A DNA stretch of 64,000 bases from Caulobacter vibrioides. GTDB lineage: Bacteria; Pseudomonadota; Alphaproteobacteria; Caulobacterales; Caulobacteraceae. The notes below the pieces were generated by a model. That model was not told the origin of the DNA. It searched no databases and was given only the letters and a program-made list of their open reading frames with translations. Positions 1 to 64,000 of the stretch are shown piece by piece. The translations under genes and the position numbers were made by a program. Every line of letters starts with the position of its first letter. The first letter of the stretch is position 1. The DNA is taken from the NCBI GenBank assembly GCA_001449105.1, contig LNIY01000073.1, positions 1 to 64,000 on the forward strand, given 5' to 3'.

Positions 1-3000
1 GGCGTGGGCTTGGTGCTGCTGGACGGCGGCTCGGTGACCGTCAACGGCGGCGCGGGCGGTTCGGGCAGCGCCATCACGGGCGGCGCGGGCATGGCGCTCG
101 GCAACGGCGGCGCGGGCCTCTTCCTCTACAACGGCGGTTCGCTGGACGTCCAAAGCGGCACGATCACGGGCGGCGCCGGCGGCACTTTCAATAGCTGGGG
201 CGGGGCCGGCGCGGCCGGCGTGCTCAGCAACCTGGGAACCATCACCAACGCGGGGACGATCACCGGCGGCGAGGGCGGCTACGGCTATTCGAACGGCGGG
301 GCGGCCGGCATCGGCGTGATCGCCTGGGGCGGCGCGATCGAGAACAGCGCGACCGGCGTCATCGCCGGCGGCGTCGGCGGGCGCGGGAACGGCAACTTCG
401 GCGGCATGTATTCCGGCGCCGGCGGGGCGGGCATCGTCTTCACGGGCGGCCAGCCGGGGCTGCTGGTCAACGCCGGAACGATCCAGGGCGGGGCGGGCGG
501 CCCGGCCTCCAACGCGATCCGGCGGGGCGCCGGCGGCCGGGGCGTGGTCGGCGCCAGCACGGGCTCCACCACCATCATCAATTCAGGCACGATCGTCGGC
601 GGCGTCAGCGTAAGCTTCCAGCGCGCCTACGCGATCGAGCTGTTCGGCAGCGACAACCGCCTGGAGCTTCACGCCGGCTCGTGGATCCGTGACGTCGCGG
701 TGGTTACCGGCGGCGGCTCCAACAACGTGCTGGCTCTGGGGGGCGCCGATGACGACACGTTCGACGCCACGCATATCGGGTCGGACGGGTCCTATGACGG
801 CTACGGCTATATGGGCTTCGACACCTTCGAGAAACTTGGCGCCAGCACCTGGACCCTGACGGGGACGGGCAACCAGACCTGGTCGGTGCTGGAGGGCGTG
901 CTGAAGGGCGACAGCAACAGCCTGGCCGGCAACGTCGTCTTCGGGACCGGCGCCGGCAGCCGGGGCGTCGTCTTCGACCAGGCGTTCGACGCCGTCCATC
1001 GCGGCCATGTCTCCAGCGGCGGCGCGGTCACCAAGACCGGCGCTGGGGTCCTGACGCTGACCGGCGAGTCCGCCTCGAACTGGACGATCTCGGGCGGCGG
1101 GGTGATCGCTTCGGCCGGCCTGTTCGGCAACGACGCGACGATCGGCGCCGGCGCCTTCCTGACCCTCGATCAGAGTACGGACGGAACCTATGGCTTCGTG
1201 CTTTCGGGCGCGGGCGACTTCCGAAAGGCCGGCGCCGGAAAGCTTGTCCTGACTGAACACTCCTCGACCTTCACAGGCTCCACTGCCGTCAACGCCGGAA
1301 CCCTTACGGTCAACGGCTCGCTGGCGGGTTCGACGGTCCTCGTCGCTTCCGGCGCGACGCTGGGCGGCACGGGCACGGTGGGCGACACCACGATTCTGAG
1401 CGGCGGCCATCTGGCGGCCGGCAACTCGGTCGGCACGCTGTCGATCGCGGGCGACCTGACCCTGGCTTCGGGCTCCAACCTCGACATCGAACTGGGCGCG
1501 CCGGGCGCGTCTTCGGCCTCGCCCGGCGTCAGCGACCGTCTGGTCGTCAGCGGCGACCTGGCGCTGAACGGCGTGGTCAATCTCTCGCAGAGCGCCGCCT
1601 CGGCCGACGGCGTCGCCGGCATCGGCTACTATCGCCTGATCACCTATGGCGGGGCGCTGAGCGCCAATACGGCGACGGTCAATTCCGCGCTGTCGCTGAG
1701 CAACGTGAACTACGCGCTGCAGGCCGGCAGCGGCCGGGTTGACCTGTACATCAGCAACGCCCTCGTTCCTGGCGACAACACCCTGCAGCACTGGCAGGGC
1801 GGCGACGGCGTCTGGAGCGCGACGAGCACGCAATGGCTGAACGACGGCGGCAACACCCCGGCGGCCTGGGCGAGCAAGTACGCGATCTTCAAGGACGCCG
1901 GCGCCTTCACGGGCGGCACGGTCACCGTGGACGGCGCGCAGAGCTTCATCGGCCTCCAGTTCGTCGACGAGGGCTATGAGCTGACCGGAACCGGCCAATT
2001 GGCCGCCGCCTCGGGCACAAGCGAGATCCGCGTGCTGGCCGACACCGCCACGATCGGCGTTGCGATCACCGGCTCGGGCCTCGTCGCCAAGACCCAGGCC
2101 GGTACGCTGATCCTGACGGGCGCCAACACCTATACCGGCGGGACGTCGATCCAGGCGGGCACGCTGCAGATCGGCGACGGCGGGACGTCGGGCTCGATCG
2201 TCGGCAATGTCGGCAACCGCGGCGTGCTGGTCTTCAACCGGTCGGACGCTATCACCTTCGACGGCCGGATCTCCGGCTCGGGCGCGGTGCGCATCCTGGA
2301 CGGCGGCGTGACCTTCACCGCCGACAACATCTATGCCGGCGGCACGACCATCGCCTCGGGCGCGCAGTTGAACCTCGGCGCCGGCGGTACGAGCGGCTTG
2401 ATCGGCGATGTCGTCGCCAACGGCGCCTTGCTGTTCGACCGCTCCGACAGTTTCAACTTCGACGGCCTGATCAGCGGCTCGGGCGTTGTTCGCCAGGTCG
2501 GTTCGGGCAAGCTGGTCATGAGCGGCGACTCTTCGGCGTTCACCGGTGCGACGTCCGTCGAGGCGGGAACCCTGACGGTCAACGGCTCCCTGGCCGGCTC
2601 GACGCTCACCGTCGCCTCCGGCGCGACGCTGGGCGGCGCGGGCACGGTGGGCGACACCACCATCCAGAGCGGCGGCCATCTGGCGCCCGGCTCGGGGGAA
2701 GCCATCGGATCTGTCGCAACCCTATCGATCGCGGGTGACCTGACCCTGGCGTCCGGCTCCAATCTCGACATCCAGCTGGTCGCGCCGGGCGCGTCGTCGG
2801 CCTCGCCCGGGGTCAGCGACCGTCTGGTCGTCAGCGGCGACCTGGCGCTGAACGGCGTGGTCAATCTTTCGCAGAGCCCCGCCATGGCTGCGGGCCTGGG
2901 ATACTATCGCCTAATCACTTACGGCGGCGCCCTGACCTCCAACACGGCGACGATCAACTCCACCCTGTCGCTGAGCAATGTGGATTACACGCTGCAGGCG

Positions 3001-5328
3001 GGCAGTGGCCGGGTCGACCTGTTGATCAGCAGCACGCTCATTCCCGGCGACGATACCTTGCAGCACTGGCAGGGCGGCGACGGGGTCTGGAACGCCGCCG
3101 GCGCCCAGTGGCTGAACCAGGGCGGCAACACTCCGGCCAGTTGGGCTGGCAACTACGCCGTCTTCAAGGACGCCGGCGCGTTCACGGGCGGCGAGATCAC
3201 GGTGCAGGGCGCGCAGAGCTTCCTGGGCCTGCAGTTTGTCGACGACGGCTACGAGCTGACCGGAACCGGCCAGTTGACCACGGTCGCGACGGGCAGCGAG
3301 ATCCGCGTCCTGGCCGACGCCGCCAGGATCGGTGTCGCGATCACCGGCGCGGGCGCGATCACCAAGACCGAGGCCGGCACGCTGATCCTGACCGGCGCCA
3401 ACACCTATGCCGGCGGGACCTCGATCCAGGCGGGCACGTTGCAGATCGGCGACGGCGGCGTTTCGGGCTCCATCGTCGGCGACGTCGCCAACAGCGGCGT
3501 GCTGGCCTTCGATCGCTCGGACTCCATCACCTTCGGCGGCGTGGTCTCCGGTTCGGGCGCGGTGCGCATCCTGGACGGCGGCGTCACCTTCACCGCCAAC
3601 AACAACTATGCCGGCGGCACGACCGTCGCCTCCGGGGCGCAGTTGAACCTAGGCGCCGGCGGGACGAGCGGCTCGATCGTCGGCGGCGTCGTCGCCAACG
3701 GCGCGCTGGTGTTCGATCGTTCCGACAGCCTGACCTTCTCCGGCGCCGTCAGCGGCTCGGGCGCCCTTCGCCAGGTCGGCGCGGGCAAGACCGAGCTGAC
3801 CGGCGCCTCCGGCGGCTTCACCGGCTCGACCACGGTCGAGCGGGGCACGCTGGCGGTGAACGGCCTGCTCGGCGGAACCCTGGACGTCTGGTCCGGCGCT
3901 CGCCTGCAAGGCGTCGGCACGGTCGGAACCACGGTCGTCTCGGGCACGATCGCGCCCGGCAATTCGATCGGCACGCTGAACGTCGCCGGCGGCGTCACCT
4001 TCAAGCCGGGCTCGGTCTTCGAGGTCGAGGCGAACGCGGCGGGGCAGTCGGACAGGATCATCGCGTCCGGCGCGGCCACGATCCAGGGCGGTACCGTCAA
4101 GGTGCTGGCGGGCGCGGGAACGTACAAGCCGCAGACCAGCTATCTGATCCTGCACGCCGACGGCGGTATCGCGGCCGGCGGCAAGTTCGACGGCGTCACC
4201 TCGAACCTGGCCTTCCTGGATCCCTCGCTCAGCTATGACGGCGCCAACGTCTATCTGCGGCTGCGGCGCAACGACATCAGCTTCGCCGACATCGGCGTCA
4301 CCCCGAACCAGGTCGCCGTCGCGGGCGGGGTCGAGAACCTTGGCTGGGACAAGCCTGTCTTCGACACGGTGGTCAACCTCTCGGCCGATCAGGCCCGGGG
4401 CGCCTTCGACCAGCTGGCCGGTTCGGACCACGCCAGCCTGCGGAGCTCATTGATCCAGGACAGCCGCTTCGTGCGCGATGCGATCCTGGCCCGCGGCGAT
4501 CTGGCCGGCGTCGAGGGACAATCGGCGTGGGGGCAGGCTTTCGGCGGCTGGGGCTCCATGAAGGGCGACGGCAATGCACAGAGCTACGACCGCGACATCC
4601 AGGGGCTGCTGACGGGCTACGACGGCTCGCTGGGCCAGCATGTGCGCGTCGGCGTCGCGGCGGGCTACAGCTCCAGCGACCTGAAGACCACGAACGCCAG
4701 GCACGAGGTCGAGACCTTCCATCTCGGCGGCCATGTGCTGGCGCAACGCGGCGGGCTGTCGTTCCAGCTTGGCGGCGCCTACGCCTGGAACGAGGTCGAG
4801 GCCTCGCGCCGGGTCGCGTTCGGCACGTTCGCCGAAACCCTGTCGAGCGACTATTCGGCCCGCACCTACCAGGTGTTCGGCGAGGTCGCGATGAAGCGCG
4901 AACTCGGCGGCGTGACGCTGCAGCCTTTCGCCGACGTGGCCTATGTGGCGCTGAACGACGCCCGCGTGAGCGAGCAGGGCGGCAACGCCGCGCTGCATGG
5001 CGGCGGGGATGAGCATCTGACCTACGGTTCGGTCGGCTTCCGGCTGAAGAGCGACCTGAGCGCGGGGGAGCTTCGCCTGCGCCTCACGGGCTCGGCCGCG
5101 CTGCGCCATGCGTTCGGCGACCGCACTCCGACGATCGACCTGGCCTTCGCCGGCGCGCGGTCGTTCGGGATCGTCGCCGCCCCGATCGACAAGGACAGCC
5201 TCGCGGTCAATCTGGGCCTCGAAGCCGAACTTGGCCGGACCGCCGTGCTGGGGATCAGCTATGCCGGCGACTATGGCGACCGCGCGACCGACCACGGCGC
5301 CCGCGCTCAGCTCAGCTGGAGGTTCTGA
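1..5328 (+). CDS. Autotransporter (type Va) adhesin-like protein, 5' end missing
   Basis: The reading frame is open to the left edge, so the signal peptide and true start lie outside the window. The first ~370 codons are glycine-rich, with many GGAGG and GTITxAGTI-type repeats typical of beta-helical passengers. Codons ~415 to 1300 hold passenger-associated transport repeats (GAGKLVLTG, TFTGSTxVxAGTLTVNG, GATLGGTGTVG, APGNSIGTL) arranged in two long near-identical units of about 425 residues plus a partial third. The last ~270 residues are an autotransporter beta-barrel: it opens with a SAWGQAFGGWG motif and ends in a terminal aromatic (SWRF). The expected role is surface display or secretion of an adhesin-like passenger across the outer membrane. 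No catalytic motif was seen in the passenger. It is convergent with the FecR gene that ends 20 bp downstream. Family call is firm; ligand unknown. Confidence 0.9.
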   Translation, partial: GVGLVLLDGGSVTVNGGAGGSGSAITGGAGMALGNGGAGLFLYNGGSLDVQSGTITGGAGGTFNSWGGAGAAGVLSNLGTITNAGTITGGEGGYGYSNGGAAGIGVIAWGGAIENSATGVIAGGVGGRGNGNFGGMYSGAGGAGIVFTGGQPGLLVNAGTIQGGAGGPASNAIRRGAGGRGVVGASTGSTTIINSGTIVGGVSVSFQRAYAIELFGSDNRLELHAGSWIRDVAVVTGGGSNNVLALGGADDDTFDATHIGSDGSYDGYGYMGFDTFEKLGASTWTLTGTGNQTWSVLEGVLKGDSNSLAGNVVFGTGAGSRGVVFDQAFDAVHRGHVSSGGAVTKTGAGVLTLTGESASNWTISGGGVIASAGLFGNDATIGAGAFLTLDQSTDGTYGFVLSGAGDFRKAGAGKLVLTEHSSTFTGSTAVNAGTLTVNGSLAGSTVLVASGATLGGTGTVGDTTILSGGHLAAGNSVGTLSIAGDLTLASGSNLDIELGAPGASSASPGVSDRLVVSGDLALNGVVNLSQSAASADGVAGIGYYRLITYGGALSANTATVNSALSLSNVNYALQAGSGRVDLYISNALVPGDNTLQHWQGGDGVWSATSTQWLNDGGNTPAAWASKYAIFKDAGAFTGGTVTVDGAQSFIGLQFVDEGYELTGTGQLAAASGTSEIRVLADTATIGVAITGSGLVAKTQAGTLILTGANTYTGGTSIQAGTLQIGDGGTSGSIVGNVGNRGVLVFNRSDAITFDGRISGSGAVRILDGGVTFTADNIYAGGTTIASGAQLNLGAGGTSGLIGDVVANGALLFDRSDSFNFDGLISGSGVVRQVGSGKLVMSGDSSAFTGATSVEAGTLTVNGSLAGSTLTVASGATLGGAGTVGDTTIQSGGHLAPGSGEAIGSVATLSIAGDLTLASGSNLDIQLVAPGASSASPGVSDRLVVSGDLALNGVVNLSQSPAMAAGLGYYRLITYGGALTSNTATINSTLSLSNVDYTLQAGSGRVDLLISSTLIPGDDTLQHWQGGDGVWNAAGAQWLNQGGNTPASWAGNYAVFKDAGAFTGGEITVQGAQSFLGLQFVDDGYELTGTGQLTTVATGSEIRVLADAARIGVAITGAGAITKTEAGTLILTGANTYAGGTSIQAGTLQIGDGGVSGSIVGDVANSGVLAFDRSDSITFGGVVSGSGAVRILDGGVTFTANNNYAGGTTVASGAQLNLGAGGTSGSIVGGVVANGALVFDRSDSLTFSGAVSGSGALRQVGAGKTELTGASGGFTGSTTVERGTLAVNGLLGGTLDVWSGARLQGVGTVGTTVVSGTIAPGNSIGTLNVAGGVTFKPGSVFEVEANAAGQSDRIIASGAATIQGGTVKVLAGAGTYKPQTSYLILHADGGIAAGGKFDGVTSNLAFLDPSLSYDGANVYLRLRRNDISFADIGVTPNQVAVAGGVENLGWDKPVFDTVVNLSADQARGAFDQLAGSDHASLRSSLIQDSRFVRDAILARGDLAGVEGQSAWGQAFGGWGSMKGDGNAQSYDRDIQGLLTGYDGSLGQHVRVGVAAGYSSSDLKTTNARHEVETFHLGGHVLAQRGGLSFQLGGAYAWNEVEASRRVAFGTFAETLSSDYSARTYQVFGEVAMKRELGGVTLQPFADVAYVALNDARVSEQGGNAALHGGGDEHLTYGSVGFRLKSDLSAGELRLRLTGSAALRHAFGDRTPTIDLAFAGARSFGIVAAPIDKDSLAVNLGLEAELGRTAVLGISYAGDYGDRATDHGARAQLSWRF
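1254..3800 (+). repeat. Tandem ~1.27 kb intragenic direct repeats in the autotransporter passenger
   Basis: Matching landmarks recur at constant spacing: the segment coding TLTVNGSLAGST starts near 1300 and near 2569; LQHWQGGDG is coded near 1783 and 3058; the TSIQAGTLQIGDGG segment near 2142 and 3418. Offsets are 1269 to 1276 bp, an exact multiple of three or nearly so after small in-frame indels. A degenerate third start of the unit lies near 3770-3960. Nucleotide identity is high by eye, implying recent duplication or ongoing gene conversion. Confidence 0.8.
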
Positions 5329-5347
5329 TGACCGGAGCGCCGGAGCG

Positions 5348-6310
5348 TCAGGACGTCGGCTTGCGCGGCGTCAGGTAGACGCGCTGGCCTTCCGGGCGCG
5401 CCTGCATGTCGAGCAGGGCGGCGATCATCGTCAGGGACTCCGCCGGCCGGTTCAGCTTGAAGCGGCCGGTGACCTTCAGCTCGCCCAGGGCCGGGTCGTG
5501 CAGGGCCACGTTCTGCGGCGTGTAGCGGTTCAGGCGCGCGATCACGTACTTCAGCGGCAGGCCGTCGGCGTCCAGCCAGTCCGAGCGCCAGGCCTGGTAG
5601 CTGCCGGCGTCCAGGCGGCCGGCCACCGGGGCCTGGTTGGAGGCCAGCATCAGCCACTCGCCCTTGGCCAGCCGGCGCTCGGATCCATCGCGGGCCACGC
5701 GCACCACGCCGTCGAACACCCGCACCTGCACCGCGTCGCTGACCCGCTCGACCTCGAAGGTGGTGCCGACGGCGGTTACGACGGTGTCGCCGGCCTGGAC
5801 ACGGAACGGACGTTTGGCGTCCTTCCTGACGTCGAACATCGCGTCGCCCTTGGTCAGGCTGACGTCGCGGGCGTCGCGACCGTAGCGGACCGAGACGCTG
5901 GAGGCGGCCGCCAGGGTGACGACGGAGTCGTCGCTGAGCCGGTGCTCGGCCCGCGCGCCGACGGCGGTGGCCAGTTCGACGGGCTTCGGCTCGGCGAAAT
6001 AGGGACGGACGAGGGCGACGCCCGCCAGACCGGCGACCAATGCGACGCCGGCGGCGACGAGGCCCAGGCGAAGCGAGCGACCGGCCTTGGCCGGCGCGGC
6101 GCGCAAGCGCTCGGCGGCGTCCAGCAGGGCGGTGTCGCGCTGGGTGTCGCGCATCAGGGCGAAGGCGGACGCGTGACTCGGCGCGGCGGCGAGCCAGGCT
6201 TCCAGTTCGGCGCGTTCGGCGGGCGAGAGGTCTGCCAGGCGGTCGGCCCAGTCGGCGGCGACCTCGAGCTCCTCGTCGGACGGCAGGCGCCAGTTGTCGT
6301 TAGCGCGCAT
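5348..6310 (-). CDS. FecR-family anti-sigma/signal-transducing membrane protein
   Basis: 320 residues. The N-terminal cytoplasmic part (about 1-75) matches the FecR N-terminal domain, with the AxxWxxRL and LEAWLAAxPxHAxAF features. A single hydrophobic segment lies at about 82-101. The periplasmic FecR domain follows, containing the typical LSDDSVVTLAAASSVSV, FDVRKDAKRPFRVQAG and VTAVGTTFEV stretches. It should relay occupancy of an STN-bearing TBDR to its sigma factor. I chose the ATG at 6310 because AAGGGAG sits about 8 bases upstream; an in-frame GTG at 6328 is possible. It overlaps the 3' end of the sigma gene by 11 bp, so the pair is translationally coupled. The adjacent TBDR (6917-9889) carries an STN domain and is the expected partner. 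Confidence 0.92.
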   Translation of the reverse strand: MRANDNWRLPSDEELEVAADWADRLADLSPAERAELEAWLAAAPSHASAFALMRDTQRDTALLDAAERLRAAPAKAGRSLRLGLVAAGVALVAGLAGVALVRPYFAEPKPVELATAVGARAEHRLSDDSVVTLAAASSVSVRYGRDARDVSLTKGDAMFDVRKDAKRPFRVQAGDTVVTAVGTTFEVERVSDAVQVRVFDGVVRVARDGSERRLAKGEWLMLASNQAPVAGRLDAGSYQAWRSDWLDADGLPLKYVIARLNRYTPQNVALHDPALGELKVTGRFKLNRPAESLTMIAALLDMQARPEGQRVYLTPRKPTS

Positions 6311-6821
6311 CGCGGCCGCTCCCTTCACGCGCGGCGTTGACCGCCGCGTCCTGCATCGCGCCGGCCAGTTCGGCCATGGCCCGCACGAGGTGTTTCTTGA
6401 CGGCCTCGACGCTGATCCGCAGATCGTCGGCGATGGCCTGGCGTGACTGGCCGTCGAGGTGACGGCGAATGAAGATGTCGCGGCGCAGGGGCGACAGGCG
6501 CTTCAGCGCCGCCTCGAACACCGCCGCACGCTGCTTGTGCTCCAGCACCGCGTCGGGCAGCGGCAGGTCGCAGCCGAAGTCCTCGTCGCCGATCGGCTCC
6601 TCGCGCTTGTCGCGGCGGGCCTGGGCGTAGATCAGCGAGTCCGACACCCGGTAGGCGTAGGCTAGCGGCTGGGTGATCTCCTGCTTGCCGGCCTGACGCA
6701 TCACGGTGAGGAAGGTCTCCTGCAGGATGTCCTCGGCCCGCGCCGGGTCCTTGCAGCGGCGCACGATATAGGCCGCGAGCTTGCGCTCGTGAGGCCGCAG
6801 CGCCGCGAGTGCGTCGGTCAT
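6300..6821 (-). CDS. ECF sigma factor, FecI-like
   Basis: About 173 residues from the ATG at 6821, which has GGAAG upstream; the frame stays open to 6908, but that extension looks non-coding. Region 2 is visible as ARAEDILQETFLTVMRQ, and region 4 as LSPLRRDIFIRRHLDGQSRQAIADDL followed by ISVEAVKKHLVRAM, a helix-turn-helix. Such sigma factors direct RNA polymerase to promoters of partner outer-membrane receptor genes when released by FecR. It lies downstream of its presumed receptor on the same strand and overlaps the FecR gene, an order (receptor, sigma, FecR) different from the classical fecIR-fecA arrangement. Confidence 0.92.
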   Translation of the reverse strand: MTDALAALRPHERKLAAYIVRRCKDPARAEDILQETFLTVMRQAGKQEITQPLAYAYRVSDSLIYAQARRDKREEPIGDEDFGCDLPLPDAVLEHKQRAAVFEAALKRLSPLRRDIFIRRHLDGQSRQAIADDLRISVEAVKKHLVRAMAELAGAMQDAAVNAAREGSGRDAR

Positions 6822-6916
6822 GGCGCTTCCGGGGCTCGTGCACGCGTCCATGTCGGGTAGAGGCGCGGGACGGCCGAACGGGGACAGGTCGAAGAAACTT
6901 TTCCTCATCCGCGCCC

Positions 6917-9889
6917 CTAGAACTCGTAGGTCAGGCCGAGGGTGAAGGTGCGGCCGCTGACCGTGCGGGCGATCAGGCGCTTTTCGACGAGGTCGGAGTA
7001 CTGGGTGATCGGCGCGTTGGTCAGGTTGACGCCCTCGACCACGATCCGCAGGCCGCCGGGGGCGTTGTAGTGGGCGGCGAAGTCGATGTTGTTGCTGGCC
7101 TTGTAGCCCGCTCCCACCGCGCCGTTGCCGCCGGCGCCGTCCAGGTATCCCGACCTGTAGGCCGACGAGATCCGCGCGCCCCAGCGCGGGGTCTCGTAGT
7201 AGAGCGTCGCGTTCGAGGTCCAGCGCGACAGCTGGAAGAGATCCAGCGTCACCGAGCGGTCCTCGATCAGCACGTTGGAGCGGCCCGCGGCGCGGGTGAC
7301 GTTGCCGACGACGCCCAGCTTGTCGAACGGCGGTGGCAGGAAGGTGAAGTCGCGCTGCAGGGCCAGTTCGATCCCCTCGATGCTGGCGCCGTCGCCGTTC
7401 ACCGGCCGAACGAACGTGTAGACGGTGTCGGGGCCGTTGCCGGGCGCCAGGAAGGCCAGCGGATAGCCGGTCGAGCCGTAGGGCACGGCGCTGGTCGCCG
7501 TGGTGATGAACGAGTCCATCCGCTTGTGGAACAGGCTGACGGCTAGGTAGCCGGCGCGGCCCTGATAGACCTCGACCGCGGCCTCCATGGCGTCGGCCAG
7601 GAACGGTCGCAGGTTCGGGTTGCCAGACGAGATGGTGCCGCCGAAGGGCGCGGAGTTGACGTTGCCGGCGGTGCGCAGGTCGGCGAGGCTGGGCCGGCTG
7701 ATATTGCGATTGGCCGAGAGGCGGACCACGATCGACGGCGAGACGTCCATCGCCAGGTTCAGGGCCGGCAGCACGCCGTCGTAGTCGCTCTTGATCACCG
7801 CCGGTTCCAGCTTGCTGCCGGTGTTGACCATCCCCGCCGAGGTCAGGTCTGTGGCGTACCAGCGCAGGCCGAGATCCCCGCGCCAGGGCCGGTCGGCCAC
7901 GACGCCCCGCACGCGGGCCATGACGTAGGCCGACGAGGTCTTTTCGCTGATCGAATAGTGCGAGCCGGGCTGGTCGTCGGCCTCCGACAGGTCGCGCGGC
8001 AGGCCCAGGCGCGCGAAGGTCCCGTCGAGATCGGCGACGATGTAGGGCAGAAGCGACTTTTCGAAGATCGGCCGCTTCACCGCCTGGGGCGTGGTCGCGC
8101 CGCCCGCGTAGTCGGTGCGCGCCCGCCGGGTGTAGCCGTCGTTGCGGAAGGCCTTGTACTGCAGGCCGCCAAGCAGCGAGAGCGCCGGAGCGAGCCGATA
8201 GTCGAGGTCGAAGCGGCCGGTGGAGAAGGCGTTGATCACCCGATCCTCGCGGACGTCGGCGCGCATCAGGCTCCAGGCGGCCGGATCGGCGGGGTCGAAG
8301 CCGTAGGTGCTGACGGCCGCCGCGTCGCCGCCGCGCAGGTCGTAGGCGAAGGCCTTGTCGCGGGCTTGCAGGAAGACCTTGTCGAAGACCGGTCCTTCGA
8401 AGTCCGAACGCGACCAGCCGGCCATGCCGCGCAGGCGCAGGCGGTCGCTGGCCTGGAGTTCGCCGTTCAGTGCGCCCTGCATGAAGACCGTCGCGTCTTC
8501 GGAGCGCTTGTGCTCGCTACGCAGGTCCACCCCGCCGGAATAATCGGCGTAGACGAGGCTGTTTCCGCGGATCTCGGCGGCGCGCAGGCGCTGGGCGCCG
8601 CGCACGTCGCCGGTCAGCGGATTGTCGCCGGCCGCGGCCAGCGAGAACTCGTCGCGATCGTTGGTCAGGCGGCCGTACAGCAGGTCGACGCCCAGCTTCA
8701 GGCGGGCTCCAGCCTCGTACTGGCCCGCGAAGGTGAGGCCAAGGCGCGTGCGGTGGTCGAACCAGGTCGAGTAGCTGGCCGCCATCGGGGCGACGACCCG
8801 GGCGTCTCCCGTGGCGTTGATCAGGCGGTCGGCGACGTCGCGCGCCACGCCGGGCCCGACATTGGCCGCGCCGAAGGTCACCGGCGACCATCCCCAGTTG
8901 CGATAGCCGTACTCGTTGGCGTCGTTCTCGCTGTAGGCGATCGAGACCAGCGCCCCGAAGTCGCCCCAGCGCCTGGAGGCGAGCGCGGCGAAGCGCGGGC
9001 TGACCGTGTCGGTCGCGCCGTTGGTCAGGGCCTTGGCCGAGAAGGCCAGCTTGTCGCCAGGATAGTCGAACGGCTTGGCGGTGCGCAGCTCGACCGTGCC
9101 GCCGATGCCGCCTTCGTCCTGGTCGGCGGCGTAGGACTTCCACACCGTGACCCGGTTGAAGAGCTCGCTGGCGAAGATCGAATAGTCGAAGGCCCGGGTC
9201 CTGCTCACCGAGCCGCGGTTGTCCATGCCCGAGGCGGTCGAGGCCGAGACCTCCATGCCGTTCAGCTGGGCGCGGGTGAAGTCGGGGCCAAGGCCCCGCA
9301 AGGCGATCTGCCGGCCCTCGCCGGTGTCGCGCGAGATGGTCATGCCGGGGATGCGCTGGAGGGATTCGGCGAGGTTCAGGTCGGGGAAGGCGGCGATGTC
9401 CTCGGCGAGGATCACTTCCTGCGCCCCGGTCGCCCGCCGCTTGAGGTCGCGGGCGTGGGCCATGGTCTCGCGGAAGCCCGAGACGACCACCGGCTCGACC
9501 TCTGTCGGCGCTTCGGGCGCAGAGAGGTGGCGCGGCGATGGGGGAGAGGGCGCAGCCGGCGCGGCCATGGCCTCGCGCAGCACATAGCCGCTGCCGGCCG
9601 CCACGGCGCGCAGGTTCTGGCCGGCGATCAGCCGATCCAGCGCCTCGCGCGGCGTCAGCATCCCGCTCACGCCTCGGCTGGTGCGGCGGCGGATGTCGGC
9701 CAGGGTCATCACCGGCAGGTCGGCCTGGCGGGAGAAGGTGCTCAGGGCCTGGGAAAGGTCGCCGCCCTCGATGGCGAAGCGGCGGGGAGCCTCGGCCCGG
9801 GCGGGCGCGGCGGCCACCGCCGCCGAAAGGCCCGCGACCAGGCCCAGGACGGAGCCGGACCGCGCCAGCAGGGCGCGCCGTGCCGCCAT
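6917..9889 (-). CDS. TonB-dependent receptor with STN domain (Xanthomonas/Caulobacter type)
   Basis: 990 residues from the ATG at 9889; the frame extends to 9982 but the extension lacks signal-peptide character. A signal peptide covers about 1-33 (ends APARA). An STN domain follows (RRFAIEGGDLSQALSTF to about residue 105), then a TonB-box-like EPVVVSGFRE, a plug with the NLAESLQRIPGMTISRD and RGLGPDFTRAQLNGMEV motifs, and a 22-stranded barrel ending in TLGLTYEF. The STN domain marks it as a transducer that signals to FecR. It is a close paralogue of the next receptor upstream (10042-12741), differing mainly by having the STN domain. It is co-oriented with the sigma and FecR genes downstream and probably co-transcribed. 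Substrate not deducible. Confidence 0.93.
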   Translation of the reverse strand: MAARRALLARSGSVLGLVAGLSAAVAAAPARAEAPRRFAIEGGDLSQALSTFSRQADLPVMTLADIRRRTSRGVSGMLTPREALDRLIAGQNLRAVAAGSGYVLREAMAAPAAPSPPSPRHLSAPEAPTEVEPVVVSGFRETMAHARDLKRRATGAQEVILAEDIAAFPDLNLAESLQRIPGMTISRDTGEGRQIALRGLGPDFTRAQLNGMEVSASTASGMDNRGSVSRTRAFDYSIFASELFNRVTVWKSYAADQDEGGIGGTVELRTAKPFDYPGDKLAFSAKALTNGATDTVSPRFAALASRRWGDFGALVSIAYSENDANEYGYRNWGWSPVTFGAANVGPGVARDVADRLINATGDARVVAPMAASYSTWFDHRTRLGLTFAGQYEAGARLKLGVDLLYGRLTNDRDEFSLAAAGDNPLTGDVRGAQRLRAAEIRGNSLVYADYSGGVDLRSEHKRSEDATVFMQGALNGELQASDRLRLRGMAGWSRSDFEGPVFDKVFLQARDKAFAYDLRGGDAAAVSTYGFDPADPAAWSLMRADVREDRVINAFSTGRFDLDYRLAPALSLLGGLQYKAFRNDGYTRRARTDYAGGATTPQAVKRPIFEKSLLPYIVADLDGTFARLGLPRDLSEADDQPGSHYSISEKTSSAYVMARVRGVVADRPWRGDLGLRWYATDLTSAGMVNTGSKLEPAVIKSDYDGVLPALNLAMDVSPSIVVRLSANRNISRPSLADLRTAGNVNSAPFGGTISSGNPNLRPFLADAMEAAVEVYQGRAGYLAVSLFHKRMDSFITTATSAVPYGSTGYPLAFLAPGNGPDTVYTFVRPVNGDGASIEGIELALQRDFTFLPPPFDKLGVVGNVTRAAGRSNVLIEDRSVTLDLFQLSRWTSNATLYYETPRWGARISSAYRSGYLDGAGGNGAVGAGYKASNNIDFAAHYNAPGGLRIVVEGVNLTNAPITQYSDLVEKRLIARTVSGRTFTLGLTYEF

Positions 9890-9980
9890 CGAAATCCCCA
9901 GGGCGGCGGCCGGCCAGAATCCGGGCGCCTCTTGGGCCAGACCCCTACAAACCGCGCATGTCACTAATTTGAAGGCGTCC

Positions 9981-10015
9981 AAAAAGAAGGCCGCCGTCCG
10001 GGGTGGACGGCGGCC
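9981..10015 (-). terminator. Rho-independent terminator after the upstream TBDR
   Basis: A perfect 11-bp stem (GGCCGCCGTCC, 9989-9999, paired with 10005-10015) with a 5-base loop. Read on the minus strand it is followed by TTCTTTTT. It lies 27 bp past the stop of the TBDR at 10042-12741 and before the start of the second TBDR, so the two receptors are probably separate transcription units or linked only by read-through. Confidence 0.85.
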
Positions 10016-10041
10016 GCAAGTCGAGGGGATGGAATGCGGAA

Positions 10042-12741
10042 CTAGAACTCGTAGGTCACGCCGAAGGTGAAGGTGCGGCCGCTCTTGGTGTAGGCGAGCA
10101 CCCGGTCGGCGGCGATGTCGGTGTACTGGTCGATCGCCTGGTTGGTCAGGTTGATGCCCTCGACCACCAGCTTCAGCCCGTTCGGCGCGTTGTAGTGCGC
10201 GGCGAAGTCGATGTTGTTGGTGCTGTGATAGCCCGAACCGATGTTGCCGTTGCCGCCGGCGCCGTCGAGATAGCCGTCACGATAGGCGCTGGAGATGCGC
10301 GCGCCCCACTTGTCGGTCTCGTAGTAGAGCGTGGCGTTCGAGGTCCACTTCGACAACTGCAGCAGATCGAGAGACACCGCCGTCCCGTCGATGATCACGT
10401 CCGACTTGCCGGTGGCGTAGGTGACGTTGCCGACGAAGCCGAACTTGTCGAACGGCGCGGGCAGGAAGTCGAAGTCGCGCTGGAAGGCCAGCTCGACGCC
10501 CTTGATCGAGGCCCCGTCGCCGTTCACCGGACGGTTGAAGCTGTACATGGTCGAACCGTCCTGGCCCGGACCCTGGAACTGGGTCGGGTAGCCGGTCGAG
10601 CCGTACGGCACCAGCGAGGTCTCGCTGGTGATGAAGCTGTCCATGTTCTTGTAGAAGGCGCTCAGCGCGATATAGCCGCTCTTGCCTTGGTAGAACTCCA
10701 GCGAGCCTTCGACGGAGTCGGCGAGGAACGGCTCCAGGTTCGGGTTGCCGGCCGAGATCGTGCCGCCGAACGGGGTGAAGCTGACGCTGCCGGCCGCGCG
10801 CAGGTCCGACAGGCTGGGGCGGCTGATGTTGCGGTTGGCGCTGAAGCGGGCGACGATGTTCTCACGCACGTCGACGGCGACGTTGAAGGTGGGCAGGAAG
10901 CCGTCGTAGCTGCTCTTGATCACCACCGGCAGCAGCACCGAGCCCTGCGTGGCCGTGCCGGCCGAGGTCAGGTCGGTGGAGTAGTAGCGCACGCCCACAT
11001 TGGCCCGCACCGGATAGTTCCAGGCCGTCGTGTCCAGGTCGTACTGGACGAAGGCCGAGGTGGTCTTTTCCTCGAGCTGGTAGTTCGAGCCCGGCTGGTC
11101 GTTGGCGGTGGTCAGGTCGCGCAACTGGCCGGTGCTGGCGTAGGTGCCGTCGATGTCGGCGACGATGTACGGGATCACCGACTTCTGGTTGACGACGTAC
11201 TTCACCGCCTGCGGCACGACCGGCTTGTTATACCAGTCGACGCGCTGGTAGCGCTGGAAGCCGTTGTTGGCGAAGTTCCTGTACTCAACGCCGGCCTTCA
11301 GCACCGAGCCGCCGCCGAAGTCGTAGACGCCGTCCAGCTTGGCGGTCTTGTACTCGCTGCTGATGTAGTCCTCGCGGGTGTCGGCCCGCATCAGGCCCCA
11401 CTGGGCGGGATCGGTCAGGTCGAAGTTGTAGGTGTTCTTGCCCATCCGGCCGCCGCGGAAGTCGTAGCTGATCGACTTGTTGGTCGACTGCAGGAACACC
11501 TTGTCGAAGATCGGCTCCTCGAATTCCGACTTCGAATAGCCCAGCAGCGCCTTGATCTTGAAGGCGTCGCTGACCTGATAGCCGCCGTTGAACACCGCCT
11601 GGGTGAAGGTGGTCTTGTCGTGCGAGAACTTGTGCTCGCTGCGCATGTCGACGCCGCTGACGTCGGCGGCGACCAGGCTGTCGCCCTCGATGACCACCGA
11701 GTTCAGGCGCTGGGTTCCGGTGATGTTGCCGGTCAGGGCGTTGACGCCGGCCGAGGTCATCTGGAACTCGTCGCGGTCGTTGGTCAGGGTCCCGTACATC
11801 AGGTCCAGGTCCATCGTCAGGCGCTCGCCCGGATGGTACTGCAGAGCCGTGGTCAGCCCGAGGCGCTCGCGCTTGTTGAACCAGGTCGAATAGGTCTGGG
11901 CCTGCGAGGCGCGCACGCGGTTGGCGCCCGTCGCGTTGACCAGGCGGTCGCGGTCGGCGGCCGACACGCCCGGGCCGACATTGGCCGCGCCGGCGTTGAT
12001 CAGCGTCCAGTTCCAGTTGCGGTAGCCGTACTCGTTGATGTCGTTCTTGCCGTAGGCCACCGAGAACAGCGCGCCGAAGTCGCCCCAGCGGTTGGAGATC
12101 AAGCCGACCACGCGCGGGGTGGTGGTGTCGGTGTTGGCGTTGTTCATGCCCTTGACCGAGGCCACGGCCTTGAAGCCGCGATAGTCGAACGGCTTGGCGG
12201 TGAAGAGGCCGACGGTGCCGCCGATGCCGCCTTCGTCCTGCTCGGCGGCGTACGACTTCTCGACGACGACCTTGTTGAACAGTTCCGAGGCGAAGATCGA
12301 GTAGTCGAACGAGCGCGAACGGCTGACCGAGCCGCGATTGTCCATGCCCGAGGCGGTGTTGGTCAGCACCTCCATGCCGTTCAGCTGGGTGCGGGTGAAG
12401 TCGGGGCCCAGGCCGCGCAGGGCGATCTGGCGGCCTTCGCCGGCGTCGCGCGAGATGGTCACGCCCGAGATGCGTTGCAGGGATTCCGCGAGGTTCAGGT
12501 CGGGGAAGGCGGCGATGTCGTCGGCGACGATGACGTCCTGGCTGCCGACCGCGCGACGCTTGATGTCGCTGGCCTTCAGCAGGCTCTCACGGAAGCCGGT
12601 GACGACGATGGCCTCGACTTCGTCGACGGCGGGCTCGGCCGCCGGCGCGGGCGTCTCGGCCGCGTGGGCCTGGGCCGCGCCCAGCAGCGCGACGGACAGG
12701 GCCGTTGTGGTCAGCAGGTTGAACTTGATGGCTTTTTTCAT
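10042..12741 (-). CDS. TonB-dependent receptor, STN-less paralogue
   Basis: 899 residues. Signal peptide about 1-28 (ends AQAHAAE). A TonB box (EAIVVTGFRESL) lies near residues 43-54, directly after the signal with no STN domain. The plug contains NLAESLQRISGVTISRD and RGLGPDFTRTQLNGMEV, and the barrel ends in TFGVTYEF. It is obviously homologous over its whole length to the receptor at 6917-9889, including identical motifs around EQDEGGIGGTV and TAKPFDY. Family knowledge says it imports a TonB-dependent ligand such as a siderophore, vitamin, sugar or peptide; I cannot tell which. The pairing of a signalling and a non-signalling copy suggests that the neighbour senses and this one transports. 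Confidence 0.93.
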   Translation of the reverse strand: MKKAIKFNLLTTTALSVALLGAAQAHAAETPAPAAEPAVDEVEAIVVTGFRESLLKASDIKRRAVGSQDVIVADDIAAFPDLNLAESLQRISGVTISRDAGEGRQIALRGLGPDFTRTQLNGMEVLTNTASGMDNRGSVSRSRSFDYSIFASELFNKVVVEKSYAAEQDEGGIGGTVGLFTAKPFDYRGFKAVASVKGMNNANTDTTTPRVVGLISNRWGDFGALFSVAYGKNDINEYGYRNWNWTLINAGAANVGPGVSAADRDRLVNATGANRVRASQAQTYSTWFNKRERLGLTTALQYHPGERLTMDLDLMYGTLTNDRDEFQMTSAGVNALTGNITGTQRLNSVVIEGDSLVAADVSGVDMRSEHKFSHDKTTFTQAVFNGGYQVSDAFKIKALLGYSKSEFEEPIFDKVFLQSTNKSISYDFRGGRMGKNTYNFDLTDPAQWGLMRADTREDYISSEYKTAKLDGVYDFGGGSVLKAGVEYRNFANNGFQRYQRVDWYNKPVVPQAVKYVVNQKSVIPYIVADIDGTYASTGQLRDLTTANDQPGSNYQLEEKTTSAFVQYDLDTTAWNYPVRANVGVRYYSTDLTSAGTATQGSVLLPVVIKSSYDGFLPTFNVAVDVRENIVARFSANRNISRPSLSDLRAAGSVSFTPFGGTISAGNPNLEPFLADSVEGSLEFYQGKSGYIALSAFYKNMDSFITSETSLVPYGSTGYPTQFQGPGQDGSTMYSFNRPVNGDGASIKGVELAFQRDFDFLPAPFDKFGFVGNVTYATGKSDVIIDGTAVSLDLLQLSKWTSNATLYYETDKWGARISSAYRDGYLDGAGGNGNIGSGYHSTNNIDFAAHYNAPNGLKLVVEGINLTNQAIDQYTDIAADRVLAYTKSGRTFTFGVTYEF

Positions 12742-12942
12742 GGCCCCGATCCTCGCGGTCTACGACGGGGCAGGGAGGCTTCCCCACCGGTCGTCAGGCG
12801 GGGGAGGGCGAAGGACCGTCGCCGGGGACAGGTTCGAGGCCGGGTTTTATGTGAAGTGTTTGCGACGGTGGACGGTGTTGATCCGTGGGCGGATCGCATC
12901 CGTCATGCCCGAGCCCGGCCATGACGGATGCGGCCTGTGTCG
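12742..12942 (-). promoter_or_regulatory. Intergenic region: operon-end hairpin and TBDR promoter region
   Basis: 201 bp between the end of the cargo-1 gene and the TBDR start. Bases 12896-12907 and 12920-12931 form a perfect 12-bp inverted repeat (GCATCCGTCATG) with a 12-base loop and no T-run, a likely end-of-operon hairpin. Closer to the TBDR, 12844-12855 on the minus strand reads TTCACATAAAAC, a near copy of a sequence upstream of the alkaline phosphatase gene (19839-19850). Confidence 0.5.
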
Positions 12943-13461
12943 CTAGTTCAGCTTAACGGTGAAGCTGCCGTCGAAGTTGTCGTCCATCAGGGCCGACCCG
13001 TCGCTGAGCACTTTGACGTGCGTTTCGGGTTGCCCGTCGTTGTCGACATCGAGCCAGAAGGTGTTGCTCACACCGTTGTCGATCCAGAACGTCGTCCCGT
13101 CGACCGATCGCTGCTCGACTTCGTCGATATTGAAGCCGCTAGTGGCGTCCCGGGCGTCGATCTTTGCCTGGGTGAAGTTGTCGAGCCCCACTTGGCTCAG
13201 AATGGCTTCGATCGCCGGCTTGATAAGTTCGAGCTCGTTGGCGGCGTCGCCGACCTCGCCGGTGTCGACGTCTTCGCCGTCGTCGTCCGGCCAGACGTCT
13301 TCAGGATCGTCACCGTCATCGTACTCGCCGTCGCCCGGAACCGGGTCCGGCCAGGTATCGACGATCGTTCCGTCGTCCTCATCTTCCTCCCAGCCTTCCT
13401 CTTCCTCGGAGCTCGCGCCACCGGCAATCAGCAAGAGTTCTTCATCGTTAAGCGATCGCAT
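12943..13461 (-). CDS. Acidic double-glycine-leader secreted protein (cargo 1)
   Basis: 172 residues. It begins with a 15-residue leader MRSLNDEELLLIAGG that fits the class II double-glycine consensus exactly: L at -12, E at -8, L at -7, I at -4, GG at -2/-1. Cleavage after G15 would release a 157-residue protein. Residues about 18-70 are extremely Asp/Glu-rich; about 75-115 look helical (ELIKPAIEAILSQVGL); the C-terminus has a DVDNDGQPETHV segment resembling a DxDxDG calcium loop, followed by DDNFDGSFTVKLN. It is a paralogue of the protein at 18859-19380. It sits 109 bp downstream of the exporter gene on the same strand, behind an AT-rich stretch that may hold its own promoter. I do not recognise a named family. 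Exported cargo is a strong inference from leader and context; its activity is unknown. Confidence 0.85.
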   Translation of the reverse strand: MRSLNDEELLLIAGGASSEEEEGWEEDEDDGTIVDTWPDPVPGDGEYDDGDDPEDVWPDDDGEDVDTGEVGDAANELELIKPAIEAILSQVGLDNFTQAKIDARDATSGFNIDEVEQRSVDGTTFWIDNGVSNTFWLDVDNDGQPETHVKVLSDGSALMDDNFDGSFTVKLN

Positions 13462-13570
13462 GTACTGCTCAGTATGTTATGCATCACCATTTGTGACTTA
13501 TGTTTTGTGATCTAGAATCGCGTTTTCCATCAAGTTTTAGTTTCGAATTTTTATAGTATTTGGATTCTTG
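13462..13570 (-). promoter_or_regulatory. AT-rich spacer upstream of cargo 1, probable promoter
   Basis: This 109-bp gap is markedly AT-rich against a GC-rich background, with runs such as GAATTTTTATAG (plus strand). A short palindrome (TACTGCTCAGTA, 13463-13474) abuts the cargo-1 start. I could not fix a -35/-10 pair with confidence. A separate promoter would allow cargo 1 to be made at a higher level than the exporter. Confidence 0.4.
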
Positions 13571-15721
13571 TTATGAAATTGTTGGTTGGTGAATTTGGGG
13601 CATGTTCTCTGTGGCGCTGACCTCGGGTTCATTCGTCTTTGCTTCACGACGTTTGATCTCTGTCAGGTCGGTCGAGAGCAGGAGCACACGGTCGGCCGTG
13701 GCTATGGTCTCCGGACGGTGAGCGACGATAATTCGTGTCATGCTCAACGCCTTCAGCTCCGCGTTGATCGACTTCTCGCGCTTGAGGTCGAGATGCGAGG
13801 TCGCCTCGTCCAGGATGAGGACCTTCGGTTCCTTGTAGAGGGCGCGCGCCAGCAGCACGCGCTGCTTCTGGCCGCCGGAGAGGGTCGATCCCATGTCGCC
13901 GACCAGGGTTTCCGCGCGCATCGGCATGGCGCGCACCTCTTCTTCGATCGAGGCCAGGCGCAGGCAGCGCCAGACCCTTTCCGTATCCACGTGCTCGTCG
14001 AAGAAGGCGACATTCTCCGCGATGGATCCCGGCAGAAGGTCGTCGTCCTGCATGACCACGCCGAAGGTCTGGCGCACGGCCTTGGCGCCCCAGGCCGATA
14101 GCGGAAGGCCGTCGAGGCGGACGTCGCCATGGGTGGGCGGATAGAGGCCGCACATGACCTTCAGCAGGGTGGACTTGCCTGCGCCCGAAAGGCCGACGAT
14201 GGCGACCATCTCGCCCGGCTCGATGCGGGCGTTGAGGCCCTTGAGAACCCAGGGGTCCGTCGGTCCGTAGCGGTACATCAGGCCGGCGATGTCCAGGCGT
14301 CCGTGAACGGGAGGAAGGCCGGCCGGAGCCCGGTCGAGCCCCGTCTCCTGCGGAGTCAGGGCGATGTCCGCCAGGCGTCCCGTGTAGACGTCCAGCAGCC
14401 GCCAGTTCACGAACTGGTCGAAGAGGTTCGTCGAGCGGGACAGGAACTGCGTGCGATAGGACATGAAGGCGTAAAGCGCGCCGACCGTCGCTGCGCCTTC
14501 GATCACCGACTGGACGCCCAGATAGATGATCAGGATGCCCGCCAGGGCTTCGAAAGCCCGCTGGACGGTCGCGAAGATCGAGTTGGTCAGGGCGTTGCTC
14601 TGGCTGGCGCGCACCGAGTCCGCGAGCTTGTTGGCCCAGTCGGCCTCGCGCTTGCTCTCGCCGCCCATGAGCTTGATGGTCTGGATGGCTCGCAGCGTTT
14701 CCAGTCGCTTGCCCTGTTCGGCGACCGAGGCCAGCAGCGCGTCGGCCCCGAAGCGTCGGCTGAGCGGCAGGCCGCAGAGCCGCACGACGATGTAGATCAG
14801 CAGGCCCGCGCCGGTCACCGCCGCCAGCATCGGGGCGTAGATGGTCATCAGCACGGCGGTGCTGATCGCCAGGCCGCCATCGACGACCGCCGCGATCAGC
14901 CCGCCCGAAATCAGGTTCCGGACCGGGTCGAGCGCCTGAAAGCGGCTCTGCACGTCGGCCAGCCGCCGCCTCTGGAACCAGGGCAGGGGGAGCCGGATCA
15001 TGTGGTGGAACAGTCTCTGGGTCATGTCCCACGACAGGAGGGACGAGACGCTCTGGAGCGCCACGGCGCGCAGGGCCTCCGCGCCGGCGTTGAAGACCGC
15101 GAAGACGGCGAAGCCGATCGCCAGGCCGGAAAGGAGCTCCAGGTCGCCTTTGACCGCGGCCTCGTCGATGGCCAGCTGCAGGTAGAAGGGGCTGGCGAGC
15201 ACATAGGCCTGCAGCAGGATCGAGAGGATCAGGACCTGCGCCATGCCTCCGCGGATTTCGCTGGTCCAGCGCATCAGGCTGAACAGGCGCAGGGGCGAGC
15301 GCTTGGCGCGCTTCTGGAAGTTGGGCACCGGCGCCAGCTCGACGGCCACGCCGGTGAACGCCCGGGTCGCCTCCGCCTCGGTCACGGTCCGATAGCCTCT
15401 CGCCGGATCGAAGATCCGCACGCCCTTGCGGGTCACGCGATCCAGAACGACGAAGTGGTTCATCTCCCAGTGAAGGATGGAGGGGCGCTTCAGTCCCGAC
15501 AGCTCGCTCAGCTCGCAACGCACGGCGCGGGCCGACATGCCGATGTCGTTGGCGATATCGATCAGGCCTCGCGCGGTCGCGCCTCGCGCCGACACCGAGT
15601 ATCGCTGGCGCAGCCAGGCGAGGTCGATTTCCGAACCCGACATGGCCGCGGCCATGCCAAGCGACGCCAATCCGCATTCGGCGGCTTCGGTCTGGCGGTT
15701 TCGAACGGCCGCGCGGCTCAC
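13571..15721 (-). CDS. Peptidase-containing ABC exporter (C39 bacteriocin-type, PCAT)
   Basis: 716 residues from a GTG at 15721 that overlaps the HlyD stop (GTGA) and is preceded by AAGGAA. The N-terminal C39 peptidase has QTEAAECGLASLGM with the catalytic Cys16, His89 in the MNHFVVLD motif and Asp105 in IFDPARG. A six-helix transmembrane domain follows (about 165-440). The nucleotide-binding domain has Walker A GLSGAGKST, signature LSGGQKQR, Walker B VLILDEAT and the switch His in AHRPET. Such proteins cut double-glycine leaders and pump the mature cargo through a type I channel with an HlyD adaptor and an outer-membrane factor. No TolC-like gene is present in the window, so a housekeeping one is presumably shared. 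The two leader-bearing genes at either end of this operon are the obvious substrates. Confidence 0.95.
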   Translation of the reverse strand: MSRAAVRNRQTEAAECGLASLGMAAAMSGSEIDLAWLRQRYSVSARGATARGLIDIANDIGMSARAVRCELSELSGLKRPSILHWEMNHFVVLDRVTRKGVRIFDPARGYRTVTEAEATRAFTGVAVELAPVPNFQKRAKRSPLRLFSLMRWTSEIRGGMAQVLILSILLQAYVLASPFYLQLAIDEAAVKGDLELLSGLAIGFAVFAVFNAGAEALRAVALQSVSSLLSWDMTQRLFHHMIRLPLPWFQRRRLADVQSRFQALDPVRNLISGGLIAAVVDGGLAISTAVLMTIYAPMLAAVTGAGLLIYIVVRLCGLPLSRRFGADALLASVAEQGKRLETLRAIQTIKLMGGESKREADWANKLADSVRASQSNALTNSIFATVQRAFEALAGILIIYLGVQSVIEGAATVGALYAFMSYRTQFLSRSTNLFDQFVNWRLLDVYTGRLADIALTPQETGLDRAPAGLPPVHGRLDIAGLMYRYGPTDPWVLKGLNARIEPGEMVAIVGLSGAGKSTLLKVMCGLYPPTHGDVRLDGLPLSAWGAKAVRQTFGVVMQDDDLLPGSIAENVAFFDEHVDTERVWRCLRLASIEEEVRAMPMRAETLVGDMGSTLSGGQKQRVLLARALYKEPKVLILDEATSHLDLKREKSINAELKALSMTRIIVAHRPETIATADRVLLLSTDLTEIKRREAKTNEPEVSATENMPQIHQPTIS

Positions 15722-17004
15722 ATCTCGTTCCTTCGCTTGACCGCCAGCAGGGGTTCCAGGAGCCATTCCAGGAACGAGCGCGACTCCAGGAGCAGGTCGG
15801 CGTTCACCCGGCCCCCGGGGGCGAGGCGCCAGCTTCGGCCGTAGGCGTCGACCGTCTGGCGATCCAGGGCCACCGTGATCCGGTAGAGGCCCTCCTTCGT
15901 CTCGATGGGGACGGGCAGGTCGGCTGGATTGGTGGGCGCGTCGGCCCGCTTGATCACTCGGCCATGGCTGACGCCGAAGCGCTGGTAGGGAAACGCCTCG
16001 TACATCAGCCGGACCCGATCGCCGGGCTTGATGAAGCCCACGGCGCGCGACGGCGCCCACAGTTCGGCCTGGAGATTGGCGCCGCTGGGCAGGATGATCG
16101 CCAGCGGGTGAGTCGTCGACGCGGGGCCGCCCAGGCGCGCCTGCAGGGAGGCGACCTGGCCGGCGCGGGGCGCCGTGACCACGATCTCGCGATCGGCCGC
16201 GTAGCTCGCCTGCTTCTCCCGCAACTGGGCGCCGGCGCCGCGGAGTTCGGCCTGGGCGAGTTCGGCCTCGGCGCCGAGTCGCCGCTGCTGGGCGTCGAGC
16301 GTCCTGAGCGAGGCGGTCACGGATTCGAACTCCTGCTCCAGCAGCACTTGGTCCTGCTGGGCGTCGACCCAGGCCTCTTCTCGCTGGCGAAGCTGCAGTT
16401 CGGAGACGAAGCCCCGGTCGCGGAGCGGGCGGGCGGCTTCGAAGGACGCGAGGTTGAGCCTGACGCGCTGCTTCTGCAGGTCGATGTTGCGCACCAGGCG
16501 CGCACGCTGCGCGACAAGGCCGGTGCGCCTGGCGTCGATCTCTTCCAGTTGCCGCTCGACGGCGACGGAGGAGGCGCGCGCCCGGTCGGCCAGCGAGTTC
16601 ACCTGCTCCGTCGAGGCGTCGGTCAGGACGGTCCCCAGGCGTTCTCCGCCTTCGATCATCGGGTCGAGCGTCAAGGTGGCGATGGGCGCGCCCGCCGCGA
16701 CGAAATCGCCTTCATCGACGTGAAGCCGGGTGACCACGGCCGATCGCGGCGCGGACACGCGGATGGCGCCGGCGGTGGGCTCCAGCACGCCGCTCACGGT
16801 TTCCTTGCGGGTGTAGGTGTTGGTGACCAGGAACGCGCCGACCGAGAGGAAGCTGAGCGCCATGAAGCCGGTCAGCGTCCAGGTCGTGAGGCGGTGCAGC
16901 TTCACCGGGGCGCCGTAGGCGTCCTGCGTCGCGGCGAGGGCCTCCGCGCGAAACAGCTGCGGCGCGTCCGCGCCCGGCGCGATGTGGTCGTCGGTCCGCG
17001 ACAT
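15718..17004 (-). CDS. HlyD-family membrane fusion protein (type I secretion adaptor)
   Basis: 428 residues from the ATG at 17004, which overlaps the upstream hydrolase stop by one base (TGATG). A cytoplasmic N-terminus of about 40 residues is followed by one transmembrane helix (about 43-65, FMALSFLSVGAFLVT). Then come a first half-lipoyl segment (VSAPRSAVVTRLHVDEGDFVAAGAPI), a long coiled-coil hairpin (about 130-255) and the second lipoyl half (IVVTAPRAGQVASLQARLGG), plus a beta-barrel domain. It resembles the CvaA/LapC-type adaptors that work with peptidase-containing ABC exporters. The adaptor links the inner-membrane exporter to an outer-membrane channel. Tight overlaps with both neighbours show a single polycistronic unit. 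Confidence 0.93.
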   Translation of the reverse strand: MSRTDDHIAPGADAPQLFRAEALAATQDAYGAPVKLHRLTTWTLTGFMALSFLSVGAFLVTNTYTRKETVSGVLEPTAGAIRVSAPRSAVVTRLHVDEGDFVAAGAPIATLTLDPMIEGGERLGTVLTDASTEQVNSLADRARASSVAVERQLEEIDARRTGLVAQRARLVRNIDLQKQRVRLNLASFEAARPLRDRGFVSELQLRQREEAWVDAQQDQVLLEQEFESVTASLRTLDAQQRRLGAEAELAQAELRGAGAQLREKQASYAADREIVVTAPRAGQVASLQARLGGPASTTHPLAIILPSGANLQAELWAPSRAVGFIKPGDRVRLMYEAFPYQRFGVSHGRVIKRADAPTNPADLPVPIETKEGLYRITVALDRQTVDAYGRSWRLAPGGRVNADLLLESRSFLEWLLEPLLAVKRRNEM

Positions 17005-18830
17005 CACTCGATGGTCGCCAGCTGGTCGCGGATCCAGGGCTGGACCCCCGCGAGCGCCACCATGTGTGATCCGGTTTCCTTGGTGGTGAGCGTGAAATCG
17101 CCGGACGGCCGGCAGGGCAGGTCGCCGGGCTCGAAAGTGGGGTCGGTGCGGCTGTAGAAGATCGCCACGCGCGCCGAGCAGGAAAGTGTCGCACGCTGAT
17201 GCTCGGCCCACCGGCGAAAGGCGTCGGAGGGTTGCGTCCAGTCGATGCCCATCGCGGCCCGCTCCCAGGCCGCCTGCCTGGCGGGCGAGGACTGCTGCGG
17301 CCCGCGGGTGTCCGCCCAGCTCGCCGGCGGCTTCGGCTTGAGCCAAGGCGCGGCCAGGAGAAAGCGATCGAAAACCGGCTTGCGGCCCTGCATTCGATTG
17401 AGGGTCGCAAGGCCCAGAAGGCCGCCGTAGCTTTCGCCATAGAAGACGGTGCGGCGATAGTCGCCGAGAGCGCGGGCTTGCATCGCCGCCAGAATGGCGT
17501 CGGCGTCGGCTTCGATGGCCGATCCGCCGTCCCGGGCCAGGCGATCGACGGTGGCCCGGCCGGCTCCCGAGTTTCCCGCGCCGACCACCATCAGGACGTC
17601 CCAACCTTCGGCCACGAACGGCTCGACCAGGGGCGCCCGCGACGCGCCGGCCGACGGCGCGCCGGGGCCGCCGGGCGCATAGACGATCAAGCCCTTCGGA
17701 GCGGCCGTGGTGAACAGCGTCGCGGCGAGCGGCCGCTGCGTGGAGCCCAGTTGCACGGTCCGCATCTCGACCTTGGCCGACACGCCTTCTGCCCGAGGGC
17801 AGACGAGCTCCCGCGAGCGGCCGTCCACTTCCAGGCGGATGCGCGCGTTCCCGTACGGCGCCTCGTAGTGATAGGCGGCGGCTGAACGCTTTTCGGCCCG
17901 GCTGAAGTCCACGAGCGCTTCATCGGGGCGCCTGTCGATGGGGCGGCTGACGGGCGAGGCTGACCCCGGAGAGAACTCGGTGATGGCGTCGAGGTCGTCG
18001 AACACGGCCGACAGCTCGCCATCGGACCGCAGCTTGAACCTGCCGCCCTTGGCGATCGTCGCTCCGCTCTCGACGCCGATGAGTTCGCCGGCGGCCAGAA
18101 CCAGCTTGCGCCCGCCGAGTCTGAGCAGCCGTGGCGGGGTTTTCTTGCCGGCGACGGCTACCGCGCCGCTGATCGGGGCCGTGCGCCAGGCCCGGCCGCT
18201 CTTGAGACGCGCGGTGTAGTCCTGGCGATCGAGATAGAGCCCGTCCGCATTGGAGTTGCCGGCCGTGATCGGCACGTCGATCGGCCGGCTGTCGGGTGGC
18301 GTGGCGCGGGCGCTTTCCTGGAGCCGAGGCCACAGGCGCTTCAGTTCCAGGATCGGCGTATGTCCGTCCAGATGCAGGTCTTCGGTGAAGACGGCGGACT
18401 TCAGGGCGAGGGCCTCTCCCTCGTCCGGGGAAAAGGCGGGAGCCGCCAAGGAGCGGAAGGCGATCTCGGGTGCGAGCGTGACGATGGACTTCGAATTGGC
18501 GGCCCAGGCCGCTTCGCGCACGGGCGCGTTGGATTGAAAGGCCGAGCGGACGCAGCTCTGCGAGAAGTTGGTCTCGACCAGGCAGTCCACGTCGAGGACC
18601 GCCATGTTCGGGGTCGCATGCCTGAACGGAAAGAAGCCTCGCTTGGAGTAGGCGGCCAGATAGCGCCCGTCCGGTGAGAAATCGATCCTGTGCGTGCCGC
18701 ATAAGGCGTCGGCCGGCGTGGACGATTTCAGGGGGAATACGAGATTGGCGCCGTCGGCCATGCAGCCGGAAGCGATCGGGCAAAGAAGAGCAGCGAGAAG
18801 ACTGCGTCCAGCAATTGAATGTTTAAGCAT
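17004..18830 (-). CDS. Probable lipoprotein alpha/beta hydrolase (prolyl-oligopeptidase-like) of the secretion operon
   Basis: About 608 residues from the ATG at 18830; a GTG two codons upstream is an alternative. The N-terminus is hydrophobic and ends in ASGC, a weak lipobox, suggesting an envelope lipoprotein. The N-terminal half carries WD40/TolB-like pieces (RIDFSPDGRYLAAYS, FSPDEGEALAL), consistent with a beta-propeller. The C-terminal half is an alpha/beta hydrolase: an oxyanion-region PGGPGAPS, the nucleophile elbow FYGESYGG (Ser467), an acidic residue in YSRTDPTFEPGD and a late His in TGSHMVAL. This two-domain order is that of S9-type peptidases, although I cannot show peptidase activity. 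It lies between cargo 2 and the HlyD gene and is translationally coupled to the latter, so a role in cargo maturation, surface processing or self-protection is inferred. Confidence 0.72.
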   Translation of the reverse strand: MLKHSIAGRSLLAALLCPIASGCMADGANLVFPLKSSTPADALCGTHRIDFSPDGRYLAAYSKRGFFPFRHATPNMAVLDVDCLVETNFSQSCVRSAFQSNAPVREAAWAANSKSIVTLAPEIAFRSLAAPAFSPDEGEALALKSAVFTEDLHLDGHTPILELKRLWPRLQESARATPPDSRPIDVPITAGNSNADGLYLDRQDYTARLKSGRAWRTAPISGAVAVAGKKTPPRLLRLGGRKLVLAAGELIGVESGATIAKGGRFKLRSDGELSAVFDDLDAITEFSPGSASPVSRPIDRRPDEALVDFSRAEKRSAAAYHYEAPYGNARIRLEVDGRSRELVCPRAEGVSAKVEMRTVQLGSTQRPLAATLFTTAAPKGLIVYAPGGPGAPSAGASRAPLVEPFVAEGWDVLMVVGAGNSGAGRATVDRLARDGGSAIEADADAILAAMQARALGDYRRTVFYGESYGGLLGLATLNRMQGRKPVFDRFLLAAPWLKPKPPASWADTRGPQQSSPARQAAWERAAMGIDWTQPSDAFRRWAEHQRATLSCSARVAIFYSRTDPTFEPGDLPCRPSGDFTLTTKETGSHMVALAGVQPWIRDQLATIE

Positions 18831-18858
18831 ACCCACCAGACGCAGTCCGTAGTCTCGA

Positions 18859-19380
18859 TTACTTCAGCTTGGTGTCGAAGGAGCCGTTGAAGTCGGAGTC
18901 CATCCACACGGATTCGTCGTCGCGAACTTCGACATGGGTCTCGGGCTTGCCGTTACCGTCGAGGTCCATCCACAGCGATCCATCGTCCTTCTCGGTCCAG
19001 AAGGTCTCGTCGCCGGACTTGTGCTCAACGACGGTGTCGCGATCGAAGTCGCTCTTCTCGTTGCGCTCGTCGATCGCTTCCTTGGTGAATTCACCCAGGC
19101 CGAGCTTATCCAGGATGGCGTCGGCGATGTCCGAGAACAGCTCGAGCACGGTCTTGACCGTCTCGACCACGTCGCCGAGGCCGTCGCCGGCGTCGGATTC
19201 ACCACCGTCGTCCTCTTCGTCGGAGTCGCCGAACGGATCTTCGGGGTCTTCGTCCTCGTCGTCGTCCGGCGCGGTGACGATGACTTCCTCGACGTCGTCC
19301 TCTTCTTCCCCTTCGTCGTCGCTGTCGTTGCCGGCCCCGCCCGCGATCAGCAACAGCTCTTCATCGTTCAGTACGCGCAT
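18859..19380 (-). CDS. Acidic double-glycine-leader secreted protein (cargo 2)
   Basis: 173 residues from the ATG at 19380 (GAGGGG upstream); the frame stays open to 19425 but the leader begins at 19380. The leader MRVLNDEELLLIAGG is identical to that of cargo 1 except at residue 3. The mature protein opens with a very acidic tract (about 16-75) that contains EEVIVTA, a sequence like a TonB box. A helical stretch follows (ETVKTVLELFSDIADAIL, then LGLGEFTKEAIDER). The C-terminal ~50 residues (DLDGNGKPETHVEV, MDSDFNGSFDTKLK) align closely with cargo 1 and resemble DxDxDG calcium loops. It is the first gene of the operon, 28 bp ahead of the hydrolase. Export by the linked C39 transporter is strongly implied; the activity is unknown. 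Confidence 0.85.
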   Translation of the reverse strand: MRVLNDEELLLIAGGAGNDSDDEGEEEDDVEEVIVTAPDDDEDEDPEDPFGDSDEEDDGGESDAGDGLGDVVETVKTVLELFSDIADAILDKLGLGEFTKEAIDERNEKSDFDRDTVVEHKSGDETFWTEKDDGSLWMDLDGNGKPETHVEVRDDESVWMDSDFNGSFDTKLK

Positions 19381-19914
19381 ATACCCCTCACTGGATACGA
19401 AAGCGGGAAGTTCCCGCGAGCGCAATGTGTGGCTGAGTCGAAGTTGTTTCCAAGTGGCGGTATCTGTAATTTCTTATATCATCGATATTTATCGTAACAA
19501 ACTACAAGTAATTGGCATCATTGTAGACTCGTTCTGAATCAGATTTATTTGATTCTGTTTTGGATTTTGCCGACTAAATAGTCACGGGGTGCCGTGCCCT
19601 GGGGTGTTGGCCCTCGTCGAGCTGACGCGACGTCGCAAAGTCTGACGGGTCTTGCATTGAGCGAGGGTCATCGATTGCACCGTCAGGTAGATCCGGGGGC
19701 TCGATGGGCTGACGACGGCGCGGTAGGTTTTCCTCACCAACAATCTTGGGGTGCAGTGAGATTTTTGGGAGAACCTTGATCGGCGCTGGGGCGAGGGGGC
19801 TGGTCCATCCTCGCCGGGCGCGGTTTTGTAATAGTCATTTCACACAAAACGGCGGGTGCTGCGGCTAGAAACGCCGGTTTCGAGGGGCGGATTTTCGCCC
19901 CGGGAGACCACGAC
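19381..19914. promoter_or_regulatory. 534-bp divergent intergenic region
   Basis: This region separates the secretion operon (minus) from the alkaline phosphatase gene (plus). About 19440-19575 is distinctly AT-rich and likely holds the operon promoter. From about 19577 to 19800 the composition returns to GC-rich, and short open frames exist there but none resembles a protein I know. A 7-bp inverted repeat, GTTTTGT (19823-19829) and ACAAAAC (19844-19850), lies 65 bp before the phosphatase start; its interior (TTGTAATAGTCATTTCAC) weakly resembles a PHO box. Confidence 0.5.
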
Positions 19915-21099
19915 GTGCTGAAACGCTCTCTGACCTGCGCTCTGTTCGCTTCGCTTTCGATTCTGGCGCCCGGGGCGTGGGCGCAGGGCCTGCCGACGGG
20001 CGCGGCCCAGGCCGGAAAGCCGCAAGCCTCGCAGCCGCGCGCCAAGAACGTCATCCTGTTCCTCGCGGATGCGGGCGGCGTCCCGTCGATCAACGCCGCC
20101 AGCCTCCTGGGCTACGGCGAGCCGCTCCGCCTGCATGTGCAGGGCTGGCCCAACCTCGGCCTCAGCGAGACATCGCCGGTCGATCAGTTCGTGTCGGACT
20201 CGGCCAACGGCATGTCGTCCATCATGACCGGCGTGAAGACGCGCAACGGCGTGATCAGCCAGTCGCCGGCCGCCGTGCGCGGCAAGCAGGACGGCCAGCC
20301 GACCAAGACCCTGCTGGAGTACGCCGAAGAGCATGGCCTTCGCACCGGGGTCGTCACCTCCGAGCCGGTCGCCGACGCCACGCCCGCGGCGACCTACGCC
20401 CATTCGAACGATCGCAAGAAGTGGGGCGAGATTTTCCCGCAGGCCTTCGCGCCGCGTTTCGGCGACGGGGTCGACGTGCTGTTCGGCGCGGGCCGCAAGG
20501 AGATCGGCGAGCAGTTGGCCGCGGCGGGCGGCGGCTTCGAGCAACTGAGCAAGAAGCATGATCGGCCGATCTACGCTGAGCTCGACCAGGTCCCGGCGTC
20601 TAACGCCCGTCCGGTGGTCGTGGCCGATCATGTGGACGTCCGCGCCGCGACCCTGAAGGCTCTCGACCTGCTGCAGAAGTCGTCCAAGGGCTACCTGCTG
20701 GTGGTCGAGTGGGACGCCCATACCGATGACGCCCGCAAGGGTCTCCAGAACATCGTGGACTTCGACAAGCTGGTCGCCGAGGTCCAGGGCCGCGTCGACC
20801 TCGCCGACACCCTGCTGCTGTTCACCGCCGACCACTCGTTCGGCCTGCAGGTCGACGGCGGGCGTCGCGGCGAGCCGGTGCTGGAGGGCTACGACGCCTG
20901 GAAGGCGACGGGCAAGGACGATCAACTGGTCCGTCTGAAGAACGTCCAGGTCAACCGCAGCCACACCGGCGAGGAGGTCGCGGCGCTGGCGATCGGTCGC
21001 GGCGCCGAAGGCGTTCGTGGCTACTTCCCCAACACGCACCTGTTCAAGGTGATGATGGACGCCTTCGGCTGGACGCCGGATCCGGCGGCCAAGGACTGA
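19915..21099 (+). CDS. Secreted alkaline phosphatase
   Basis: 394 residues from a GTG start preceded by GGGAGA. Signal peptide about 1-23 (ends AWAQ). The alkaline phosphatase fold is shown by NVILFLADAGG (metal-binding Asp, in place of the usual GDGMG), DSANGMSSIMTGVKT with the phosphorylated Ser96, EWDAHTDDA, TADHSFG and SHTGEEV. The EWDxHTDD motif is more compact than in E. coli PhoA, where Asp and His are further apart, so this is a divergent subfamily. It would release phosphate from monoesters in the periplasm or outside. It is monocistronic and convergent with the FecR gene at 21145, with a hairpin between them. A weak PHO-box-like dyad lies upstream. Confidence 0.9.
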   Translation: MLKRSLTCALFASLSILAPGAWAQGLPTGAAQAGKPQASQPRAKNVILFLADAGGVPSINAASLLGYGEPLRLHVQGWPNLGLSETSPVDQFVSDSANGMSSIMTGVKTRNGVISQSPAAVRGKQDGQPTKTLLEYAEEHGLRTGVVTSEPVADATPAATYAHSNDRKKWGEIFPQAFAPRFGDGVDVLFGAGRKEIGEQLAAAGGGFEQLSKKHDRPIYAELDQVPASNARPVVVADHVDVRAATLKALDLLQKSSKGYLLVVEWDAHTDDARKGLQNIVDFDKLVAEVQGRVDLADTLLLFTADHSFGLQVDGGRRGEPVLEGYDAWKATGKDDQLVRLKNVQVNRSHTGEEVAALAIGRGAEGVRGYFPNTHLFKVMMDAFGWTPDPAAKD

Positions 21100-21110
21100 T
21101 CCTCGTTGTC

Positions 21111-21140
21111 CGGTTCCCGCGCATCGCGTCGCGGGAACCG
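21111..21140. terminator. Hairpin between convergent phosphatase and FecR genes
   Basis: Perfect 11-bp inverted repeat (CGGTTCCCGCG, 21111-21121, with 21130-21140) and 8-base loop in the 45-bp gap between two convergent stops. There is no T-run on either side, so it may act as a bidirectional pause site or RNA-stabilising structure rather than a classical terminator. Confidence 0.55.
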
Positions 21141-21144
21141 CCGA

Positions 21145-22074
21145 TCAGGAGCGCCGCAAAAGGATCAGGGCGTCGCCGTCCGACCGTATCGACACGCCGT
21201 GCAGGCGGGCGATCGCCTTGGCGAAGGCGGCCGTGTCTCCGGCTTCGAACACGCCGTCGATCTCGAGCCGTTCGAGCGCCGGTGTCTGGATACGCAGAGG
21301 CGTGCGGCTGTAACGGTTCATCTCCGCGACCGCCTCGGCCAGGGGCGTGCGGTTGAAGCTGATCCGGCCCTGGCGCCAGTCGTCGATCCGCCCGGCCTGG
21401 GCGAGGAGGATCGGGCCCGGCCGTCCCTCGGGCGAAACCCGCACGGACTGGCCGGCGCGAAGCCTGACCGCCGGAGGCGCGCCGGCGCCCGCCGGGCCCA
21501 CGTCGACGCCGCCGTGCAGCAGGGCGACCTCGGTGAAACCGGCCTGGCGATAGACGTTGAAGCGCGTGCCGGTGACGCGAACGCGCGCGCCCTGGCTCAG
21601 CACGTCGAACGGCGCGCCGTCCTTGTGGGCGACGTCGAAGAAGGCTTCGCCGGTTTCCAGCACGATCTCGCGACGACCGCCGCCAAAGCGCGCCGAAAGG
21701 CGCGTGGCGGTGTTCAGGGTCACGATCGATCCGTCGGGCAGCGCGATCGTTCGCCGCTCGCCCACGCCGGTCTCGTGGACGACCGGCTGCCGGTCCCACA
21801 GGAACACGCCGCCCACGGCGAAGCCGGCGGCGATCGCTGCGCCGCCGATCCAGGCGCGGCGGTCGATCAGGCGAGGCTTGGCCGCCGGAGTGTCCTTCAG
21901 CACGAAGTCCTCGGCGTCGAGCTGGCCGAGCGCGTCCCAGACATCGGCGATCTGGCCGGTCTCCGGGCGCGGCGAGGCGCTCTCGCCTTGCTCCTCGCGC
22001 AGGCGAGCGGCGACGAAGGCGTCGGCCTCGGCGTCCCGCTCCGGCGGGCGGAATGGAGTTACTTCTCGAACCAT
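21145..22074 (-). CDS. FecR-family anti-sigma protein
   Basis: About 309 residues from the ATG at 22074, inside the 3' end of the sigma gene; a TTG at 22080 is less likely. A DUF4880-like N-terminus precedes a hydrophobic segment near residues 75-97 (WIGGAAIAAGFAVGGVFLW). The periplasmic FecR domain shows TIALPDGSIVTLNTATRLS, GEAFFDVAHKDGAPFDV and VRVTGTRFNVY, and the C-terminal STN-like part ISFNRTPLAEAVAEMNRYS. Its expected partner is the STN-bearing TBDR transcribed divergently at 22765. The overlap with the sigma gene indicates coupled synthesis. Confidence 0.92.
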   Translation of the reverse strand: MVREVTPFRPPERDAEADAFVAARLREEQGESASPRPETGQIADVWDALGQLDAEDFVLKDTPAAKPRLIDRRAWIGGAAIAAGFAVGGVFLWDRQPVVHETGVGERRTIALPDGSIVTLNTATRLSARFGGGRREIVLETGEAFFDVAHKDGAPFDVLSQGARVRVTGTRFNVYRQAGFTEVALLHGGVDVGPAGAGAPPAVRLRAGQSVRVSPEGRPGPILLAQAGRIDDWRQGRISFNRTPLAEAVAEMNRYSRTPLRIQTPALERLEIDGVFEAGDTAAFAKAIARLHGVSIRSDGDALILLRRS

Positions 22075-22622
22075 CCACAATCCTTGAGCCTGTGCCGGCA
22101 GCGGCCGAGCGCGTCGGCCAGCAGGCGCTGGGTCGTCCGCAACGGGATGCGCTGGCGTTCGGCGATCTCCACCAGCGTCAGTCCTTCGACCCGGTGCATC
22201 ATCAGAACCATCCGCTGTTCACGCGTCAGGGACGCGATGGCGCGGCGCAGCAGGTCGGCGTTCTGCTGCCAGCGCACCTCGTCGAACGGGGAGGGGGCGT
22301 CGTGCGCCAGATCCTCGGGCAGCTCGACATGGCGGTCGCCGCCCCGTCCCAGCCGGCGGCGGCGCAGGTCCCGCGCGACGCTGTCGGCGGTCTTGAACAC
22401 GTAGGTGGCGTTGAAGCTGGGCGGCGGGACGCCGGCGGCCAGGCGCGTCAGCCGCAGGTAGATGTCCTGCAGCGCGTCCTCGACGTCGGGCCCGACCAGG
22501 AACCGTCCGAGGTGACGGCGCAGGCGCGCGTCGAACCGCTCGACGAGCCCGGCCATGATCTGGGCGGCTGGATCGGCAGGCTTCCGGGAAGCTGTCATCG
22601 ATGGGGCGACGCCGTCAAACAT
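22059..22622 (-). CDS. ECF sigma factor, FecI-like
   Basis: 187 residues; a second in-frame ATG at 22598 is equally plausible. Region 2.1-2.4 is seen as VGPDVEDALQDIYLRLTRL and TYVFKTADSVARDLRRRR, region 4 as LTREQRMVLMMHRVEGLTLVEIAERQRIPLRTTQRLLADAL. It should drive a FecR-controlled receptor regulon, most likely including the TBDR that starts 143 bp away on the other strand. It overlaps the FecR start by 16 bp. Confidence 0.92.
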   Translation of the reverse strand: MFDGVAPSMTASRKPADPAAQIMAGLVERFDARLRRHLGRFLVGPDVEDALQDIYLRLTRLAAGVPPPSFNATYVFKTADSVARDLRRRRLGRGGDRHVELPEDLAHDAPSPFDEVRWQQNADLLRRAIASLTREQRMVLMMHRVEGLTLVEIAERQRIPLRTTQRLLADALGRCRHRLKDCGWFEK

Positions 22623-22764
22623 CCGAACTCGTTCACGCCTCTAATCAAGAGACGCGGGCCTGTCGACAGGCCGCCAAATTACCGGCGGCGAATGTCATCA
22701 TTCCATTGCAGCCGCCCCCTAGAAGCCCCGCAGTCGCGGAGTTCTTTTTCACGGATCGTCCCAG

Positions 22765-25700
22765 ATGGGCCGTGGCGGCCGTCACGCTTTCTTGCGAGTT
22801 CTGGGCGGTGCGGCCGTGGCGACGGCGTTCCCGTCCTCGGCGGCCCTGGCCGCCGGCGCGGTGCAGAGCTTCGACGTTCCCGGCCAGCCCCTGGCCTCGG
22901 CGTTGCGCGATCTGGCGCGGCAGGGGCGGGTGCAGGTCCTGTTCTCGGCCGAGAGCCTGGAAGGCCGCAGGAGCCGTTCCGTCGTCGGCCGGATCGAGGT
23001 GCGCGGCGCCTTTGACCTGGCCCTTTCCGAAACCGGCTTCGAGGCGCGGCGGGTGGACGAGCGGACCTTCGTCATCGTCGCGCGGCCACGGCCCCAGCAA
23101 TCGGCGAAGCCTGTTTCCGAACTGCCGCCGGCTGAACTCACCCCCGTGCTGGTGACGAGCGCCCGCTGGAGGACCGACGAGGTCGAGCGCCGCATCGCGA
23201 CCGACCTGGCCGAGCTTGCGCCGGTCCGTCGCCTGACCCGGGACGACATGGAGCGCGGCGCGGCCCAGAACCTGTCCGAGGCCCTGGGCGACCTGCCGGG
23301 CATGACCGTGATCAACACCGGCCGCTCGTTCATCGGCGGCATCGACTCCGCGTCGCGCGGAGAGGGCCTGTACGCGGCCTATCGCGGCCTGAACGCCGAA
23401 TACAATCTCAGCATGATCAACGGGGTATCGGTGGCGCAGGGCCTGCCGTACTCGCGCGGCATCCAGCTGAACCTGCTGCCGCCGGGGGCCTTCGAGGCGG
23501 TGGTGGTGCACAAGACCGGCAGGGCGGATCTCGACGGCGACTTCATCGGCGCGGCGCTGGATTTCCGCACGCCCGGGCCGGCGGAGGCCTCGCGTTCGCC
23601 GTGGACCACGCTCACCGTCTCCGGCCGCCTGGAGACGCGCGCCCGCGACTACGACGAAGCCGGCCTGGGGGACGGCGCCCGCATCGAGCATGGCCGTCGC
23701 TTCGGTCCCGACGAGCGCTTCGGCCTCTATGTAGCCGCCGCCTACGAGAACCGAGGCTTCGTCAATTCCGAGCTGGCCGGGGTGATGGCGGCGCAGAACG
23801 ACGGGGGCTGGGCGTATGGCGTGTCGGGTTCGGCCGCAGGCGGGCCGGTCGATCCGGGCCGCCCGCAGGACAACCTCGTCCAGACCAGCATGAACGTCGG
23901 CGTGTCCAGCGGGCGCAGTCGCCTGCGCAACTACGCCCTGGCGCTGGACTGGCGCGCGGCGCCGGGCCTGGACGTCCGGCTCAACGCGACCCACGCCCAG
24001 GCTCGCACCGAGCAGAATTCCACCTTCAGCCAGGTGGTCAGCGGCCCGCAGAGCTGGATCGCCGATGGAACCGGCCTCTACCGTCTGTCGGTGGAGAGCC
24101 TGTCGACACGGGTCTGGTACGAGACCAATCCCGACGAGGTCTCGCTGTCGACGGTGAGCCTGGCGGCCGACGTCGTCGCCGGGCGCTGGCGACTGGCTCC
24201 CTACCTGTTCGCCAGCCACGGCGAGAGCGCGCGGCCCGATCATCTTGAGGCCTCGGCATGGATCAACCAGGCCGACGGCTACAACATCGGCCGGACGCCT
24301 CGGGCGTTCGGCGGGGTGACGGTCGTCTATCGCGACGGCCTTCCGGCGCCGCAGTGGCCCAGGAGCGTCTCCGACGACCTCGACAACGCCGGCAGGGTTC
24401 TGGTGGCGCGGCGCGCCGGCCAGCGCACCGAGCAGTTCAGCGAGCAGTGGCGTTATGGGGGCGGTTTTGGTCTGGGTTTCGTCCCGACGGCGGGGAGCTG
24501 GCGCGGGTTCCGGGTGGGGGCCAAGATCACCCGCAGCGACCGCGAACTGACCGACCGCAACTGGACCAACGCCTTCTTCGCCGACATCTATCAGACCGCC
24601 GGCCTGACCTGGGACGGACTGGGGATTTCGCGCGGAACCTATGCCGAGGTGTTTCCCGGCCTCTACGGCTGGTCGATCCCCAAGGTCGATCACGACCGGC
24701 TCGAAGCGCTGTTCCAGGCCCATCGCACGGCGCAGAGCTTCGACACCTGCGGGGCTCTCTACGTCAACAACCTGAACTGCAACAGCCAGTCGGGCAGCGA
24801 GACCGTGCAGGCCGTCTACGCCATGGCGACCCACGCTGCCGGCGCCTGGGAGGCGCAGTTCGGCCTGCGCGGCGAGCGGACGCGGATCGACAACCGCTTC
24901 TGGGTCATGCCCGACACCGTCGACGGTGAAACGCCGGGCGCGTGGGGCGCCAGCCGCAGCCGCTACGCCAAGCTGCTGCCCAGCCTGAACCTGTCCTACC
25001 GCCAGGGCGATCGCGGGGTCTGGCGGGCCGCCGCCTGGCGCTCCTACAGCCGTCCCGCCTTCATGCAACTGGGCGGGGGCGAGCGGACCGAGACGCTGGA
25101 CGGCGTCACGACGATCACGCGCGGCAATCCGGACCTGAAGAGCGCCGACGCCTGGAACCTCGACCTGTCGCACCAGCGCTGGCTGCCGGGCGGCGGCGCC
25201 GTAAGCCTGTCGGCCTACGCCAAGTGGATCGACCACTATCTCTACGAAAGCGGCTCCGAGCTGGACGTCGGCGCGTCTCCGTCAGGCGACGGCGCCGTGC
25301 GGGTGCTCACGCCCCGCAACGGCGGCGACGGCCTGACGCGGGGCCTGGAGGCCGAGTGGTTCCAGCCGCTGGGCGATCCGCTCTCCCTGGGCGGCCGCGC
25401 CAGCCTGGACGTCAATCTCAGCCGACAGTGGTCCAGGGTCGATCTCGGCGAGGTCCTGGGGCGGGCCCAGCCGATGCTGAACGCTCCCGACTGGCTGGGC
25501 AACGCCGAGCTGGCCTACGGCCTGGGCCGGGCGTCCGCCTATCTGAGCCTGAACTACACCGGCGCCTACCTGTCGGCCTACGACGTGCTGGGCGCGGCGG
25601 GCGACTGGGACAATCTGTGGGTCCGCCCGGTCGCGCGGCTGGACGCCCGCGTCAGATGGCGGTTCGACGAGCGCACGCGGCTGGACGTGATCGTGACCAA

Positions 25701-25812
25701 CCTGACGGGCGAGTACAGCTACTGGGCCCATGTCGGCCGCGACTCCACGGCGCTGTCGGACGTGGTCGATTCCGGCCGGCGTGTCGTCGTCAGCTTGCGC
25801 TCGACGTTCTAG
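22765..25812 (+). CDS. TonB-dependent receptor with STN domain
   Basis: 1015 residues. Signal-peptide-like N-terminus about 1-30 (hydrophobic VLGGAAVATAFPSSAALAA). STN domain about 33-108 (QSFDVPGQPLASALRDLARQ to TFVIVARP). A TonB-box-like TPVLVTSARW lies near 126-135. The plug has QNLSEALGDLPGMTVIN and NAEYNLSMINGVSVAQG, and the barrel ends in VVVSLRSTF. The ribosome site is weak, so the start is less certain than the frame. It is a full-length paralogue of the receptor at 26915-29674, which lacks STN: both share GEG(L/M), INGV(S/N)VAQG(L/M)PYSR and, near the end, YSYW(A/S)HVG(R/K)DS. It probably senses a ligand and signals through the divergent FecR/sigma pair. Its stop overlaps the convergent HD gene's stop in CTAG. 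Confidence 0.92.
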   Translation: MGRGGRHAFLRVLGGAAVATAFPSSAALAAGAVQSFDVPGQPLASALRDLARQGRVQVLFSAESLEGRRSRSVVGRIEVRGAFDLALSETGFEARRVDERTFVIVARPRPQQSAKPVSELPPAELTPVLVTSARWRTDEVERRIATDLAELAPVRRLTRDDMERGAAQNLSEALGDLPGMTVINTGRSFIGGIDSASRGEGLYAAYRGLNAEYNLSMINGVSVAQGLPYSRGIQLNLLPPGAFEAVVVHKTGRADLDGDFIGAALDFRTPGPAEASRSPWTTLTVSGRLETRARDYDEAGLGDGARIEHGRRFGPDERFGLYVAAAYENRGFVNSELAGVMAAQNDGGWAYGVSGSAAGGPVDPGRPQDNLVQTSMNVGVSSGRSRLRNYALALDWRAAPGLDVRLNATHAQARTEQNSTFSQVVSGPQSWIADGTGLYRLSVESLSTRVWYETNPDEVSLSTVSLAADVVAGRWRLAPYLFASHGESARPDHLEASAWINQADGYNIGRTPRAFGGVTVVYRDGLPAPQWPRSVSDDLDNAGRVLVARRAGQRTEQFSEQWRYGGGFGLGFVPTAGSWRGFRVGAKITRSDRELTDRNWTNAFFADIYQTAGLTWDGLGISRGTYAEVFPGLYGWSIPKVDHDRLEALFQAHRTAQSFDTCGALYVNNLNCNSQSGSETVQAVYAMATHAAGAWEAQFGLRGERTRIDNRFWVMPDTVDGETPGAWGASRSRYAKLLPSLNLSYRQGDRGVWRAAAWRSYSRPAFMQLGGGERTETLDGVTTITRGNPDLKSADAWNLDLSHQRWLPGGGAVSLSAYAKWIDHYLYESGSELDVGASPSGDGAVRVLTPRNGGDGLTRGLEAEWFQPLGDPLSLGGRASLDVNLSRQWSRVDLGEVLGRAQPMLNAPDWLGNAELAYGLGRASAYLSLNYTGAYLSAYDVLGAAGDWDNLWVRPVARLDARVRWRFDERTRLDVIVTNLTGEYSYWAHVGRDSTALSDVVDSGRRVVVSLRSTF

Positions 25813-26837
25813 AGGCCGGCCTCTCGCAGCGCGCGCTCGATCCCGGCGTCGCCTTGGCTTTCCCACAGGGCCTTGATCCGGTCCGCGCCCAGCGCTTCCA
25901 GCGCCGGATTGCGCAGGCGCGTCCGGTACTCGGCGCCGTCCACGGCGGAATGGCCGAAGCGGGGCGCCAGTCGCACCAGGGCCGCGTCGGCGTCGTGAAC
26001 GGCCGTCTCGGCGTGCACCCAGTTGTCGTCGGCGGCGTTGCTGATCAGGCATTCGCGGGTCGGGACGACGGGCGTGGTCCAGTCGACGCGGGCGATCACG
26101 GCCGCCGCCCGTAGCCAGCCGGCGACCCGCTCGCGGTCTTCCCCCACCGGCGCGGCGTGGGCGCAGGCCTGGGTCAGGATCATCGACGGGGGCAGGCCGC
26201 GCGCCATCGCCTCGGCCAAGCCTAGCACGTGATGGGCCCCGGCGCCGGCGATCGGACTTTCCGGCGTGAGGGTCCCGTCCTGGCGCCAGACCAGCACCAG
26301 CGCCTTGGCCCAGTCGTGCCACAGGATGGAACCGACAAGGGCGTCCCGATCCACCGGCCGGTCGCCCTCGGCTTCGTACAGATCGGCCAGCGCCATGCCC
26401 AGGCGCAGGTTGAAGGCTTCGTGATCGACCAGCCCGCCGGGCCAGTCGTGATGCGATCCGCCGTTGCCGCCCGGCGCCATGGTGATGGTCTGGGGCAGGC
26501 GAGGGCAGGTCGCGTCCCGCGTCTCGGCCAGGGGCGGGAAGACGGTCAGGTGCTGGCGCTCAGCCTGTGCGTCATCGGCGGGCGCGGGCATCAGGCCTTC
26601 GGCGCGAAGCGTTCGAAGGATCGCCTGCTCGTCCGGGCGGGTCAGGCCGATGCGATGACGAACGCAGGGACGGGGTTGCAGGCCCGCCAGGGTCTCCTCG
26701 CGCAGATGTGCGTCAGCCAGGCCATTCGCGGCTTGCCGCAATCTTTCCAGCTTGGCGACGGTGCGAGGCGTCTCTCCCGAGGCCACGGCGGTCACGACCA
26801 GACCGGCGGCCAGGGCGAGAACGATGGAGCGGATCAT
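25809..26837 (-). CDS. Secreted HD-domain protein (putative metal-dependent phosphohydrolase)
   Basis: 342 residues from the ATG at 26837; the frame runs to 26885 but the signal peptide MIRSIVLALAAGLVVTAVASG starts here. An HD-type metal site is visible: His139 in GLVDHEAF, His174-Asp175 in SILWHDWAK, His202/203 in GAGAHHVLG and His227 in QACAHAAP. HD proteins usually hydrolyse nucleotides or phosphoesters in the cytoplasm; one with a signal peptide is unusual. It lies between two paralogous TBDRs, in the same orientation as the second, so it may process the imported ligand in the periplasm. Substrate cannot be assigned. Confidence 0.75.
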   Translation of the reverse strand: MIRSIVLALAAGLVVTAVASGETPRTVAKLERLRQAANGLADAHLREETLAGLQPRPCVRHRIGLTRPDEQAILRTLRAEGLMPAPADDAQAERQHLTVFPPLAETRDATCPRLPQTITMAPGGNGGSHHDWPGGLVDHEAFNLRLGMALADLYEAEGDRPVDRDALVGSILWHDWAKALVLVWRQDGTLTPESPIAGAGAHHVLGLAEAMARGLPPSMILTQACAHAAPVGEDRERVAGWLRAAAVIARVDWTTPVVPTRECLISNAADDNWVHAETAVHDADAALVRLAPRFGHSAVDGAEYRTRLRNPALEALGADRIKALWESQGDAGIERALREAGL

Positions 26838-26866
26838 GCGAGCCTCGCCGGCGGCGGAACCGAAAG

Positions 26867-26905
26867 GAAAAGGCCCGGGACGCAAGGGGAGGGCGTCCCG
26901 GGCCT
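26867..26905 (-). terminator. Rho-independent terminator after TBDR 26915-29674
   Basis: Perfect 13-bp stem (AGGCCCGGGACGC, 26871-26883, with 26893-26905), 9-base loop, followed on the minus strand by TTTTCC. It lies just after the stop of the minus-strand TBDR and ahead of the HD gene, separating their transcripts. Confidence 0.8.
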
Positions 26906-26914
26906 CGGCTGACG

Positions 26915-29674
26915 TCAGAAGGCGTACTTCAGCGTCAGCAGGCTCGTGCGCCCGGAGTTGACCACGTCCGAGATCGCCAGGCTGTCTTTGCCCACGTGGG
27001 ACCAGTAGCTGTAGTTCTTGAACAGGTTGGACACCGACAGGTCGACCGTGACCCCGTTGCCGAAGTCATAGCCGGCGTGCAGGTCGGTGCGGCGGGTCGG
27101 ACGGGTCCAGTAGTCGAGCCCGGCCACGCGGTTGTAGGCCATGACCGTCTCGCCGGCGTAGTTCCAGTTCAGGTCGATCGTGAAGTTTCGCCAGGCGTAG
27201 TTCAGCTTCACGTTGGCCAACTCGTCCGGCGCGTTCTGCATCCGCTTCTTTTCGCCGCCGCCGATGTCCACTTCGGTCCACTGGCGGGTGTAGTTGGCGC
27301 CGGCGCCGAAGCCCGACAGCCAGCCCGGCAGCATGTCGAACTTCTGATAGAGCTGGATTTCCAGGCCCCGGACGTAGCCGCTACCGCCGTTGGTCGGCGA
27401 GACGATGGTCACGCGGTCGAAGGTCTCGCCGTTGTACTGCGTGCCGCCAGAAGCCTCGCCGCCGTTCACGGTGGTGGAGCCGTTGTCGTACATGTAGTCC
27501 GACAGGCGCTTGTAGTAGGCGCCGATCATGGCGTAGCCGCCGATGCTGCTGCGCCACTCGGCCGAGGCGTCGAAGTTCCAGGACTTCAGCGTCTTCAGGT
27601 CGGGATTGCCACGCGTGACGGTGATCGAGTTGTCGCCGCGCGAGGTGGTTTCGGCCCCGCCCAGTTGCACGAGCGCGGGCCGCATGTACGAGCGGGTGAT
27701 CGAGGCGCGGTACACGGCCTCGCCGGTCGGGCGATAGTTGACGAACAGGCTGGGCAGCCACTCGTCATACTTGGTCGAGTTGGACTCGAAGCGCTTGGCC
27801 TCGTCGTCGTTGTTCCAATAGGTGTTCTCGATCTCGGTGTGCTCGAAGCGCAGCCCGGGAATGACCTCGAACGCCCCCAGGTCCCACTTGCCGGTCACGT
27901 AGGCGGCCGTGACGCTCTCGTCGCCCTTCAGCGTGTTGCAGTTGCGGTAGCAGAGATCGGCGGCGGCCGCCTCGGCGTTGAAGTTCTGGCGGAACAGCTC
28001 GAGCAGGCGGTCGTGGTTCACCTTCGGCGCGCGGATGTCGTAGAGGCCCGGATAGACGGAGTCGAAGTAGCCCGAGACCAGGCCCAGCTCCTGCCAGGTC
28101 ACGCCCGGACGGCCCAGGATGTTGGCGAAGTGGTCGTTGGTCCAATCGTGGCTGCTGACGCGGCGGTGGCTGGTGACGTACTTGGCGCCGGCCTTGACGT
28201 AGGAGAGGGCGCCGTCGGCGAAGTCGTACTGGGCGTCGAAGCGGCCGCCGACCTTCTGCTGGTTGGAGAACTGCTCGGTCAACTGACCGGCCCGGCGAGC
28301 CAGCAGGGCGGTTCCGGAATTGTTGATCAGGTCGCGCTGGGCCTGGGTCAGGAGCGGCATCGGATAGCCGTCCTTGTTGTAGCCGATGAACAGGCCGCTG
28401 TAGGGCAGCACCGAGCCGGCGTTGTAGTTGTCCGACTGGTTGTTGCGCACCGAGGCTTCGATGTGGTCGGGGCGGTCGTTGCCGCCGTAGGAGTAGAAGA
28501 CCGACGGCGACAGGGTCCATGCGCCCAGGCGCTTCACGCCTCCGAAGGTCACGGTGCTCAGGTCGGCGTCCTCGGGGTTGGTCGTGTACCACATCCGCAC
28601 CGACGAGTTCGTCAGGGTCAGGTCGTAGAGGCCGGTCGCGGCGTTGAACACGCGGGCGCGGTTCTGGACGAACTGGTTGAGGGTCGAGTTCTGCTGGGTC
28701 TCGGCGACGGCGTAGGAGCCGCGCAGATAGACGTCCAGGCTGTCGTCCGGACGCCAGTCGAGCGAGAAGTTGCCGCCGTAGCGCTTGGTGTAGCCGGTGG
28801 AGACGCCGACGTTCAGGCCGGTCAGGGCGAGGTTGGCTTCCTTGTCCATGCCGGCCGGGTTCGTGCCCTCGGCCGAGTTCGTGGCCGAGTGCAGATAGGC
28901 CCAGCCGCCGTCGTTCTGGGCGTTCATCAGGGCCGCGATCATCGAGTTGGCGAAGGTGCGCTTGTCGTAGAAGGCGCTGACATAGACGCCGAACTGGTCG
29001 TTCTGGCCGAAGCGCCGGGCGAACTCGCCGCTGACGCCGCCGCCCAGGCCGTCCTCGTCATAGTCGCGAGCCCGGCTCTCGACCCGACCGGCGACCGACA
29101 GCGAGGCGTAGCCGTCGCGGAAGCTGAAGGCTGACGGGGTGATGAAGTCGATGGTGCCGCCGATGGCGTCGCCGTCCATGTCGGCGGTGGAGTTCTTGTT
29201 GACGACGATGGTCTTCAGGCCCGAGGGCGGCAGCAGCGACAGCTGCACCTGGCGCGAGTAGGGCATGCCCTGGGCCACGTTGACGCCGTTGATCAGCGCC
29301 AGGGTGAACTCCGAGTTCATGCCGCGCACGCCCACGAACATGCCTTCGCCGCGCGAGGCGCCGTCGACGCCGCCGAAGAACGAGTTGCCGGTGTTCTGCA
29401 CGCTGATGCCGGGCAGCAGGGCCAGGGCCTCGGCGACGTTGTGCACGGCGGTGTGCTCCAGGTCGTCGGCCGACATCACGCTGACGGCGTTGTCGCTGGC
29501 CATCTGGGTGCGCATGGCGTCGTTGCGGGTGGCCACGACGGTCACCGTGGCGACCTCGGCGGCGTCCGACGTCGTGGACGGCGCGTCCTCGGCGAAGGCC
29601 TGGCCCGCGCCCAGCAGGGAGAAGAGCGCCACCGAGGACGCGAGAAGCTTGGTTTTGAACGATAGCGTTTTCAT
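26915..29674 (-). CDS. TonB-dependent receptor, STN-less paralogue
   Basis: 919 residues. Signal peptide about 1-28 (ends AGQAFAED). TonB box ATVTVVATRND near 41-51, with no STN domain. The plug carries HNVAEALALLPGISVQNTG and NSEFTLALINGVNVAQG, then a barrel ending in LLTLKYAF. It is paralogous to the STN receptor at 22765-25812 over plug and barrel. It is read divergently from the GH1 gene at 29933, with 258 bp between, so it may belong either to the phosphatase/HD group or to the glycosidase cluster. Ligand unknown. Confidence 0.93.
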   Translation of the reverse strand: MKTLSFKTKLLASSVALFSLLGAGQAFAEDAPSTTSDAAEVATVTVVATRNDAMRTQMASDNAVSVMSADDLEHTAVHNVAEALALLPGISVQNTGNSFFGGVDGASRGEGMFVGVRGMNSEFTLALINGVNVAQGMPYSRQVQLSLLPPSGLKTIVVNKNSTADMDGDAIGGTIDFITPSAFSFRDGYASLSVAGRVESRARDYDEDGLGGGVSGEFARRFGQNDQFGVYVSAFYDKRTFANSMIAALMNAQNDGGWAYLHSATNSAEGTNPAGMDKEANLALTGLNVGVSTGYTKRYGGNFSLDWRPDDSLDVYLRGSYAVAETQQNSTLNQFVQNRARVFNAATGLYDLTLTNSSVRMWYTTNPEDADLSTVTFGGVKRLGAWTLSPSVFYSYGGNDRPDHIEASVRNNQSDNYNAGSVLPYSGLFIGYNKDGYPMPLLTQAQRDLINNSGTALLARRAGQLTEQFSNQQKVGGRFDAQYDFADGALSYVKAGAKYVTSHRRVSSHDWTNDHFANILGRPGVTWQELGLVSGYFDSVYPGLYDIRAPKVNHDRLLELFRQNFNAEAAAADLCYRNCNTLKGDESVTAAYVTGKWDLGAFEVIPGLRFEHTEIENTYWNNDDEAKRFESNSTKYDEWLPSLFVNYRPTGEAVYRASITRSYMRPALVQLGGAETTSRGDNSITVTRGNPDLKTLKSWNFDASAEWRSSIGGYAMIGAYYKRLSDYMYDNGSTTVNGGEASGGTQYNGETFDRVTIVSPTNGGSGYVRGLEIQLYQKFDMLPGWLSGFGAGANYTRQWTEVDIGGGEKKRMQNAPDELANVKLNYAWRNFTIDLNWNYAGETVMAYNRVAGLDYWTRPTRRTDLHAGYDFGNGVTVDLSVSNLFKNYSYWSHVGKDSLAISDVVNSGRTSLLTLKYAF

Positions 29675-29859
29675 CGACCGCAGGCCCTGAACAGGAGCTG
29701 GGAGTTGCCCCTGATCTCAAGGGACGCGGCCGTTTGCGCGACGCGCCGAAACTTTATGAATACTTCACAATGGGACCCGCCCGACCCCTATGGCAGGGCG
29801 GCGGCCTGGCGGTGCGTGCAGGGGGCGCAGAGGCGGAGATGAGGGGTCTTCTGGAAATA

Positions 29860-29898
29860 TACAAGCAGGATTGACTGCATATTATTGTTGTCTATGGT
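29860..29898 (+). promoter_or_regulatory. Promoter and operator-like motif of the GH1 gene
   Basis: TACAAGCAGGATTGACTGCAT begins at 29860 and is shared, with few changes, by the region ahead of the GH20 gene (37894 on). It contains a GCAG-N6-CTGC dyad (29865-29878). TTGACT (29871-29876) and TATGGT (29893-29898), 16 bases apart, make a plausible sigma-70 promoter, so a repressor bound at the dyad would cover the -35 box. One of the two TetR-family proteins of this locus is a natural candidate. Confidence 0.55.
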
Positions 29899-29932
29899 CG
29901 CCTCAAACCTTGAGGAAAAAGGGGAGGCGGCT

Positions 29933-31252
29933 ATGGGCGTTCAGGGCGTCGATCGACGGGCGGTGCTGTTGGCCGGGATGGCGGGAGCCGGCGCCCCTGC
30001 GCTCGCGGCGGCGCGAGGCAAGGCGCCGGGCTTCCTGTGGGGTACGGCCGGAGCGGCCTATCAGATCGAGGGCGGCAACCACGCCAGCGATCTTTGGGTG
30101 ATGGAGCACGTCAAGCCGACGATCTTCCGTGAGCCCTCGGGCGACGCCGCCGACGCCTACAACCGCGTCGACCAGGACATCGCCCTGGCCGCGTCGCTGG
30201 GCTTCAACACCCACCGCTTCTCGATCGAGTGGTCGCGGATCGAGCCTGAGCCCGGCCAGGTATCGCTGGCCGCCATCGCCTATTACCGCCGGGTGCTGGA
30301 AGCCATCCGCCGTCACGGCATGACGCCCTTCGTCACCTACAACCACTTCACGACGCCGCGCTGGTTCGCGGCCGCTGGCGGCTTCGAGACCCGCGAGGGC
30401 ATCGCGCCCTTCGTCCGCTACTGCACGCTGGTCTCCCAGCACCTGGGCGACCTGATCGGCATCGCCTCGACCTTCAACGAGCCCAATCTCGGCGCCCTGG
30501 TCAGCTGGTCGCCGGCCATCCGGCCGCTGCGGCCCTATATCGAGGCCTCGCGCAAGGCCGCCGCCGCGGCGGTCGGCGCGCCCGCCTGGGCGCCGCCGGT
30601 GCTGGGCGATTTCCGTATCCAGCAGCCGATCATGATCGAGGCCCACGAGCGGGCCTACGAGGCGATCCGCAAGGCCTCGAACGACCGCTATCCCGTGGGC
30701 GTAACCCTGTCGCTGAACGACGAGCGCGCGCCGGCCTCGGGGCCTAGCGGCGTCGAGGCCAAGCAGGCCCAGGTGATGCTGCCGTGGCTGGCCGCCCAGG
30801 GCGACTTCATCGGCGTGCAGAACTACACCTGGACCGAGGTCGGCCCGGACGCCGACCTGCCGGCGCCCAAGGACGTCGAGCTGAGCCAGATGGGCTATCC
30901 GGCCGCGCCCGAGGCCTTGGAAGGCGTGATCCGCGCGGTCGCCCGCCACACCAGGAAGCCGATCTACGTCACCGAGAACGGCGTCGCCACCGAGGACGAC
31001 AAGCGGCGCGTGGCCTTCATCGACAAGGCCGTGCCGGGCGTCTTCGCCTGCATGCGGGACGGCATCGACGTGCGCGGCTACATCCACTGGTCGCTGCTCG
31101 ACAACTGGGAGTGGTTCTCCGGCTACGGACCCAAGTTCGGCCTGGTCGCGGTGGACCGCACCACCTTCGCCCGCACGCCCAAGCCCAGCGCCCGCCACAT
31201 GGGCGCGATCGCCCGCAGGGGCGTGCCGGCAGGTCTGCCGAAGGCCCGCTGA
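29933..31252 (+). CDS. Glycoside hydrolase family 1 beta-glucosidase, exported
   Basis: 439 residues from the ATG at 29933 (GGGGAGG upstream); the frame runs back to 29885. The N-terminus DRRAVLLAGMAGAGAPALAA looks like a twin-arginine signal. GH1 hallmarks are FLWGTAGAAYQIEG, the acid/base Glu183 in TFNEPN, the nucleophile Glu348 in YVTENG, and DNWEWFSGYGPKFGLVAVD near the end. The enzyme should hydrolyse beta-glucosides or related beta-linked sugars in the periplasm. It leads a probable operon with a GH3 enzyme and a type B carboxylesterase, suggesting breakdown of esterified beta-glycosides. Exact sugar specificity is not readable from the motifs. Confidence 0.93.
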   Translation: MGVQGVDRRAVLLAGMAGAGAPALAAARGKAPGFLWGTAGAAYQIEGGNHASDLWVMEHVKPTIFREPSGDAADAYNRVDQDIALAASLGFNTHRFSIEWSRIEPEPGQVSLAAIAYYRRVLEAIRRHGMTPFVTYNHFTTPRWFAAAGGFETREGIAPFVRYCTLVSQHLGDLIGIASTFNEPNLGALVSWSPAIRPLRPYIEASRKAAAAAVGAPAWAPPVLGDFRIQQPIMIEAHERAYEAIRKASNDRYPVGVTLSLNDERAPASGPSGVEAKQAQVMLPWLAAQGDFIGVQNYTWTEVGPDADLPAPKDVELSQMGYPAAPEALEGVIRAVARHTRKPIYVTENGVATEDDKRRVAFIDKAVPGVFACMRDGIDVRGYIHWSLLDNWEWFSGYGPKFGLVAVDRTTFARTPKPSARHMGAIARRGVPAGLPKAR

Positions 31253-31317
31253 GCGCGCCTCGTTCCTTCCTCCATCTCAGTGACGTGAACGGCCTGCGGG
31301 CCGCGAGGATTTCCCCT

Positions 31318-33542
31318 GTGTTGAAGCGCTTTGTCGGACTGCTGCTGATGACCACCACCCTGACCACGGCGGCGCACGCCCAGGCGCTCGCCGACCCGGA
31401 CGCCCGCGCCAAGGCGCTGGTCGACGCCATGACGCTGGACGAACAGATAGGCCTGATGCGCACCCAGGCGGGCTTCGGCCTGCTGTCGCTGGGCATTCCG
31501 CTGCCGCCGTCGGTGCCCGAGAGCATGCGCAAGTCCACGCCGCCCGGCGCGCTCGGCTCGGCCGGCTATGTCCCGCCGGTGGAGCGCGTGGGCATGCCGG
31601 CCCAGCAGATGTCGGACGCCAGCCTGGGCGTCGGCAACCTCGGCGGCTTCCTGCGGCGAGGCGACGAGGCGACCTCGCTGCCGGCCACCCTGGCCCTGGC
31701 GGCGACGTTCGACCTGGACCTCGCCCAGGCGGCCGGCGACATGCTGGGCGCCGAAGCTCACGCCAAGGGCTTCAACGTGCAACTGGCCGGCGGCGTCAAC
31801 CTGACCCGCGAGCCGCGCAACGGCCGCAACTTCGAATATGCCGGCGAGGACCCGCTGCTGGCCGGGCAGATCGTCGGCGCCCAGGTGGCCGGGATCCAGG
31901 GCCGCCACGTGGTTTCGACCGTCAAGCACTTCGCCCTCAACGCCCAGGAGACCGGCCGCTTCGTGCACGACGCCCGAATGGACGAGGGCGCCTTGCGGGA
32001 AAGCGATCTGCTGGCCTTCGAGATCGCCATCGCCCGCGGCAAGCCCGGTTCGGTGATGTGCGCCTACAACAAGATCAACGGCCTCTATGCCTGCGAGAAC
32101 CCGTTCCTGCTGGGCCAGGTGCTGAAGGGCGACTGGAAGTATCCTGGCTGGGTTATGTCGGACTGGGGCGCCTCGCACAGCCTGGCGCCGTCGCTGGCGG
32201 CGGGCCTCGACCAGGAGTCGCCGCAGGACGAGCCCTACTTCGGCGGGCTGAAGGCGGCTGTCGAGCGCGGCGAGGTTTCGGCCGAGCGGGTGCGCGAGGC
32301 GGCTCTGCGCATCGTGCGCGGCTTCCAGGCCGTCGGCGCGATCGACCATCCGGCCAAGCCGGGCGGCGCGATCGACAAGGAGGCTCATGCCGATGTCGCC
32401 GAGCGCGTGGCCCTGCAGGGCATGGTGCTGCTGAAGAACGACGGCGTCCTGCCGCTGGCGGCGAAGGCCAGCCGTATCGTCGTCATCGGCGGTTTCGCCG
32501 ACAGGGGCGTGCTGTCGGGCGGCGGCTCCTCGCAGGTGATGCCCTATGGAGGCCACTTCCTCGACAAGCGGGGCAGGGAAGGCATCGCCGCCGTCCTGTC
32601 GCCGGTCTACGGCCTGTCCTCGCCGCTGGAGGCGCTGAAGGCCCTGCGGCCCGACGCCCGGATCACCTTCGACGACGGGACCGACCCGGTTCGAGCCGCC
32701 GCCCTGGCCAGGGACGCGGACGTCGCCATCGTCTTCGCCACCCGGGCCGAGGAGGAGGGCATGGACGCCCTGAGCCCCGGTCTGCCCTACGGCCAGGACG
32801 AATTGATCGCCGCCGTCGGTGCGGCCAATCCGAGGACCGCGGTCGTGCTGGAGACCGGCAACCCGATCCTGATGCCATGGCTGTCAAAGGTCGGGGCAGT
32901 GCTGCAGGCCTGGTATCCGGGCCAGCGCGGCGGCCCGGCCATCGCCAAGATCCTGACCGGCGAGGTCTCGCCCTCGGGCCGCCTGCCGATGACCTTCCCG
33001 GCGACCATGGCGCAGTTGCCCAGGCCGCAGGTGCCGGGCCTGGACCCGACCGCCAAGCGCGCGCCGCTGGGCCTGGGCGTCAAGGTCGCGCCGTTCGCCC
33101 TGGACTTCCCCGAAGGCGCCGACGCCGGCTACCGGTGGTTCGAGCGCACCAAGGCGAGGCCCTTGTTCCCGTTCGGTCATGGCCTGACCTACACCCGCTT
33201 TGGCTATTCGAAGCTGGCCGCGAAGGGCGGCGAGGACCTGTCGGCGACCTTCACCCTGACCAACACAGGCGAACGCGCCGGCGCCGAGGTCGCCCAGCTC
33301 TATGTCGCCCCGCCTGGCGGCGTTCATCGCCTGGTCGGCTGGGCGCGGGTCGAGCTGGCGCCGGGCGAGAGCCGCCAGGTGACCATCGCGGCGGATCCGC
33401 GCCTGCTGTCGTCGTGGGACGCCAAGGCCGGCGGCTGGAGCCGCGAGGCGGGGACCTACGACCTCTATGTCGGCAAGGCCGCCGGCTCGCGCGACCTGCC
33501 GGGCAAGGCGAAGCTGACGGCGGCGACGCAAGGCGCGAGCCG

Positions 33543-33546
<4 letters not shown>
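31318..33546 (+). CDS. Glycoside hydrolase family 3 beta-glucosidase, secreted
   Basis: 742 residues from a GTG at 31318, with GAGGAT upstream; the open frame starts far earlier, overlapping the GH1 gene in another frame, but that part is spurious. Signal peptide about 1-21 (ends TTAAHAQ). The N-terminal barrel has EGALRESDLLAFEIAI and the nucleophile Asp282 in VMSDWGAS. The alpha/beta sandwich and C-terminal fibronectin-III-like domain (ATFTLTNTGERAGAEVAQLYV) complete the family architecture. Expected to remove terminal beta-glucosyl or xylosyl units. It starts 65 bp after GH1 and its stop overlaps the next start (ATGA). Confidence 0.93.
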
Positions 33547-35102
<1,556 letters not shown>

Positions 35103-35703
35103 ACCGGCGGCAGGGCGGCGGCGATCATGTCGCGCAGCAGGCGCACCGATTTTCGCAGGTCGCCTTCGCCCTCCAGGGTCTGGGCCACTGACAGGCCGCG
35201 TATGGACCAGACGATCACCCGGATCAGGTCCTGGGCGACCGGCGCGCCGAACACCACGTCGTAGCGCGCCGTCCAGGCCAAGGCGTCGATCTCGATGGCG
35301 TCCTGCAGGGGCAGCAGGCGCTCGGCCAGCTGCGGGTCGCTGCGCGAGCCCTGCAGGATCTCCAGCACCGCCACGCCCGAGGGGCGGCTCAGCACGTCCC
35401 AGACCATCTCGGGCATGGCCAGCAACTGCTCGCGCAGGTCGCGGACCGGCCGCAGGCGGGTCACGTACTCGGCCACCTCGCGGTCATAGACGGCCCGCAC
35501 CACGTACAGCATCAGGTCCACCTTGGTGGGGAACTGGTGCAGCATGGCGCCACGACTGACGCCGGCCTCGCGGGCCACCAGCAGTGTTGTGGCAGCCGCG
35601 TAGCCGTGGCGATGGAGGCAGCCGATCGCCGCCTCCAGCACCCGGGTTCTGGTCTCGTCGCTGCGTTCGGCCTGGGTGCGGCGTGGTCTCGTGCCCGCCA
35701 TGC

Positions 35704-37878
35704 CTAGCGCGCCGCCGTCAGCAGCGCGCGAACGCCGGGACCGATCTTGATGATCAGGTCGGCCGGCGGCTGCTTGCCCAGGAAGCTGAACAGCGGCCGG
35801 GCCGACGCCGCCTCGAAGGCCGCGATCCGCGCCAGCACGGCCTCTGCCGCCGTCCGGTCTTCCTGCGACAGCGGCTTGCCGGCTTCGGCGGCGTCCATGG
35901 CCTGCAGGCCGGCCTTCGCCAGCGCCGCCACATCGGCCGAGATCGGCAGGGCCGCCTCCAGCGCCGAGCGACCCTTGGCCACCGCCTGGAAGCGGGCGTC
36001 GTTGGCGCGCCAGGTCTCGAGGTCGGCGCGCAGAGCGGCGGCCTGGCCGCGATCGCCAGCGGCATAGGCCTTCGCGCGGGCTTCGAACTGTCGGGCGACC
36101 AGGCTGTCCACCGGAGCGGCGTCGGCCAGGGCGTTCAGTTCCTGCACGATCTTCTGGCCGCGCAGGGCCGCCAGAATACGGTGATTGTGCGCCATGTTCC
36201 GCGTCGGACCCACGAGGTGGAGCAGGGTCATGACGGGCTCGGCGCCGCCGGGCGCCAGGCGCGCGGCCATGCGGGCCTGGGCGTCGCCGTCCTGCAAGCC
36301 TTGCAGTCGCAACTGGTCCTGCACCGTCGGCAGGCGGCGGTAGAGGTCGTCGGCGTCGCGCACCTCGCGCGGCGACCAGAAGCGTTCGGCCATGGCGGCG
36401 GCGCGCGGCCAGAGCGCCTTGTCGACCATCTCGTCGCTGATCGTCTCGGCCCACAGCGGCGCCTCGCCGCCCAGGACCAGAGCCTCCTCGTCCGGCGTCA
36501 GCGGGGGCAGGGGCTTGGCGACGAGGGCGTCGGTCAGCACGGCCGCCATCAGCGGGCTCAGCTTGCGGCCCTTCTCGGCCTCGGCCGGGGTCAGGCCCGC
36601 GGCCGAGGTGTCCAGCGGATCGTACTGGTAGTGGAACGCCGCCGGCTCAAGCAGGTCGAGATAGTAGCCGGCCGAGACGATGGTCCGGTGACCGGCCCGC
36701 ACCGCGTGCGCCGTGGCGTTCGAGGTCTGCCAGGCCTGCACGACCACGTTCTTGGGCACGGTCCCCGTGACGGCGATCTCTTCCCAGCCAATCACCGTCT
36801 TGCCGTGCTTGCGCATGATCGCCGCCACCCGCTGGTGGAAGCGCGCCTCCAGCGCCTGCTTGGACGCAAGGCCCTCGGCCTTCATGAAGGCCTGCACGTG
36901 CGGGTGGTCGAGCCACACCGCGTCGCTGACCTCATCGCCGCCCACATGGAAATAGGCGTCGGGGAACAGGCCGGCCATCTCGCCCAGCAGGCGGTCGAGG
37001 AAGCGGTAGGTGTCCTCCCGCGTGGGATCCAGGGCGCGGTCCAGCGCCGCGAAGGCGTTGGCCGGCTTGGGTTGGGCGAGGGTGAACTGCGGATAGGTCT
37101 CGGCGATGGCGCCGCCGTGTCCGGGCACGTCGAACTCGGGCACGATCCGCACGCCACGTTCGCCGGCATAGGCGACCAGCTCGCGCATCTGGTCCTGAGT
37201 GTAGAACTGGCCGTTCCCGGCGGTCTGAAGCTTCGGATAGCGTCGGCTCTCGACGCGGAAGCCCTCGTTGTCGGACAGGTGCAGGTGCAGGACGTTGAGC
37301 TTGACCCGCTCCATGGCGTCGATCTGGCGCTTGATCGTGTCGAGCGAGACGAAGTGGCGGACGGTGTCGATCATCAGGCCGCGCCAGGCGAACCGGGGCG
37401 CATCGTCGATGGTCGCGTAGGCCAGGGTCGCGCCCGGCGGGGCGGTCTCGACCAACTGGCGCAAGGTCGCCAGGCCTCGCAGAACGCCCAGCGCGCCGCC
37501 GGCCTCCAGGGTCACGCCATCCGCGCCGACAGTCAGGCGGTAGGCCTCTTCGGCGCGCGGATCGCCGCCCTTGGGCGCGAGCCGGCAGGTCACGGCCAGG
37601 GACGGACCCTGCCGGCCGGTCAGGGCCATGCCCGTCAGGCGCAGCATGTCGTCCTGCAAGCGCCGCGCGGCCGCGGGCAGGCGAGGATCGGCGCAGTCCT
37701 TCCAGGTGACGGCGAAGGCGCCGTCGATTGGCAGGGCGCCGTGGCTCCAGGTCGCCTGGCGCGGCTGCGGCATCAGGACGGGCGCGGCGATCGCGGGCAA
37801 GGCGGTCAGCGCCAGCATGCCCGCCAGCGGCAGGAACATCGGCCGAGGCGATCGGGAGGAGAGGGGGCGCGGGCGCAT
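35704..37878 (-). CDS. Glycoside hydrolase family 20 beta-N-acetylhexosaminidase, secreted
   Basis: 724 residues from the ATG at 37878. Signal peptide about 1-32 (LAGMLALTALPAIAA). An N-terminal GH20b-like domain precedes the catalytic barrel: FAWRGLMIDTVRHF, LNVLHLHLSDNEGFRVE, IVPEFDVPGHGGA and the catalytic Asp315-Glu316 pair in HVGGDEV, then VVVQAWQ. A helical C-terminal region of about 150 residues follows. Expected to release terminal GlcNAc or GalNAc from chitooligosaccharides, glycans or peptidoglycan fragments. It is divergent from the small periplasmic protein and TBDR at 37984-40708 and co-transcribed with the TetR gene downstream. Confidence 0.95.
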   Translation of the reverse strand: MRPRPLSSRSPRPMFLPLAGMLALTALPAIAAPVLMPQPRQATWSHGALPIDGAFAVTWKDCADPRLPAAARRLQDDMLRLTGMALTGRQGPSLAVTCRLAPKGGDPRAEEAYRLTVGADGVTLEAGGALGVLRGLATLRQLVETAPPGATLAYATIDDAPRFAWRGLMIDTVRHFVSLDTIKRQIDAMERVKLNVLHLHLSDNEGFRVESRRYPKLQTAGNGQFYTQDQMRELVAYAGERGVRIVPEFDVPGHGGAIAETYPQFTLAQPKPANAFAALDRALDPTREDTYRFLDRLLGEMAGLFPDAYFHVGGDEVSDAVWLDHPHVQAFMKAEGLASKQALEARFHQRVAAIMRKHGKTVIGWEEIAVTGTVPKNVVVQAWQTSNATAHAVRAGHRTIVSAGYYLDLLEPAAFHYQYDPLDTSAAGLTPAEAEKGRKLSPLMAAVLTDALVAKPLPPLTPDEEALVLGGEAPLWAETISDEMVDKALWPRAAAMAERFWSPREVRDADDLYRRLPTVQDQLRLQGLQDGDAQARMAARLAPGGAEPVMTLLHLVGPTRNMAHNHRILAALRGQKIVQELNALADAAPVDSLVARQFEARAKAYAAGDRGQAAALRADLETWRANDARFQAVAKGRSALEAALPISADVAALAKAGLQAMDAAEAGKPLSQEDRTAAEAVLARIAAFEAASARPLFSFLGKQPPADLIIKIGPGVRALLTAAR

Positions 37879-37893
37879 GCAGGCATTTCCATT

Positions 37894-37925
37894 TACAAGC
37901 GGTCTTGACTGCATGTTAGTTGTGG
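37894..37925. promoter_or_regulatory. Operator-like motif in the GH20 / TBDR divergent promoter
   Basis: TACAAGCGGTCTTGACTGCAT begins at 37894 and matches the site ahead of GH1 (29860) at 17 of 21 positions. It includes CAAG-N4-CTTG and a GCGG-N6-CTGC imperfect dyad. TTGACT at 37905-37910 could be a -35 box for the plus-strand operon. The position between divergent genes suits a repressor controlling both. Confidence 0.55.
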
Positions 37926-37983
37926 TTCAATCGTTTCGGCAACAAACAAAAGGTCCTCGGGACCATTCCGCGGGAGAAACAGC

Positions 37984-38301
37984 ATGCGCATCGCGACGGC
38001 CCTGGCCGTGACCCTACTGGCGGCTGCGCCCGCCCTGGCCCAGACCGCGCCCACGGCGCCCGCTACGCCCGCTGCTGCTGCGGCCTATTCGGCGGACACG
38101 CCGCTGGCCGCTCTGGTCGCCGATCCGGCCGCCAAGGCGGTGCTCGACAAGACCCTGCCCAACCTCGCCAAGCACCCGGCCTTCGAGCAGTTCAAGGCCA
38201 TGAGCCTGCGCCAGCTGCAGCCCTACGCCTCGGGCGCGATCAGCGAAGAGGCGGTCGGCAAGGTCGACGCCGAGCTGAAGGCCCTGACGGCCAAGTCTTA
38301 G
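37984..38301 (+). CDS. Small periplasmic protein of unknown function, linked to a TBDR
   Basis: 105 residues. Signal peptide about 1-20 (ends APALAQ), then a proline/alanine/threonine-rich linker (about 21-35) and a compact predicted helical domain (LVADPAAKAVLDKTLPNLAKHP, MSLRQLQPYASGAISEEAV). I do not recognise a named family with certainty. It is first in a likely operon with the TBDR at 38420, and divergent from GH20. A role as a periplasmic binding or accessory partner of that receptor is inference from position only. Confidence 0.7.
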   Translation: MRIATALAVTLLAAAPALAQTAPTAPATPAAAAAYSADTPLAALVADPAAKAVLDKTLPNLAKHPAFEQFKAMSLRQLQPYASGAISEEAVGKVDAELKALTAKS

Positions 38302-38307
38302 CGGGGC

Positions 38308-38327
38308 GGTCCCGGTCGGTCGGGACC
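38308..38327 (+). other. Short intercistronic hairpin
   Basis: A 7-bp inverted repeat, GGTCCCG (38308-38314) with CGGGACC (38321-38327), follows the stop of the small protein. It lacks a T-run. It could limit read-through or protect the upstream message from decay, giving unequal amounts of the small protein and the receptor. Confidence 0.35.
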
Positions 38328-38419
38328 ATCCGGACAACCAGAACAGAGCAACCGACGTCTGCCGGCGTCGGCGCGATGAAACACGCACTCGAAAAACACG
38401 AACGGGGGAGAAGAGACCA

Positions 38420-40708
38420 ATGCGACAGACCTACCGCGCGGCCCTGCTGGGCTCGGCCATGATCGGCCTTTTCGGCGCCGCAGGCGCTCACGCACAGGAG
38501 GCCGCCCAGCCGGCCTCGGGCGTCACCAGCCTCGACGCCATCATCGTCACCGCCACCAAGCGCGCCCAGCGCCTGCAGGACGTGCCGGTGGCCGTGACGG
38601 CGGTCTCGGGCCAGGCGTTGGAGAAGTCGAACTTCCGCGAGGCGTCCGACATCCAGTACCTGGCGCCCAACGTCACCTTCTCGTCGACCAATCCGGTGTC
38701 GAACGGCGGCGGCTACCAGATCCGCGGCGTGGGCACCCAGAGCTACGACAGCGGCGTCGAGCAGACGGTCGGCCTGGTGGTCGACGGCGTGATCATCGGC
38801 CTGCCGCGCGATCCCGGCGCGGCCGGATTCGCCGACGTCGAGCGCGTCGAAGTGCTGCGCGGCCCGCAGGGCACGCTGTTCGGCAAGAACGCCTCGGCGG
38901 GCGTCATCCAGATCGTCACCAAGAACCCGCGCCTGGAGCAGACTTCGGGCGAGTTGAACCTGTCCTACGGCGAGCGGGACGAGACCATCGCGCGCGGCGT
39001 GGCCAACCTGCCGCTCGGGACGAAGGCCGCCATCCGCCTGTCGGGCTTCTACAGCAGCCAGGACGGCGCCATTCCCTACGTCGTCCGCAAGGACGGCGCT
39101 GTGGGCGACCGCGAGGCCAAGGGCCTGCGCGCCAAGGTGCTGGTCCAGCCGACCGACGCCCTGACCATCACCGTGGCGGCCGACTATCAGGAAGCCTTCG
39201 CCCGCGACGCGCCGATCATCGAGAGCCTGGGGATCAACCCGCGCTACAACAACCTGTTCGCCGGCTTCGCCCAGAAGCCGGGCAAGGACGCCTATGTCAG
39301 CTTCCAGGACGGCGACTGGAAGGCCGACACCGCCGTGCGCGGGATCTCGGGCCAGGCCGACTACAAGGTCGGCGACTTCACCCTGACCTCGATCACCGCC
39401 TATCGCGCGTCGGAGATGACCCAACTCACCGACATCGACCACGCGCCGATCGACATCTTCAACTACAGCGACGGCGGGCTCGACAGCGACCAGTTCACCC
39501 AGGAGTTCCGGATCACCTCGCCGTCGGGCGGCAAGCTCGAATACGTCGCGGGCCTCTATTACCTGAAGACCGAGGTGAAGGGTTGGACCACCCAGAAGGG
39601 CGACTTCCTGAAGTTCTCGACCGGCAACGCAGCCATGCCGCCGGCGGTGCTCTACGGCGAGCGCCTGCAGACCAGCCGCACCGAGAGCTACGCCGCCTAC
39701 GGCCAGGCGACCTACGCCCTGAGCGAGGTCTTCAAGCTTATCGGCGGCCTGCGCTACACCAACGACGAAGTCTATGGCGACCTCGTGGTCAGGGCCGTAC
39801 CGGGTTACTTCAGCTACGGTACGCTGCTGCCCTACAAGGGGACCGTCTCGGCCGACAACGTCTCGGGCCGCGTCGGCGTGCAGTTCCAGCCCAGCCGCGA
39901 CCTGATGGCCTATGCGACCTACGCCACGGGCTACAAGGGCCCGGCCATCGACTCCCTGAACGGCCAGATCAAGCGCGTCAGCCCCGAGACGGTCGAAAGC
40001 TGGGAAGCCGGCGTGAAGTCGACGCTGTGGGAGGGGCGAATGACCCTCAATGCCTCGATCTATCGCTCGGACTTCACCGACTTCCAGGCTCAGGCGCTGG
40101 ACCTGACCTCGGCCACCCCGCGCCTTGGCCTCACCAACGCGGGCCTGATGCGGGCGCAAGGGATCGAGGTCGAGACCTCGATCCGCCTGGCCCAGGGTCT
40201 GACGGTGGGCGGCAGCGTCAGCTACAGCGACGCCCAGTTCAAGGACTACACGGGCGTCTGCTACACCGGCCAGCCGATCTCCACGACGACGGGGCAGGGC
40301 TGCTACCTGCTGCCGGGCTCGACCGGAACCTACGTCGCCAACTACGCCGGCGCGCGCCTAACCAATGCGCCCAAGTGGAGCTACAACGCCAACCTCGCCT
40401 ACGAGCGGCCGGTGGGGGCGGACCTCAAGCTCGACGCCAGCGCCAACTGGTCGTGGCGCGACGACAGCTACGCCATCACCGCCGACCCGAAGGCGATGGT
40501 GAAGGCCTACGGCATGCTCAACGCCAACATCGGCATCGGCCGCGACAACGGCGCCTGGAGGCTGGGGCTCTACGCCCGCAACCTGCTGGATAAGCGCTTC
40601 TACGCGCCTTACCCCTCGCTGACCCTGATCAACGCCGGCGGCTACGAGAAGATCGTCAGCCCCGACGCCTTCCGCACGGTCGGCGCCAAGCTGAGCCTGA
40701 GTTTCTAG
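38420..40708 (+). CDS. TonB-dependent receptor (no STN domain)
   Basis: 762 residues, start supported by GGGGGAGAAGAG upstream. Signal peptide about 1-25 (ends GAHAQEA). TonB box LDAIIVTATKRAQ near 38-50. Plug shows LQDVPVAVTAVSG, GGGYQIRGVGTQ and VERVEVLRGPQGTLFGKNASAGVIQIVTKNP. The barrel ends in VGAKLSLSF. The shorter length and plug motifs place it with the general FyuA/CirA-like oligosaccharide and siderophore group rather than the large Caulobacter type. Next to GH20 and under a shared divergent promoter, it plausibly imports amino-sugar oligosaccharides. A terminator follows. Confidence 0.92.
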   Translation: MRQTYRAALLGSAMIGLFGAAGAHAQEAAQPASGVTSLDAIIVTATKRAQRLQDVPVAVTAVSGQALEKSNFREASDIQYLAPNVTFSSTNPVSNGGGYQIRGVGTQSYDSGVEQTVGLVVDGVIIGLPRDPGAAGFADVERVEVLRGPQGTLFGKNASAGVIQIVTKNPRLEQTSGELNLSYGERDETIARGVANLPLGTKAAIRLSGFYSSQDGAIPYVVRKDGAVGDREAKGLRAKVLVQPTDALTITVAADYQEAFARDAPIIESLGINPRYNNLFAGFAQKPGKDAYVSFQDGDWKADTAVRGISGQADYKVGDFTLTSITAYRASEMTQLTDIDHAPIDIFNYSDGGLDSDQFTQEFRITSPSGGKLEYVAGLYYLKTEVKGWTTQKGDFLKFSTGNAAMPPAVLYGERLQTSRTESYAAYGQATYALSEVFKLIGGLRYTNDEVYGDLVVRAVPGYFSYGTLLPYKGTVSADNVSGRVGVQFQPSRDLMAYATYATGYKGPAIDSLNGQIKRVSPETVESWEAGVKSTLWEGRMTLNASIYRSDFTDFQAQALDLTSATPRLGLTNAGLMRAQGIEVETSIRLAQGLTVGGSVSYSDAQFKDYTGVCYTGQPISTTTGQGCYLLPGSTGTYVANYAGARLTNAPKWSYNANLAYERPVGADLKLDASANWSWRDDSYAITADPKAMVKAYGMLNANIGIGRDNGAWRLGLYARNLLDKRFYAPYPSLTLINAGGYEKIVSPDAFRTVGAKLSLSF

Positions 40709-40717
40709 GCTCTCTCC

Positions 40718-40765
40718 GAGCGGGCGGATCTGTCTCCCTTTGGTCCGCCCGCTCATCTTTTTCAG
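40718..40765 (+). terminator. Rho-independent terminator after TBDR 38420-40708
   Basis: Perfect 11-bp stem GAGCGGGCGGA (40718-40728) with TCCGCCCGCTC (40744-40754), 15-base loop, then ATCTTTTTC. Confidence 0.85.
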
Positions 40766-40775
40766 GACAATTCGC

Positions 40776-40913
40776 ATGCGGACGACGGCGTGCTTCGGCG
40801 CCGCACTCGCCGACCCGGAAGGCGCGATGGGGCCAGGGCTGTCGCTGGACGGGGCGCATCCCAACCGCGACGGCTACGCGGCCATGCACGCCCTGGCGGC
40901 CAAGGCGCGCTGA
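40776..40913 (+). pseudogene. C-terminal fragment of an SGNH/GDSL hydrolase
   Basis: A 45-codon open frame from an ATG at 40776 ends in LSLDGAHPNRDGYAAMHAL, the block V motif (catalytic Asp and His, DGxHPNxxGYxxM) that closes SGNH-family esterases. The rest of the enzyme (block I GDS, block III GxND) is absent: upstream is a terminator. It is therefore the tail of a deleted gene, probably a secreted acyl-esterase once part of this sugar locus. Confidence 0.7.
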
Positions 40914-40966
40914 CGCAAAGGGAAAGGGGGCTGGACCGGGCGGGCGGTTGCGCGGATGTTCGCGGG

Positions 40967-41590
40967 ATGACTCAGAGTGTCGAGACCCCTCCACGGCGGC
41001 GCACCCAGGCCGAACGCAGCGCCGAGACCCGCCGCATCCTGCTGGAAACCGCCATCGCCTGCCTGCACACGCGCGGCTACGCGGCGACGACCACCTTGCT
41101 GGTGGCCCAGGAGGCGGGGCTGAGCCGGGGCGCGATGCTGCACCAGTTTCCCACTCGGGTGGACCTGATGACCTTCGTCGTGCGCTCGGTCTTCGACGAC
41201 GAGGTGGCGATATACGACGCGCGGCTGTCGGCCATCGCCGATCCCAAGGAGCGCCTCTACGCCTTTCCCGAGATCGTCTGGGAGGTGCTCAGCCGTCCGT
41301 CCGGCGTGGCCGTGCTCGAGATCCTGCAGGGGTCGCGCAGCGATCCCGACCTCGCCGAACGCCTGGCGCCGCTGCAGGCCGAGATCGAGCAGAACGCGCT
41401 GGACCTCCTGGGTCGCTGGTTCGGCGACGCCGGGCCGGGCTCGAAGACCGCCATGCGCCTGGTGGTCTGGGCCGCGCGCGGCCTGTCCATCGCCCGCGTC
41501 CTGGCCCCCAACCCCGAAGAGATCGACAATTCCGTCGTTCTGCTGCGCCGCCTATTCGAGGCCTATGCCGAGAGGCCTCGCCCGAAATAG
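40967..41590 (+). CDS. TetR-family transcriptional regulator
   Basis: 207 residues from the ATG at 40967 (the frame opens earlier within the hydrolase remnant). The helix-turn-helix is close to that of the TetR at 34976-35701: both share RTQAERSxETR, TTLLVAxEAGxSRGAMLHQFPT and WxVLSRPSGVAVLEILQGSRSDP. The C-terminus ends soon after the RRLFEAY helix, unlike its longer paralogue. Together, the two flank the GH20/TBDR group and may control sites such as 29860 and 37894. Ligand unknown; a sugar or aromatic aglycone is possible. Confidence 0.88.
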   Translation: MTQSVETPPRRRTQAERSAETRRILLETAIACLHTRGYAATTTLLVAQEAGLSRGAMLHQFPTRVDLMTFVVRSVFDDEVAIYDARLSAIADPKERLYAFPEIVWEVLSRPSGVAVLEILQGSRSDPDLAERLAPLQAEIEQNALDLLGRWFGDAGPGSKTAMRLVVWAARGLSIARVLAPNPEEIDNSVVLLRRLFEAYAERPRPK

Positions 41591-41702
41591 CGACCGACTG
41601 GCCGAGGTGGGCGCATCAACCCGGTTCGCCGGGATTGAGTGCGATGGCGTATTCGTGGATACGGGCCTCGCCCGACCAGGGGCGGCAAGGCTTTTCGGAA
41701 CG

Positions 41703-42038
41703 ATGATTCAACTCGGCGCGACCTTCAAAGACAATCTTCAGCAGCTGCCGGCCGTCGATGGCGTGCAGCGCATCGACCTCGTCGATTCCGAGGGCGCGGT
41801 GGTCGCCAGTATCGAAAACCAGCCGGGCAAGCAGGGCTCGCTGGCCGTCTACCAATATCTGAAGCAGGTCTTCGGCGGCCTGGATGCGAGGGCGGCCGAG
41901 CATGGCCTGGCGGTGTTCGCCGAGCACACGGCGGACGCGCGAAGCCGCCCGGGCGCGCACCCGAACGTCGACCGCCTGCTCGCGATCGTCGACGGCGGCG
42001 CGCCGCTGGCCATTGAAGTCGTACCCGTCGGCGGCTGA
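41703..42038 (+). CDS. Small conserved-looking hypothetical protein (possibly DUF6572-like)
   Basis: 111 residues from the ATG at 41703; the frame stays open back to 41565, overlapping the TetR gene. Features such as LPAVDGVQRIDLVDSEGAVVASIENQPG and a block of alternating helix and strand resemble small cytosolic DUF6572-type proteins, from memory only. There is no signal peptide or membrane segment. Weak ribosome site. Coding character is supported by length and composition, function is not. Confidence 0.5.
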   Translation: MIQLGATFKDNLQQLPAVDGVQRIDLVDSEGAVVASIENQPGKQGSLAVYQYLKQVFGGLDARAAEHGLAVFAEHTADARSRPGAHPNVDRLLAIVDGGAPLAIEVVPVGG

Positions 42039-42300
42039 CCTAGCGGCGGCCTGCATCGTGATCGCCGTCATCAGCGGGGCGATCAGGCTGACCCTGGCGA
42101 AGACGCAGGCGGTGAGCGTGTCCCTGATGGAGAGCGGGTGACGGCGGGCGCCGCCGAAATGCAAAACTGACATCAAGCCGACCTAGAAGCGTCGCCACGC
42201 GATTCCGGCCGTCCGCGCGCGGGCGATTTTCCAGGTCCATGTCAGAGCAAGCCCACACCAACCCGGCCGCGAGACAGGTCCGCGCCAGGCCTCGCCGGGC
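42039..42300 (+). promoter_or_regulatory. Intergenic region ahead of the third sigma/FecR/TBDR module
   Basis: 262 bp with no gene I can support. At 42167-42185 lies CTGACAT-CAAG-CCGACCTA, related to motifs of the form CCGTCAC-N4-CGCTCCTA found upstream of the metallophosphoesterase (47335) and the sigma gene at 56870. Confidence 0.35.
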
Positions 42301-42870
42301 ATGAGCCTGCGCGCCGATCCCGTGGTGGTGGCCTGGGTCAGCCGCTATGTCCTGCCCTATGAGAGCAAGGTGCGCGCCTCCCTGGCCCGGGCCCGCGTGC
42401 CGCAACCCGATATCGACGACCTGCTGCAGGAGGCCTACTGCCGCCTCTGCGGGCTGAGGGCCGTCGATCACATCGAGAACCCGGAAAGCTATCTCTTCCG
42501 CACGGTGGCCAACGTGCTGAACGCCCAGATCCGCCGCCAGCGGATCGTGCGCATCGATTTCGTCAGCGCCATGGACCTGCTGGTCTATGCCGACGAGCGG
42601 CCTTCGCCCGAAGAGGAGACCAGTTATCGCCGCTACCTGGCGCAGGTGCGCGAGGCGATGGCGGCGCTGCCGGAACGCTGCCGCCGGATCCTGGAAATGC
42701 GCAAGATCGAGGGCCTTTCGCAGCGGGAGATAGCGCGGCGTATCGACGTGAGCGAAAGTATCGTCGAGAACGACGGCGCCAAGGGTCTGCGGCTGATCGC
42801 CAAGGCCCTGCGCGAACGACATGGCGAGGACGCGCCGGAGATCCGGTGGCGCAAGCAGGCTAGGGACTAG
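42301..42870 (+). CDS. ECF sigma factor, FecI-like
   Basis: 189 residues. Region 2 shows VPQPDIDDLLQEAYCRLCGL and ESYLFRTVANVLNAQIRRQR; region 4 shows LPERCRRILEMRKIEGLSQREIARRIDVSESIVENDGAKGL. It directly abuts the FecR gene (stop TAG followed at once by GTG). With the FecR gene and the STN-TBDR it forms the classical sigma, FecR, receptor order. Confidence 0.92.
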   Translation: MSLRADPVVVAWVSRYVLPYESKVRASLARARVPQPDIDDLLQEAYCRLCGLRAVDHIENPESYLFRTVANVLNAQIRRQRIVRIDFVSAMDLLVYADERPSPEEETSYRRYLAQVREAMAALPERCRRILEMRKIEGLSQREIARRIDVSESIVENDGAKGLRLIAKALRERHGEDAPEIRWRKQARD

Positions 42871-43881
42871 GTGGAGCGGCAGACCGCACAACAGATCGAG
42901 GCCGAGGCCTTCCAGTGGGTGATGGCCCTGGACCGGCGCGACGATCCCAAGACCGAGAAGCGGCTGGAAGCCTGGCTGACCGGGGACGCTCGTCGCCAGG
43001 GCGCCTTTCTGAAGGCCCAGGCGACCTGGGCGGCCATGGACGGTCTGGACGAGGACGCGCGCCCTCCGATCACGGCGCCGTTGGCGCCGGCCTCGCGACG
43101 GGCCGCGCGGGGCTTGAGCCGTCGCGGCCTTCTGTTCGCCGGGGGCGGCCTGGCGGCATGTCTTGTGGCGGGCGCGGGCCTGATGCTGCGTCCGGAGGTC
43201 TATCGCACCGGTCGGGGCGAGCAGAGGACGACTCCGCTGTCCGACGGCTCGACCGCGCGGATCAATACCGACAGCGCGCTCAGCGTGGCCATGTCGCGGG
43301 ACGAGCGCCTGGTGCGCCTGCGCGACGGGGAGGCCTGGTTCAAGGTCGCCCATGACAAGGCCCGGCCGTTCCGGGTCGAGGCCGGCCTGGTGGCGGTGCA
43401 GGCCACGGGCACGGCCTTCGCCGTCCGCCGCAGGGAAACGGGCGTCGAAGTGCTGGTCACCGAGGGCTCGGTGGACGTCTGGCGCAGCGAGGCGCCGAGC
43501 ACCAAGGTCGCGCTGAAGGCCGGCCAGAGCCTGTTCGTGCCCGACGCTGTCGCCTCGGTGTCGCAGGCCAGGGTGCTCAGCGACCCGGCCGAGATCAGCC
43601 GCAAGCTGGCCTGGCGCGACGGCCGCATCGAACTGGACGGCGAGCGCCTGGACTTCGCCGTCGCCGAGTTCAACCGCTACAACCGCGTGCAGCTGCTCGT
43701 GCCCGACGAAGACCTGGCGGCCGAGCGCCTGTTCGGCGGCTTCAGTCTTGATGATCCGGAAGGTTTCGTGCGCGCCGTGCAGCTCAGCCTGCACGCCTCG
43801 GTGCGTCGCCCCGGGCCCGACGAGATCGCGCTGTCGCGGGCCGCCGACGCGCTTCCGCGAAAAATCTCGCCGACGACCTAA
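42871..43881 (+). CDS. FecR-family anti-sigma protein
   Basis: 336 residues from a GTG that follows the sigma stop without a gap. N-terminal cytoplasmic domain (EAEAFQWVMALDRRDD, LEAWLTGDARRQGAF), a hydrophobic segment about 88-106 (LLFAGGGLAACLVAGAGLML), and the periplasmic FecR domain (TTPLSDGSTARINTDSALSV, GEAWFKVAHDKARPFRV, VQATGTAFAVRR). It should hold the sigma factor until the STN domain of the next gene signals. Confidence 0.92.
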   Translation: MERQTAQQIEAEAFQWVMALDRRDDPKTEKRLEAWLTGDARRQGAFLKAQATWAAMDGLDEDARPPITAPLAPASRRAARGLSRRGLLFAGGGLAACLVAGAGLMLRPEVYRTGRGEQRTTPLSDGSTARINTDSALSVAMSRDERLVRLRDGEAWFKVAHDKARPFRVEAGLVAVQATGTAFAVRRRETGVEVLVTEGSVDVWRSEAPSTKVALKAGQSLFVPDAVASVSQARVLSDPAEISRKLAWRDGRIELDGERLDFAVAEFNRYNRVQLLVPDEDLAAERLFGGFSLDDPEGFVRAVQLSLHASVRRPGPDEIALSRAADALPRKISPTT

Positions 43882-43954
43882 GGAAATCCGAGGCCCGCCG
43901 ATCCTTGGGTCATGCGTCTCGAAAGGGCGCATCGACCAACACGGGGATCATCTG

Positions 43955-46900
43955 GTGAAATCGCTTTTCCTGGCCGGCGCCGCGCCGGCCGCCATCGTCG
44001 CCTGCGTGCTGTCGGCCGCCACGCCCGCCATGGCGCAGGACGTCCGCTTCGACGTGCCGGCCCAGCCCGCCGCCACCGGCGTCGCCGCCTTCGCCCGGCA
44101 GGCCGGCGTCCAGCTGATCGTCTCGGCCCGCGACGCCGAGGCTCGTCGGACCAACGCCGTGGTCGGCACCATGCCGGTCGAGGCCGGCCTGCAGCGCCTG
44201 CTGTCGGGCACCGGCCTCTCGGCCAAGGCCGTCGGTCCGCGCACCTATGTGGCGGTGGTCGAGCAGGCGGCCGTCCAGGCCCAGGACGTCCAGCCCGACA
44301 CGGTCGAGACCATCGTCGTCACCGGCTCGCGCATCGCCCGCAGCGGCTTCGACGCCTCGACCCCGGTCAGCATCCTCACCGCCGACGACGTGCGGCTTTC
44401 GGGCACGACCAACGTCGAGGAGCTGCTGAATGACTCGCCGCAGTTCGTGCCGTCGACCAACGGCGGCGCCTACGGCAACGTCGTGCCGGGCGGCTCGGCC
44501 GACCTGAACCTGCGCGGCTTCGGCGCGACCCGCAACCTGGTGCTGGTCAACGGCCGGCGCTTCACCGTCAACGGTCCCGAGCTGGTCACCGACATCAACA
44601 CGATCCCGTCGTCGCTGATCAAGCGGACCGAGATCGTCACCGGCGGCTCGTCGGCGGTCTACGGCTCTGACGCCATCACCGGGGTCGTCAACTTCATCAC
44701 CCGCGACGACATCGACGGGATCGAGCTGAACGCCCAGGCCAGCTTCGACAGCCCCACGCGCACCCCGACCTACAATCTCGACCTGTCCGGCGGTCGCCGC
44801 TTCGCCGGCGGGCGAGGGCAGGTGATCGGCTCGCTGAACTACCTGGATCGCGGCGCCATGACCCGCACCGAGCGCGGCGCCTTCGCGCCCCAGTGGCTGG
44901 TCAACGGCTGCGTCACCGCCGACAGCTGGCGAAAGGACGGCGCCGGCGCGCCTCTGACGGTTCCGTCGGGCTCGACCTGCCGCGCGGCCGGCGGTCGTCC
45001 CGGCCTGATCGCCAGCGGCAGCGGCGACATCCCCAACGGCCGCTTCACCGGCGTGCCGCTGCCCGGCTCCTCGGCCTCTAACACCGCGCTGAACGCGGCC
45101 CTGGCGGCGGCGGGCCTTGGCGGCCTGGGCTCGCGCGGCTTCACCTTCGACGACGCCGGCGTCTCGGCCCGTCCGGCACTGACCCCGCAGGACGACTACA
45201 ACCTGCAGCCCGACAACTACCTGATCGTTCCGCAGAAGCGGGTGATGTTCAATTCGTTCGCCCACTACGACCTGACCGACGATGCGACGGTCTATGGCGA
45301 GCTTCATCTCAGCCGCAACAAGGTCGACCAGCAGCTGGCGCCGACCAGCATCAGCGGCCCGTTTCTGTTCGACGTGAGCAACCCGTACCTGACCGCGCAG
45401 ATGCGCGAGGTGCTGAACCAGCTTGATCTGCGCGAGACCGGGCCGACCACCGTGGTCACCGGCCCGACCTCGATGGTCAACAGGCCGGGCGACGGCCTGG
45501 CCGCCCTCAGCGTGGCGCGCCGCCTGCTCGAGGTGGGCGTCCGCCGCAACATGACCCAGCGCGACGTGGTGCGCGGCGTGGTCGGGCTGAAGGGGCGCCT
45601 GAGCGACGTCTCGGCCTCGTACCTGACCGACCTGTCGTACGACCTCTATTACAGCTACGCCAAGACCAAGCAGACCGACACGCAGGAAGGCAACATCTCG
45701 CGCAGCCGGTTCCAGGCCGGGCTGCTGTCGGCGAACGGCAAGGCGCCGCTGCTGAACATCTTCGGCCAGAACCTGTCGGACGAGGCCGTGGCCTCGATCA
45801 TCATCGCGCAGACCACCAATCGCGTGGAGACCAGGCAGGAGGTCGCCGCGGCCAACCTGTCGGGCCAGGCCTTCCGCCTGCCGGCCGGTTCCGTCGGCTT
45901 CTCGTTGGGCGCCGAGTGGCGCCGGTCTTCGGCCTCGGTCTCGCCCGACGCCAACCTGGTGTCCGGCGACGTGGTCGGCTTCAACCCGGGTCTGCCGTCC
46001 AGCGGCTCGATCGGCGCTCGGGAGGTGTTCGGCGAGCTGCGCGCGCCGCTGCTGGCCGATCTGCCGCTGGTCCAGAACCTGACCGCCAACGCCGCCTTTC
46101 GCTATTCCGACTACGACCTGAAGGGCATCGGCGGGGTCTGGACCTATCTGGGCGGCCTGGAATGGCGGCTGACGCCCGACGTCGCCCTGCGCGGCCAGTA
46201 CCAGCGCGCCGTCCGCGCGCCCAATGTCGGCGAGCTTTACGCCGGCCTGTCGCAGAGCAGCAGCGCCGCCGTCGACCCGTGCTCCAACCGCCAGCCGGTC
46301 GCGGCCCGCACCGCCGCCGTCCGCGCGCTGTGCATCGCCATGGGCGTGCCGGAAAGCCTGGTGTTCGGGGCGGGCGTGCAGCCGAACGAGACCATCACGG
46401 CGATCTACGGCGGCAGCGACGCCGTCGGGGTCGAGGAGTCCGACACCCGCACCTTCGGGATCGTGGCCGCGCCGCGCTGGGCGCCGAACCTGGCCGTCAG
46501 CGTCGACTATTTCGACATCGACCTGAAGGGCGCCATCGCGCCCCTGGGCGGCGGTCTGAACAACACCCTGAACCTCTGCTACAACGTCATCCAGGATCAG
46601 GGCAGCGAGTTCTGCCGGGCCATCGCCCGCAACCCGCTGACTGGCGAGATCAGCAACCCGTATTACGTCCAGATCCGCTCGGCCAACACCGGCGCGCTGA
46701 AGACCTCGGGCGTCGACGTGGCGGCGCGCTATCGCCTCGACCAGAACTGGGGCCTGGGCGGATCCAGCCGCTTCGACTTCACCACCAACTGGACCTGGAC
46801 GCGGGAGCTGGTCTCGACGCCGGTGCAGGCCTTCCCGAACGTGCAGAACGACTGCGCCGGCGCCTACGGCACGACCTGCGGCGAGCCCGCGCCGCGTCTG

Positions 46901-47242
46901 AAGGGCGTCTCGCGCGTCACCTGGACCAGCGGCCCGCTGACGCTGAGCCTGCGCGGCCGCTACATCGGCAAGGTGACGGTCGACACCTACGTGCTGCCCA
47001 AGCGCTCGGGCCTGGCCACGCCTGATCTGGCCGACCTGACCAACCCGGTCATCAAGGCTCGCGGCTATCTCGACGTCTCGGCCGCCTACGACGTCAGCGA
47101 CGACCTGCGGGTCACCGGCGGGATCGACAACGTGTTGGACAGCGATCCGCCGATCGTCGCCAACCCGCGCGCCAACACCTATCCGACGACCTATGACGCG
47201 CTGGGCATGCGCTTCTACGTCGGCGCGTCGATGAAGTTCTGA
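43955..47242 (+). CDS. TonB-dependent receptor with STN domain
   Basis: 1095 residues from a GTG at 43955 preceded by GGGGATC; the frame opens earlier inside the FecR gene. Signal peptide about 1-28 (ends ATPAMAQ). STN domain about 29-103 (VRFDVPAQPAATGVAAFARQ). TonB box ETIVVTGSRIARSGF near 113-127. The plug contains NVEELLNDSPQFVPS, GSADLNLRGFGATRNLVLVNGRR and GGSSAVYGSDAITGVVNFITR, typical of the large proteobacterial outer-membrane receptor group with a long barrel that ends in VGASMKF. Ligand unknown. It is followed by a strong terminator, so the phosphoesterase next door is a separate unit. Confidence 0.93.
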   Translation: MKSLFLAGAAPAAIVACVLSAATPAMAQDVRFDVPAQPAATGVAAFARQAGVQLIVSARDAEARRTNAVVGTMPVEAGLQRLLSGTGLSAKAVGPRTYVAVVEQAAVQAQDVQPDTVETIVVTGSRIARSGFDASTPVSILTADDVRLSGTTNVEELLNDSPQFVPSTNGGAYGNVVPGGSADLNLRGFGATRNLVLVNGRRFTVNGPELVTDINTIPSSLIKRTEIVTGGSSAVYGSDAITGVVNFITRDDIDGIELNAQASFDSPTRTPTYNLDLSGGRRFAGGRGQVIGSLNYLDRGAMTRTERGAFAPQWLVNGCVTADSWRKDGAGAPLTVPSGSTCRAAGGRPGLIASGSGDIPNGRFTGVPLPGSSASNTALNAALAAAGLGGLGSRGFTFDDAGVSARPALTPQDDYNLQPDNYLIVPQKRVMFNSFAHYDLTDDATVYGELHLSRNKVDQQLAPTSISGPFLFDVSNPYLTAQMREVLNQLDLRETGPTTVVTGPTSMVNRPGDGLAALSVARRLLEVGVRRNMTQRDVVRGVVGLKGRLSDVSASYLTDLSYDLYYSYAKTKQTDTQEGNISRSRFQAGLLSANGKAPLLNIFGQNLSDEAVASIIIAQTTNRVETRQEVAAANLSGQAFRLPAGSVGFSLGAEWRRSSASVSPDANLVSGDVVGFNPGLPSSGSIGAREVFGELRAPLLADLPLVQNLTANAAFRYSDYDLKGIGGVWTYLGGLEWRLTPDVALRGQYQRAVRAPNVGELYAGLSQSSSAAVDPCSNRQPVAARTAAVRALCIAMGVPESLVFGAGVQPNETITAIYGGSDAVGVEESDTRTFGIVAAPRWAPNLAVSVDYFDIDLKGAIAPLGGGLNNTLNLCYNVIQDQGSEFCRAIARNPLTGEISNPYYVQIRSANTGALKTSGVDVAARYRLDQNWGLGGSSRFDFTTNWTWTRELVSTPVQAFPNVQNDCAGAYGTTCGEPAPRLKGVSRVTWTSGPLTLSLRGRYIGKVTVDTYVLPKRSGLATPDLADLTNPVIKARGYLDVSAAYDVSDDLRVTGGIDNVLDSDPPIVANPRANTYPTTYDALGMRFYVGASMKF

Positions 47243-47249
47243 TGCGCCG

Positions 47250-47286
47250 GGGGCGGCCGTGGATGTTCCGCGGTCGCCCCTTTTTC
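47250..47286 (+). terminator. Rho-independent terminator after TBDR 43955-47242
   Basis: 13-bp stem GGGGCGGCCGTGG (47250-47262) pairing, with two G-U pairs, to CCGCGGTCGCCCC (47268-47280); 5-base loop; followed by TTTTT. Confidence 0.88.
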
Positions 47287-47334
47287 TCGCGGTGACGCAC
47301 GCCGGGCGGCCGGGACCGGCGGGGCGATAACAAA

Positions 47335-47353
47335 CCGTCACAGATCGCTCCTA
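47335..47353 (+). promoter_or_regulatory. Shared promoter motif CCGTCAC-N4-CGCTCCTA
   Basis: CCGTCAC (47335-47341), AGAT, CGCTCCTA (47346-47353), about 30 bp ahead of the metallophosphoesterase start. The same 15 fixed bases occur 31 bp ahead of the sigma gene at 56870. The 7-4-8 spacing could be a two-half-site activator box such as a divergent PHO box or an ECF-type promoter. Confidence 0.4.
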
Positions 47354-47382
47354 GGAGCCTCCTCGGTTCGAACCAACGGGTG

Positions 47383-48534
47383 ATGCGTATGACGAAGCTT
47401 GGACGATTTGGCGCCGGCGTGGCGTTCAGCCTGGCGCTTTTGGCGGGCGCGAGCCCGGTGTGGGCCGAGGTGTTCACCGTGGCCGTCGTGTCCGACACCC
47501 AGAACTATTCGGACGTCACGCTGCCCCAGCCGCGCGGCGCTCAGACCTTCGAGCAGCAGATGCGCTACCTCGTGGATACGCGGCAGGAGAAGAACACCGC
47601 CTTCGTCACCTTCGTCGGAGACATCGTCCAGCACGGCGACGGCCAGTTCCGCCGCGCCCGCGCGGGGGCCGAGGGGCAGTACGACCGCTTCGACACCCGC
47701 GAGGAGTGGGACATCGCCAATCGCGCGATCTCGATCCTGGGCGGCAGCGGCCTGCCGTTCGGCATGGTCCCGGGCAACCACGACTACGACAACTATTCCT
47801 GGTGGCCGGAAGGCGGGCCGGGCGCGTCCAAGCCCCTGGCCGGCGGCCGGGCCTGGAGCTTCTATTTCGGTCCGCAGTCGCGCCATTTCGCGGACAAGAC
47901 CTGGTACGGCGGCGCCTCGCCCAACGGCCTCAACAGCTTCCAGACCTTCACCGGCGGCGGAAAGCGGTTCCTGCACCTGTCGCTGGAGATGGAGCCGCCG
48001 CAGTCCGCGCTCGATTGGGCGCAGGGCGTGCTCGACGCCCATCCCGGCCTGCCGGTGATCGTCACGACCCACGAATGGCTGCAGCCGGGCAAGACCGAGC
48101 GTTCCAACGGTCAGGCCAGCTACTTCCCGGGCAGCGATCACCTGACGCCGGACCAGGTCTGGGACCGTTTCGTGCGCAAGAATCCGATGATCTTCATGGT
48201 GCTGTGCGGCCACAACTACACCTCGGCGGTCGAGGGCGTTTCCAACGGCCAGAACCTGCGGATCGACCGCAACGACGCCGGCCAGCCGGTCTACCAGGTG
48301 ATCCAGGACTACCAGGGCAACACCGTCGGTCCCGACGGCAAGGCCGGCACGGCCAACGGGGGCGCCGGCTGGCTGCGCTTCATGGCCTTCGACACCGACG
48401 CCAGGAAGATCCGGTTCTACACCTACTCGACCCTGCTCGACCGCCACGCGGGCCGCAACGGGGAGGCGACTTTCGGCGTCGCCCCGAACCTGTCGGAGTT
48501 CGAGCTGGATTTCCCGCCGCAGCTGACGAAATGA
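47383..48534 (+). CDS. Secreted calcineurin-like metallophosphoesterase
   Basis: About 383 residues; possible starts are GTG 47380, ATG 47383 and ATG 47389. Signal peptide about 1-28 (ends SPVWAE). Metal motifs in order: VSDTQNY, FVGDIVQHGD, PGNHDYD, VTTHEW and CGHNY. The last motif is normally GHxH, so the second His is replaced by Tyr, which may alter metal binding. A C-terminal beta-rich tail follows. It should hydrolyse phosphomono- or diesters outside the cytoplasm. It lies between two TBDR modules, and is flanked by terminators on both sides, so it is monocistronic. Confidence 0.88.
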   Translation: MRMTKLGRFGAGVAFSLALLAGASPVWAEVFTVAVVSDTQNYSDVTLPQPRGAQTFEQQMRYLVDTRQEKNTAFVTFVGDIVQHGDGQFRRARAGAEGQYDRFDTREEWDIANRAISILGGSGLPFGMVPGNHDYDNYSWWPEGGPGASKPLAGGRAWSFYFGPQSRHFADKTWYGGASPNGLNSFQTFTGGGKRFLHLSLEMEPPQSALDWAQGVLDAHPGLPVIVTTHEWLQPGKTERSNGQASYFPGSDHLTPDQVWDRFVRKNPMIFMVLCGHNYTSAVEGVSNGQNLRIDRNDAGQPVYQVIQDYQGNTVGPDGKAGTANGGAGWLRFMAFDTDARKIRFYTYSTLLDRHAGRNGEATFGVAPNLSEFELDFPPQLTK

Positions 48535-48548
48535 TCTGAAGACGCCCG

Positions 48549-48589
48549 CCCCGGGCCATGCCTCGCATGGCTCGGGGTGTGAATTTTTT
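48549..48589 (+). terminator. Rho-independent terminator after the metallophosphoesterase
   Basis: 12-bp stem CCCCGGGCCATG (48549-48560) with CATGGCTCGGGG (48566-48577; one mismatch position tolerated), followed by TGTGAATTTTTT. Confidence 0.82.
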
Positions 48590-48716
48590 GCGACCGGGCC
48601 TTTCACGCAAGGGCTTTGCGTTGCGTGGCCGTCGTCGGCCGATTGAATGCGAAAGGAAAGTGCGGCAGAGGACCAAACGTCCGGTTGTGAGCGTTTGCGT
48701 GCGAGGGAGGGCGAAG

Positions 48717-49307
48717 ATGGACGGCGCCAACAAGGCCTCGACCGTCGATGCGCCCGGTTCCGCGCCCAGCAGCGACCAGGGCGAGGTCGCCCGTATCGTC
48801 CAGGCGCATGCTGGCGATCTGCGGCGTTTTCTGGCCTCGCGAGTGCAGGATCCGTCGGAGCGCGACGAGATCCTTCAGGAAAGCTTCCTGCGCCTTACCG
48901 CCTATCGCTCCTCCACCGCGCTGGAGAACCCCAAGGCCTTCCTGTTCCGGATCGCCGAGAACCTGATGCGCGACCGCCGTCGCCGGGCCCGCACGCGCCA
49001 CCAGGACCGTCACGACCCGATCGAGGATCACGAACTCGCAGATCCCGGGCCGGAGCCGGACGTGGTCGTCCAGCATCGCGAGGCCCTGGCGCGGGCCCGC
49101 GCCGCAATCCTGGCGCTGGACGAGCCGATGCGGACGGCCTTCGTGATGAGCCGCTATCGCGAGATGAGCTACGCCGAGATCGCCGTCGCGATGAAGATTT
49201 CCGTCAAGACGGTGGAGAAGTATGTGTCCTTGGCTCTCGCCCAATTGCGACGGGCCGTAGGGTCGGATCGCTCCGATGCGTCCTTACGCGGAGAGGACCG
49301 ATCATGA
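48717..49307 (+). CDS. ECF sigma factor, FecI-like
   Basis: 196 residues from the ATG at 48717, preceded by GAGGGAGGGCGAAG; the frame opens at 48558 but the extension is unlikely to be coding. Region 2: DPSERDEILQESFLRLTAY and NPKAFLFRIAENLMRDRRRR. Region 4: LDEPMRTAFVMSRYREMSYAEIAVAM and ISVKTVEKYVSLALAQLRR. The stop overlaps the FecR start in ATGA. Partner receptor: the STN-TBDR at 50441. Confidence 0.92.
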   Translation: MDGANKASTVDAPGSAPSSDQGEVARIVQAHAGDLRRFLASRVQDPSERDEILQESFLRLTAYRSSTALENPKAFLFRIAENLMRDRRRRARTRHQDRHDPIEDHELADPGPEPDVVVQHREALARARAAILALDEPMRTAFVMSRYREMSYAEIAVAMKISVKTVEKYVSLALAQLRRAVGSDRSDASLRGEDRS

Positions 49308-50305
49308 CCGAGCACCGCTTCGATCGCAGGGCGACGCCCGCGGCCATCCAGGCCGCGGCGACCTGGTTCGCGCGCCTGCGCGGTCCCGAGGGGCGGCGGG
49401 TCCGGCCGGCCTATGCCCGCTGGCGGCTGCGCAACGCCGCCCGGGCGAAGGTCGCGGCCGAGATCGACGACGTCTGGGGTCTCGCGGGCGCGCTGGCCGA
49501 CGATCCGGCGATCCGCGAACTGGTCGACAATGCGCCGTCGGCGGCGCCGACCAGGTGTGGGCAGGGAGCGGCCTGGACGCGACGCGCCGCCGCCCTGGCG
49601 GTCTTCGTGCTGGCCGGCGCGGCCGGCGGCGGCCTCGCCCTGCATTTCGGGATCGGAGCGCCGGTCCGGTCCGAGGTCTACCAGACCGCTCAAGGCGAGC
49701 AGCGGTCGGTGACGCTCAGCGACGGCTCGACGATCCGGCTCGACACCGCCACCCGCCTGACCGTCGAGATGCGTTCGCGCCGGCGCGACATCCGCCTTGC
49801 GGCGGGGGGGGCGCGCTTCATCGCGGCGCGCGATCCGTCCCGTCCGTTCGTCGTCGAGGCCGGCCCGGCGCGGGTCGAGGCCCTCGGCACCGTCTTCGAC
49901 GTGCGCCTAGACGCCGGCGCGACCGCGGTGAACCTGTTCAAGGGCGCGGTCGAGGTGCGCAATACCGGGCAGGGTTCGGTGCGGCCCGTCCGCCTGGCGC
50001 CTGGCGACGGGGTAAGGGTCTCGGCCTCGGCGGCGCCGCTCGCCGTCGCCCGCTTCGATATCGACGGCGCCTGGGGTTGGTCGGACGGACGGCTGGTCTT
50101 CGCCGGCGCCTCGCTGGCCGACGTCGCCTCCGAGCTGAACCGCTACGGACCCGGCCGCATGGTCGTCACCGGCGCCGGCGGCCAGCGGTTCCGGGGCGAG
50201 CTGAAGGCCGGCGACGTCGACGGCGCGGCGGCGGTGCTGTCGGCCCTCTACGACCTGTCGGTGCGCCGCGCGCCCAACGGCGACGTGGTGCTGGCCCCGC
50301 GTTGA
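49304..50305 (+). CDS. FecR-family anti-sigma protein
   Basis: 333 residues from the ATG in the ATGA overlap with the sigma gene; the frame is open further upstream but in a non-coding frame of that gene. Cytoplasmic N-terminus, one hydrophobic segment at about 95-117 (AAALAVFVLAGAAGGGLAL), and the FecR domain (SVTLSDGSTIRLDTATRLTV, RPFVVEAG, VEALGTVFDVRL) with a C-terminal STN-like part (FAGASLADVASELNRYGPG). Coupled to the sigma gene and 135 bp ahead of its receptor. Confidence 0.92.
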   Translation: MTEHRFDRRATPAAIQAAATWFARLRGPEGRRVRPAYARWRLRNAARAKVAAEIDDVWGLAGALADDPAIRELVDNAPSAAPTRCGQGAAWTRRAAALAVFVLAGAAGGGLALHFGIGAPVRSEVYQTAQGEQRSVTLSDGSTIRLDTATRLTVEMRSRRRDIRLAAGGARFIAARDPSRPFVVEAGPARVEALGTVFDVRLDAGATAVNLFKGAVEVRNTGQGSVRPVRLAPGDGVRVSASAAPLAVARFDIDGAWGWSDGRLVFAGASLADVASELNRYGPGRMVVTGAGGQRFRGELKAGDVDGAAAVLSALYDLSVRRAPNGDVVLAPR

Positions 50306-50440
50306 AACCTCGTCCACGGCTTCGTCCGTGGACGGAAACGACGCAAAAACTTCACGCGGAAAACCATAGGGGGGCTTCCCCAGCCCACGTCCTTCAAGTG
50401 GGGCCGAGTGCGGTCCCGCTTCAGGTTCTTTGGGGGCTAC

Positions 50441-53400
50441 ATGACGGTTGGTAGGAAGCGGATCCGGGCCTTGCTGGGCGCGACCGCTGTTTATTTCGGA
50501 GCGGGCGTCGCGCTCGCCGCGGGGGTCGCGCCGGCGACCGCCTTCGCTCAGCAGACCCGGACGTTCGACATTCCCGCTCAGCCCCTGCCGGAGGCTCTGC
50601 AGACGTTCGGACGCCAGTCGGGCCTGCGCATCGCGGTCGACGACGGCCAGGTGGCCGGCCTGCGCTCGATCGCCGTTCGGGGCGCGATGACGCCCGAGGC
50701 GGCCCTGCGCCGTATGACCGTCGGCCTGGGCGTCGAGCACCAGTTCCTCGCCGACGGGGCCGTGGTCGTGCGCCGTTCGACCCGCATGACGCCGGTGGCG
50801 ACCCGTCGCCGCGTCTCCTACGTGCCGAACGAACCCAACGGCGATGCGTCCAACGGCTCGCCGGCGGCGCTGGAGGAGGTGGTCGTCACCGCCCGCCGCA
50901 TGGAAGAGCGCATCATCGACGTGCCGGTGTCGGTGTCGGCCTTCTCGGCCCAGCAATTGAACGACCTGAAGATCGAGGGCGGCTCGGAGCTGCTGCGCGG
51001 CGTGCCGAACGTGTCGTTCTCCAAGGACAACTTCACGGGCTACAATTTCGCTATCCGGGGCGTGGGCACCAAGGCCATGTCGGTCACCGCCGACCCGGCC
51101 GTGGCCATCAGCTTCAACAACACAGCCCTGCTGCGCAATCGCCTGTTCGAGCAGGAGTACTTCGACGTCCAGCGCGTCGAGGTGCTGCGCGGGCCGCAGG
51201 GCACGCTGTACGGCCGCAACGCCACCGCTGGCGTCGTCAACATGCTGCCCAGGCTGCCCGAGCTCGGCAAGTTCTCGGCCGAGGTCCAGGGCGAGGCCGG
51301 CAACTACGACACCCGCCGCGCGCGCGGCTTCGTCAATGTGCCGCTGGGCGAGACGTTCGCCCTGCGCTTCGGCGGCGCCCTGACCCAGCGCGACGGCTTC
51401 GACTTCAACACCACCACCGGCCAGAACGTGAACGGCCGCGACCTGTGGTCCACGCGCGTCGGCGCGCTGTGGAAGCCGAACGACCGCTTCACCGCCAACG
51501 TCCTGTGGGAGCACTTCAACGAGGACGACGATCGCTCGCGCACCGGCAAGCAGCTGTGCACGCGCGGCGCGCCGCCCAGCCAGATCCTCTGGACCGACCC
51601 CAGCGGCGCCTCGCGCACCTCGCCGGTGTTCACTCGCTGGACGATGGACAGCCTGACGCCCGGTTGCCAGAACAAGTCGCTCTACACTGAGGAGGCCTTC
51701 GGCACCCCCAACGGTCGCGGCATGCCGCTGGTCACGGGCCTGATCACCATCCTGCCGTTCACCACGAAGGGCGGCCCGGACAACGACACCTACCTGTTCC
51801 GCATGGGGATCGATCCGTTCGGCTCGGCCTCGGGCCGGCAGTCGACCGACCTGCGCGAGATCGCCACCTTCTACGATCCGAAGTTCAAGGCCGAGAACGA
51901 CGTCTTCCAGCTGAACCTCGAGTTCGCGCTGACGCCGCAGCTGACCCTGCATTCGCAGACGCTGTACATGGAAGACAGCTATTACGGTTCGCAGGACTTC
52001 TTTCGCTACGACCCCGCGCCGGGCCTGATCGCCAATCGCGAGGGGCGGGCCCTGAAGGCCGACTGGAGCGCCTGGCTGGGCACGCCGATCAACGGCGCCG
52101 GGACCTTCGTGGATCCGCAGCTCGGCACGCTGGACCGCCTGGCCGCGGTCGATATCAGCCAGTCCAAAAGCAGCCAGTACTCGCAGGAGTTTCGCCTGCA
52201 GTCGTCGTTCGACGGCCGCTTCAACTTCAACCTCGGCGCCAACTACCTGAAGTTCAAGACGCAGGAGGACTACTACATCTTCAGCAACGCGTTCACGATG
52301 ATCGCGGTGCAGCAGAACCTCAGCGCCAACTTCAATCCCGACTGCACGCCCAAGACCGCGACGGCCAAGCCGAACGCCTGCGTCTACATCGATCCCAATC
52401 CGATCGACAGCATCGACGGGCAGGGACACAACTACTATCGCAGCCTGGATCTGGCCCGCACCGAGTCCTGGGCCGTGTTCGGCGAGGGCTATCTCAAGCT
52501 GAGCGACAAGCTGCGGGTGACGGCGGGCCTGCGCTACACCGAAGACACCAAGAGCACGATCCCGGTGCCGACCCAGCTTCTGGCGGCCGACAGCTTCTGG
52601 GGCGGCGGCACGGTGGGCAAGGGCTATCCGCGCGGTCCCGAGCAGACCCAGAACTGGAGCGCGGTCACCGGCCGCCTGGCCGTCGACTACAAGCCCGACC
52701 TGTCGTTCACCGACGACACGCTGGTCTATGCGTCCTACTCGCGCGGCTACAAGGCCGGCGGCGGCAATCCGCCGGGGCCGGACTGGAACGAGGCCAATTC
52801 CAACTATCCGAAGCTGCCGCGCACCTTCGATCCCGAATACGTCGACTCCTTCGAACTGGGGACGAAGAACGCCCTGCAGGGCGGGCGGCTGATGCTGAAC
52901 GCCTCGGCGTTCTACTACGACTACAGGGACTACCAGGTCTCGCAGTTCATCGACCGCTCGATGCACACCGAGACCTTCGACGCCAAGGCCTGGGGCGTGG
53001 AGCTGGAAGCGGCCTGGACTCCGGTTCGCAACTTCCGCCTGGACGCCACCCTGGGCTGGCTGCAGACCCGCATCGCCGACGGCGAGACCTCGGTCGACGT
53101 GATGGACCGCCTTCAGGGCCGCACCGACTACACCGTCATGCGGCCGTGGCCGACCAGCCCGATGACCTGCATCGTGCCCAACGAGATCCTGGGTCGCTAC
53201 ATCCAGAACCTCGACGTAAAGCAGGCGGCCTCCAGCACCACCGGCCAGATATTCATCAAGATGATGTGCCCCGGGCCGACGGTGTTTCAGAACGGCTTCC
53301 TGCCGGGCAGCACCTGGAGCAACGCCTACAAGGACCAGTGGGGCCCTCTGGTCTACAACCCGCTGACCTATATCGATCCGGTCACCGGCGTTCACGCCAC

Positions 53401-53791
53401 CAACCAGGGGCGCGGCTTCTCGGCCGATCTCGGCGGCAACAGCCTGCCGAACGCGCCGGAGCTGACCTTCAATGTCGGCGCCCAGTACCGCATCAATCTG
53501 CCGGGCAGCTGGGACGTCACTCTGCGCGGCGACTACTATCGCCAGTCTGACAGCTTCGCCCGCGTCTACAACAGCGAATACGACCGCCTGAAGAGCTGGC
53601 AGAACGTCAACCTGTCGGCGACGGTGGTCAATCGCGAGCACGATCTGGCGCTGCAGGTCTACGTCAAGAACGTGCTGAACGACACGCCGATCACCGACGC
53701 CTACACCGGCCCGGACGAGCTCGGCAACTTCACCAACGTCTTCACGCTGGACCCCCGCATCATCGGGGTCTCGGTGCGCAAGAGCTTCTGA
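50441..53791 (+). CDS. TonB-dependent receptor with STN domain
   Basis: About 1116 residues from the ATG at 50441; a GTG at 50408 is possible. Signal peptide about 1-38 (ends PATAFAQ). STN domain about 39-115 (TRTFDIPAQPLPEALQTFGRQ). TonB box EEVVVTARRMEER near 146. Plug with IIDVPVSVSAFSAQQL, YNFAIRGVGTKAM and VQRVEVLRGPQGTLYGRNATAGVVNMLP. The long barrel ends in GVSVRKSF. Third gene of a sigma, FecR, receptor module. The length partly reflects long extracellular loops. Ligand unknown. Confidence 0.93.
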   Translation: MTVGRKRIRALLGATAVYFGAGVALAAGVAPATAFAQQTRTFDIPAQPLPEALQTFGRQSGLRIAVDDGQVAGLRSIAVRGAMTPEAALRRMTVGLGVEHQFLADGAVVVRRSTRMTPVATRRRVSYVPNEPNGDASNGSPAALEEVVVTARRMEERIIDVPVSVSAFSAQQLNDLKIEGGSELLRGVPNVSFSKDNFTGYNFAIRGVGTKAMSVTADPAVAISFNNTALLRNRLFEQEYFDVQRVEVLRGPQGTLYGRNATAGVVNMLPRLPELGKFSAEVQGEAGNYDTRRARGFVNVPLGETFALRFGGALTQRDGFDFNTTTGQNVNGRDLWSTRVGALWKPNDRFTANVLWEHFNEDDDRSRTGKQLCTRGAPPSQILWTDPSGASRTSPVFTRWTMDSLTPGCQNKSLYTEEAFGTPNGRGMPLVTGLITILPFTTKGGPDNDTYLFRMGIDPFGSASGRQSTDLREIATFYDPKFKAENDVFQLNLEFALTPQLTLHSQTLYMEDSYYGSQDFFRYDPAPGLIANREGRALKADWSAWLGTPINGAGTFVDPQLGTLDRLAAVDISQSKSSQYSQEFRLQSSFDGRFNFNLGANYLKFKTQEDYYIFSNAFTMIAVQQNLSANFNPDCTPKTATAKPNACVYIDPNPIDSIDGQGHNYYRSLDLARTESWAVFGEGYLKLSDKLRVTAGLRYTEDTKSTIPVPTQLLAADSFWGGGTVGKGYPRGPEQTQNWSAVTGRLAVDYKPDLSFTDDTLVYASYSRGYKAGGGNPPGPDWNEANSNYPKLPRTFDPEYVDSFELGTKNALQGGRLMLNASAFYYDYRDYQVSQFIDRSMHTETFDAKAWGVELEAAWTPVRNFRLDATLGWLQTRIADGETSVDVMDRLQGRTDYTVMRPWPTSPMTCIVPNEILGRYIQNLDVKQAASSTTGQIFIKMMCPGPTVFQNGFLPGSTWSNAYKDQWGPLVYNPLTYIDPVTGVHATNQGRGFSADLGGNSLPNAPELTFNVGAQYRINLPGSWDVTLRGDYYRQSDSFARVYNSEYDRLKSWQNVNLSATVVNREHDLALQVYVKNVLNDTPITDAYTGPDELGNFTNVFTLDPRIIGVSVRKSF

Positions 53792-53801
53792 CGGCCGCCC
53801 C

Positions 53802-53834
53802 GGACGCCGCGTTCGCGCGGCGTCCGCCTCTTTT
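53802..53834 (+). terminator. Rho-independent terminator after TBDR 50441-53791
   Basis: Perfect 10-bp stem GGACGCCGCG (53802-53811) with CGCGGCGTCC (53816-53825), TTCG tetraloop, then GCCTCTTTT. Very stable tetraloop hairpin. Confidence 0.9.
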
Positions 53835-54189
53835 ACTCGTCCGGACGAGGACGCCCGCGATGCAGAGCCTTCCGACGATCGCCCCGACCGTTTCGCCGAG
53901 GTGGATCCGCCGGTAGTCGCCGGTTGGTCGCTGCAACGCCGGTCGGCGTAATTGTTAAAAGTAACTTGTCGCGATGAATTGAAGTTCTGTGCTTTTGGCG
54001 CAGGGCGTGATTGCTATTGGCAGTGCTTTTTTCGCGTTCTGCAAGTAAAATTAATTATGATGAAAATATAAATTTCGACGAATTGGTTCAATGAATCCAT
54101 TTTGTCAAAAACGACGACTACAGTTCACCTGCTGGTAGAGGAAACACCTTTTACAGCGTTCGCTTTCACATCATGTAAGGAATGAGATT
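53835..54189 (+). promoter_or_regulatory. AT-rich intergenic region ahead of the PraB-like gene
   Basis: About 355 bp without a supported gene. From about 53950 to 54180 it is strikingly AT-rich (for example AAAATTAATTATGATGAAAA), against a GC-rich background. It ends with AAGGAATGAG, a good ribosome site for the gene at 54190. Probably a strong or silenced promoter region. Confidence 0.5.
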
Positions 54190-54657
54190 ATGAAACTTCT
54201 CGCCAAGACTGTGATCAGCGCTATCGCCGCCCTGGGCCTGGCTTCGGCCGCTTCGGCCGCCACCGTCTCGCCGACCGGCCCGGTCGTCGTTTCGGGTCAA
54301 CTGAACCAGTCGCTCGCCGGCGGTCAGTTCCTGACCGTCTGCAACGTCGTCTTCCAAGGCGTCGCCGACTCCACCGGTCTGACCCTGACCTCCTACACGG
54401 GCACGAACGTCAACGGCGGCGACCTGGCCTGCGACGACTCGCTGGTCTTCCCGATCCGCGTCGACGCCGTGTCGCCCACGCAGCTGAACGTCCAGTCGCT
54501 GGTCGTCAGCACCCGCTTCGGCGACTGCGCCAACACCAACATCCCGGTGACCTTCGCCAACTCGTCGGTGACCTTCCCGGTCGGCACGACCCTGGGCGGC
54601 GGCGTGTGCGAGCTGAACGGTACGCTGGCCGTTTCGCCGTCGATCACCATCAACTGA
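54190..54657 (+). CDS. Secreted PraB-like protein
   Basis: 155 residues. Signal peptide about 1-23 (ends AASAA). The mature part is a small beta-rich protein with four cysteines (51, 81, 113, 140), able to form two disulphides, and repeated Thr/Ser/Val strands such as TGLTLTSYTGTNV and TLGGGVCELNGTLAVSPSITI. The overall pattern resembles the PraA/PraB 'protein activator of alkane oxidation' family from pseudomonads, in which members are secreted, surface-active proteins. That assignment is from memory of the family and moderately sure. It is preceded by a strong ribosome site and an AT-rich promoter region, suggesting high expression. The next frame downstream continues in phase after its TGA. 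Confidence 0.65.
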   Translation: MKLLAKTVISAIAALGLASAASAATVSPTGPVVVSGQLNQSLAGGQFLTVCNVVFQGVADSTGLTLTSYTGTNVNGGDLACDDSLVFPIRVDAVSPTQLNVQSLVVSTRFGDCANTNIPVTFANSSVTFPVGTTLGGGVCELNGTLAVSPSITIN

Positions 54658-54714
54658 TCCGGCGCGAGGGCGTCGGGGGCGGTCTCCGCCTCCGGCGCCT
54701 TCGTCTTCGCGCCG

Positions 54715-56757
54715 ATGCCCTGGCTGCATTCCGACGAGGCTACGGCGCCCACGCCGGTGGCCGGCGTCGAGGTCGTCGCCCGTCGCGGCGCGGCGAAAGC
54801 GCCGCCCGAGACCGAGCTGGGCGAGGCTCAGATCGACGCCTTGGACGCCTACGACATCGGCGAGGCGATCGATCGGATCGCCGCCGTCCATGCCTTGGGG
54901 CAGGGCCCCGTCGTCATCGTCAACGGCCGGCGGGTGCTGAACGCCGCCGACTACATGGGTTTTCCGCCCGACGCGCTGGACCGCGTCGAAGTGCTGCGGC
55001 CCGAGGCGGCAGGCCTCTACGGCGCCGATCCGTCGCGGCGGGTGCTCAATCTCGTTCTCAAGCGCCGGTTCGGCAGCCGCGACGTCCGTCTCAGCGAGGC
55101 GCGTCCCACCGACGGCGGTCGCTCGGTCCTGGCCGCCGACGCCCGCCGCGCCTTGATCGCCGGCGACGACACCCGCCAGTTCGGCGCCCGCGTCTCCCGA
55201 GAGACCGCACTGCGGGCCGGCGAGCGCGACGCCTACCGCCGCGACCATCCGGGCGCCGACGCGATCACCCTGCGACCGGCCGGCCGGGCGTTCGGTGCGA
55301 ACCTGTCCTTCAACCAGGCCATCGGCGACTGGACGACCTCGCTGGGCGTCAACGGCCGCGCCCAGACGGACCGCTCGACCTCGCGGCGGCAGGAGGCGCT
55401 GATCGATTCTCGCCGGCGCCTGCGCAGCCTGGCGCTGACGGTCGGCGCGGGCGGCGAGCTGGCCGGCTGGTCGGTGCGCCTCGGCGTCGACGGTCAGTTG
55501 TCCGACGCGGTGCTGAGCGGGGTTTCCGAGACCGCCTCGACCAGCCGCTCGATCGCCGCCACCCTCGGCGCGGACCGTCGGGTGCTGACCCTGCCGGCCG
55601 GACCGATGCTGGCCAACCTGTCGGGTCGGATGTCGCGCACCGGGTCCACGGTCGAGGCGGGCGGGGTCGAGACCCGGCGCACCGGCGATACGGCCGATCT
55701 CCGTGTCAGCCTAGCCGCGCCGCTGGCGCGGGCTTCGCCGGATACGTGGTTGGGGGACGTGGTCCTGAGCCTGGGGGCGAGCCTGCGCCGCGCCAGCGGG
55801 ACGGCCGGCGGGACAGGCATGAGCGCCGGCCTTTCCTGGACGCCGCTGCCGAAGCTGCGGTTCAACGGCGCCTGGTCGCGGGCCGCCGACAACCCGACCA
55901 ACGCCCAGCGCTTCGACCCCGTGGTGCTCGGCGAGCCGACCGTGGTCTTCGACTTCCGAAAAGGCCAGGCGGTCGAGATCCTGCCGATCCTGGGCGGCAA
56001 TCCGGCGCTGGGCCCGCAGGAGACCGACCGGGTCTCGCTCGGCGCTTCGGCCGGCCCGGTTACGCCCTGGACCCTGTCGGCGGGCGTCGCCTTCGAGGCG
56101 GCGAGCGTCACCGACGGCGTCGGCGCCTTGCCCGCGCCGACGCTCGCGGTGGAGGCCGCCTTTCCCGAACGCTTCCAGCGGGACGGGGAGGGGCGGCTCG
56201 TCGGTCTTGACCAGCGGCCGATCAACATCCGCTCGGACCGATCCCGCCTGCTGTCGTCCAATCTCGGCTTCGGGCCGCCGCTGCGCGACGGCAGCTCGCT
56301 CCGGGTATCGCTGACCCACACCTGGCGGCTTGAGAGCGCCACCGTCATTCGCGAGGGCCTGCCGAGGATGGACCGCCTGGCTGGCGACGGCGGCGGCGTG
56401 TCGCGCCACGAACTGGCGGCCATGCTGGACGGAAGGCGGGGACGCTGGTCGGCCAACCTCACCGGTCGCTGGCGACAGGGCTATCGGATCCGTCGGGATG
56501 TGGGACGGGACGGTCCCGACGACCTGCGGCTGTCGGATTTCGCCAGCCTTGACCTGAAGCTCGGACTGTTGATGCGCCTGCCCGAACGCGGAGACGGGCG
56601 GCGCGCCGACGCCCGGATCTCCCTGGAGATCGAGAACCTGTTCGACGCCCGCCCGGGCGCGCGGCTGGGCGGCGGCGGAGCCGCGCCGGGCTATGGCCGG
56701 GACGACCAGGATCCGCTGGGACGGGTCGTGCGGCTAACGCTCGCCGGCCGGTTCTAG
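54715..56757 (+). CDS. TonB-dependent receptor-like outer-membrane protein lacking a signal peptide
   Basis: 680 residues from the only ATG available. The plug-like part has a weak TonB box (VAGVEVVARRG), DIGEAIDRIAAVHALGQGPVVIVNGRRVLN and DRVEVLRPEAAGLYGADPSRRVLNLVLKRRF; the rest is strand-rich and ends in LTLAGRF, as expected for a barrel. No signal peptide or ribosome site precedes the ATG. The frame is open back to the TGA of the PraB-like gene and that stretch is hydrophobic (GAVSASGAFVFAP) but holds no start codon. It may be a decayed receptor, use an unrecognised start, or depend on read-through. No sigma/FecR pair lies upstream. Confidence 0.7.
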   Translation: MPWLHSDEATAPTPVAGVEVVARRGAAKAPPETELGEAQIDALDAYDIGEAIDRIAAVHALGQGPVVIVNGRRVLNAADYMGFPPDALDRVEVLRPEAAGLYGADPSRRVLNLVLKRRFGSRDVRLSEARPTDGGRSVLAADARRALIAGDDTRQFGARVSRETALRAGERDAYRRDHPGADAITLRPAGRAFGANLSFNQAIGDWTTSLGVNGRAQTDRSTSRRQEALIDSRRRLRSLALTVGAGGELAGWSVRLGVDGQLSDAVLSGVSETASTSRSIAATLGADRRVLTLPAGPMLANLSGRMSRTGSTVEAGGVETRRTGDTADLRVSLAAPLARASPDTWLGDVVLSLGASLRRASGTAGGTGMSAGLSWTPLPKLRFNGAWSRAADNPTNAQRFDPVVLGEPTVVFDFRKGQAVEILPILGGNPALGPQETDRVSLGASAGPVTPWTLSAGVAFEAASVTDGVGALPAPTLAVEAAFPERFQRDGEGRLVGLDQRPINIRSDRSRLLSSNLGFGPPLRDGSSLRVSLTHTWRLESATVIREGLPRMDRLAGDGGGVSRHELAAMLDGRRGRWSANLTGRWRQGYRIRRDVGRDGPDDLRLSDFASLDLKLGLLMRLPERGDGRRADARISLEIENLFDARPGARLGGGGAAPGYGRDDQDPLGRVVRLTLAGRF

Positions 56758-56819
56758 GGGCGGCCCGCAGCGGTCGGCCGGTCGCGCCGCCATCAAACCG
56801 ACACCAAACCTAATCCGAT

Positions 56820-56838
56820 CCGTCACGAGGCGCTCCTA
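56820..56838 (+). promoter_or_regulatory. Shared promoter motif CCGTCAC-N4-CGCTCCTA
   Basis: CCGTCAC (56820-56826), GAGG, CGCTCCTA (56831-56838), ending 31 bp before the sigma gene start. Matches the motif at 47335-47353 at all 15 fixed positions. Confidence 0.4.
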
Positions 56839-56869
56839 TAGCCACGCTCCGTCTAGGGAGGCGTCGCGG

Positions 56870-57379
56870 GTGATCGGCAACGAACAGGAGGTGGGGCGGG
56901 CGCTGGCGACGCAGAACCGGATCCTGCTGGCCTATGTTCGTCGACGCCTGGCCACCGCGGTCGATGCGGAAGACGTGGCGCAGGAGGCGATCATGCGCGT
57001 CCTGGTGCGCGCGCGCGACACGCTGATCGCCGACCCCCTGTTCTACGCCATGCGCGCGGCGCGCAATATTCTGGTCGATCGCGCCCGACGGGCGGCGAAC
57101 GTCCAGATCGACGACCTGGAAGCGGCGGAGCTTTCCATCCATGGCGAGGCGACGCCGCTGGAGGCGCTGGACATGAGCGAGCGATCGAGGCTGTGCCAGA
57201 GGGCGCTGGAGGCGATGCCGCCTTTGCGGCGCGAGGTGTTCGTGCGTCGTCGCGCGGGCGAGGAATCCTACGAGGTCATCGCCCGTGACCTCAAGCTGTC
57301 GATCGAGGCGGTGCAGAAACATTACAGCCGCGCGGCCCAGACGCTGCGCCGGACGGCGGAGGGCCGCCATGTCGACTAG
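56870..57379 (+). CDS. ECF sigma factor, FecI-like
   Basis: 169 residues from a GTG with GGGAGG upstream. Region 2: VDAEDVAQEAIMRVLVRA and YAMRAARNILVDRARR. Region 4: MPPLRREVFVRRRAGEESYEVIARDL and LSIEAVQKHYSRAAQTLRR. It overlaps the FecR gene by 11 bp. It is the most compact of the sigma factors in this window. Confidence 0.92.
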   Translation: MIGNEQEVGRALATQNRILLAYVRRRLATAVDAEDVAQEAIMRVLVRARDTLIADPLFYAMRAARNILVDRARRAANVQIDDLEAAELSIHGEATPLEALDMSERSRLCQRALEAMPPLRREVFVRRRAGEESYEVIARDLKLSIEAVQKHYSRAAQTLRRTAEGRHVD

Positions 57380-58334
57380 GTCCGTGAATCCCAAGGACGA
57401 CCGCGAGGCCGCGCTGTGGGCCGACGCCCGGCGCGACAAGGCCTGGTCGCAGGAGCAGCAGGCGGCCCTGGAGCGATGGCTGGAGGGCCGTCCCGACCGG
57501 CGCGACCTGCTGGATCGGCACGAGGCGCTGATCGACGACGCCGCCGTGATCTGGGCCACCCAGCGGATGGTCCGCGCCAAGCCCACGCGGCGAGCATGGC
57601 AGGCCCGGTCGCTGGGTGCCATCGCCGGCGCCGGCTTCGCCGCCGTCGTCGGGGCGGTGGTGGTGTTCGGCGGCGGCTTGCCGCCGCGCGGCGACCTGAT
57701 CGAAGGGGCCCGGGGCGTGCCGCGACCGATCGCGCTGGCCGACGGCTCGTCGATCAGGCTGAACGGCCAGAGCCAGGTGCGGGTGCGGCTGGGCCAGCAT
57801 GAGCGGCGCCTGCGCTTGAAGGGGGAGGGCTTCTTCGAGGTCGCCCCAGACAAGAGCCGGCCGTTCTCGGTCGAGGTCGACGGTGTGCGGGTCACCGCGG
57901 TCGGCACCCGTTTCAATGTCGACCAGCGCCAGACCGCCGCCGGAACGGTGGTGGAGGTCGAGGTGTTCGAAGGCGTCGTGAAGGTGGCGGGGAAGGGGGA
58001 GCCGGTGCACGTCCACGCCGGCGAATTGGCCCGGGTGGTCGGTGGCGTCGTCCAGCGCTCGGCGCTGGCCCGGCCCGAGCTGGAGACGGACGTGCCGCCG
58101 TGGGCCAAGGGCTGGCTGGAGTTCAACGAGGCCACCTTGGCCAGCGTCGTCGACGATCTGGAGCGGGCGACCGGCGTCGAGGTCAAGCTGTCGGATCCTG
58201 CCGTCGGGCGGGTGCTGGTCAGCGGTCGCTTCGCCTATGACGACCCGGAGAACGCATTGGCGGCGCTGGCGCGTCTGCACGGCCTGAAGCTCACTCGTCA
58301 GCGAGCGGATCAATTCGAGATTTCAGGCGGTTAG
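57369..58334 (+). CDS. FecR-family anti-sigma protein
   Basis: 321 residues from the ATG at 57369. Cytoplasmic part with DREAALWADARRDK and LERWLEGRPDRRDLLDRHE; hydrophobic segment about 82-102 (LGAIAGAGFAAVVGAVVVFGG); FecR domain with PIALADGSSIRLNGQSQVRV, GEGFFEVAPDKSRPFSVEV and VTAVGTRFNVDQ; C-terminal STN-like segment ending in FEISGG. Overlaps the sigma gene; the STN receptor follows 95 bp downstream. Confidence 0.92.
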   Translation: MSTRSVNPKDDREAALWADARRDKAWSQEQQAALERWLEGRPDRRDLLDRHEALIDDAAVIWATQRMVRAKPTRRAWQARSLGAIAGAGFAAVVGAVVVFGGGLPPRGDLIEGARGVPRPIALADGSSIRLNGQSQVRVRLGQHERRLRLKGEGFFEVAPDKSRPFSVEVDGVRVTAVGTRFNVDQRQTAAGTVVEVEVFEGVVKVAGKGEPVHVHAGELARVVGGVVQRSALARPELETDVPPWAKGWLEFNEATLASVVDDLERATGVEVKLSDPAVGRVLVSGRFAYDDPENALAALARLHGLKLTRQRADQFEISGG

Positions 58335-58429
58335 GTCTTTCTGGAACAAGTTTTTATGACAGGTGTCAGGACGCCGCCGGCCGCCGTCTAACCCCGTGAC
58401 GATCAGTTCGATCGGAGGGGATTTTTCGA

Positions 58430-61400
58430 ATGCGTATCCACAAGAGCGCGCTGCTCGCGGCGGCTGCCGGCGCCGTCCTGGCTTCCGTCGCCGCGCCCGC
58501 CCACGCCTGGCAGGCGGCCAGGGACGCCGAGGCGCGGGTCACCATCGCCATTCCGGCCCAGGACCTGGGCCGGGCGCTGCAGACCCTGTCGCGCGATACG
58601 GGCCTGTCGATCGTCTTCGACCCGGGCCTGACCCGCGGGCGGACGTCGAACGCCGTATCCGGCGCGATGACGCCGCGCGAAGCGCTGCGCAGGATGATCG
58701 CCGGCTCGGGCATCGAGGCGCGCGAGGTTCGCGGCGTCCTGACCCTGGAGCGCCAGACCGCCGAGGCCGACGTCGCTCCGCCCGAGGCCATCGAGGTCGA
58801 CGGCGTCGTCGTCGGCTACGCGGCGGGCATGCGCCGCTCGCTGGACGCCAAGCGCAAGGCCGACTTCATCTCCGACGTCATCAGTTCCGACGACATGGGC
58901 GACCTGCCGGCCAACAACGTGGCGGAGTCGCTGTCGCGCCTGCCGGGCGTCAACGCCGTGCGCAACCACACCACGGGCGAGGGCGACCGCATCACCATCC
59001 GCGGCCTGTCGACCGAACTCAACAACTACACCATGAACGGCGTGCGCATGGGCGGCGCCGGTTCGCGCGACGACAACTTCTATCGCGGCGTCCGCCTCAG
59101 CTTTCTGCCGCCGGAAGGCATCGACTCGATCACCGTCATCAAGAGCCTGACGCCCGACCGCGACGGTGACGCCCTGGGCGGCTCGATCGACATCCGCACG
59201 CCGACCGCCTTCGATCACGGCAAGACCTACGGCGTGCTGTCGGTCTCGGCGGGCATGCTGGACAAGTTCGACAACAAGAAGTCGGGGGAGATCGCCGGTT
59301 CGTTCGGCCGGCAGTTCAACGACCGCTGGGGCGTGTTCGTCACCGGCAGCTGGTCGCGCCGCAAGTCGCAGTTCGAGCAGAACGGCGCCGACGGCGATAA
59401 CCAGCCCTCGGTCTGGTACGCCGACAGCGAGACGCTGGGCTGGGATCCCGAGACCTTCGTCATGCGCGGCATGGACCTGGCCGTCGGCGAAACCGAGGTC
59501 GAGCGGCGCGGCGTCAACTCCAGCCTCGACTACCGCGGCGACAAGCACGACTTTCACCTGCGCGGCCAGTTCAACGAGTACACCAAGGACGAGTTCAGCA
59601 ACCGCCTGAACTTCCGCAACGACACCAGCAAGAACTCGACCCGCCTGACCCAGGTCGACAAGACCATGACCGGCCTGGCCAGCCCCGAGGCCTCGATCAT
59701 CGGCTCGGACTCCAAGCTGGGGCGGATCTACAGCTACACCACGGCCCAGATCGTCGACCGCGACCGCGACGGCCGCATCACCGACGCCGACCGCTCGACC
59801 AAGTCGTACTACACGCTGGACGGCGCCTCGGGGACCTGGGACCCGCAGGGCTTCCGCCTGCGCCGCTTCTGGGAAGGCTCGCGCGAGACCGGCTCGGTTG
59901 CGTCGCTGAACTTCGGCGGCGTCAGCCGCTGGGGCGACTTCAAGGTCGACTACGACCTGTCCTACGCCAAGTCGGAAGACAACATCGACGACAGCTACGA
60001 GATGGAGTTCCGCAGCGACAAGTACGGCTGGCTGGGCAACAAGGGCGTCGCCGTCACTAATTTCGGCGACAGCCGCTTTCCCAAGTGGGTGCTGAACGAC
60101 GCCGGCATGGCGGCGATCCACGATAACAGCCAGTACGCCTTCGCGGGCCTGTCGGGCGAGATCGGCGGCGCCCAGGAGCGCCTGTGGCAGGGTCAGTTCA
60201 ACGTCGAATGGCGTCCGACCGCGACCTGGCTGGAGTCGGTCAAGACCGGCGGCAAGGTCTACAGCTCCAAGCGCTCGACCTATAGCGGCGAGTTCATGGA
60301 CCTGGACGCCGACGGCACGCTGGCCGACTTCTCGCGCTTCTACGGCAAGGAAGTGACCAGCCTGTTCGACGGCGAGTACTCCGGCCTCTATCGTCTGGGC
60401 ACGGTGATCGACAACAAGGCCATGCTGGCCGAACTGCAGCGCGCCGTGGCGGGCGACAGCACCTTCTTCGAGGGCTTCGCCACCGACCCCGGCAACGCCG
60501 AGCTGAGCGGCGAGGACAGCTTCACCTTCAAGGAGGACATCTTCGCCGGCTACCTGATGGCGACGGCGCGGTTCGGCGCGGCCCAGGTGATCGGCGGCGT
60601 GCGGGTCGAGAGCACCAACAACACCATCGACGCCTACATCCTCGACGAGGTGCAGGGCGGGCATTACGCCACCGACAAGAGCGACTTCACCAACGTCTTG
60701 CCGTCGATCCACCTGAACTACAGCCTGGACGACCGCACCAAGGTGCGCGCGGCGATCTGGACCAGCTTCGCCCGTCCCGACATCGCCCGCATGTCCTCGG
60801 CCCGCGAGTACGGCTACGACGTCGACCCCGATGGCGACGGCGACGAGAACCCGACCAGCGAGTGGGTCCTGGTGGCCATCGAGCAGGGCAACCCGAACCT
60901 GAAGCCGATGAAGGCGGTCAACTACGACCTGTCGATCGAGCGCTACAACGGCGACACCGGCGCCTATTCGCTGGGCCTGTTCTACAAGGACATCCGCAAC
61001 TTCCTGTACCGTTCCTCGTCGTCGAACATCCGCGACGGGACGGCGGGGACCAATGTCAGCCCCGACGGCGTGACCGTCTCGATGCCCAACAACGGCAAGT
61101 GGGCCAAGGTCTACGGCATGGAGCTCAGCGCCCAGCAGGTCTTCCACTGGCTGCCCGGCCCGTTGTCGAAGCTCGGCGCCAGCGTGAACCTGACCCTGCA
61201 GAAGTCCGAAGCCGAGACCGGCATCTCCTGGCACCCGGCGGGCTACACCCTGCCGCTGATGGAGACGCCCGAGCGCGTGGCCAACGTGCAGCTGTTCTGG
61301 GAGTACAAGGGCTGGGAAGCCTACGCCGCCTACAGCTACCAGTCGAAGTTTCTCGAGGGCATCCAGGATTTCGGCAACAACCCGTATGAGCAGGACTACG

Positions 61401-61579
61401 AGTTCGTCGACCTGAACCTGCGGCGCAAGCTGTGGAAGGGCGCGACCGCCTCGATGCAGGTGCAGAACCTCTTCGACAACCACACCTACTGGTACACGGC
61501 CGGCGACAGCACCAGCTCCAGCCGGGCCTACATCAAGAACGGGCGGTCGATCTCGTTCGGCCTGAACTACGTCTTCTGA
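58430..61579 (+). CDS. TonB-dependent receptor with STN domain (Xanthomonas/Caulobacter type)
   Basis: 1049 residues with a strong ribosome site (GGAGGGG). Signal peptide about 1-26 (ends AAPAHAW). STN domain about 35-108 (TIAIPAQDLGRALQTLSRDTG). The TonB box is weak (EVDGVVVGYAAG). Plug: NNVAESLSRLPGVNAVRNH, EGDRITIRGLSTELNNYTMNG and DRDGDALGGSIDIRTP. The barrel ends in ISFGLNYVF. Family relatives in Caulobacter import sugars, vitamins or other large nutrients. Only 11 bp separate it from the phosphatase gene, so the receptor and the enzyme are very likely co-transcribed and may act on the same ligand. Confidence 0.94.
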   Translation: MRIHKSALLAAAAGAVLASVAAPAHAWQAARDAEARVTIAIPAQDLGRALQTLSRDTGLSIVFDPGLTRGRTSNAVSGAMTPREALRRMIAGSGIEAREVRGVLTLERQTAEADVAPPEAIEVDGVVVGYAAGMRRSLDAKRKADFISDVISSDDMGDLPANNVAESLSRLPGVNAVRNHTTGEGDRITIRGLSTELNNYTMNGVRMGGAGSRDDNFYRGVRLSFLPPEGIDSITVIKSLTPDRDGDALGGSIDIRTPTAFDHGKTYGVLSVSAGMLDKFDNKKSGEIAGSFGRQFNDRWGVFVTGSWSRRKSQFEQNGADGDNQPSVWYADSETLGWDPETFVMRGMDLAVGETEVERRGVNSSLDYRGDKHDFHLRGQFNEYTKDEFSNRLNFRNDTSKNSTRLTQVDKTMTGLASPEASIIGSDSKLGRIYSYTTAQIVDRDRDGRITDADRSTKSYYTLDGASGTWDPQGFRLRRFWEGSRETGSVASLNFGGVSRWGDFKVDYDLSYAKSEDNIDDSYEMEFRSDKYGWLGNKGVAVTNFGDSRFPKWVLNDAGMAAIHDNSQYAFAGLSGEIGGAQERLWQGQFNVEWRPTATWLESVKTGGKVYSSKRSTYSGEFMDLDADGTLADFSRFYGKEVTSLFDGEYSGLYRLGTVIDNKAMLAELQRAVAGDSTFFEGFATDPGNAELSGEDSFTFKEDIFAGYLMATARFGAAQVIGGVRVESTNNTIDAYILDEVQGGHYATDKSDFTNVLPSIHLNYSLDDRTKVRAAIWTSFARPDIARMSSAREYGYDVDPDGDGDENPTSEWVLVAIEQGNPNLKPMKAVNYDLSIERYNGDTGAYSLGLFYKDIRNFLYRSSSSNIRDGTAGTNVSPDGVTVSMPNNGKWAKVYGMELSAQQVFHWLPGPLSKLGASVNLTLQKSEAETGISWHPAGYTLPLMETPERVANVQLFWEYKGWEAYAAYSYQSKFLEGIQDFGNNPYEQDYEFVDLNLRRKLWKGATASMQVQNLFDNHTYWYTAGDSTSSSRAYIKNGRSISFGLNYVF

Positions 61580-61590
61580 TCGGGGCCAGC

Positions 61591-62940
61591 ATGAAACCGA
61601 CCCAAATCCTGATGCTCGGGGCCGCGCTCGCGGCCCTGGGCGGACAGGCCTTCGCGCAGAAGGCCGAGCGCCCCCTGCGTCCCGAGCCCGCGCCGGTACA
61701 GGCTTCGGACCTGCCGGCGGTTCCGCCGACGACCCAGCCGGAGCGGATCATCCTCAACCTCACCGCCGATCCGGCGCACGAAATGGCCGTGACCTGGCGC
61801 ACCGCGCCGGGCCTCTTGGGCCATGTCGAGTACGCGCAGGCCGAGGACGGTCCGGACTTCATCCAGAAGGCCGTACGTGTAGCCGCGGTCACCGACGACG
61901 CCACGATCGCCGTGCGCGAGGATCCGGCGTTCAAGGCGGCCTATCACTCGACGGTCCTGAAGGGGCTGAAGCCGGAGACGGTCTATGCCTATCGCGTCGG
62001 CGACGGCGAGCGGTGGTCAGAATGGCTGCAGTTCCGCACCGCCGCGACGACCGCCAAGCCGTTCACGTTCCTCTACATGGGGGACATGCAGAACAACATC
62101 CTCAGCGAGGCCTCGCGGACGATGCGGATGGCGTTCCGCAAGGCCGGCGACGCGGCCTTCGTCATCCACGCGGGCGACCTGATCAATCGCCACGACAGCG
62201 ACAACGAGTGGGGCGAATGGTTCGCCGCCGGCGGCTTCCTCTACGCCCAGACGCCGCAGATGCCGACGCCGGGGAACCATGAGTACGGCCGCGGCCCGGT
62301 GCTGAACCCGCAATGGCGCCGCCAGTACACCCTGCCCGAGACCGGACCGGCCGGAGTCGAGAAGCTGAAGGAGACGGCCTGGACCGTCGACTACCAGGGC
62401 CTGCGCCTGATCTCGGTCGACGCGCCGCTGTTCCATGGCGACGAAGCCATGCGGGCTGAGATGGTGCGCTGGCTGGACGGCCTGCTGGCGAACAATCCCA
62501 ATCGCTGGACGGTGCTGTTCCTGCACTTCCCGCTGTTCTCGATCGATCCCGATCGCGACAACGAGCGGGTGCGCGATGCGCTGAAGCCCCTGATCGACAA
62601 GTACAAGGTCGACCTGGTGCTGCAGGCCCACGACCACGGCTACGCTCGCGGCGCCATCGGCGCCGGGGCGATGACCAACGCGGGCCCGGGGCATCCGTCC
62701 GACCAGGGCTCGACCTACGTCGTCTCGGTCGCCGGGCCGAAGATGTACCCGGTCGCCGACCTCAGCTGGGCCACGCGCTCGGCGGCGCGCACCCAGACCT
62801 TCCAGACCCTGGACGTGTCGCCCGAAGCCGTGACCTATCGCGCCTTCACCGCGACGGGCCGAGAGCTGGACGCCTTCCGCCTGACCAAGGACGCCAAGGG
62901 CGTGGCGCGGGTGAAGACGCTCCCTGTACGAGGCCAGTAG
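61591..62940 (+). CDS. Secreted purple-acid-phosphatase-like metallophosphoesterase
   Basis: 449 residues. Signal peptide about 1-22 (ends GQAFAQK). An N-terminal fibronectin-III-like purple acid phosphatase domain (PERIILNLTADPAHEMAVTW, HSTVLKGLKPETVYAYRVGDG) precedes the calcineurin-type core: YMGDMQNN, HAGDLINRHDS, PGNHEYGR, LFLHFPLF and AHDHGYARG, giving a full set of metal ligands. Expected to cleave phosphomonoesters, possibly phytate-like or nucleotide substrates, in the periplasm. It immediately follows the STN-TBDR and lies ahead of a very long hairpin. Together with the alkaline phosphatase, HD protein and metallophosphoesterase it makes the window rich in phosphoester hydrolases. 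Confidence 0.92.
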   Translation: MKPTQILMLGAALAALGGQAFAQKAERPLRPEPAPVQASDLPAVPPTTQPERIILNLTADPAHEMAVTWRTAPGLLGHVEYAQAEDGPDFIQKAVRVAAVTDDATIAVREDPAFKAAYHSTVLKGLKPETVYAYRVGDGERWSEWLQFRTAATTAKPFTFLYMGDMQNNILSEASRTMRMAFRKAGDAAFVIHAGDLINRHDSDNEWGEWFAAGGFLYAQTPQMPTPGNHEYGRGPVLNPQWRRQYTLPETGPAGVEKLKETAWTVDYQGLRLISVDAPLFHGDEAMRAEMVRWLDGLLANNPNRWTVLFLHFPLFSIDPDRDNERVRDALKPLIDKYKVDLVLQAHDHGYARGAIGAGAMTNAGPGHPSDQGSTYVVSVAGPKMYPVADLSWATRSAARTQTFQTLDVSPEAVTYRAFTATGRELDAFRLTKDAKGVARVKTLPVRGQ

Positions 62941-62950
62941 GTTTCTCCCG

Positions 62951-62994
62951 GCCAGGCAAGCGCGGATCGTGGGGGCGATCCGCGCTTGCCTGGC
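62951..62994 (+). terminator. Perfect 19-bp hairpin after the phosphatase gene
   Basis: GCCAGGCAAGCGCGGATCG (62951-62969) pairs exactly with 62976-62994, 6-base G-rich loop. No T-run follows on either strand. It may be a factor-dependent terminator or RNA stabiliser, and it separates the TBDR/phosphatase unit from the metal-sensing cassette. Confidence 0.6.
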
Positions 62995-63063
62995 GCCGAA
63001 ATATCGCGTGAGGGATTGGGCCGTGTCCGACGTATTGTCGTCTGGATGGCCAAGGGAACCGAC

Positions 63064-63351
63064 ATGGGCGAAGAGCTCGACCACTTGATGGAGGCGATGC
63101 GTCGTCAGCCGCAAGCGCGTCTGGACGGCCTGGAAGGGCGGGTCTGGGCGCGGATCGACGGCCTGCGCCGGACTGGCCGCGCGATGCCGCTGCTGACGCC
63201 GCTGCGGGCGGCGTCGGTCATGGCGGCCCTGGGCTTGGGCATGCTCGGCGGCAGCCTCGTTTCCCAGCCTTCAGCGCGGGGCGCGGTCGAGGTCTCGGCC
63301 TTCTCGGTGGATGCGCACCTGGCGCCGTCGACCCTGCTGGACGGCCGCTAG
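63064..63351 (+). CDS. CnrY-like small anti-sigma protein
   Basis: 95 residues from the ATG at 63064 (AAGGGA upstream); an ATG at 63046 is possible. A short charged N-terminus (EELDHLMEAMRRQPQARLDGLEGRVWARID) is followed by one membrane helix (about 49-66, AASVMAALGLGMLGGSL) and a short periplasmic tail. Size, topology and gene order match CnrY, the membrane anti-sigma factor of the CnrYXH metal-response system. It abuts the next gene without a gap. Confidence 0.72.
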   Translation: MGEELDHLMEAMRRQPQARLDGLEGRVWARIDGLRRTGRAMPLLTPLRAASVMAALGLGMLGGSLVSQPSARGAVEVSAFSVDAHLAPSTLLDGR

Positions 63352-63789
63352 ATGCCGGCGATCTCGCGCGGCGCGGTGCTGACCGTCGTCCTGGCCCTGC
63401 TGGCGGGCGTGGCGGGCGGCTGGCTGGGCTCGGGCCGGATTTTCGCCAAGCCGGAGCGCCCGTCGCTTCATGCCGTCGTCCACGGGCTGGAGCTGACGGC
63501 CGAGCAGGATCGCCGGATCAAGGCGCTGGAGCAGGATTTCGCTGGTCGTCGTCGCACGCGCGAGGCCGAGCTGCGCGCGGCCAACGCCCAGTTGGCCGCG
63601 GCGATCCAGGCCCGGCACGAGTACACGCCCGAGGTCGCCGCCGCGGTCGAGCGGTTCCATGTCGCCATGGGGACCCTGCAGAAGGAAACCGTCGAGCACG
63701 TGCTGGCCATCCGCAAGGTGCTCACGCCCGAGCAGGCGGCCAGGTTCGATCGCCGCGTCAGCGAAGCGCTCACCGCCGAAACCCCGTGA
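63352..63789 (+). CDS. CnrX-like periplasmic heavy-metal sensor
   Basis: 145 residues. One N-terminal membrane anchor (about 7-27), then an all-helical periplasmic domain: SLHAVVHGLELT, KALEQDFAGRRRTREAELRAAN, YTPEVAAAVERFHVAMGTLQ and HVLAIRKVLTPEQAARFD. This aligns well, from memory, with CnrX of Cupriavidus. His40, His44, Glu60 and His116 match the metal ligands, but the position of the CnrX Met ligand (His +4) is Ile120. It would sense a divalent metal and relieve CnrY-like inhibition of the sigma factor downstream. The stop overlaps the next start in GTGA. Confidence 0.82.
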   Translation: MPAISRGAVLTVVLALLAGVAGGWLGSGRIFAKPERPSLHAVVHGLELTAEQDRRIKALEQDFAGRRRTREAELRAANAQLAAAIQARHEYTPEVAAAVERFHVAMGTLQKETVEHVLAIRKVLTPEQAARFDRRVSEALTAETP

Positions 63790-64000
63790 CCGACCCGTCG
63801 GGCGAAGACGACGACGGCGCGCTGGTCCTCCGCGCGGCGCGGGGCGACGATCTCGCCTTCAGCCTGCTCATGCGCCGCCACAAGGGGCGGCTGCACGCCT
63901 TCGCGCGACGCCATCTGGGCGACGCCGACGCGGCCCTCGATGTCGTGCAGGAAAGCTTCGTCGCGGCCTGGAAGGCCCTGGATCGCTACGATCCGGCGCG
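63786..64000 (+). CDS. ECF sigma factor, CnrH-like (3' end outside the window)
   Basis: Starts at a GTG overlapping the sensor stop. Visible residues include LVLRAARGDDLAFSLLMRRHKGR and DADAALDVVQESFVAAWKALDRYDP, i.e. sigma region 2. Order anti-sigma, sensor, sigma is that of cnrYXH; metal efflux genes would be expected beyond the window edge. Confidence 0.85.
   Translation, partial: MTDPSGEDDDGALVLRAARGDDLAFSLLMRRHKGRLHAFARRHLGDADAALDVVQESFVAAWKALDRYDPA

Follow-up and report, generated by a model that had tools for sequence, protein, structure and literature searches.

The five-gene operon at positions 12943–19380 on the minus strand of the window (64,000 nucleotides from Caulobacter vibrioides, contig LNIY01000073.1) probably encodes two polymorphic bacteriocins and, as their immunity protein, a periplasmic hydrolase; the bacteriocins would be exported in the manner of class II microcins and imported in the manner of group B colicins. 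We also consider, with confidence slightly better than even, that the operon represents a family in Caulobacteraceae and Sphingomonas that combines a microcin-like exit with a TonB box of its own for entry, exchangeable C-terminal domains (peptidase-like, JAB-like, pore-forming or D-loop), and a catalytic S9-type immunity enzyme for the D-loop type. The family thus looks like a union of two routes hitherto known only separately, the pump-driven export of bacteriocins and the TonB tag of colicins. No paper describing double-glycine/C39 export together with a TonB box was found in the open-licence literature, and a description may exist elsewhere.

The genes are arranged, 5' to 3', as cargo 1 (18859–19380; 173 residues), a serine hydrolase (17004–18836), an HlyD-type periplasmic adaptor (15718–17004), a C39 peptidase–ABC exporter with a GTG start (13571–15721) and cargo 2 (12943–13461; 172 residues), all on the minus strand, in agreement with the gene content and order of the C39 operon proposed in an earlier note on this DNA. 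The overlaps reported there are both present, TGATG at the hydrolase/HlyD junction and GTGA at the HlyD/ABC junction. Transcription as a single polycistronic unit, also proposed, is likely for the first four genes; cargo 2, which is preceded by a gap of 109 nt with 33% G+C, may have its own promoter, although a search for a consensus promoter for this gene found none. The operon probably terminates at a perfect 12-bp hairpin located 3' of cargo 2 (12896–12931, minus strand; −38 kcal/mol together with a neighboring stem, z −4.77). The gene for a TonB-dependent receptor at 10042–12741 was excluded from the operon, as the strong hairpin and 201 bases intervene and the genome is full of such receptors.

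The exporter matches the Pfam families Peptidase_C39 (1.5e-26), ABC_membrane and ABC_tran, and displays the Walker A motif GLSGAGKST. When its C39 domain is compared by alignment with 6mpz, a double-glycine protease, residues C16, H89 and D105 are seen to be kept, so that the Cys/His/Asp triad claimed for this protein is indeed intact. The adaptor matches HlyD_3 (Pfam; 5.9e-15) and TIGR01843 (6.7e-34, under its curated cut-off). Assignment of the exporter to NHLP bacteriocin export (TIGR03796) was rejected on the basis of its score, 467.5 bits vs. a curated cut-off of 853.3. The same genome encodes another C39-like exporter (L014), but the region of the catalytic Cys is missing from it, and it is, therefore, not a second export route.

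Both cargos start with the 15-residue double-glycine leader previously ascribed to them, which reads MRVLNDEELLLIAGG|A in cargo 1 (19336–19380, minus strand) and MRSLNDEELLLIAGG|A in cargo 2 (13417–13461, minus strand). The leader of cargo 1, with a predicted cut after GG, fits the consensus at L-12, E-8, L-7, I-4, G-2 and G-1, and the relatives show the same pattern. The mature proteins, of 158 and 157 residues, are as acidic as had been noted (59 and 47 Asp plus Glu vs. 12 and 6 Lys plus Arg), and the two cargos are paralogues with 45% identity over their full length. Cargo 1 consists of the leader, an acidic linker predicted to be disordered, and a C-terminal, β-rich D-loop domain. Its AlphaFold2 model has low confidence for most of residues 14–97 and a pLDDT of about 78 from residue 101. 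The pair of D-loops reads DLDGNGKPE and DSDFNGSFD in cargo 1 (18874–18966, minus strand), where it is kept in relatives, and DVDNDGQPE and DDNFDGSF in cargo 2.

A search of Pfam and NCBIfam placed cargo 1 in no family, Pfam revealed no known toxin family on either window cargo, and a fold search with the model of cargo 1, which is of modest quality, returned nothing significant; no known toxin relative of the D-loop domain was found. Membership of the RTX proteins was rejected, as there is no Pfam match to glycine-rich nonapeptides and the signal is an N-terminal GG leader instead of a C-terminal one. A scan of genome contigs with cargo 1 alone yielded no relatives because the patterns used were mostly low-complexity acidic stretches, and a class-wide search with a cargo profile gave weak matches only, outside the window. 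In the export route that we propose, the C39 exporter would cut the leader after GG, and the acidic cargo would leave the cell directly via the exporter, the HlyD adaptor and a TolC-type channel encoded elsewhere.

The linker of cargo 1 contains a putative TonB box, VEEVIVTA (V30–A37; 19270–19293, minus strand), about 15 residues past the GG cleavage site. The first reading of the locus overlooked this box and the family behind it. The motif resembles the TonB boxes of receptors in the same genome, such as AEEVIVTAQRR in receptor L037. With a scoring matrix built from 26 receptor TonB boxes of this genome and one Sphingomonas genome, it scores 14.3 (shuffle p 0.001), a value reached by 0.27% of internal protein windows. 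The counterpart in cargo 2 by alignment (TIVDTW; 13351–13368, minus strand) is degenerate, and the best score in this cargo is 2.0, which is not significant. By sequence, then, a box of its own in a disordered N-terminal region is a feature of cargo 1 only. The relatives L013 and L016 are also weak by the matrix (4.1 and 1.4), and ten double-glycine cargos score above 10. Background N-termini above this value appear, from N-terminal sequence and length, to be TonB-dependent receptors, two of which, in the window, were confirmed by Pfam, plus one cargo itself. The core of the box lies near the mature N-terminus in 15 of 25 double-glycine cargos of at least 100 residues at exporter loci of relatives; for other genes the figure is 21 of 453 (p 1.2e-12, Fisher test).

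The motif might, alternatively, be an extended recognition or folding element required by the exporter clade, a reading that we regard as distinctly improbable. It would account for the position near the mature N-terminus and for the concentration in one clade of exporters around the window (15 rows, support 100/100; box in 10 of 15 loci). However, the box also occurs with two further exporter lineages (Sphingomonas and L115/L116), its distance from GG ranges from 1 to 47 residues, and several cargos of the window's own clade (L096, L097) do without it. The flanks point the same way: flanking residues alone are closer to receptor boxes than those of chance VVVTG-like strings (p 2e-4), and several cargos have an Arg shortly past the core, as receptor boxes do, whereas receptors are not C39 cargos. 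Distant exporters (L121–L146) are accompanied mostly by small peptides with no significant box, and our claim is therefore limited to the nearer clades; no convincing double-glycine cargo was seen at L091 and L102.

Taken as a TonB box, the motif suggests how the cargo may enter a target. The protein would bind an outer-membrane receptor of a related competitor, its disordered N-terminus would enter the periplasm, and TonB would grip the box and pull the cargo in, as with group B colicins and S-pyocins. Once inside, the cargo would act through its C-terminal domain, either in the periplasm of the target or at the inner membrane.

Linkage to a C39 exporter, suggested earlier as a check, holds for the cargo relatives found, which adjoin one or share a genome with one; L012 has no exporter in its 20-kb stretch and two elsewhere in the same genome. 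At L089, where the exporter is 85% identical to that of the window, the N-terminal 45 residues of the cargo are 73% identical to cargo 1, and the region beyond the box has no profile match. The two cargos of L020 share 78% identity over the first 65 residues and 12% over the remainder. Both cases correspond to a common N-terminal end with exchangeable C-termini. The C-terminal types comprise metallopeptidase-like domains (M91-like and other HExxH), DUF4329/Tox-JAB-like domains, glycine zippers and acidic D-loops, the metallopeptidase and JAB assignments resting partly on motifs, with the DUF4329 and M91 Pfam matches in relatives under curated cut-offs. DUF4329 overlaps Tox-JAB-2, a known polymorphic toxin domain according to the survey by Zhang et al. 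2012 (PMC3482391).

The hydrolase falls slightly under the Pfam cut-off for Hydrolase_4/Peptidase_S9 (20.7 vs. 22.6). Its AlphaFold2 model matches S9 peptidases (8wt1, E 6e-16), with a propeller, an α/β-hydrolase domain and a Ser-Asp-His triad (S469, D565 and H591) that is invariant in a four-sequence alignment of the nearest relatives. The earlier designation as a lipoprotein hydrolase stands as to the hydrolase, and the lipobox IASGC is plausible; two relatives carry an ordinary signal peptide, and periplasmic is, therefore, the safer term. A plasmid search with the hydrolase gave no match. S9-like hydrolases adjoin D-loop cargos at the window, L012, L013, L016, L020, L089 and L099, and those of L015 and L017 were set aside as other S9 enzymes without a cargo. 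In most exporter loci, a partner gene with a signal peptide or lipobox lies downstream of the cargo and often changes along with the cargo C-terminus; at L098, a glycine-zipper cargo is adjoined by a 121-residue membrane protein, and at L095 no clear partner gene was seen. The pairing is not strict, as similar ClpP-like lipoproteins stand, by eye, beside different cargos (L096, L110, L116). The hydrolase is likely an immunity or self-protection enzyme, which in the periplasm of the producer would most likely protect by cutting re-imported toxin, because the cargo would bypass the periplasm on exit and return there only by uptake. A catalytic hydrolase of 600 residues is unusual for an immunity protein and counts against the toxin reading.

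The D-loop protein could instead be a metal- or calcium-binding coat, an adhesin or a scavenger, which the hydrolase would digest for use after re-import, by analogy with the action of isopeptidases on lasso peptides. Lasso-peptide isopeptidases of the AtxE2 type are S9-type enzymes whose genes adjoin those of an exported product and of receptors; the window shares these elements, but its five genes include no lasso cyclase or precursor. Strong acidity, DxDxNG loops, the S9-type enzyme and the receptor genes close by (10042–12741 and 22765–25812) are all compatible with such a function, although adjacency of receptors is weak evidence in a genome with 121 Plug matches. Furthermore, the same N-terminus bears unrelated C-terminal domains, some of them peptidase-like or pore-former-like, and ordinary receptor substrates are not known to have a TonB box. 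We consider this alternative unlikely. Of the surface-associated toxin, adhesin or metal-binding coat suggested in the earlier note, the toxin is retained in outline, and the other two are less likely because neither explains the TonB box, the swapped C-termini, peptidase-like ones among them, or the linked genes for exported partners.

If the bacteriocin reading is true, TonB-box bacteriocins, known as colicin- or pyocin-type, would extend to self-secreting, modular TonB-dependent toxins with C39 export, in bacteria that possess a very large number of TonB-dependent receptors. It would also provide a simple rule for searches in alphaproteobacteria, namely to look for a GG leader and, after it, the TonB box of the host itself. 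New toxin domains and enzyme-based immunity would be further leads.

A comparison with CdzC/CdzD of Caulobacter crescentus reveals a common genus, two cargos, C39/HlyD type I export and, as in cdz, no TolC gene in the operon (PMC5380434). A contact-dependent two-protein toxin of this kind, aggregating on the producer surface with TonB uninvolved, is nevertheless very unlikely here. Cdz proteins are glycine-zipper proteins of 60–151 residues with a small membrane immunity protein (PMC5380434), whereas the window cargos are acidic D-loop proteins of 172–173 residues with no glycine zipper, and neither is followed by an ORF for a small transmembrane immunity protein; cargo 1, in addition, has a TonB box, and the partner is an S9 hydrolase. 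The contrast with Cdz drawn in the earlier note holds in outline. Membership of Cdz was rejected on these grounds. Class II microcins (microcin V, CvaAB/TolC) have the same GG leader, C39 ABC exporter and HlyD adaptor as the operon, and their uptake is TonB-dependent (PMC12511343). Microcin V, which is C39-exported, is reported as not predicted to carry a TonB box. Class II microcins are below 10 kDa, in contrast to the longer mature cargos of the window, and the operon differs further in its periplasmic hydrolase partner and the swapped cargo C-termini. TonB-dependent colicins carry a TonB box of their own, and in group B colicins, S-type pyocins and klebicin C it lies in a disordered N-terminus, as in cargo 1 (PMC11658791). 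The window cargos are smaller, with no sequence relation found to these proteins, and have a GG leader and C39 type I export, whereas group B colicins and S-pyocins have no cleaved leader and no dedicated exporter. The terms "TonB" and "double glycine" are absent from the available text of the polymorphic-toxin survey (PMC3482391). The systems described in it share with the operon family a common export end, exchangeable C-termini, including Tox-JAB-2/DUF4329-like domains, and linked partner genes.

The cargo operon runs on the minus strand in the order cargo 1 (18859–19380), the periplasmic S9-type hydrolase (17004–18836), the adaptor HlyD (15718–17004), the peptidase-containing C39-ABC exporter (13571–15721, GTG start) and cargo 2 (12943–13461), and is closed by a perfect 12-bp hairpin. 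Gene coordinates and sequence bear out, with small corrections, the five-gene layout of the earlier note. Its description of the cargos also holds, as both start with a textbook double-glycine leader followed by a strongly acidic protein (Asp plus Glu 59/158 in one, 47/157 in the other). The exporter has an intact ATPase and a complete peptidase C39 domain (Pfam, 1.5e-26), and alignment with the solved double-glycine protease 6mpz shows that the triad, likewise anticipated, is kept (C16, H89, D105). The other C39-domain protein detected in the source genome (locus L014) lacks the catalytic Cys region. Judged from this anatomy, export of the cargos is near certain.

Upstream of the operon lies a cell-surface signalling set (21145–25812), formed by FecR (21145–22080, minus), an ECF-type sigma factor (22059–22622, minus) and a TonB-dependent receptor with an STN signalling domain (22765–25812, plus). 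A similar-looking sigma/FecR pair is found near the cargo of L116, a relative's locus. An alkaline phosphatase family protein (19915–21099, plus) is divergent from the operon. TonB-dependent receptors are abundant in the window (10042–12741, 6917–9982, 26915–29674, 38420–40708), and 121 Plug-domain matches occur across the genome.

True relatives were sought with the hydrolase as query because the acidic cargo searches poorly. At the threshold applied, cargo-linked relatives were found in only two further genomes (G142 and G147) of the 249 in the family; matches among named contigs came from C. endophyticus, three Sphingomonas and one Caulobacterales MAG. A double-glycine cargo lies immediately upstream of the hydrolase in L012, L013, L016, L020 and L021. 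The wider exporter group, gathered with HlyD as query, is present in 27 of the 249 family genomes; 31 loci were fetched via HlyD, and later 26 more distant ones.

Most of the longer, otherwise unrelated cargos of the window's exporter clade carry a TonB-box-like string near the mature N-terminus: VEEVIVTAP in the window, VEEVVVTPP in L089, LETITVTGTR in L095, VDDIVVTAQR in L116, ITEVVITAPRR in L099, VGDVVVVGQRR in L093 and IGEIIVHGSR in L098. In the receptors encoded by these genomes, the TonB boxes read AEEVIVTAQRR, VEEIVVTGSRI and LDKVTVTATRS. With a scoring matrix built from 26 receptor boxes, ten cargos score above 10; the background N-termini above 10 resemble, in sequence and length, those of TonB-dependent receptors (Pfam confirmed two, both in the window), plus one cargo inadvertently included in the background. 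Cargo 1 reaches 14.3 (shuffle p 0.001; a value attained by 0.27% of 1472 internal windows), the plain core pattern occurs in 15/25 cargos of at least 100 aa vs 21/453 other genes (Fisher p 1.2e-12), and core-flanking residues are closer to the receptor matrix than those of chance core occurrences in other proteins (p 2e-4); since the tests postdate sight of the motif, these p values measure strength and are not a pre-planned test.

The exporter tree places the window within a 15-row clade (support 100/100) holding 10 TonB-box loci, and two additional lineages have the box. Box labels, which count the weaker cases L013, L090, L100 and L115, cluster on the tree beyond all 500 shuffles. The same kind of matrix gave no significant box in the more distant L121–L146, whose cargos are mostly small peptides, and the box is therefore confined to certain exporter lineages. 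Within this distant set, L121 encodes a double-glycine protein (791–1243) that has no Pfam match and whose CYVHDLNYG motif recalls phospholipase A2, and L145 encodes double-glycine peptides very rich in glycine and Asn/Asp (7792–7980 and 12755–13027) adjoining a distant C39 exporter.

Beyond the N-terminus, the cargos have swapped C-termini. The L089 exporter is 85% identical to that of the window and its cargo is 73% identical to cargo 1 over the first 45 residues, with no cargo-profile match past residue 39. The cargo pair of Sphingomonas L020 shares 78% over 65 N-terminal residues and 12% over the remainder. C-termini carry HExxH in L094, L092 and L100 (the L094 cargo matches Peptidase_M91 at 0.003), a JAB-like HNHP...S..D motif in L095, L090 and L119, and glycine zippers in L098, L115 and L020. 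The L119 cargo matches DUF4329 (3e-4), which overlaps the polymorphic toxin domain Tox-JAB-2 (PMC3482391). The window domain, with its acidic DxDxNG-like D-loops, has no known relative.

Most cargos are followed by a single gene whose product is either exported or membrane-bound; no partner was seen in L095. D-loop cargos adjoin an S9-like hydrolase at seven loci (window, L012, L013, L016, L020, L089, L099), of which L099 (hhalign 4e-9) and L089 (5e-12 over the catalytic part) encode distant members. S469, D565 and H591 of the window hydrolase are kept in its nearest relatives; its model matches S9 peptidases and, with a mean pLDDT of 69, this match concerns the general fold only. The glycine-zipper cargo of L098 is paired with a 121-aa membrane protein, and such partners are usual for pore-forming microcins. 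The pairing is not strict, a similar lipoprotein being common to L096, L110 and L116. These look-alikes (10658–11422, 4989–5855 and 13112–13945, respectively) have a ClpP/crotonase-like NSGGG-type motif and adjoin different double-glycine cargos; they are possibly an immunity or protease partner family. In L021 (7115–7369, compared with L020 6788–7369), the second cargo seems to have lost its start by deletion between the two cargo–partner pairs, as only a C-terminal remnant of it directly follows the first hydrolase ORF.

Export through C39, HlyD and TolC would skip the periplasm, so that an enzyme located there and co-encoded with the cargo would meet it only at re-entry; self-protection is thus a better fit than processing. 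For an exported protein that is not a receptor, a TonB box has a known precedent: it would allow TonB-driven import into a target cell, as in klebicin C and the group B colicins (PMC11658791). Both considerations favour a reading of the cargos as bacteriocins that carry a TonB box and are paired with an enzyme conferring immunity by catalysis. We regard this reading, as a whole, as moderately probable; for the hydrolase as immunity enzyme, taken alone, the chances are about even. Import, killing and immunity are what we infer for this system.

MccV leaves the cell via C39 and enters through Cir and TonB, with no TonB box predicted (PMC12511343). Among open-licence papers, its report was the only match for type I secretion and a leader peptide combined with TonB box and bacteriocin, and none joined TonB box, double-glycine leader and bacteriocin. 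Identity with Cdz, the contact-dependent Caulobacter bacteriocins, was rejected. In architecture the operon conforms to polymorphic toxin systems, its cargos being only putative toxins. In its working it would resemble a hybrid between class II microcins and group B colicins, but by membership tests it belongs to neither: its cargos are too large for the former and carry a TonB box, and their leader and dedicated exporter set them apart from the latter.
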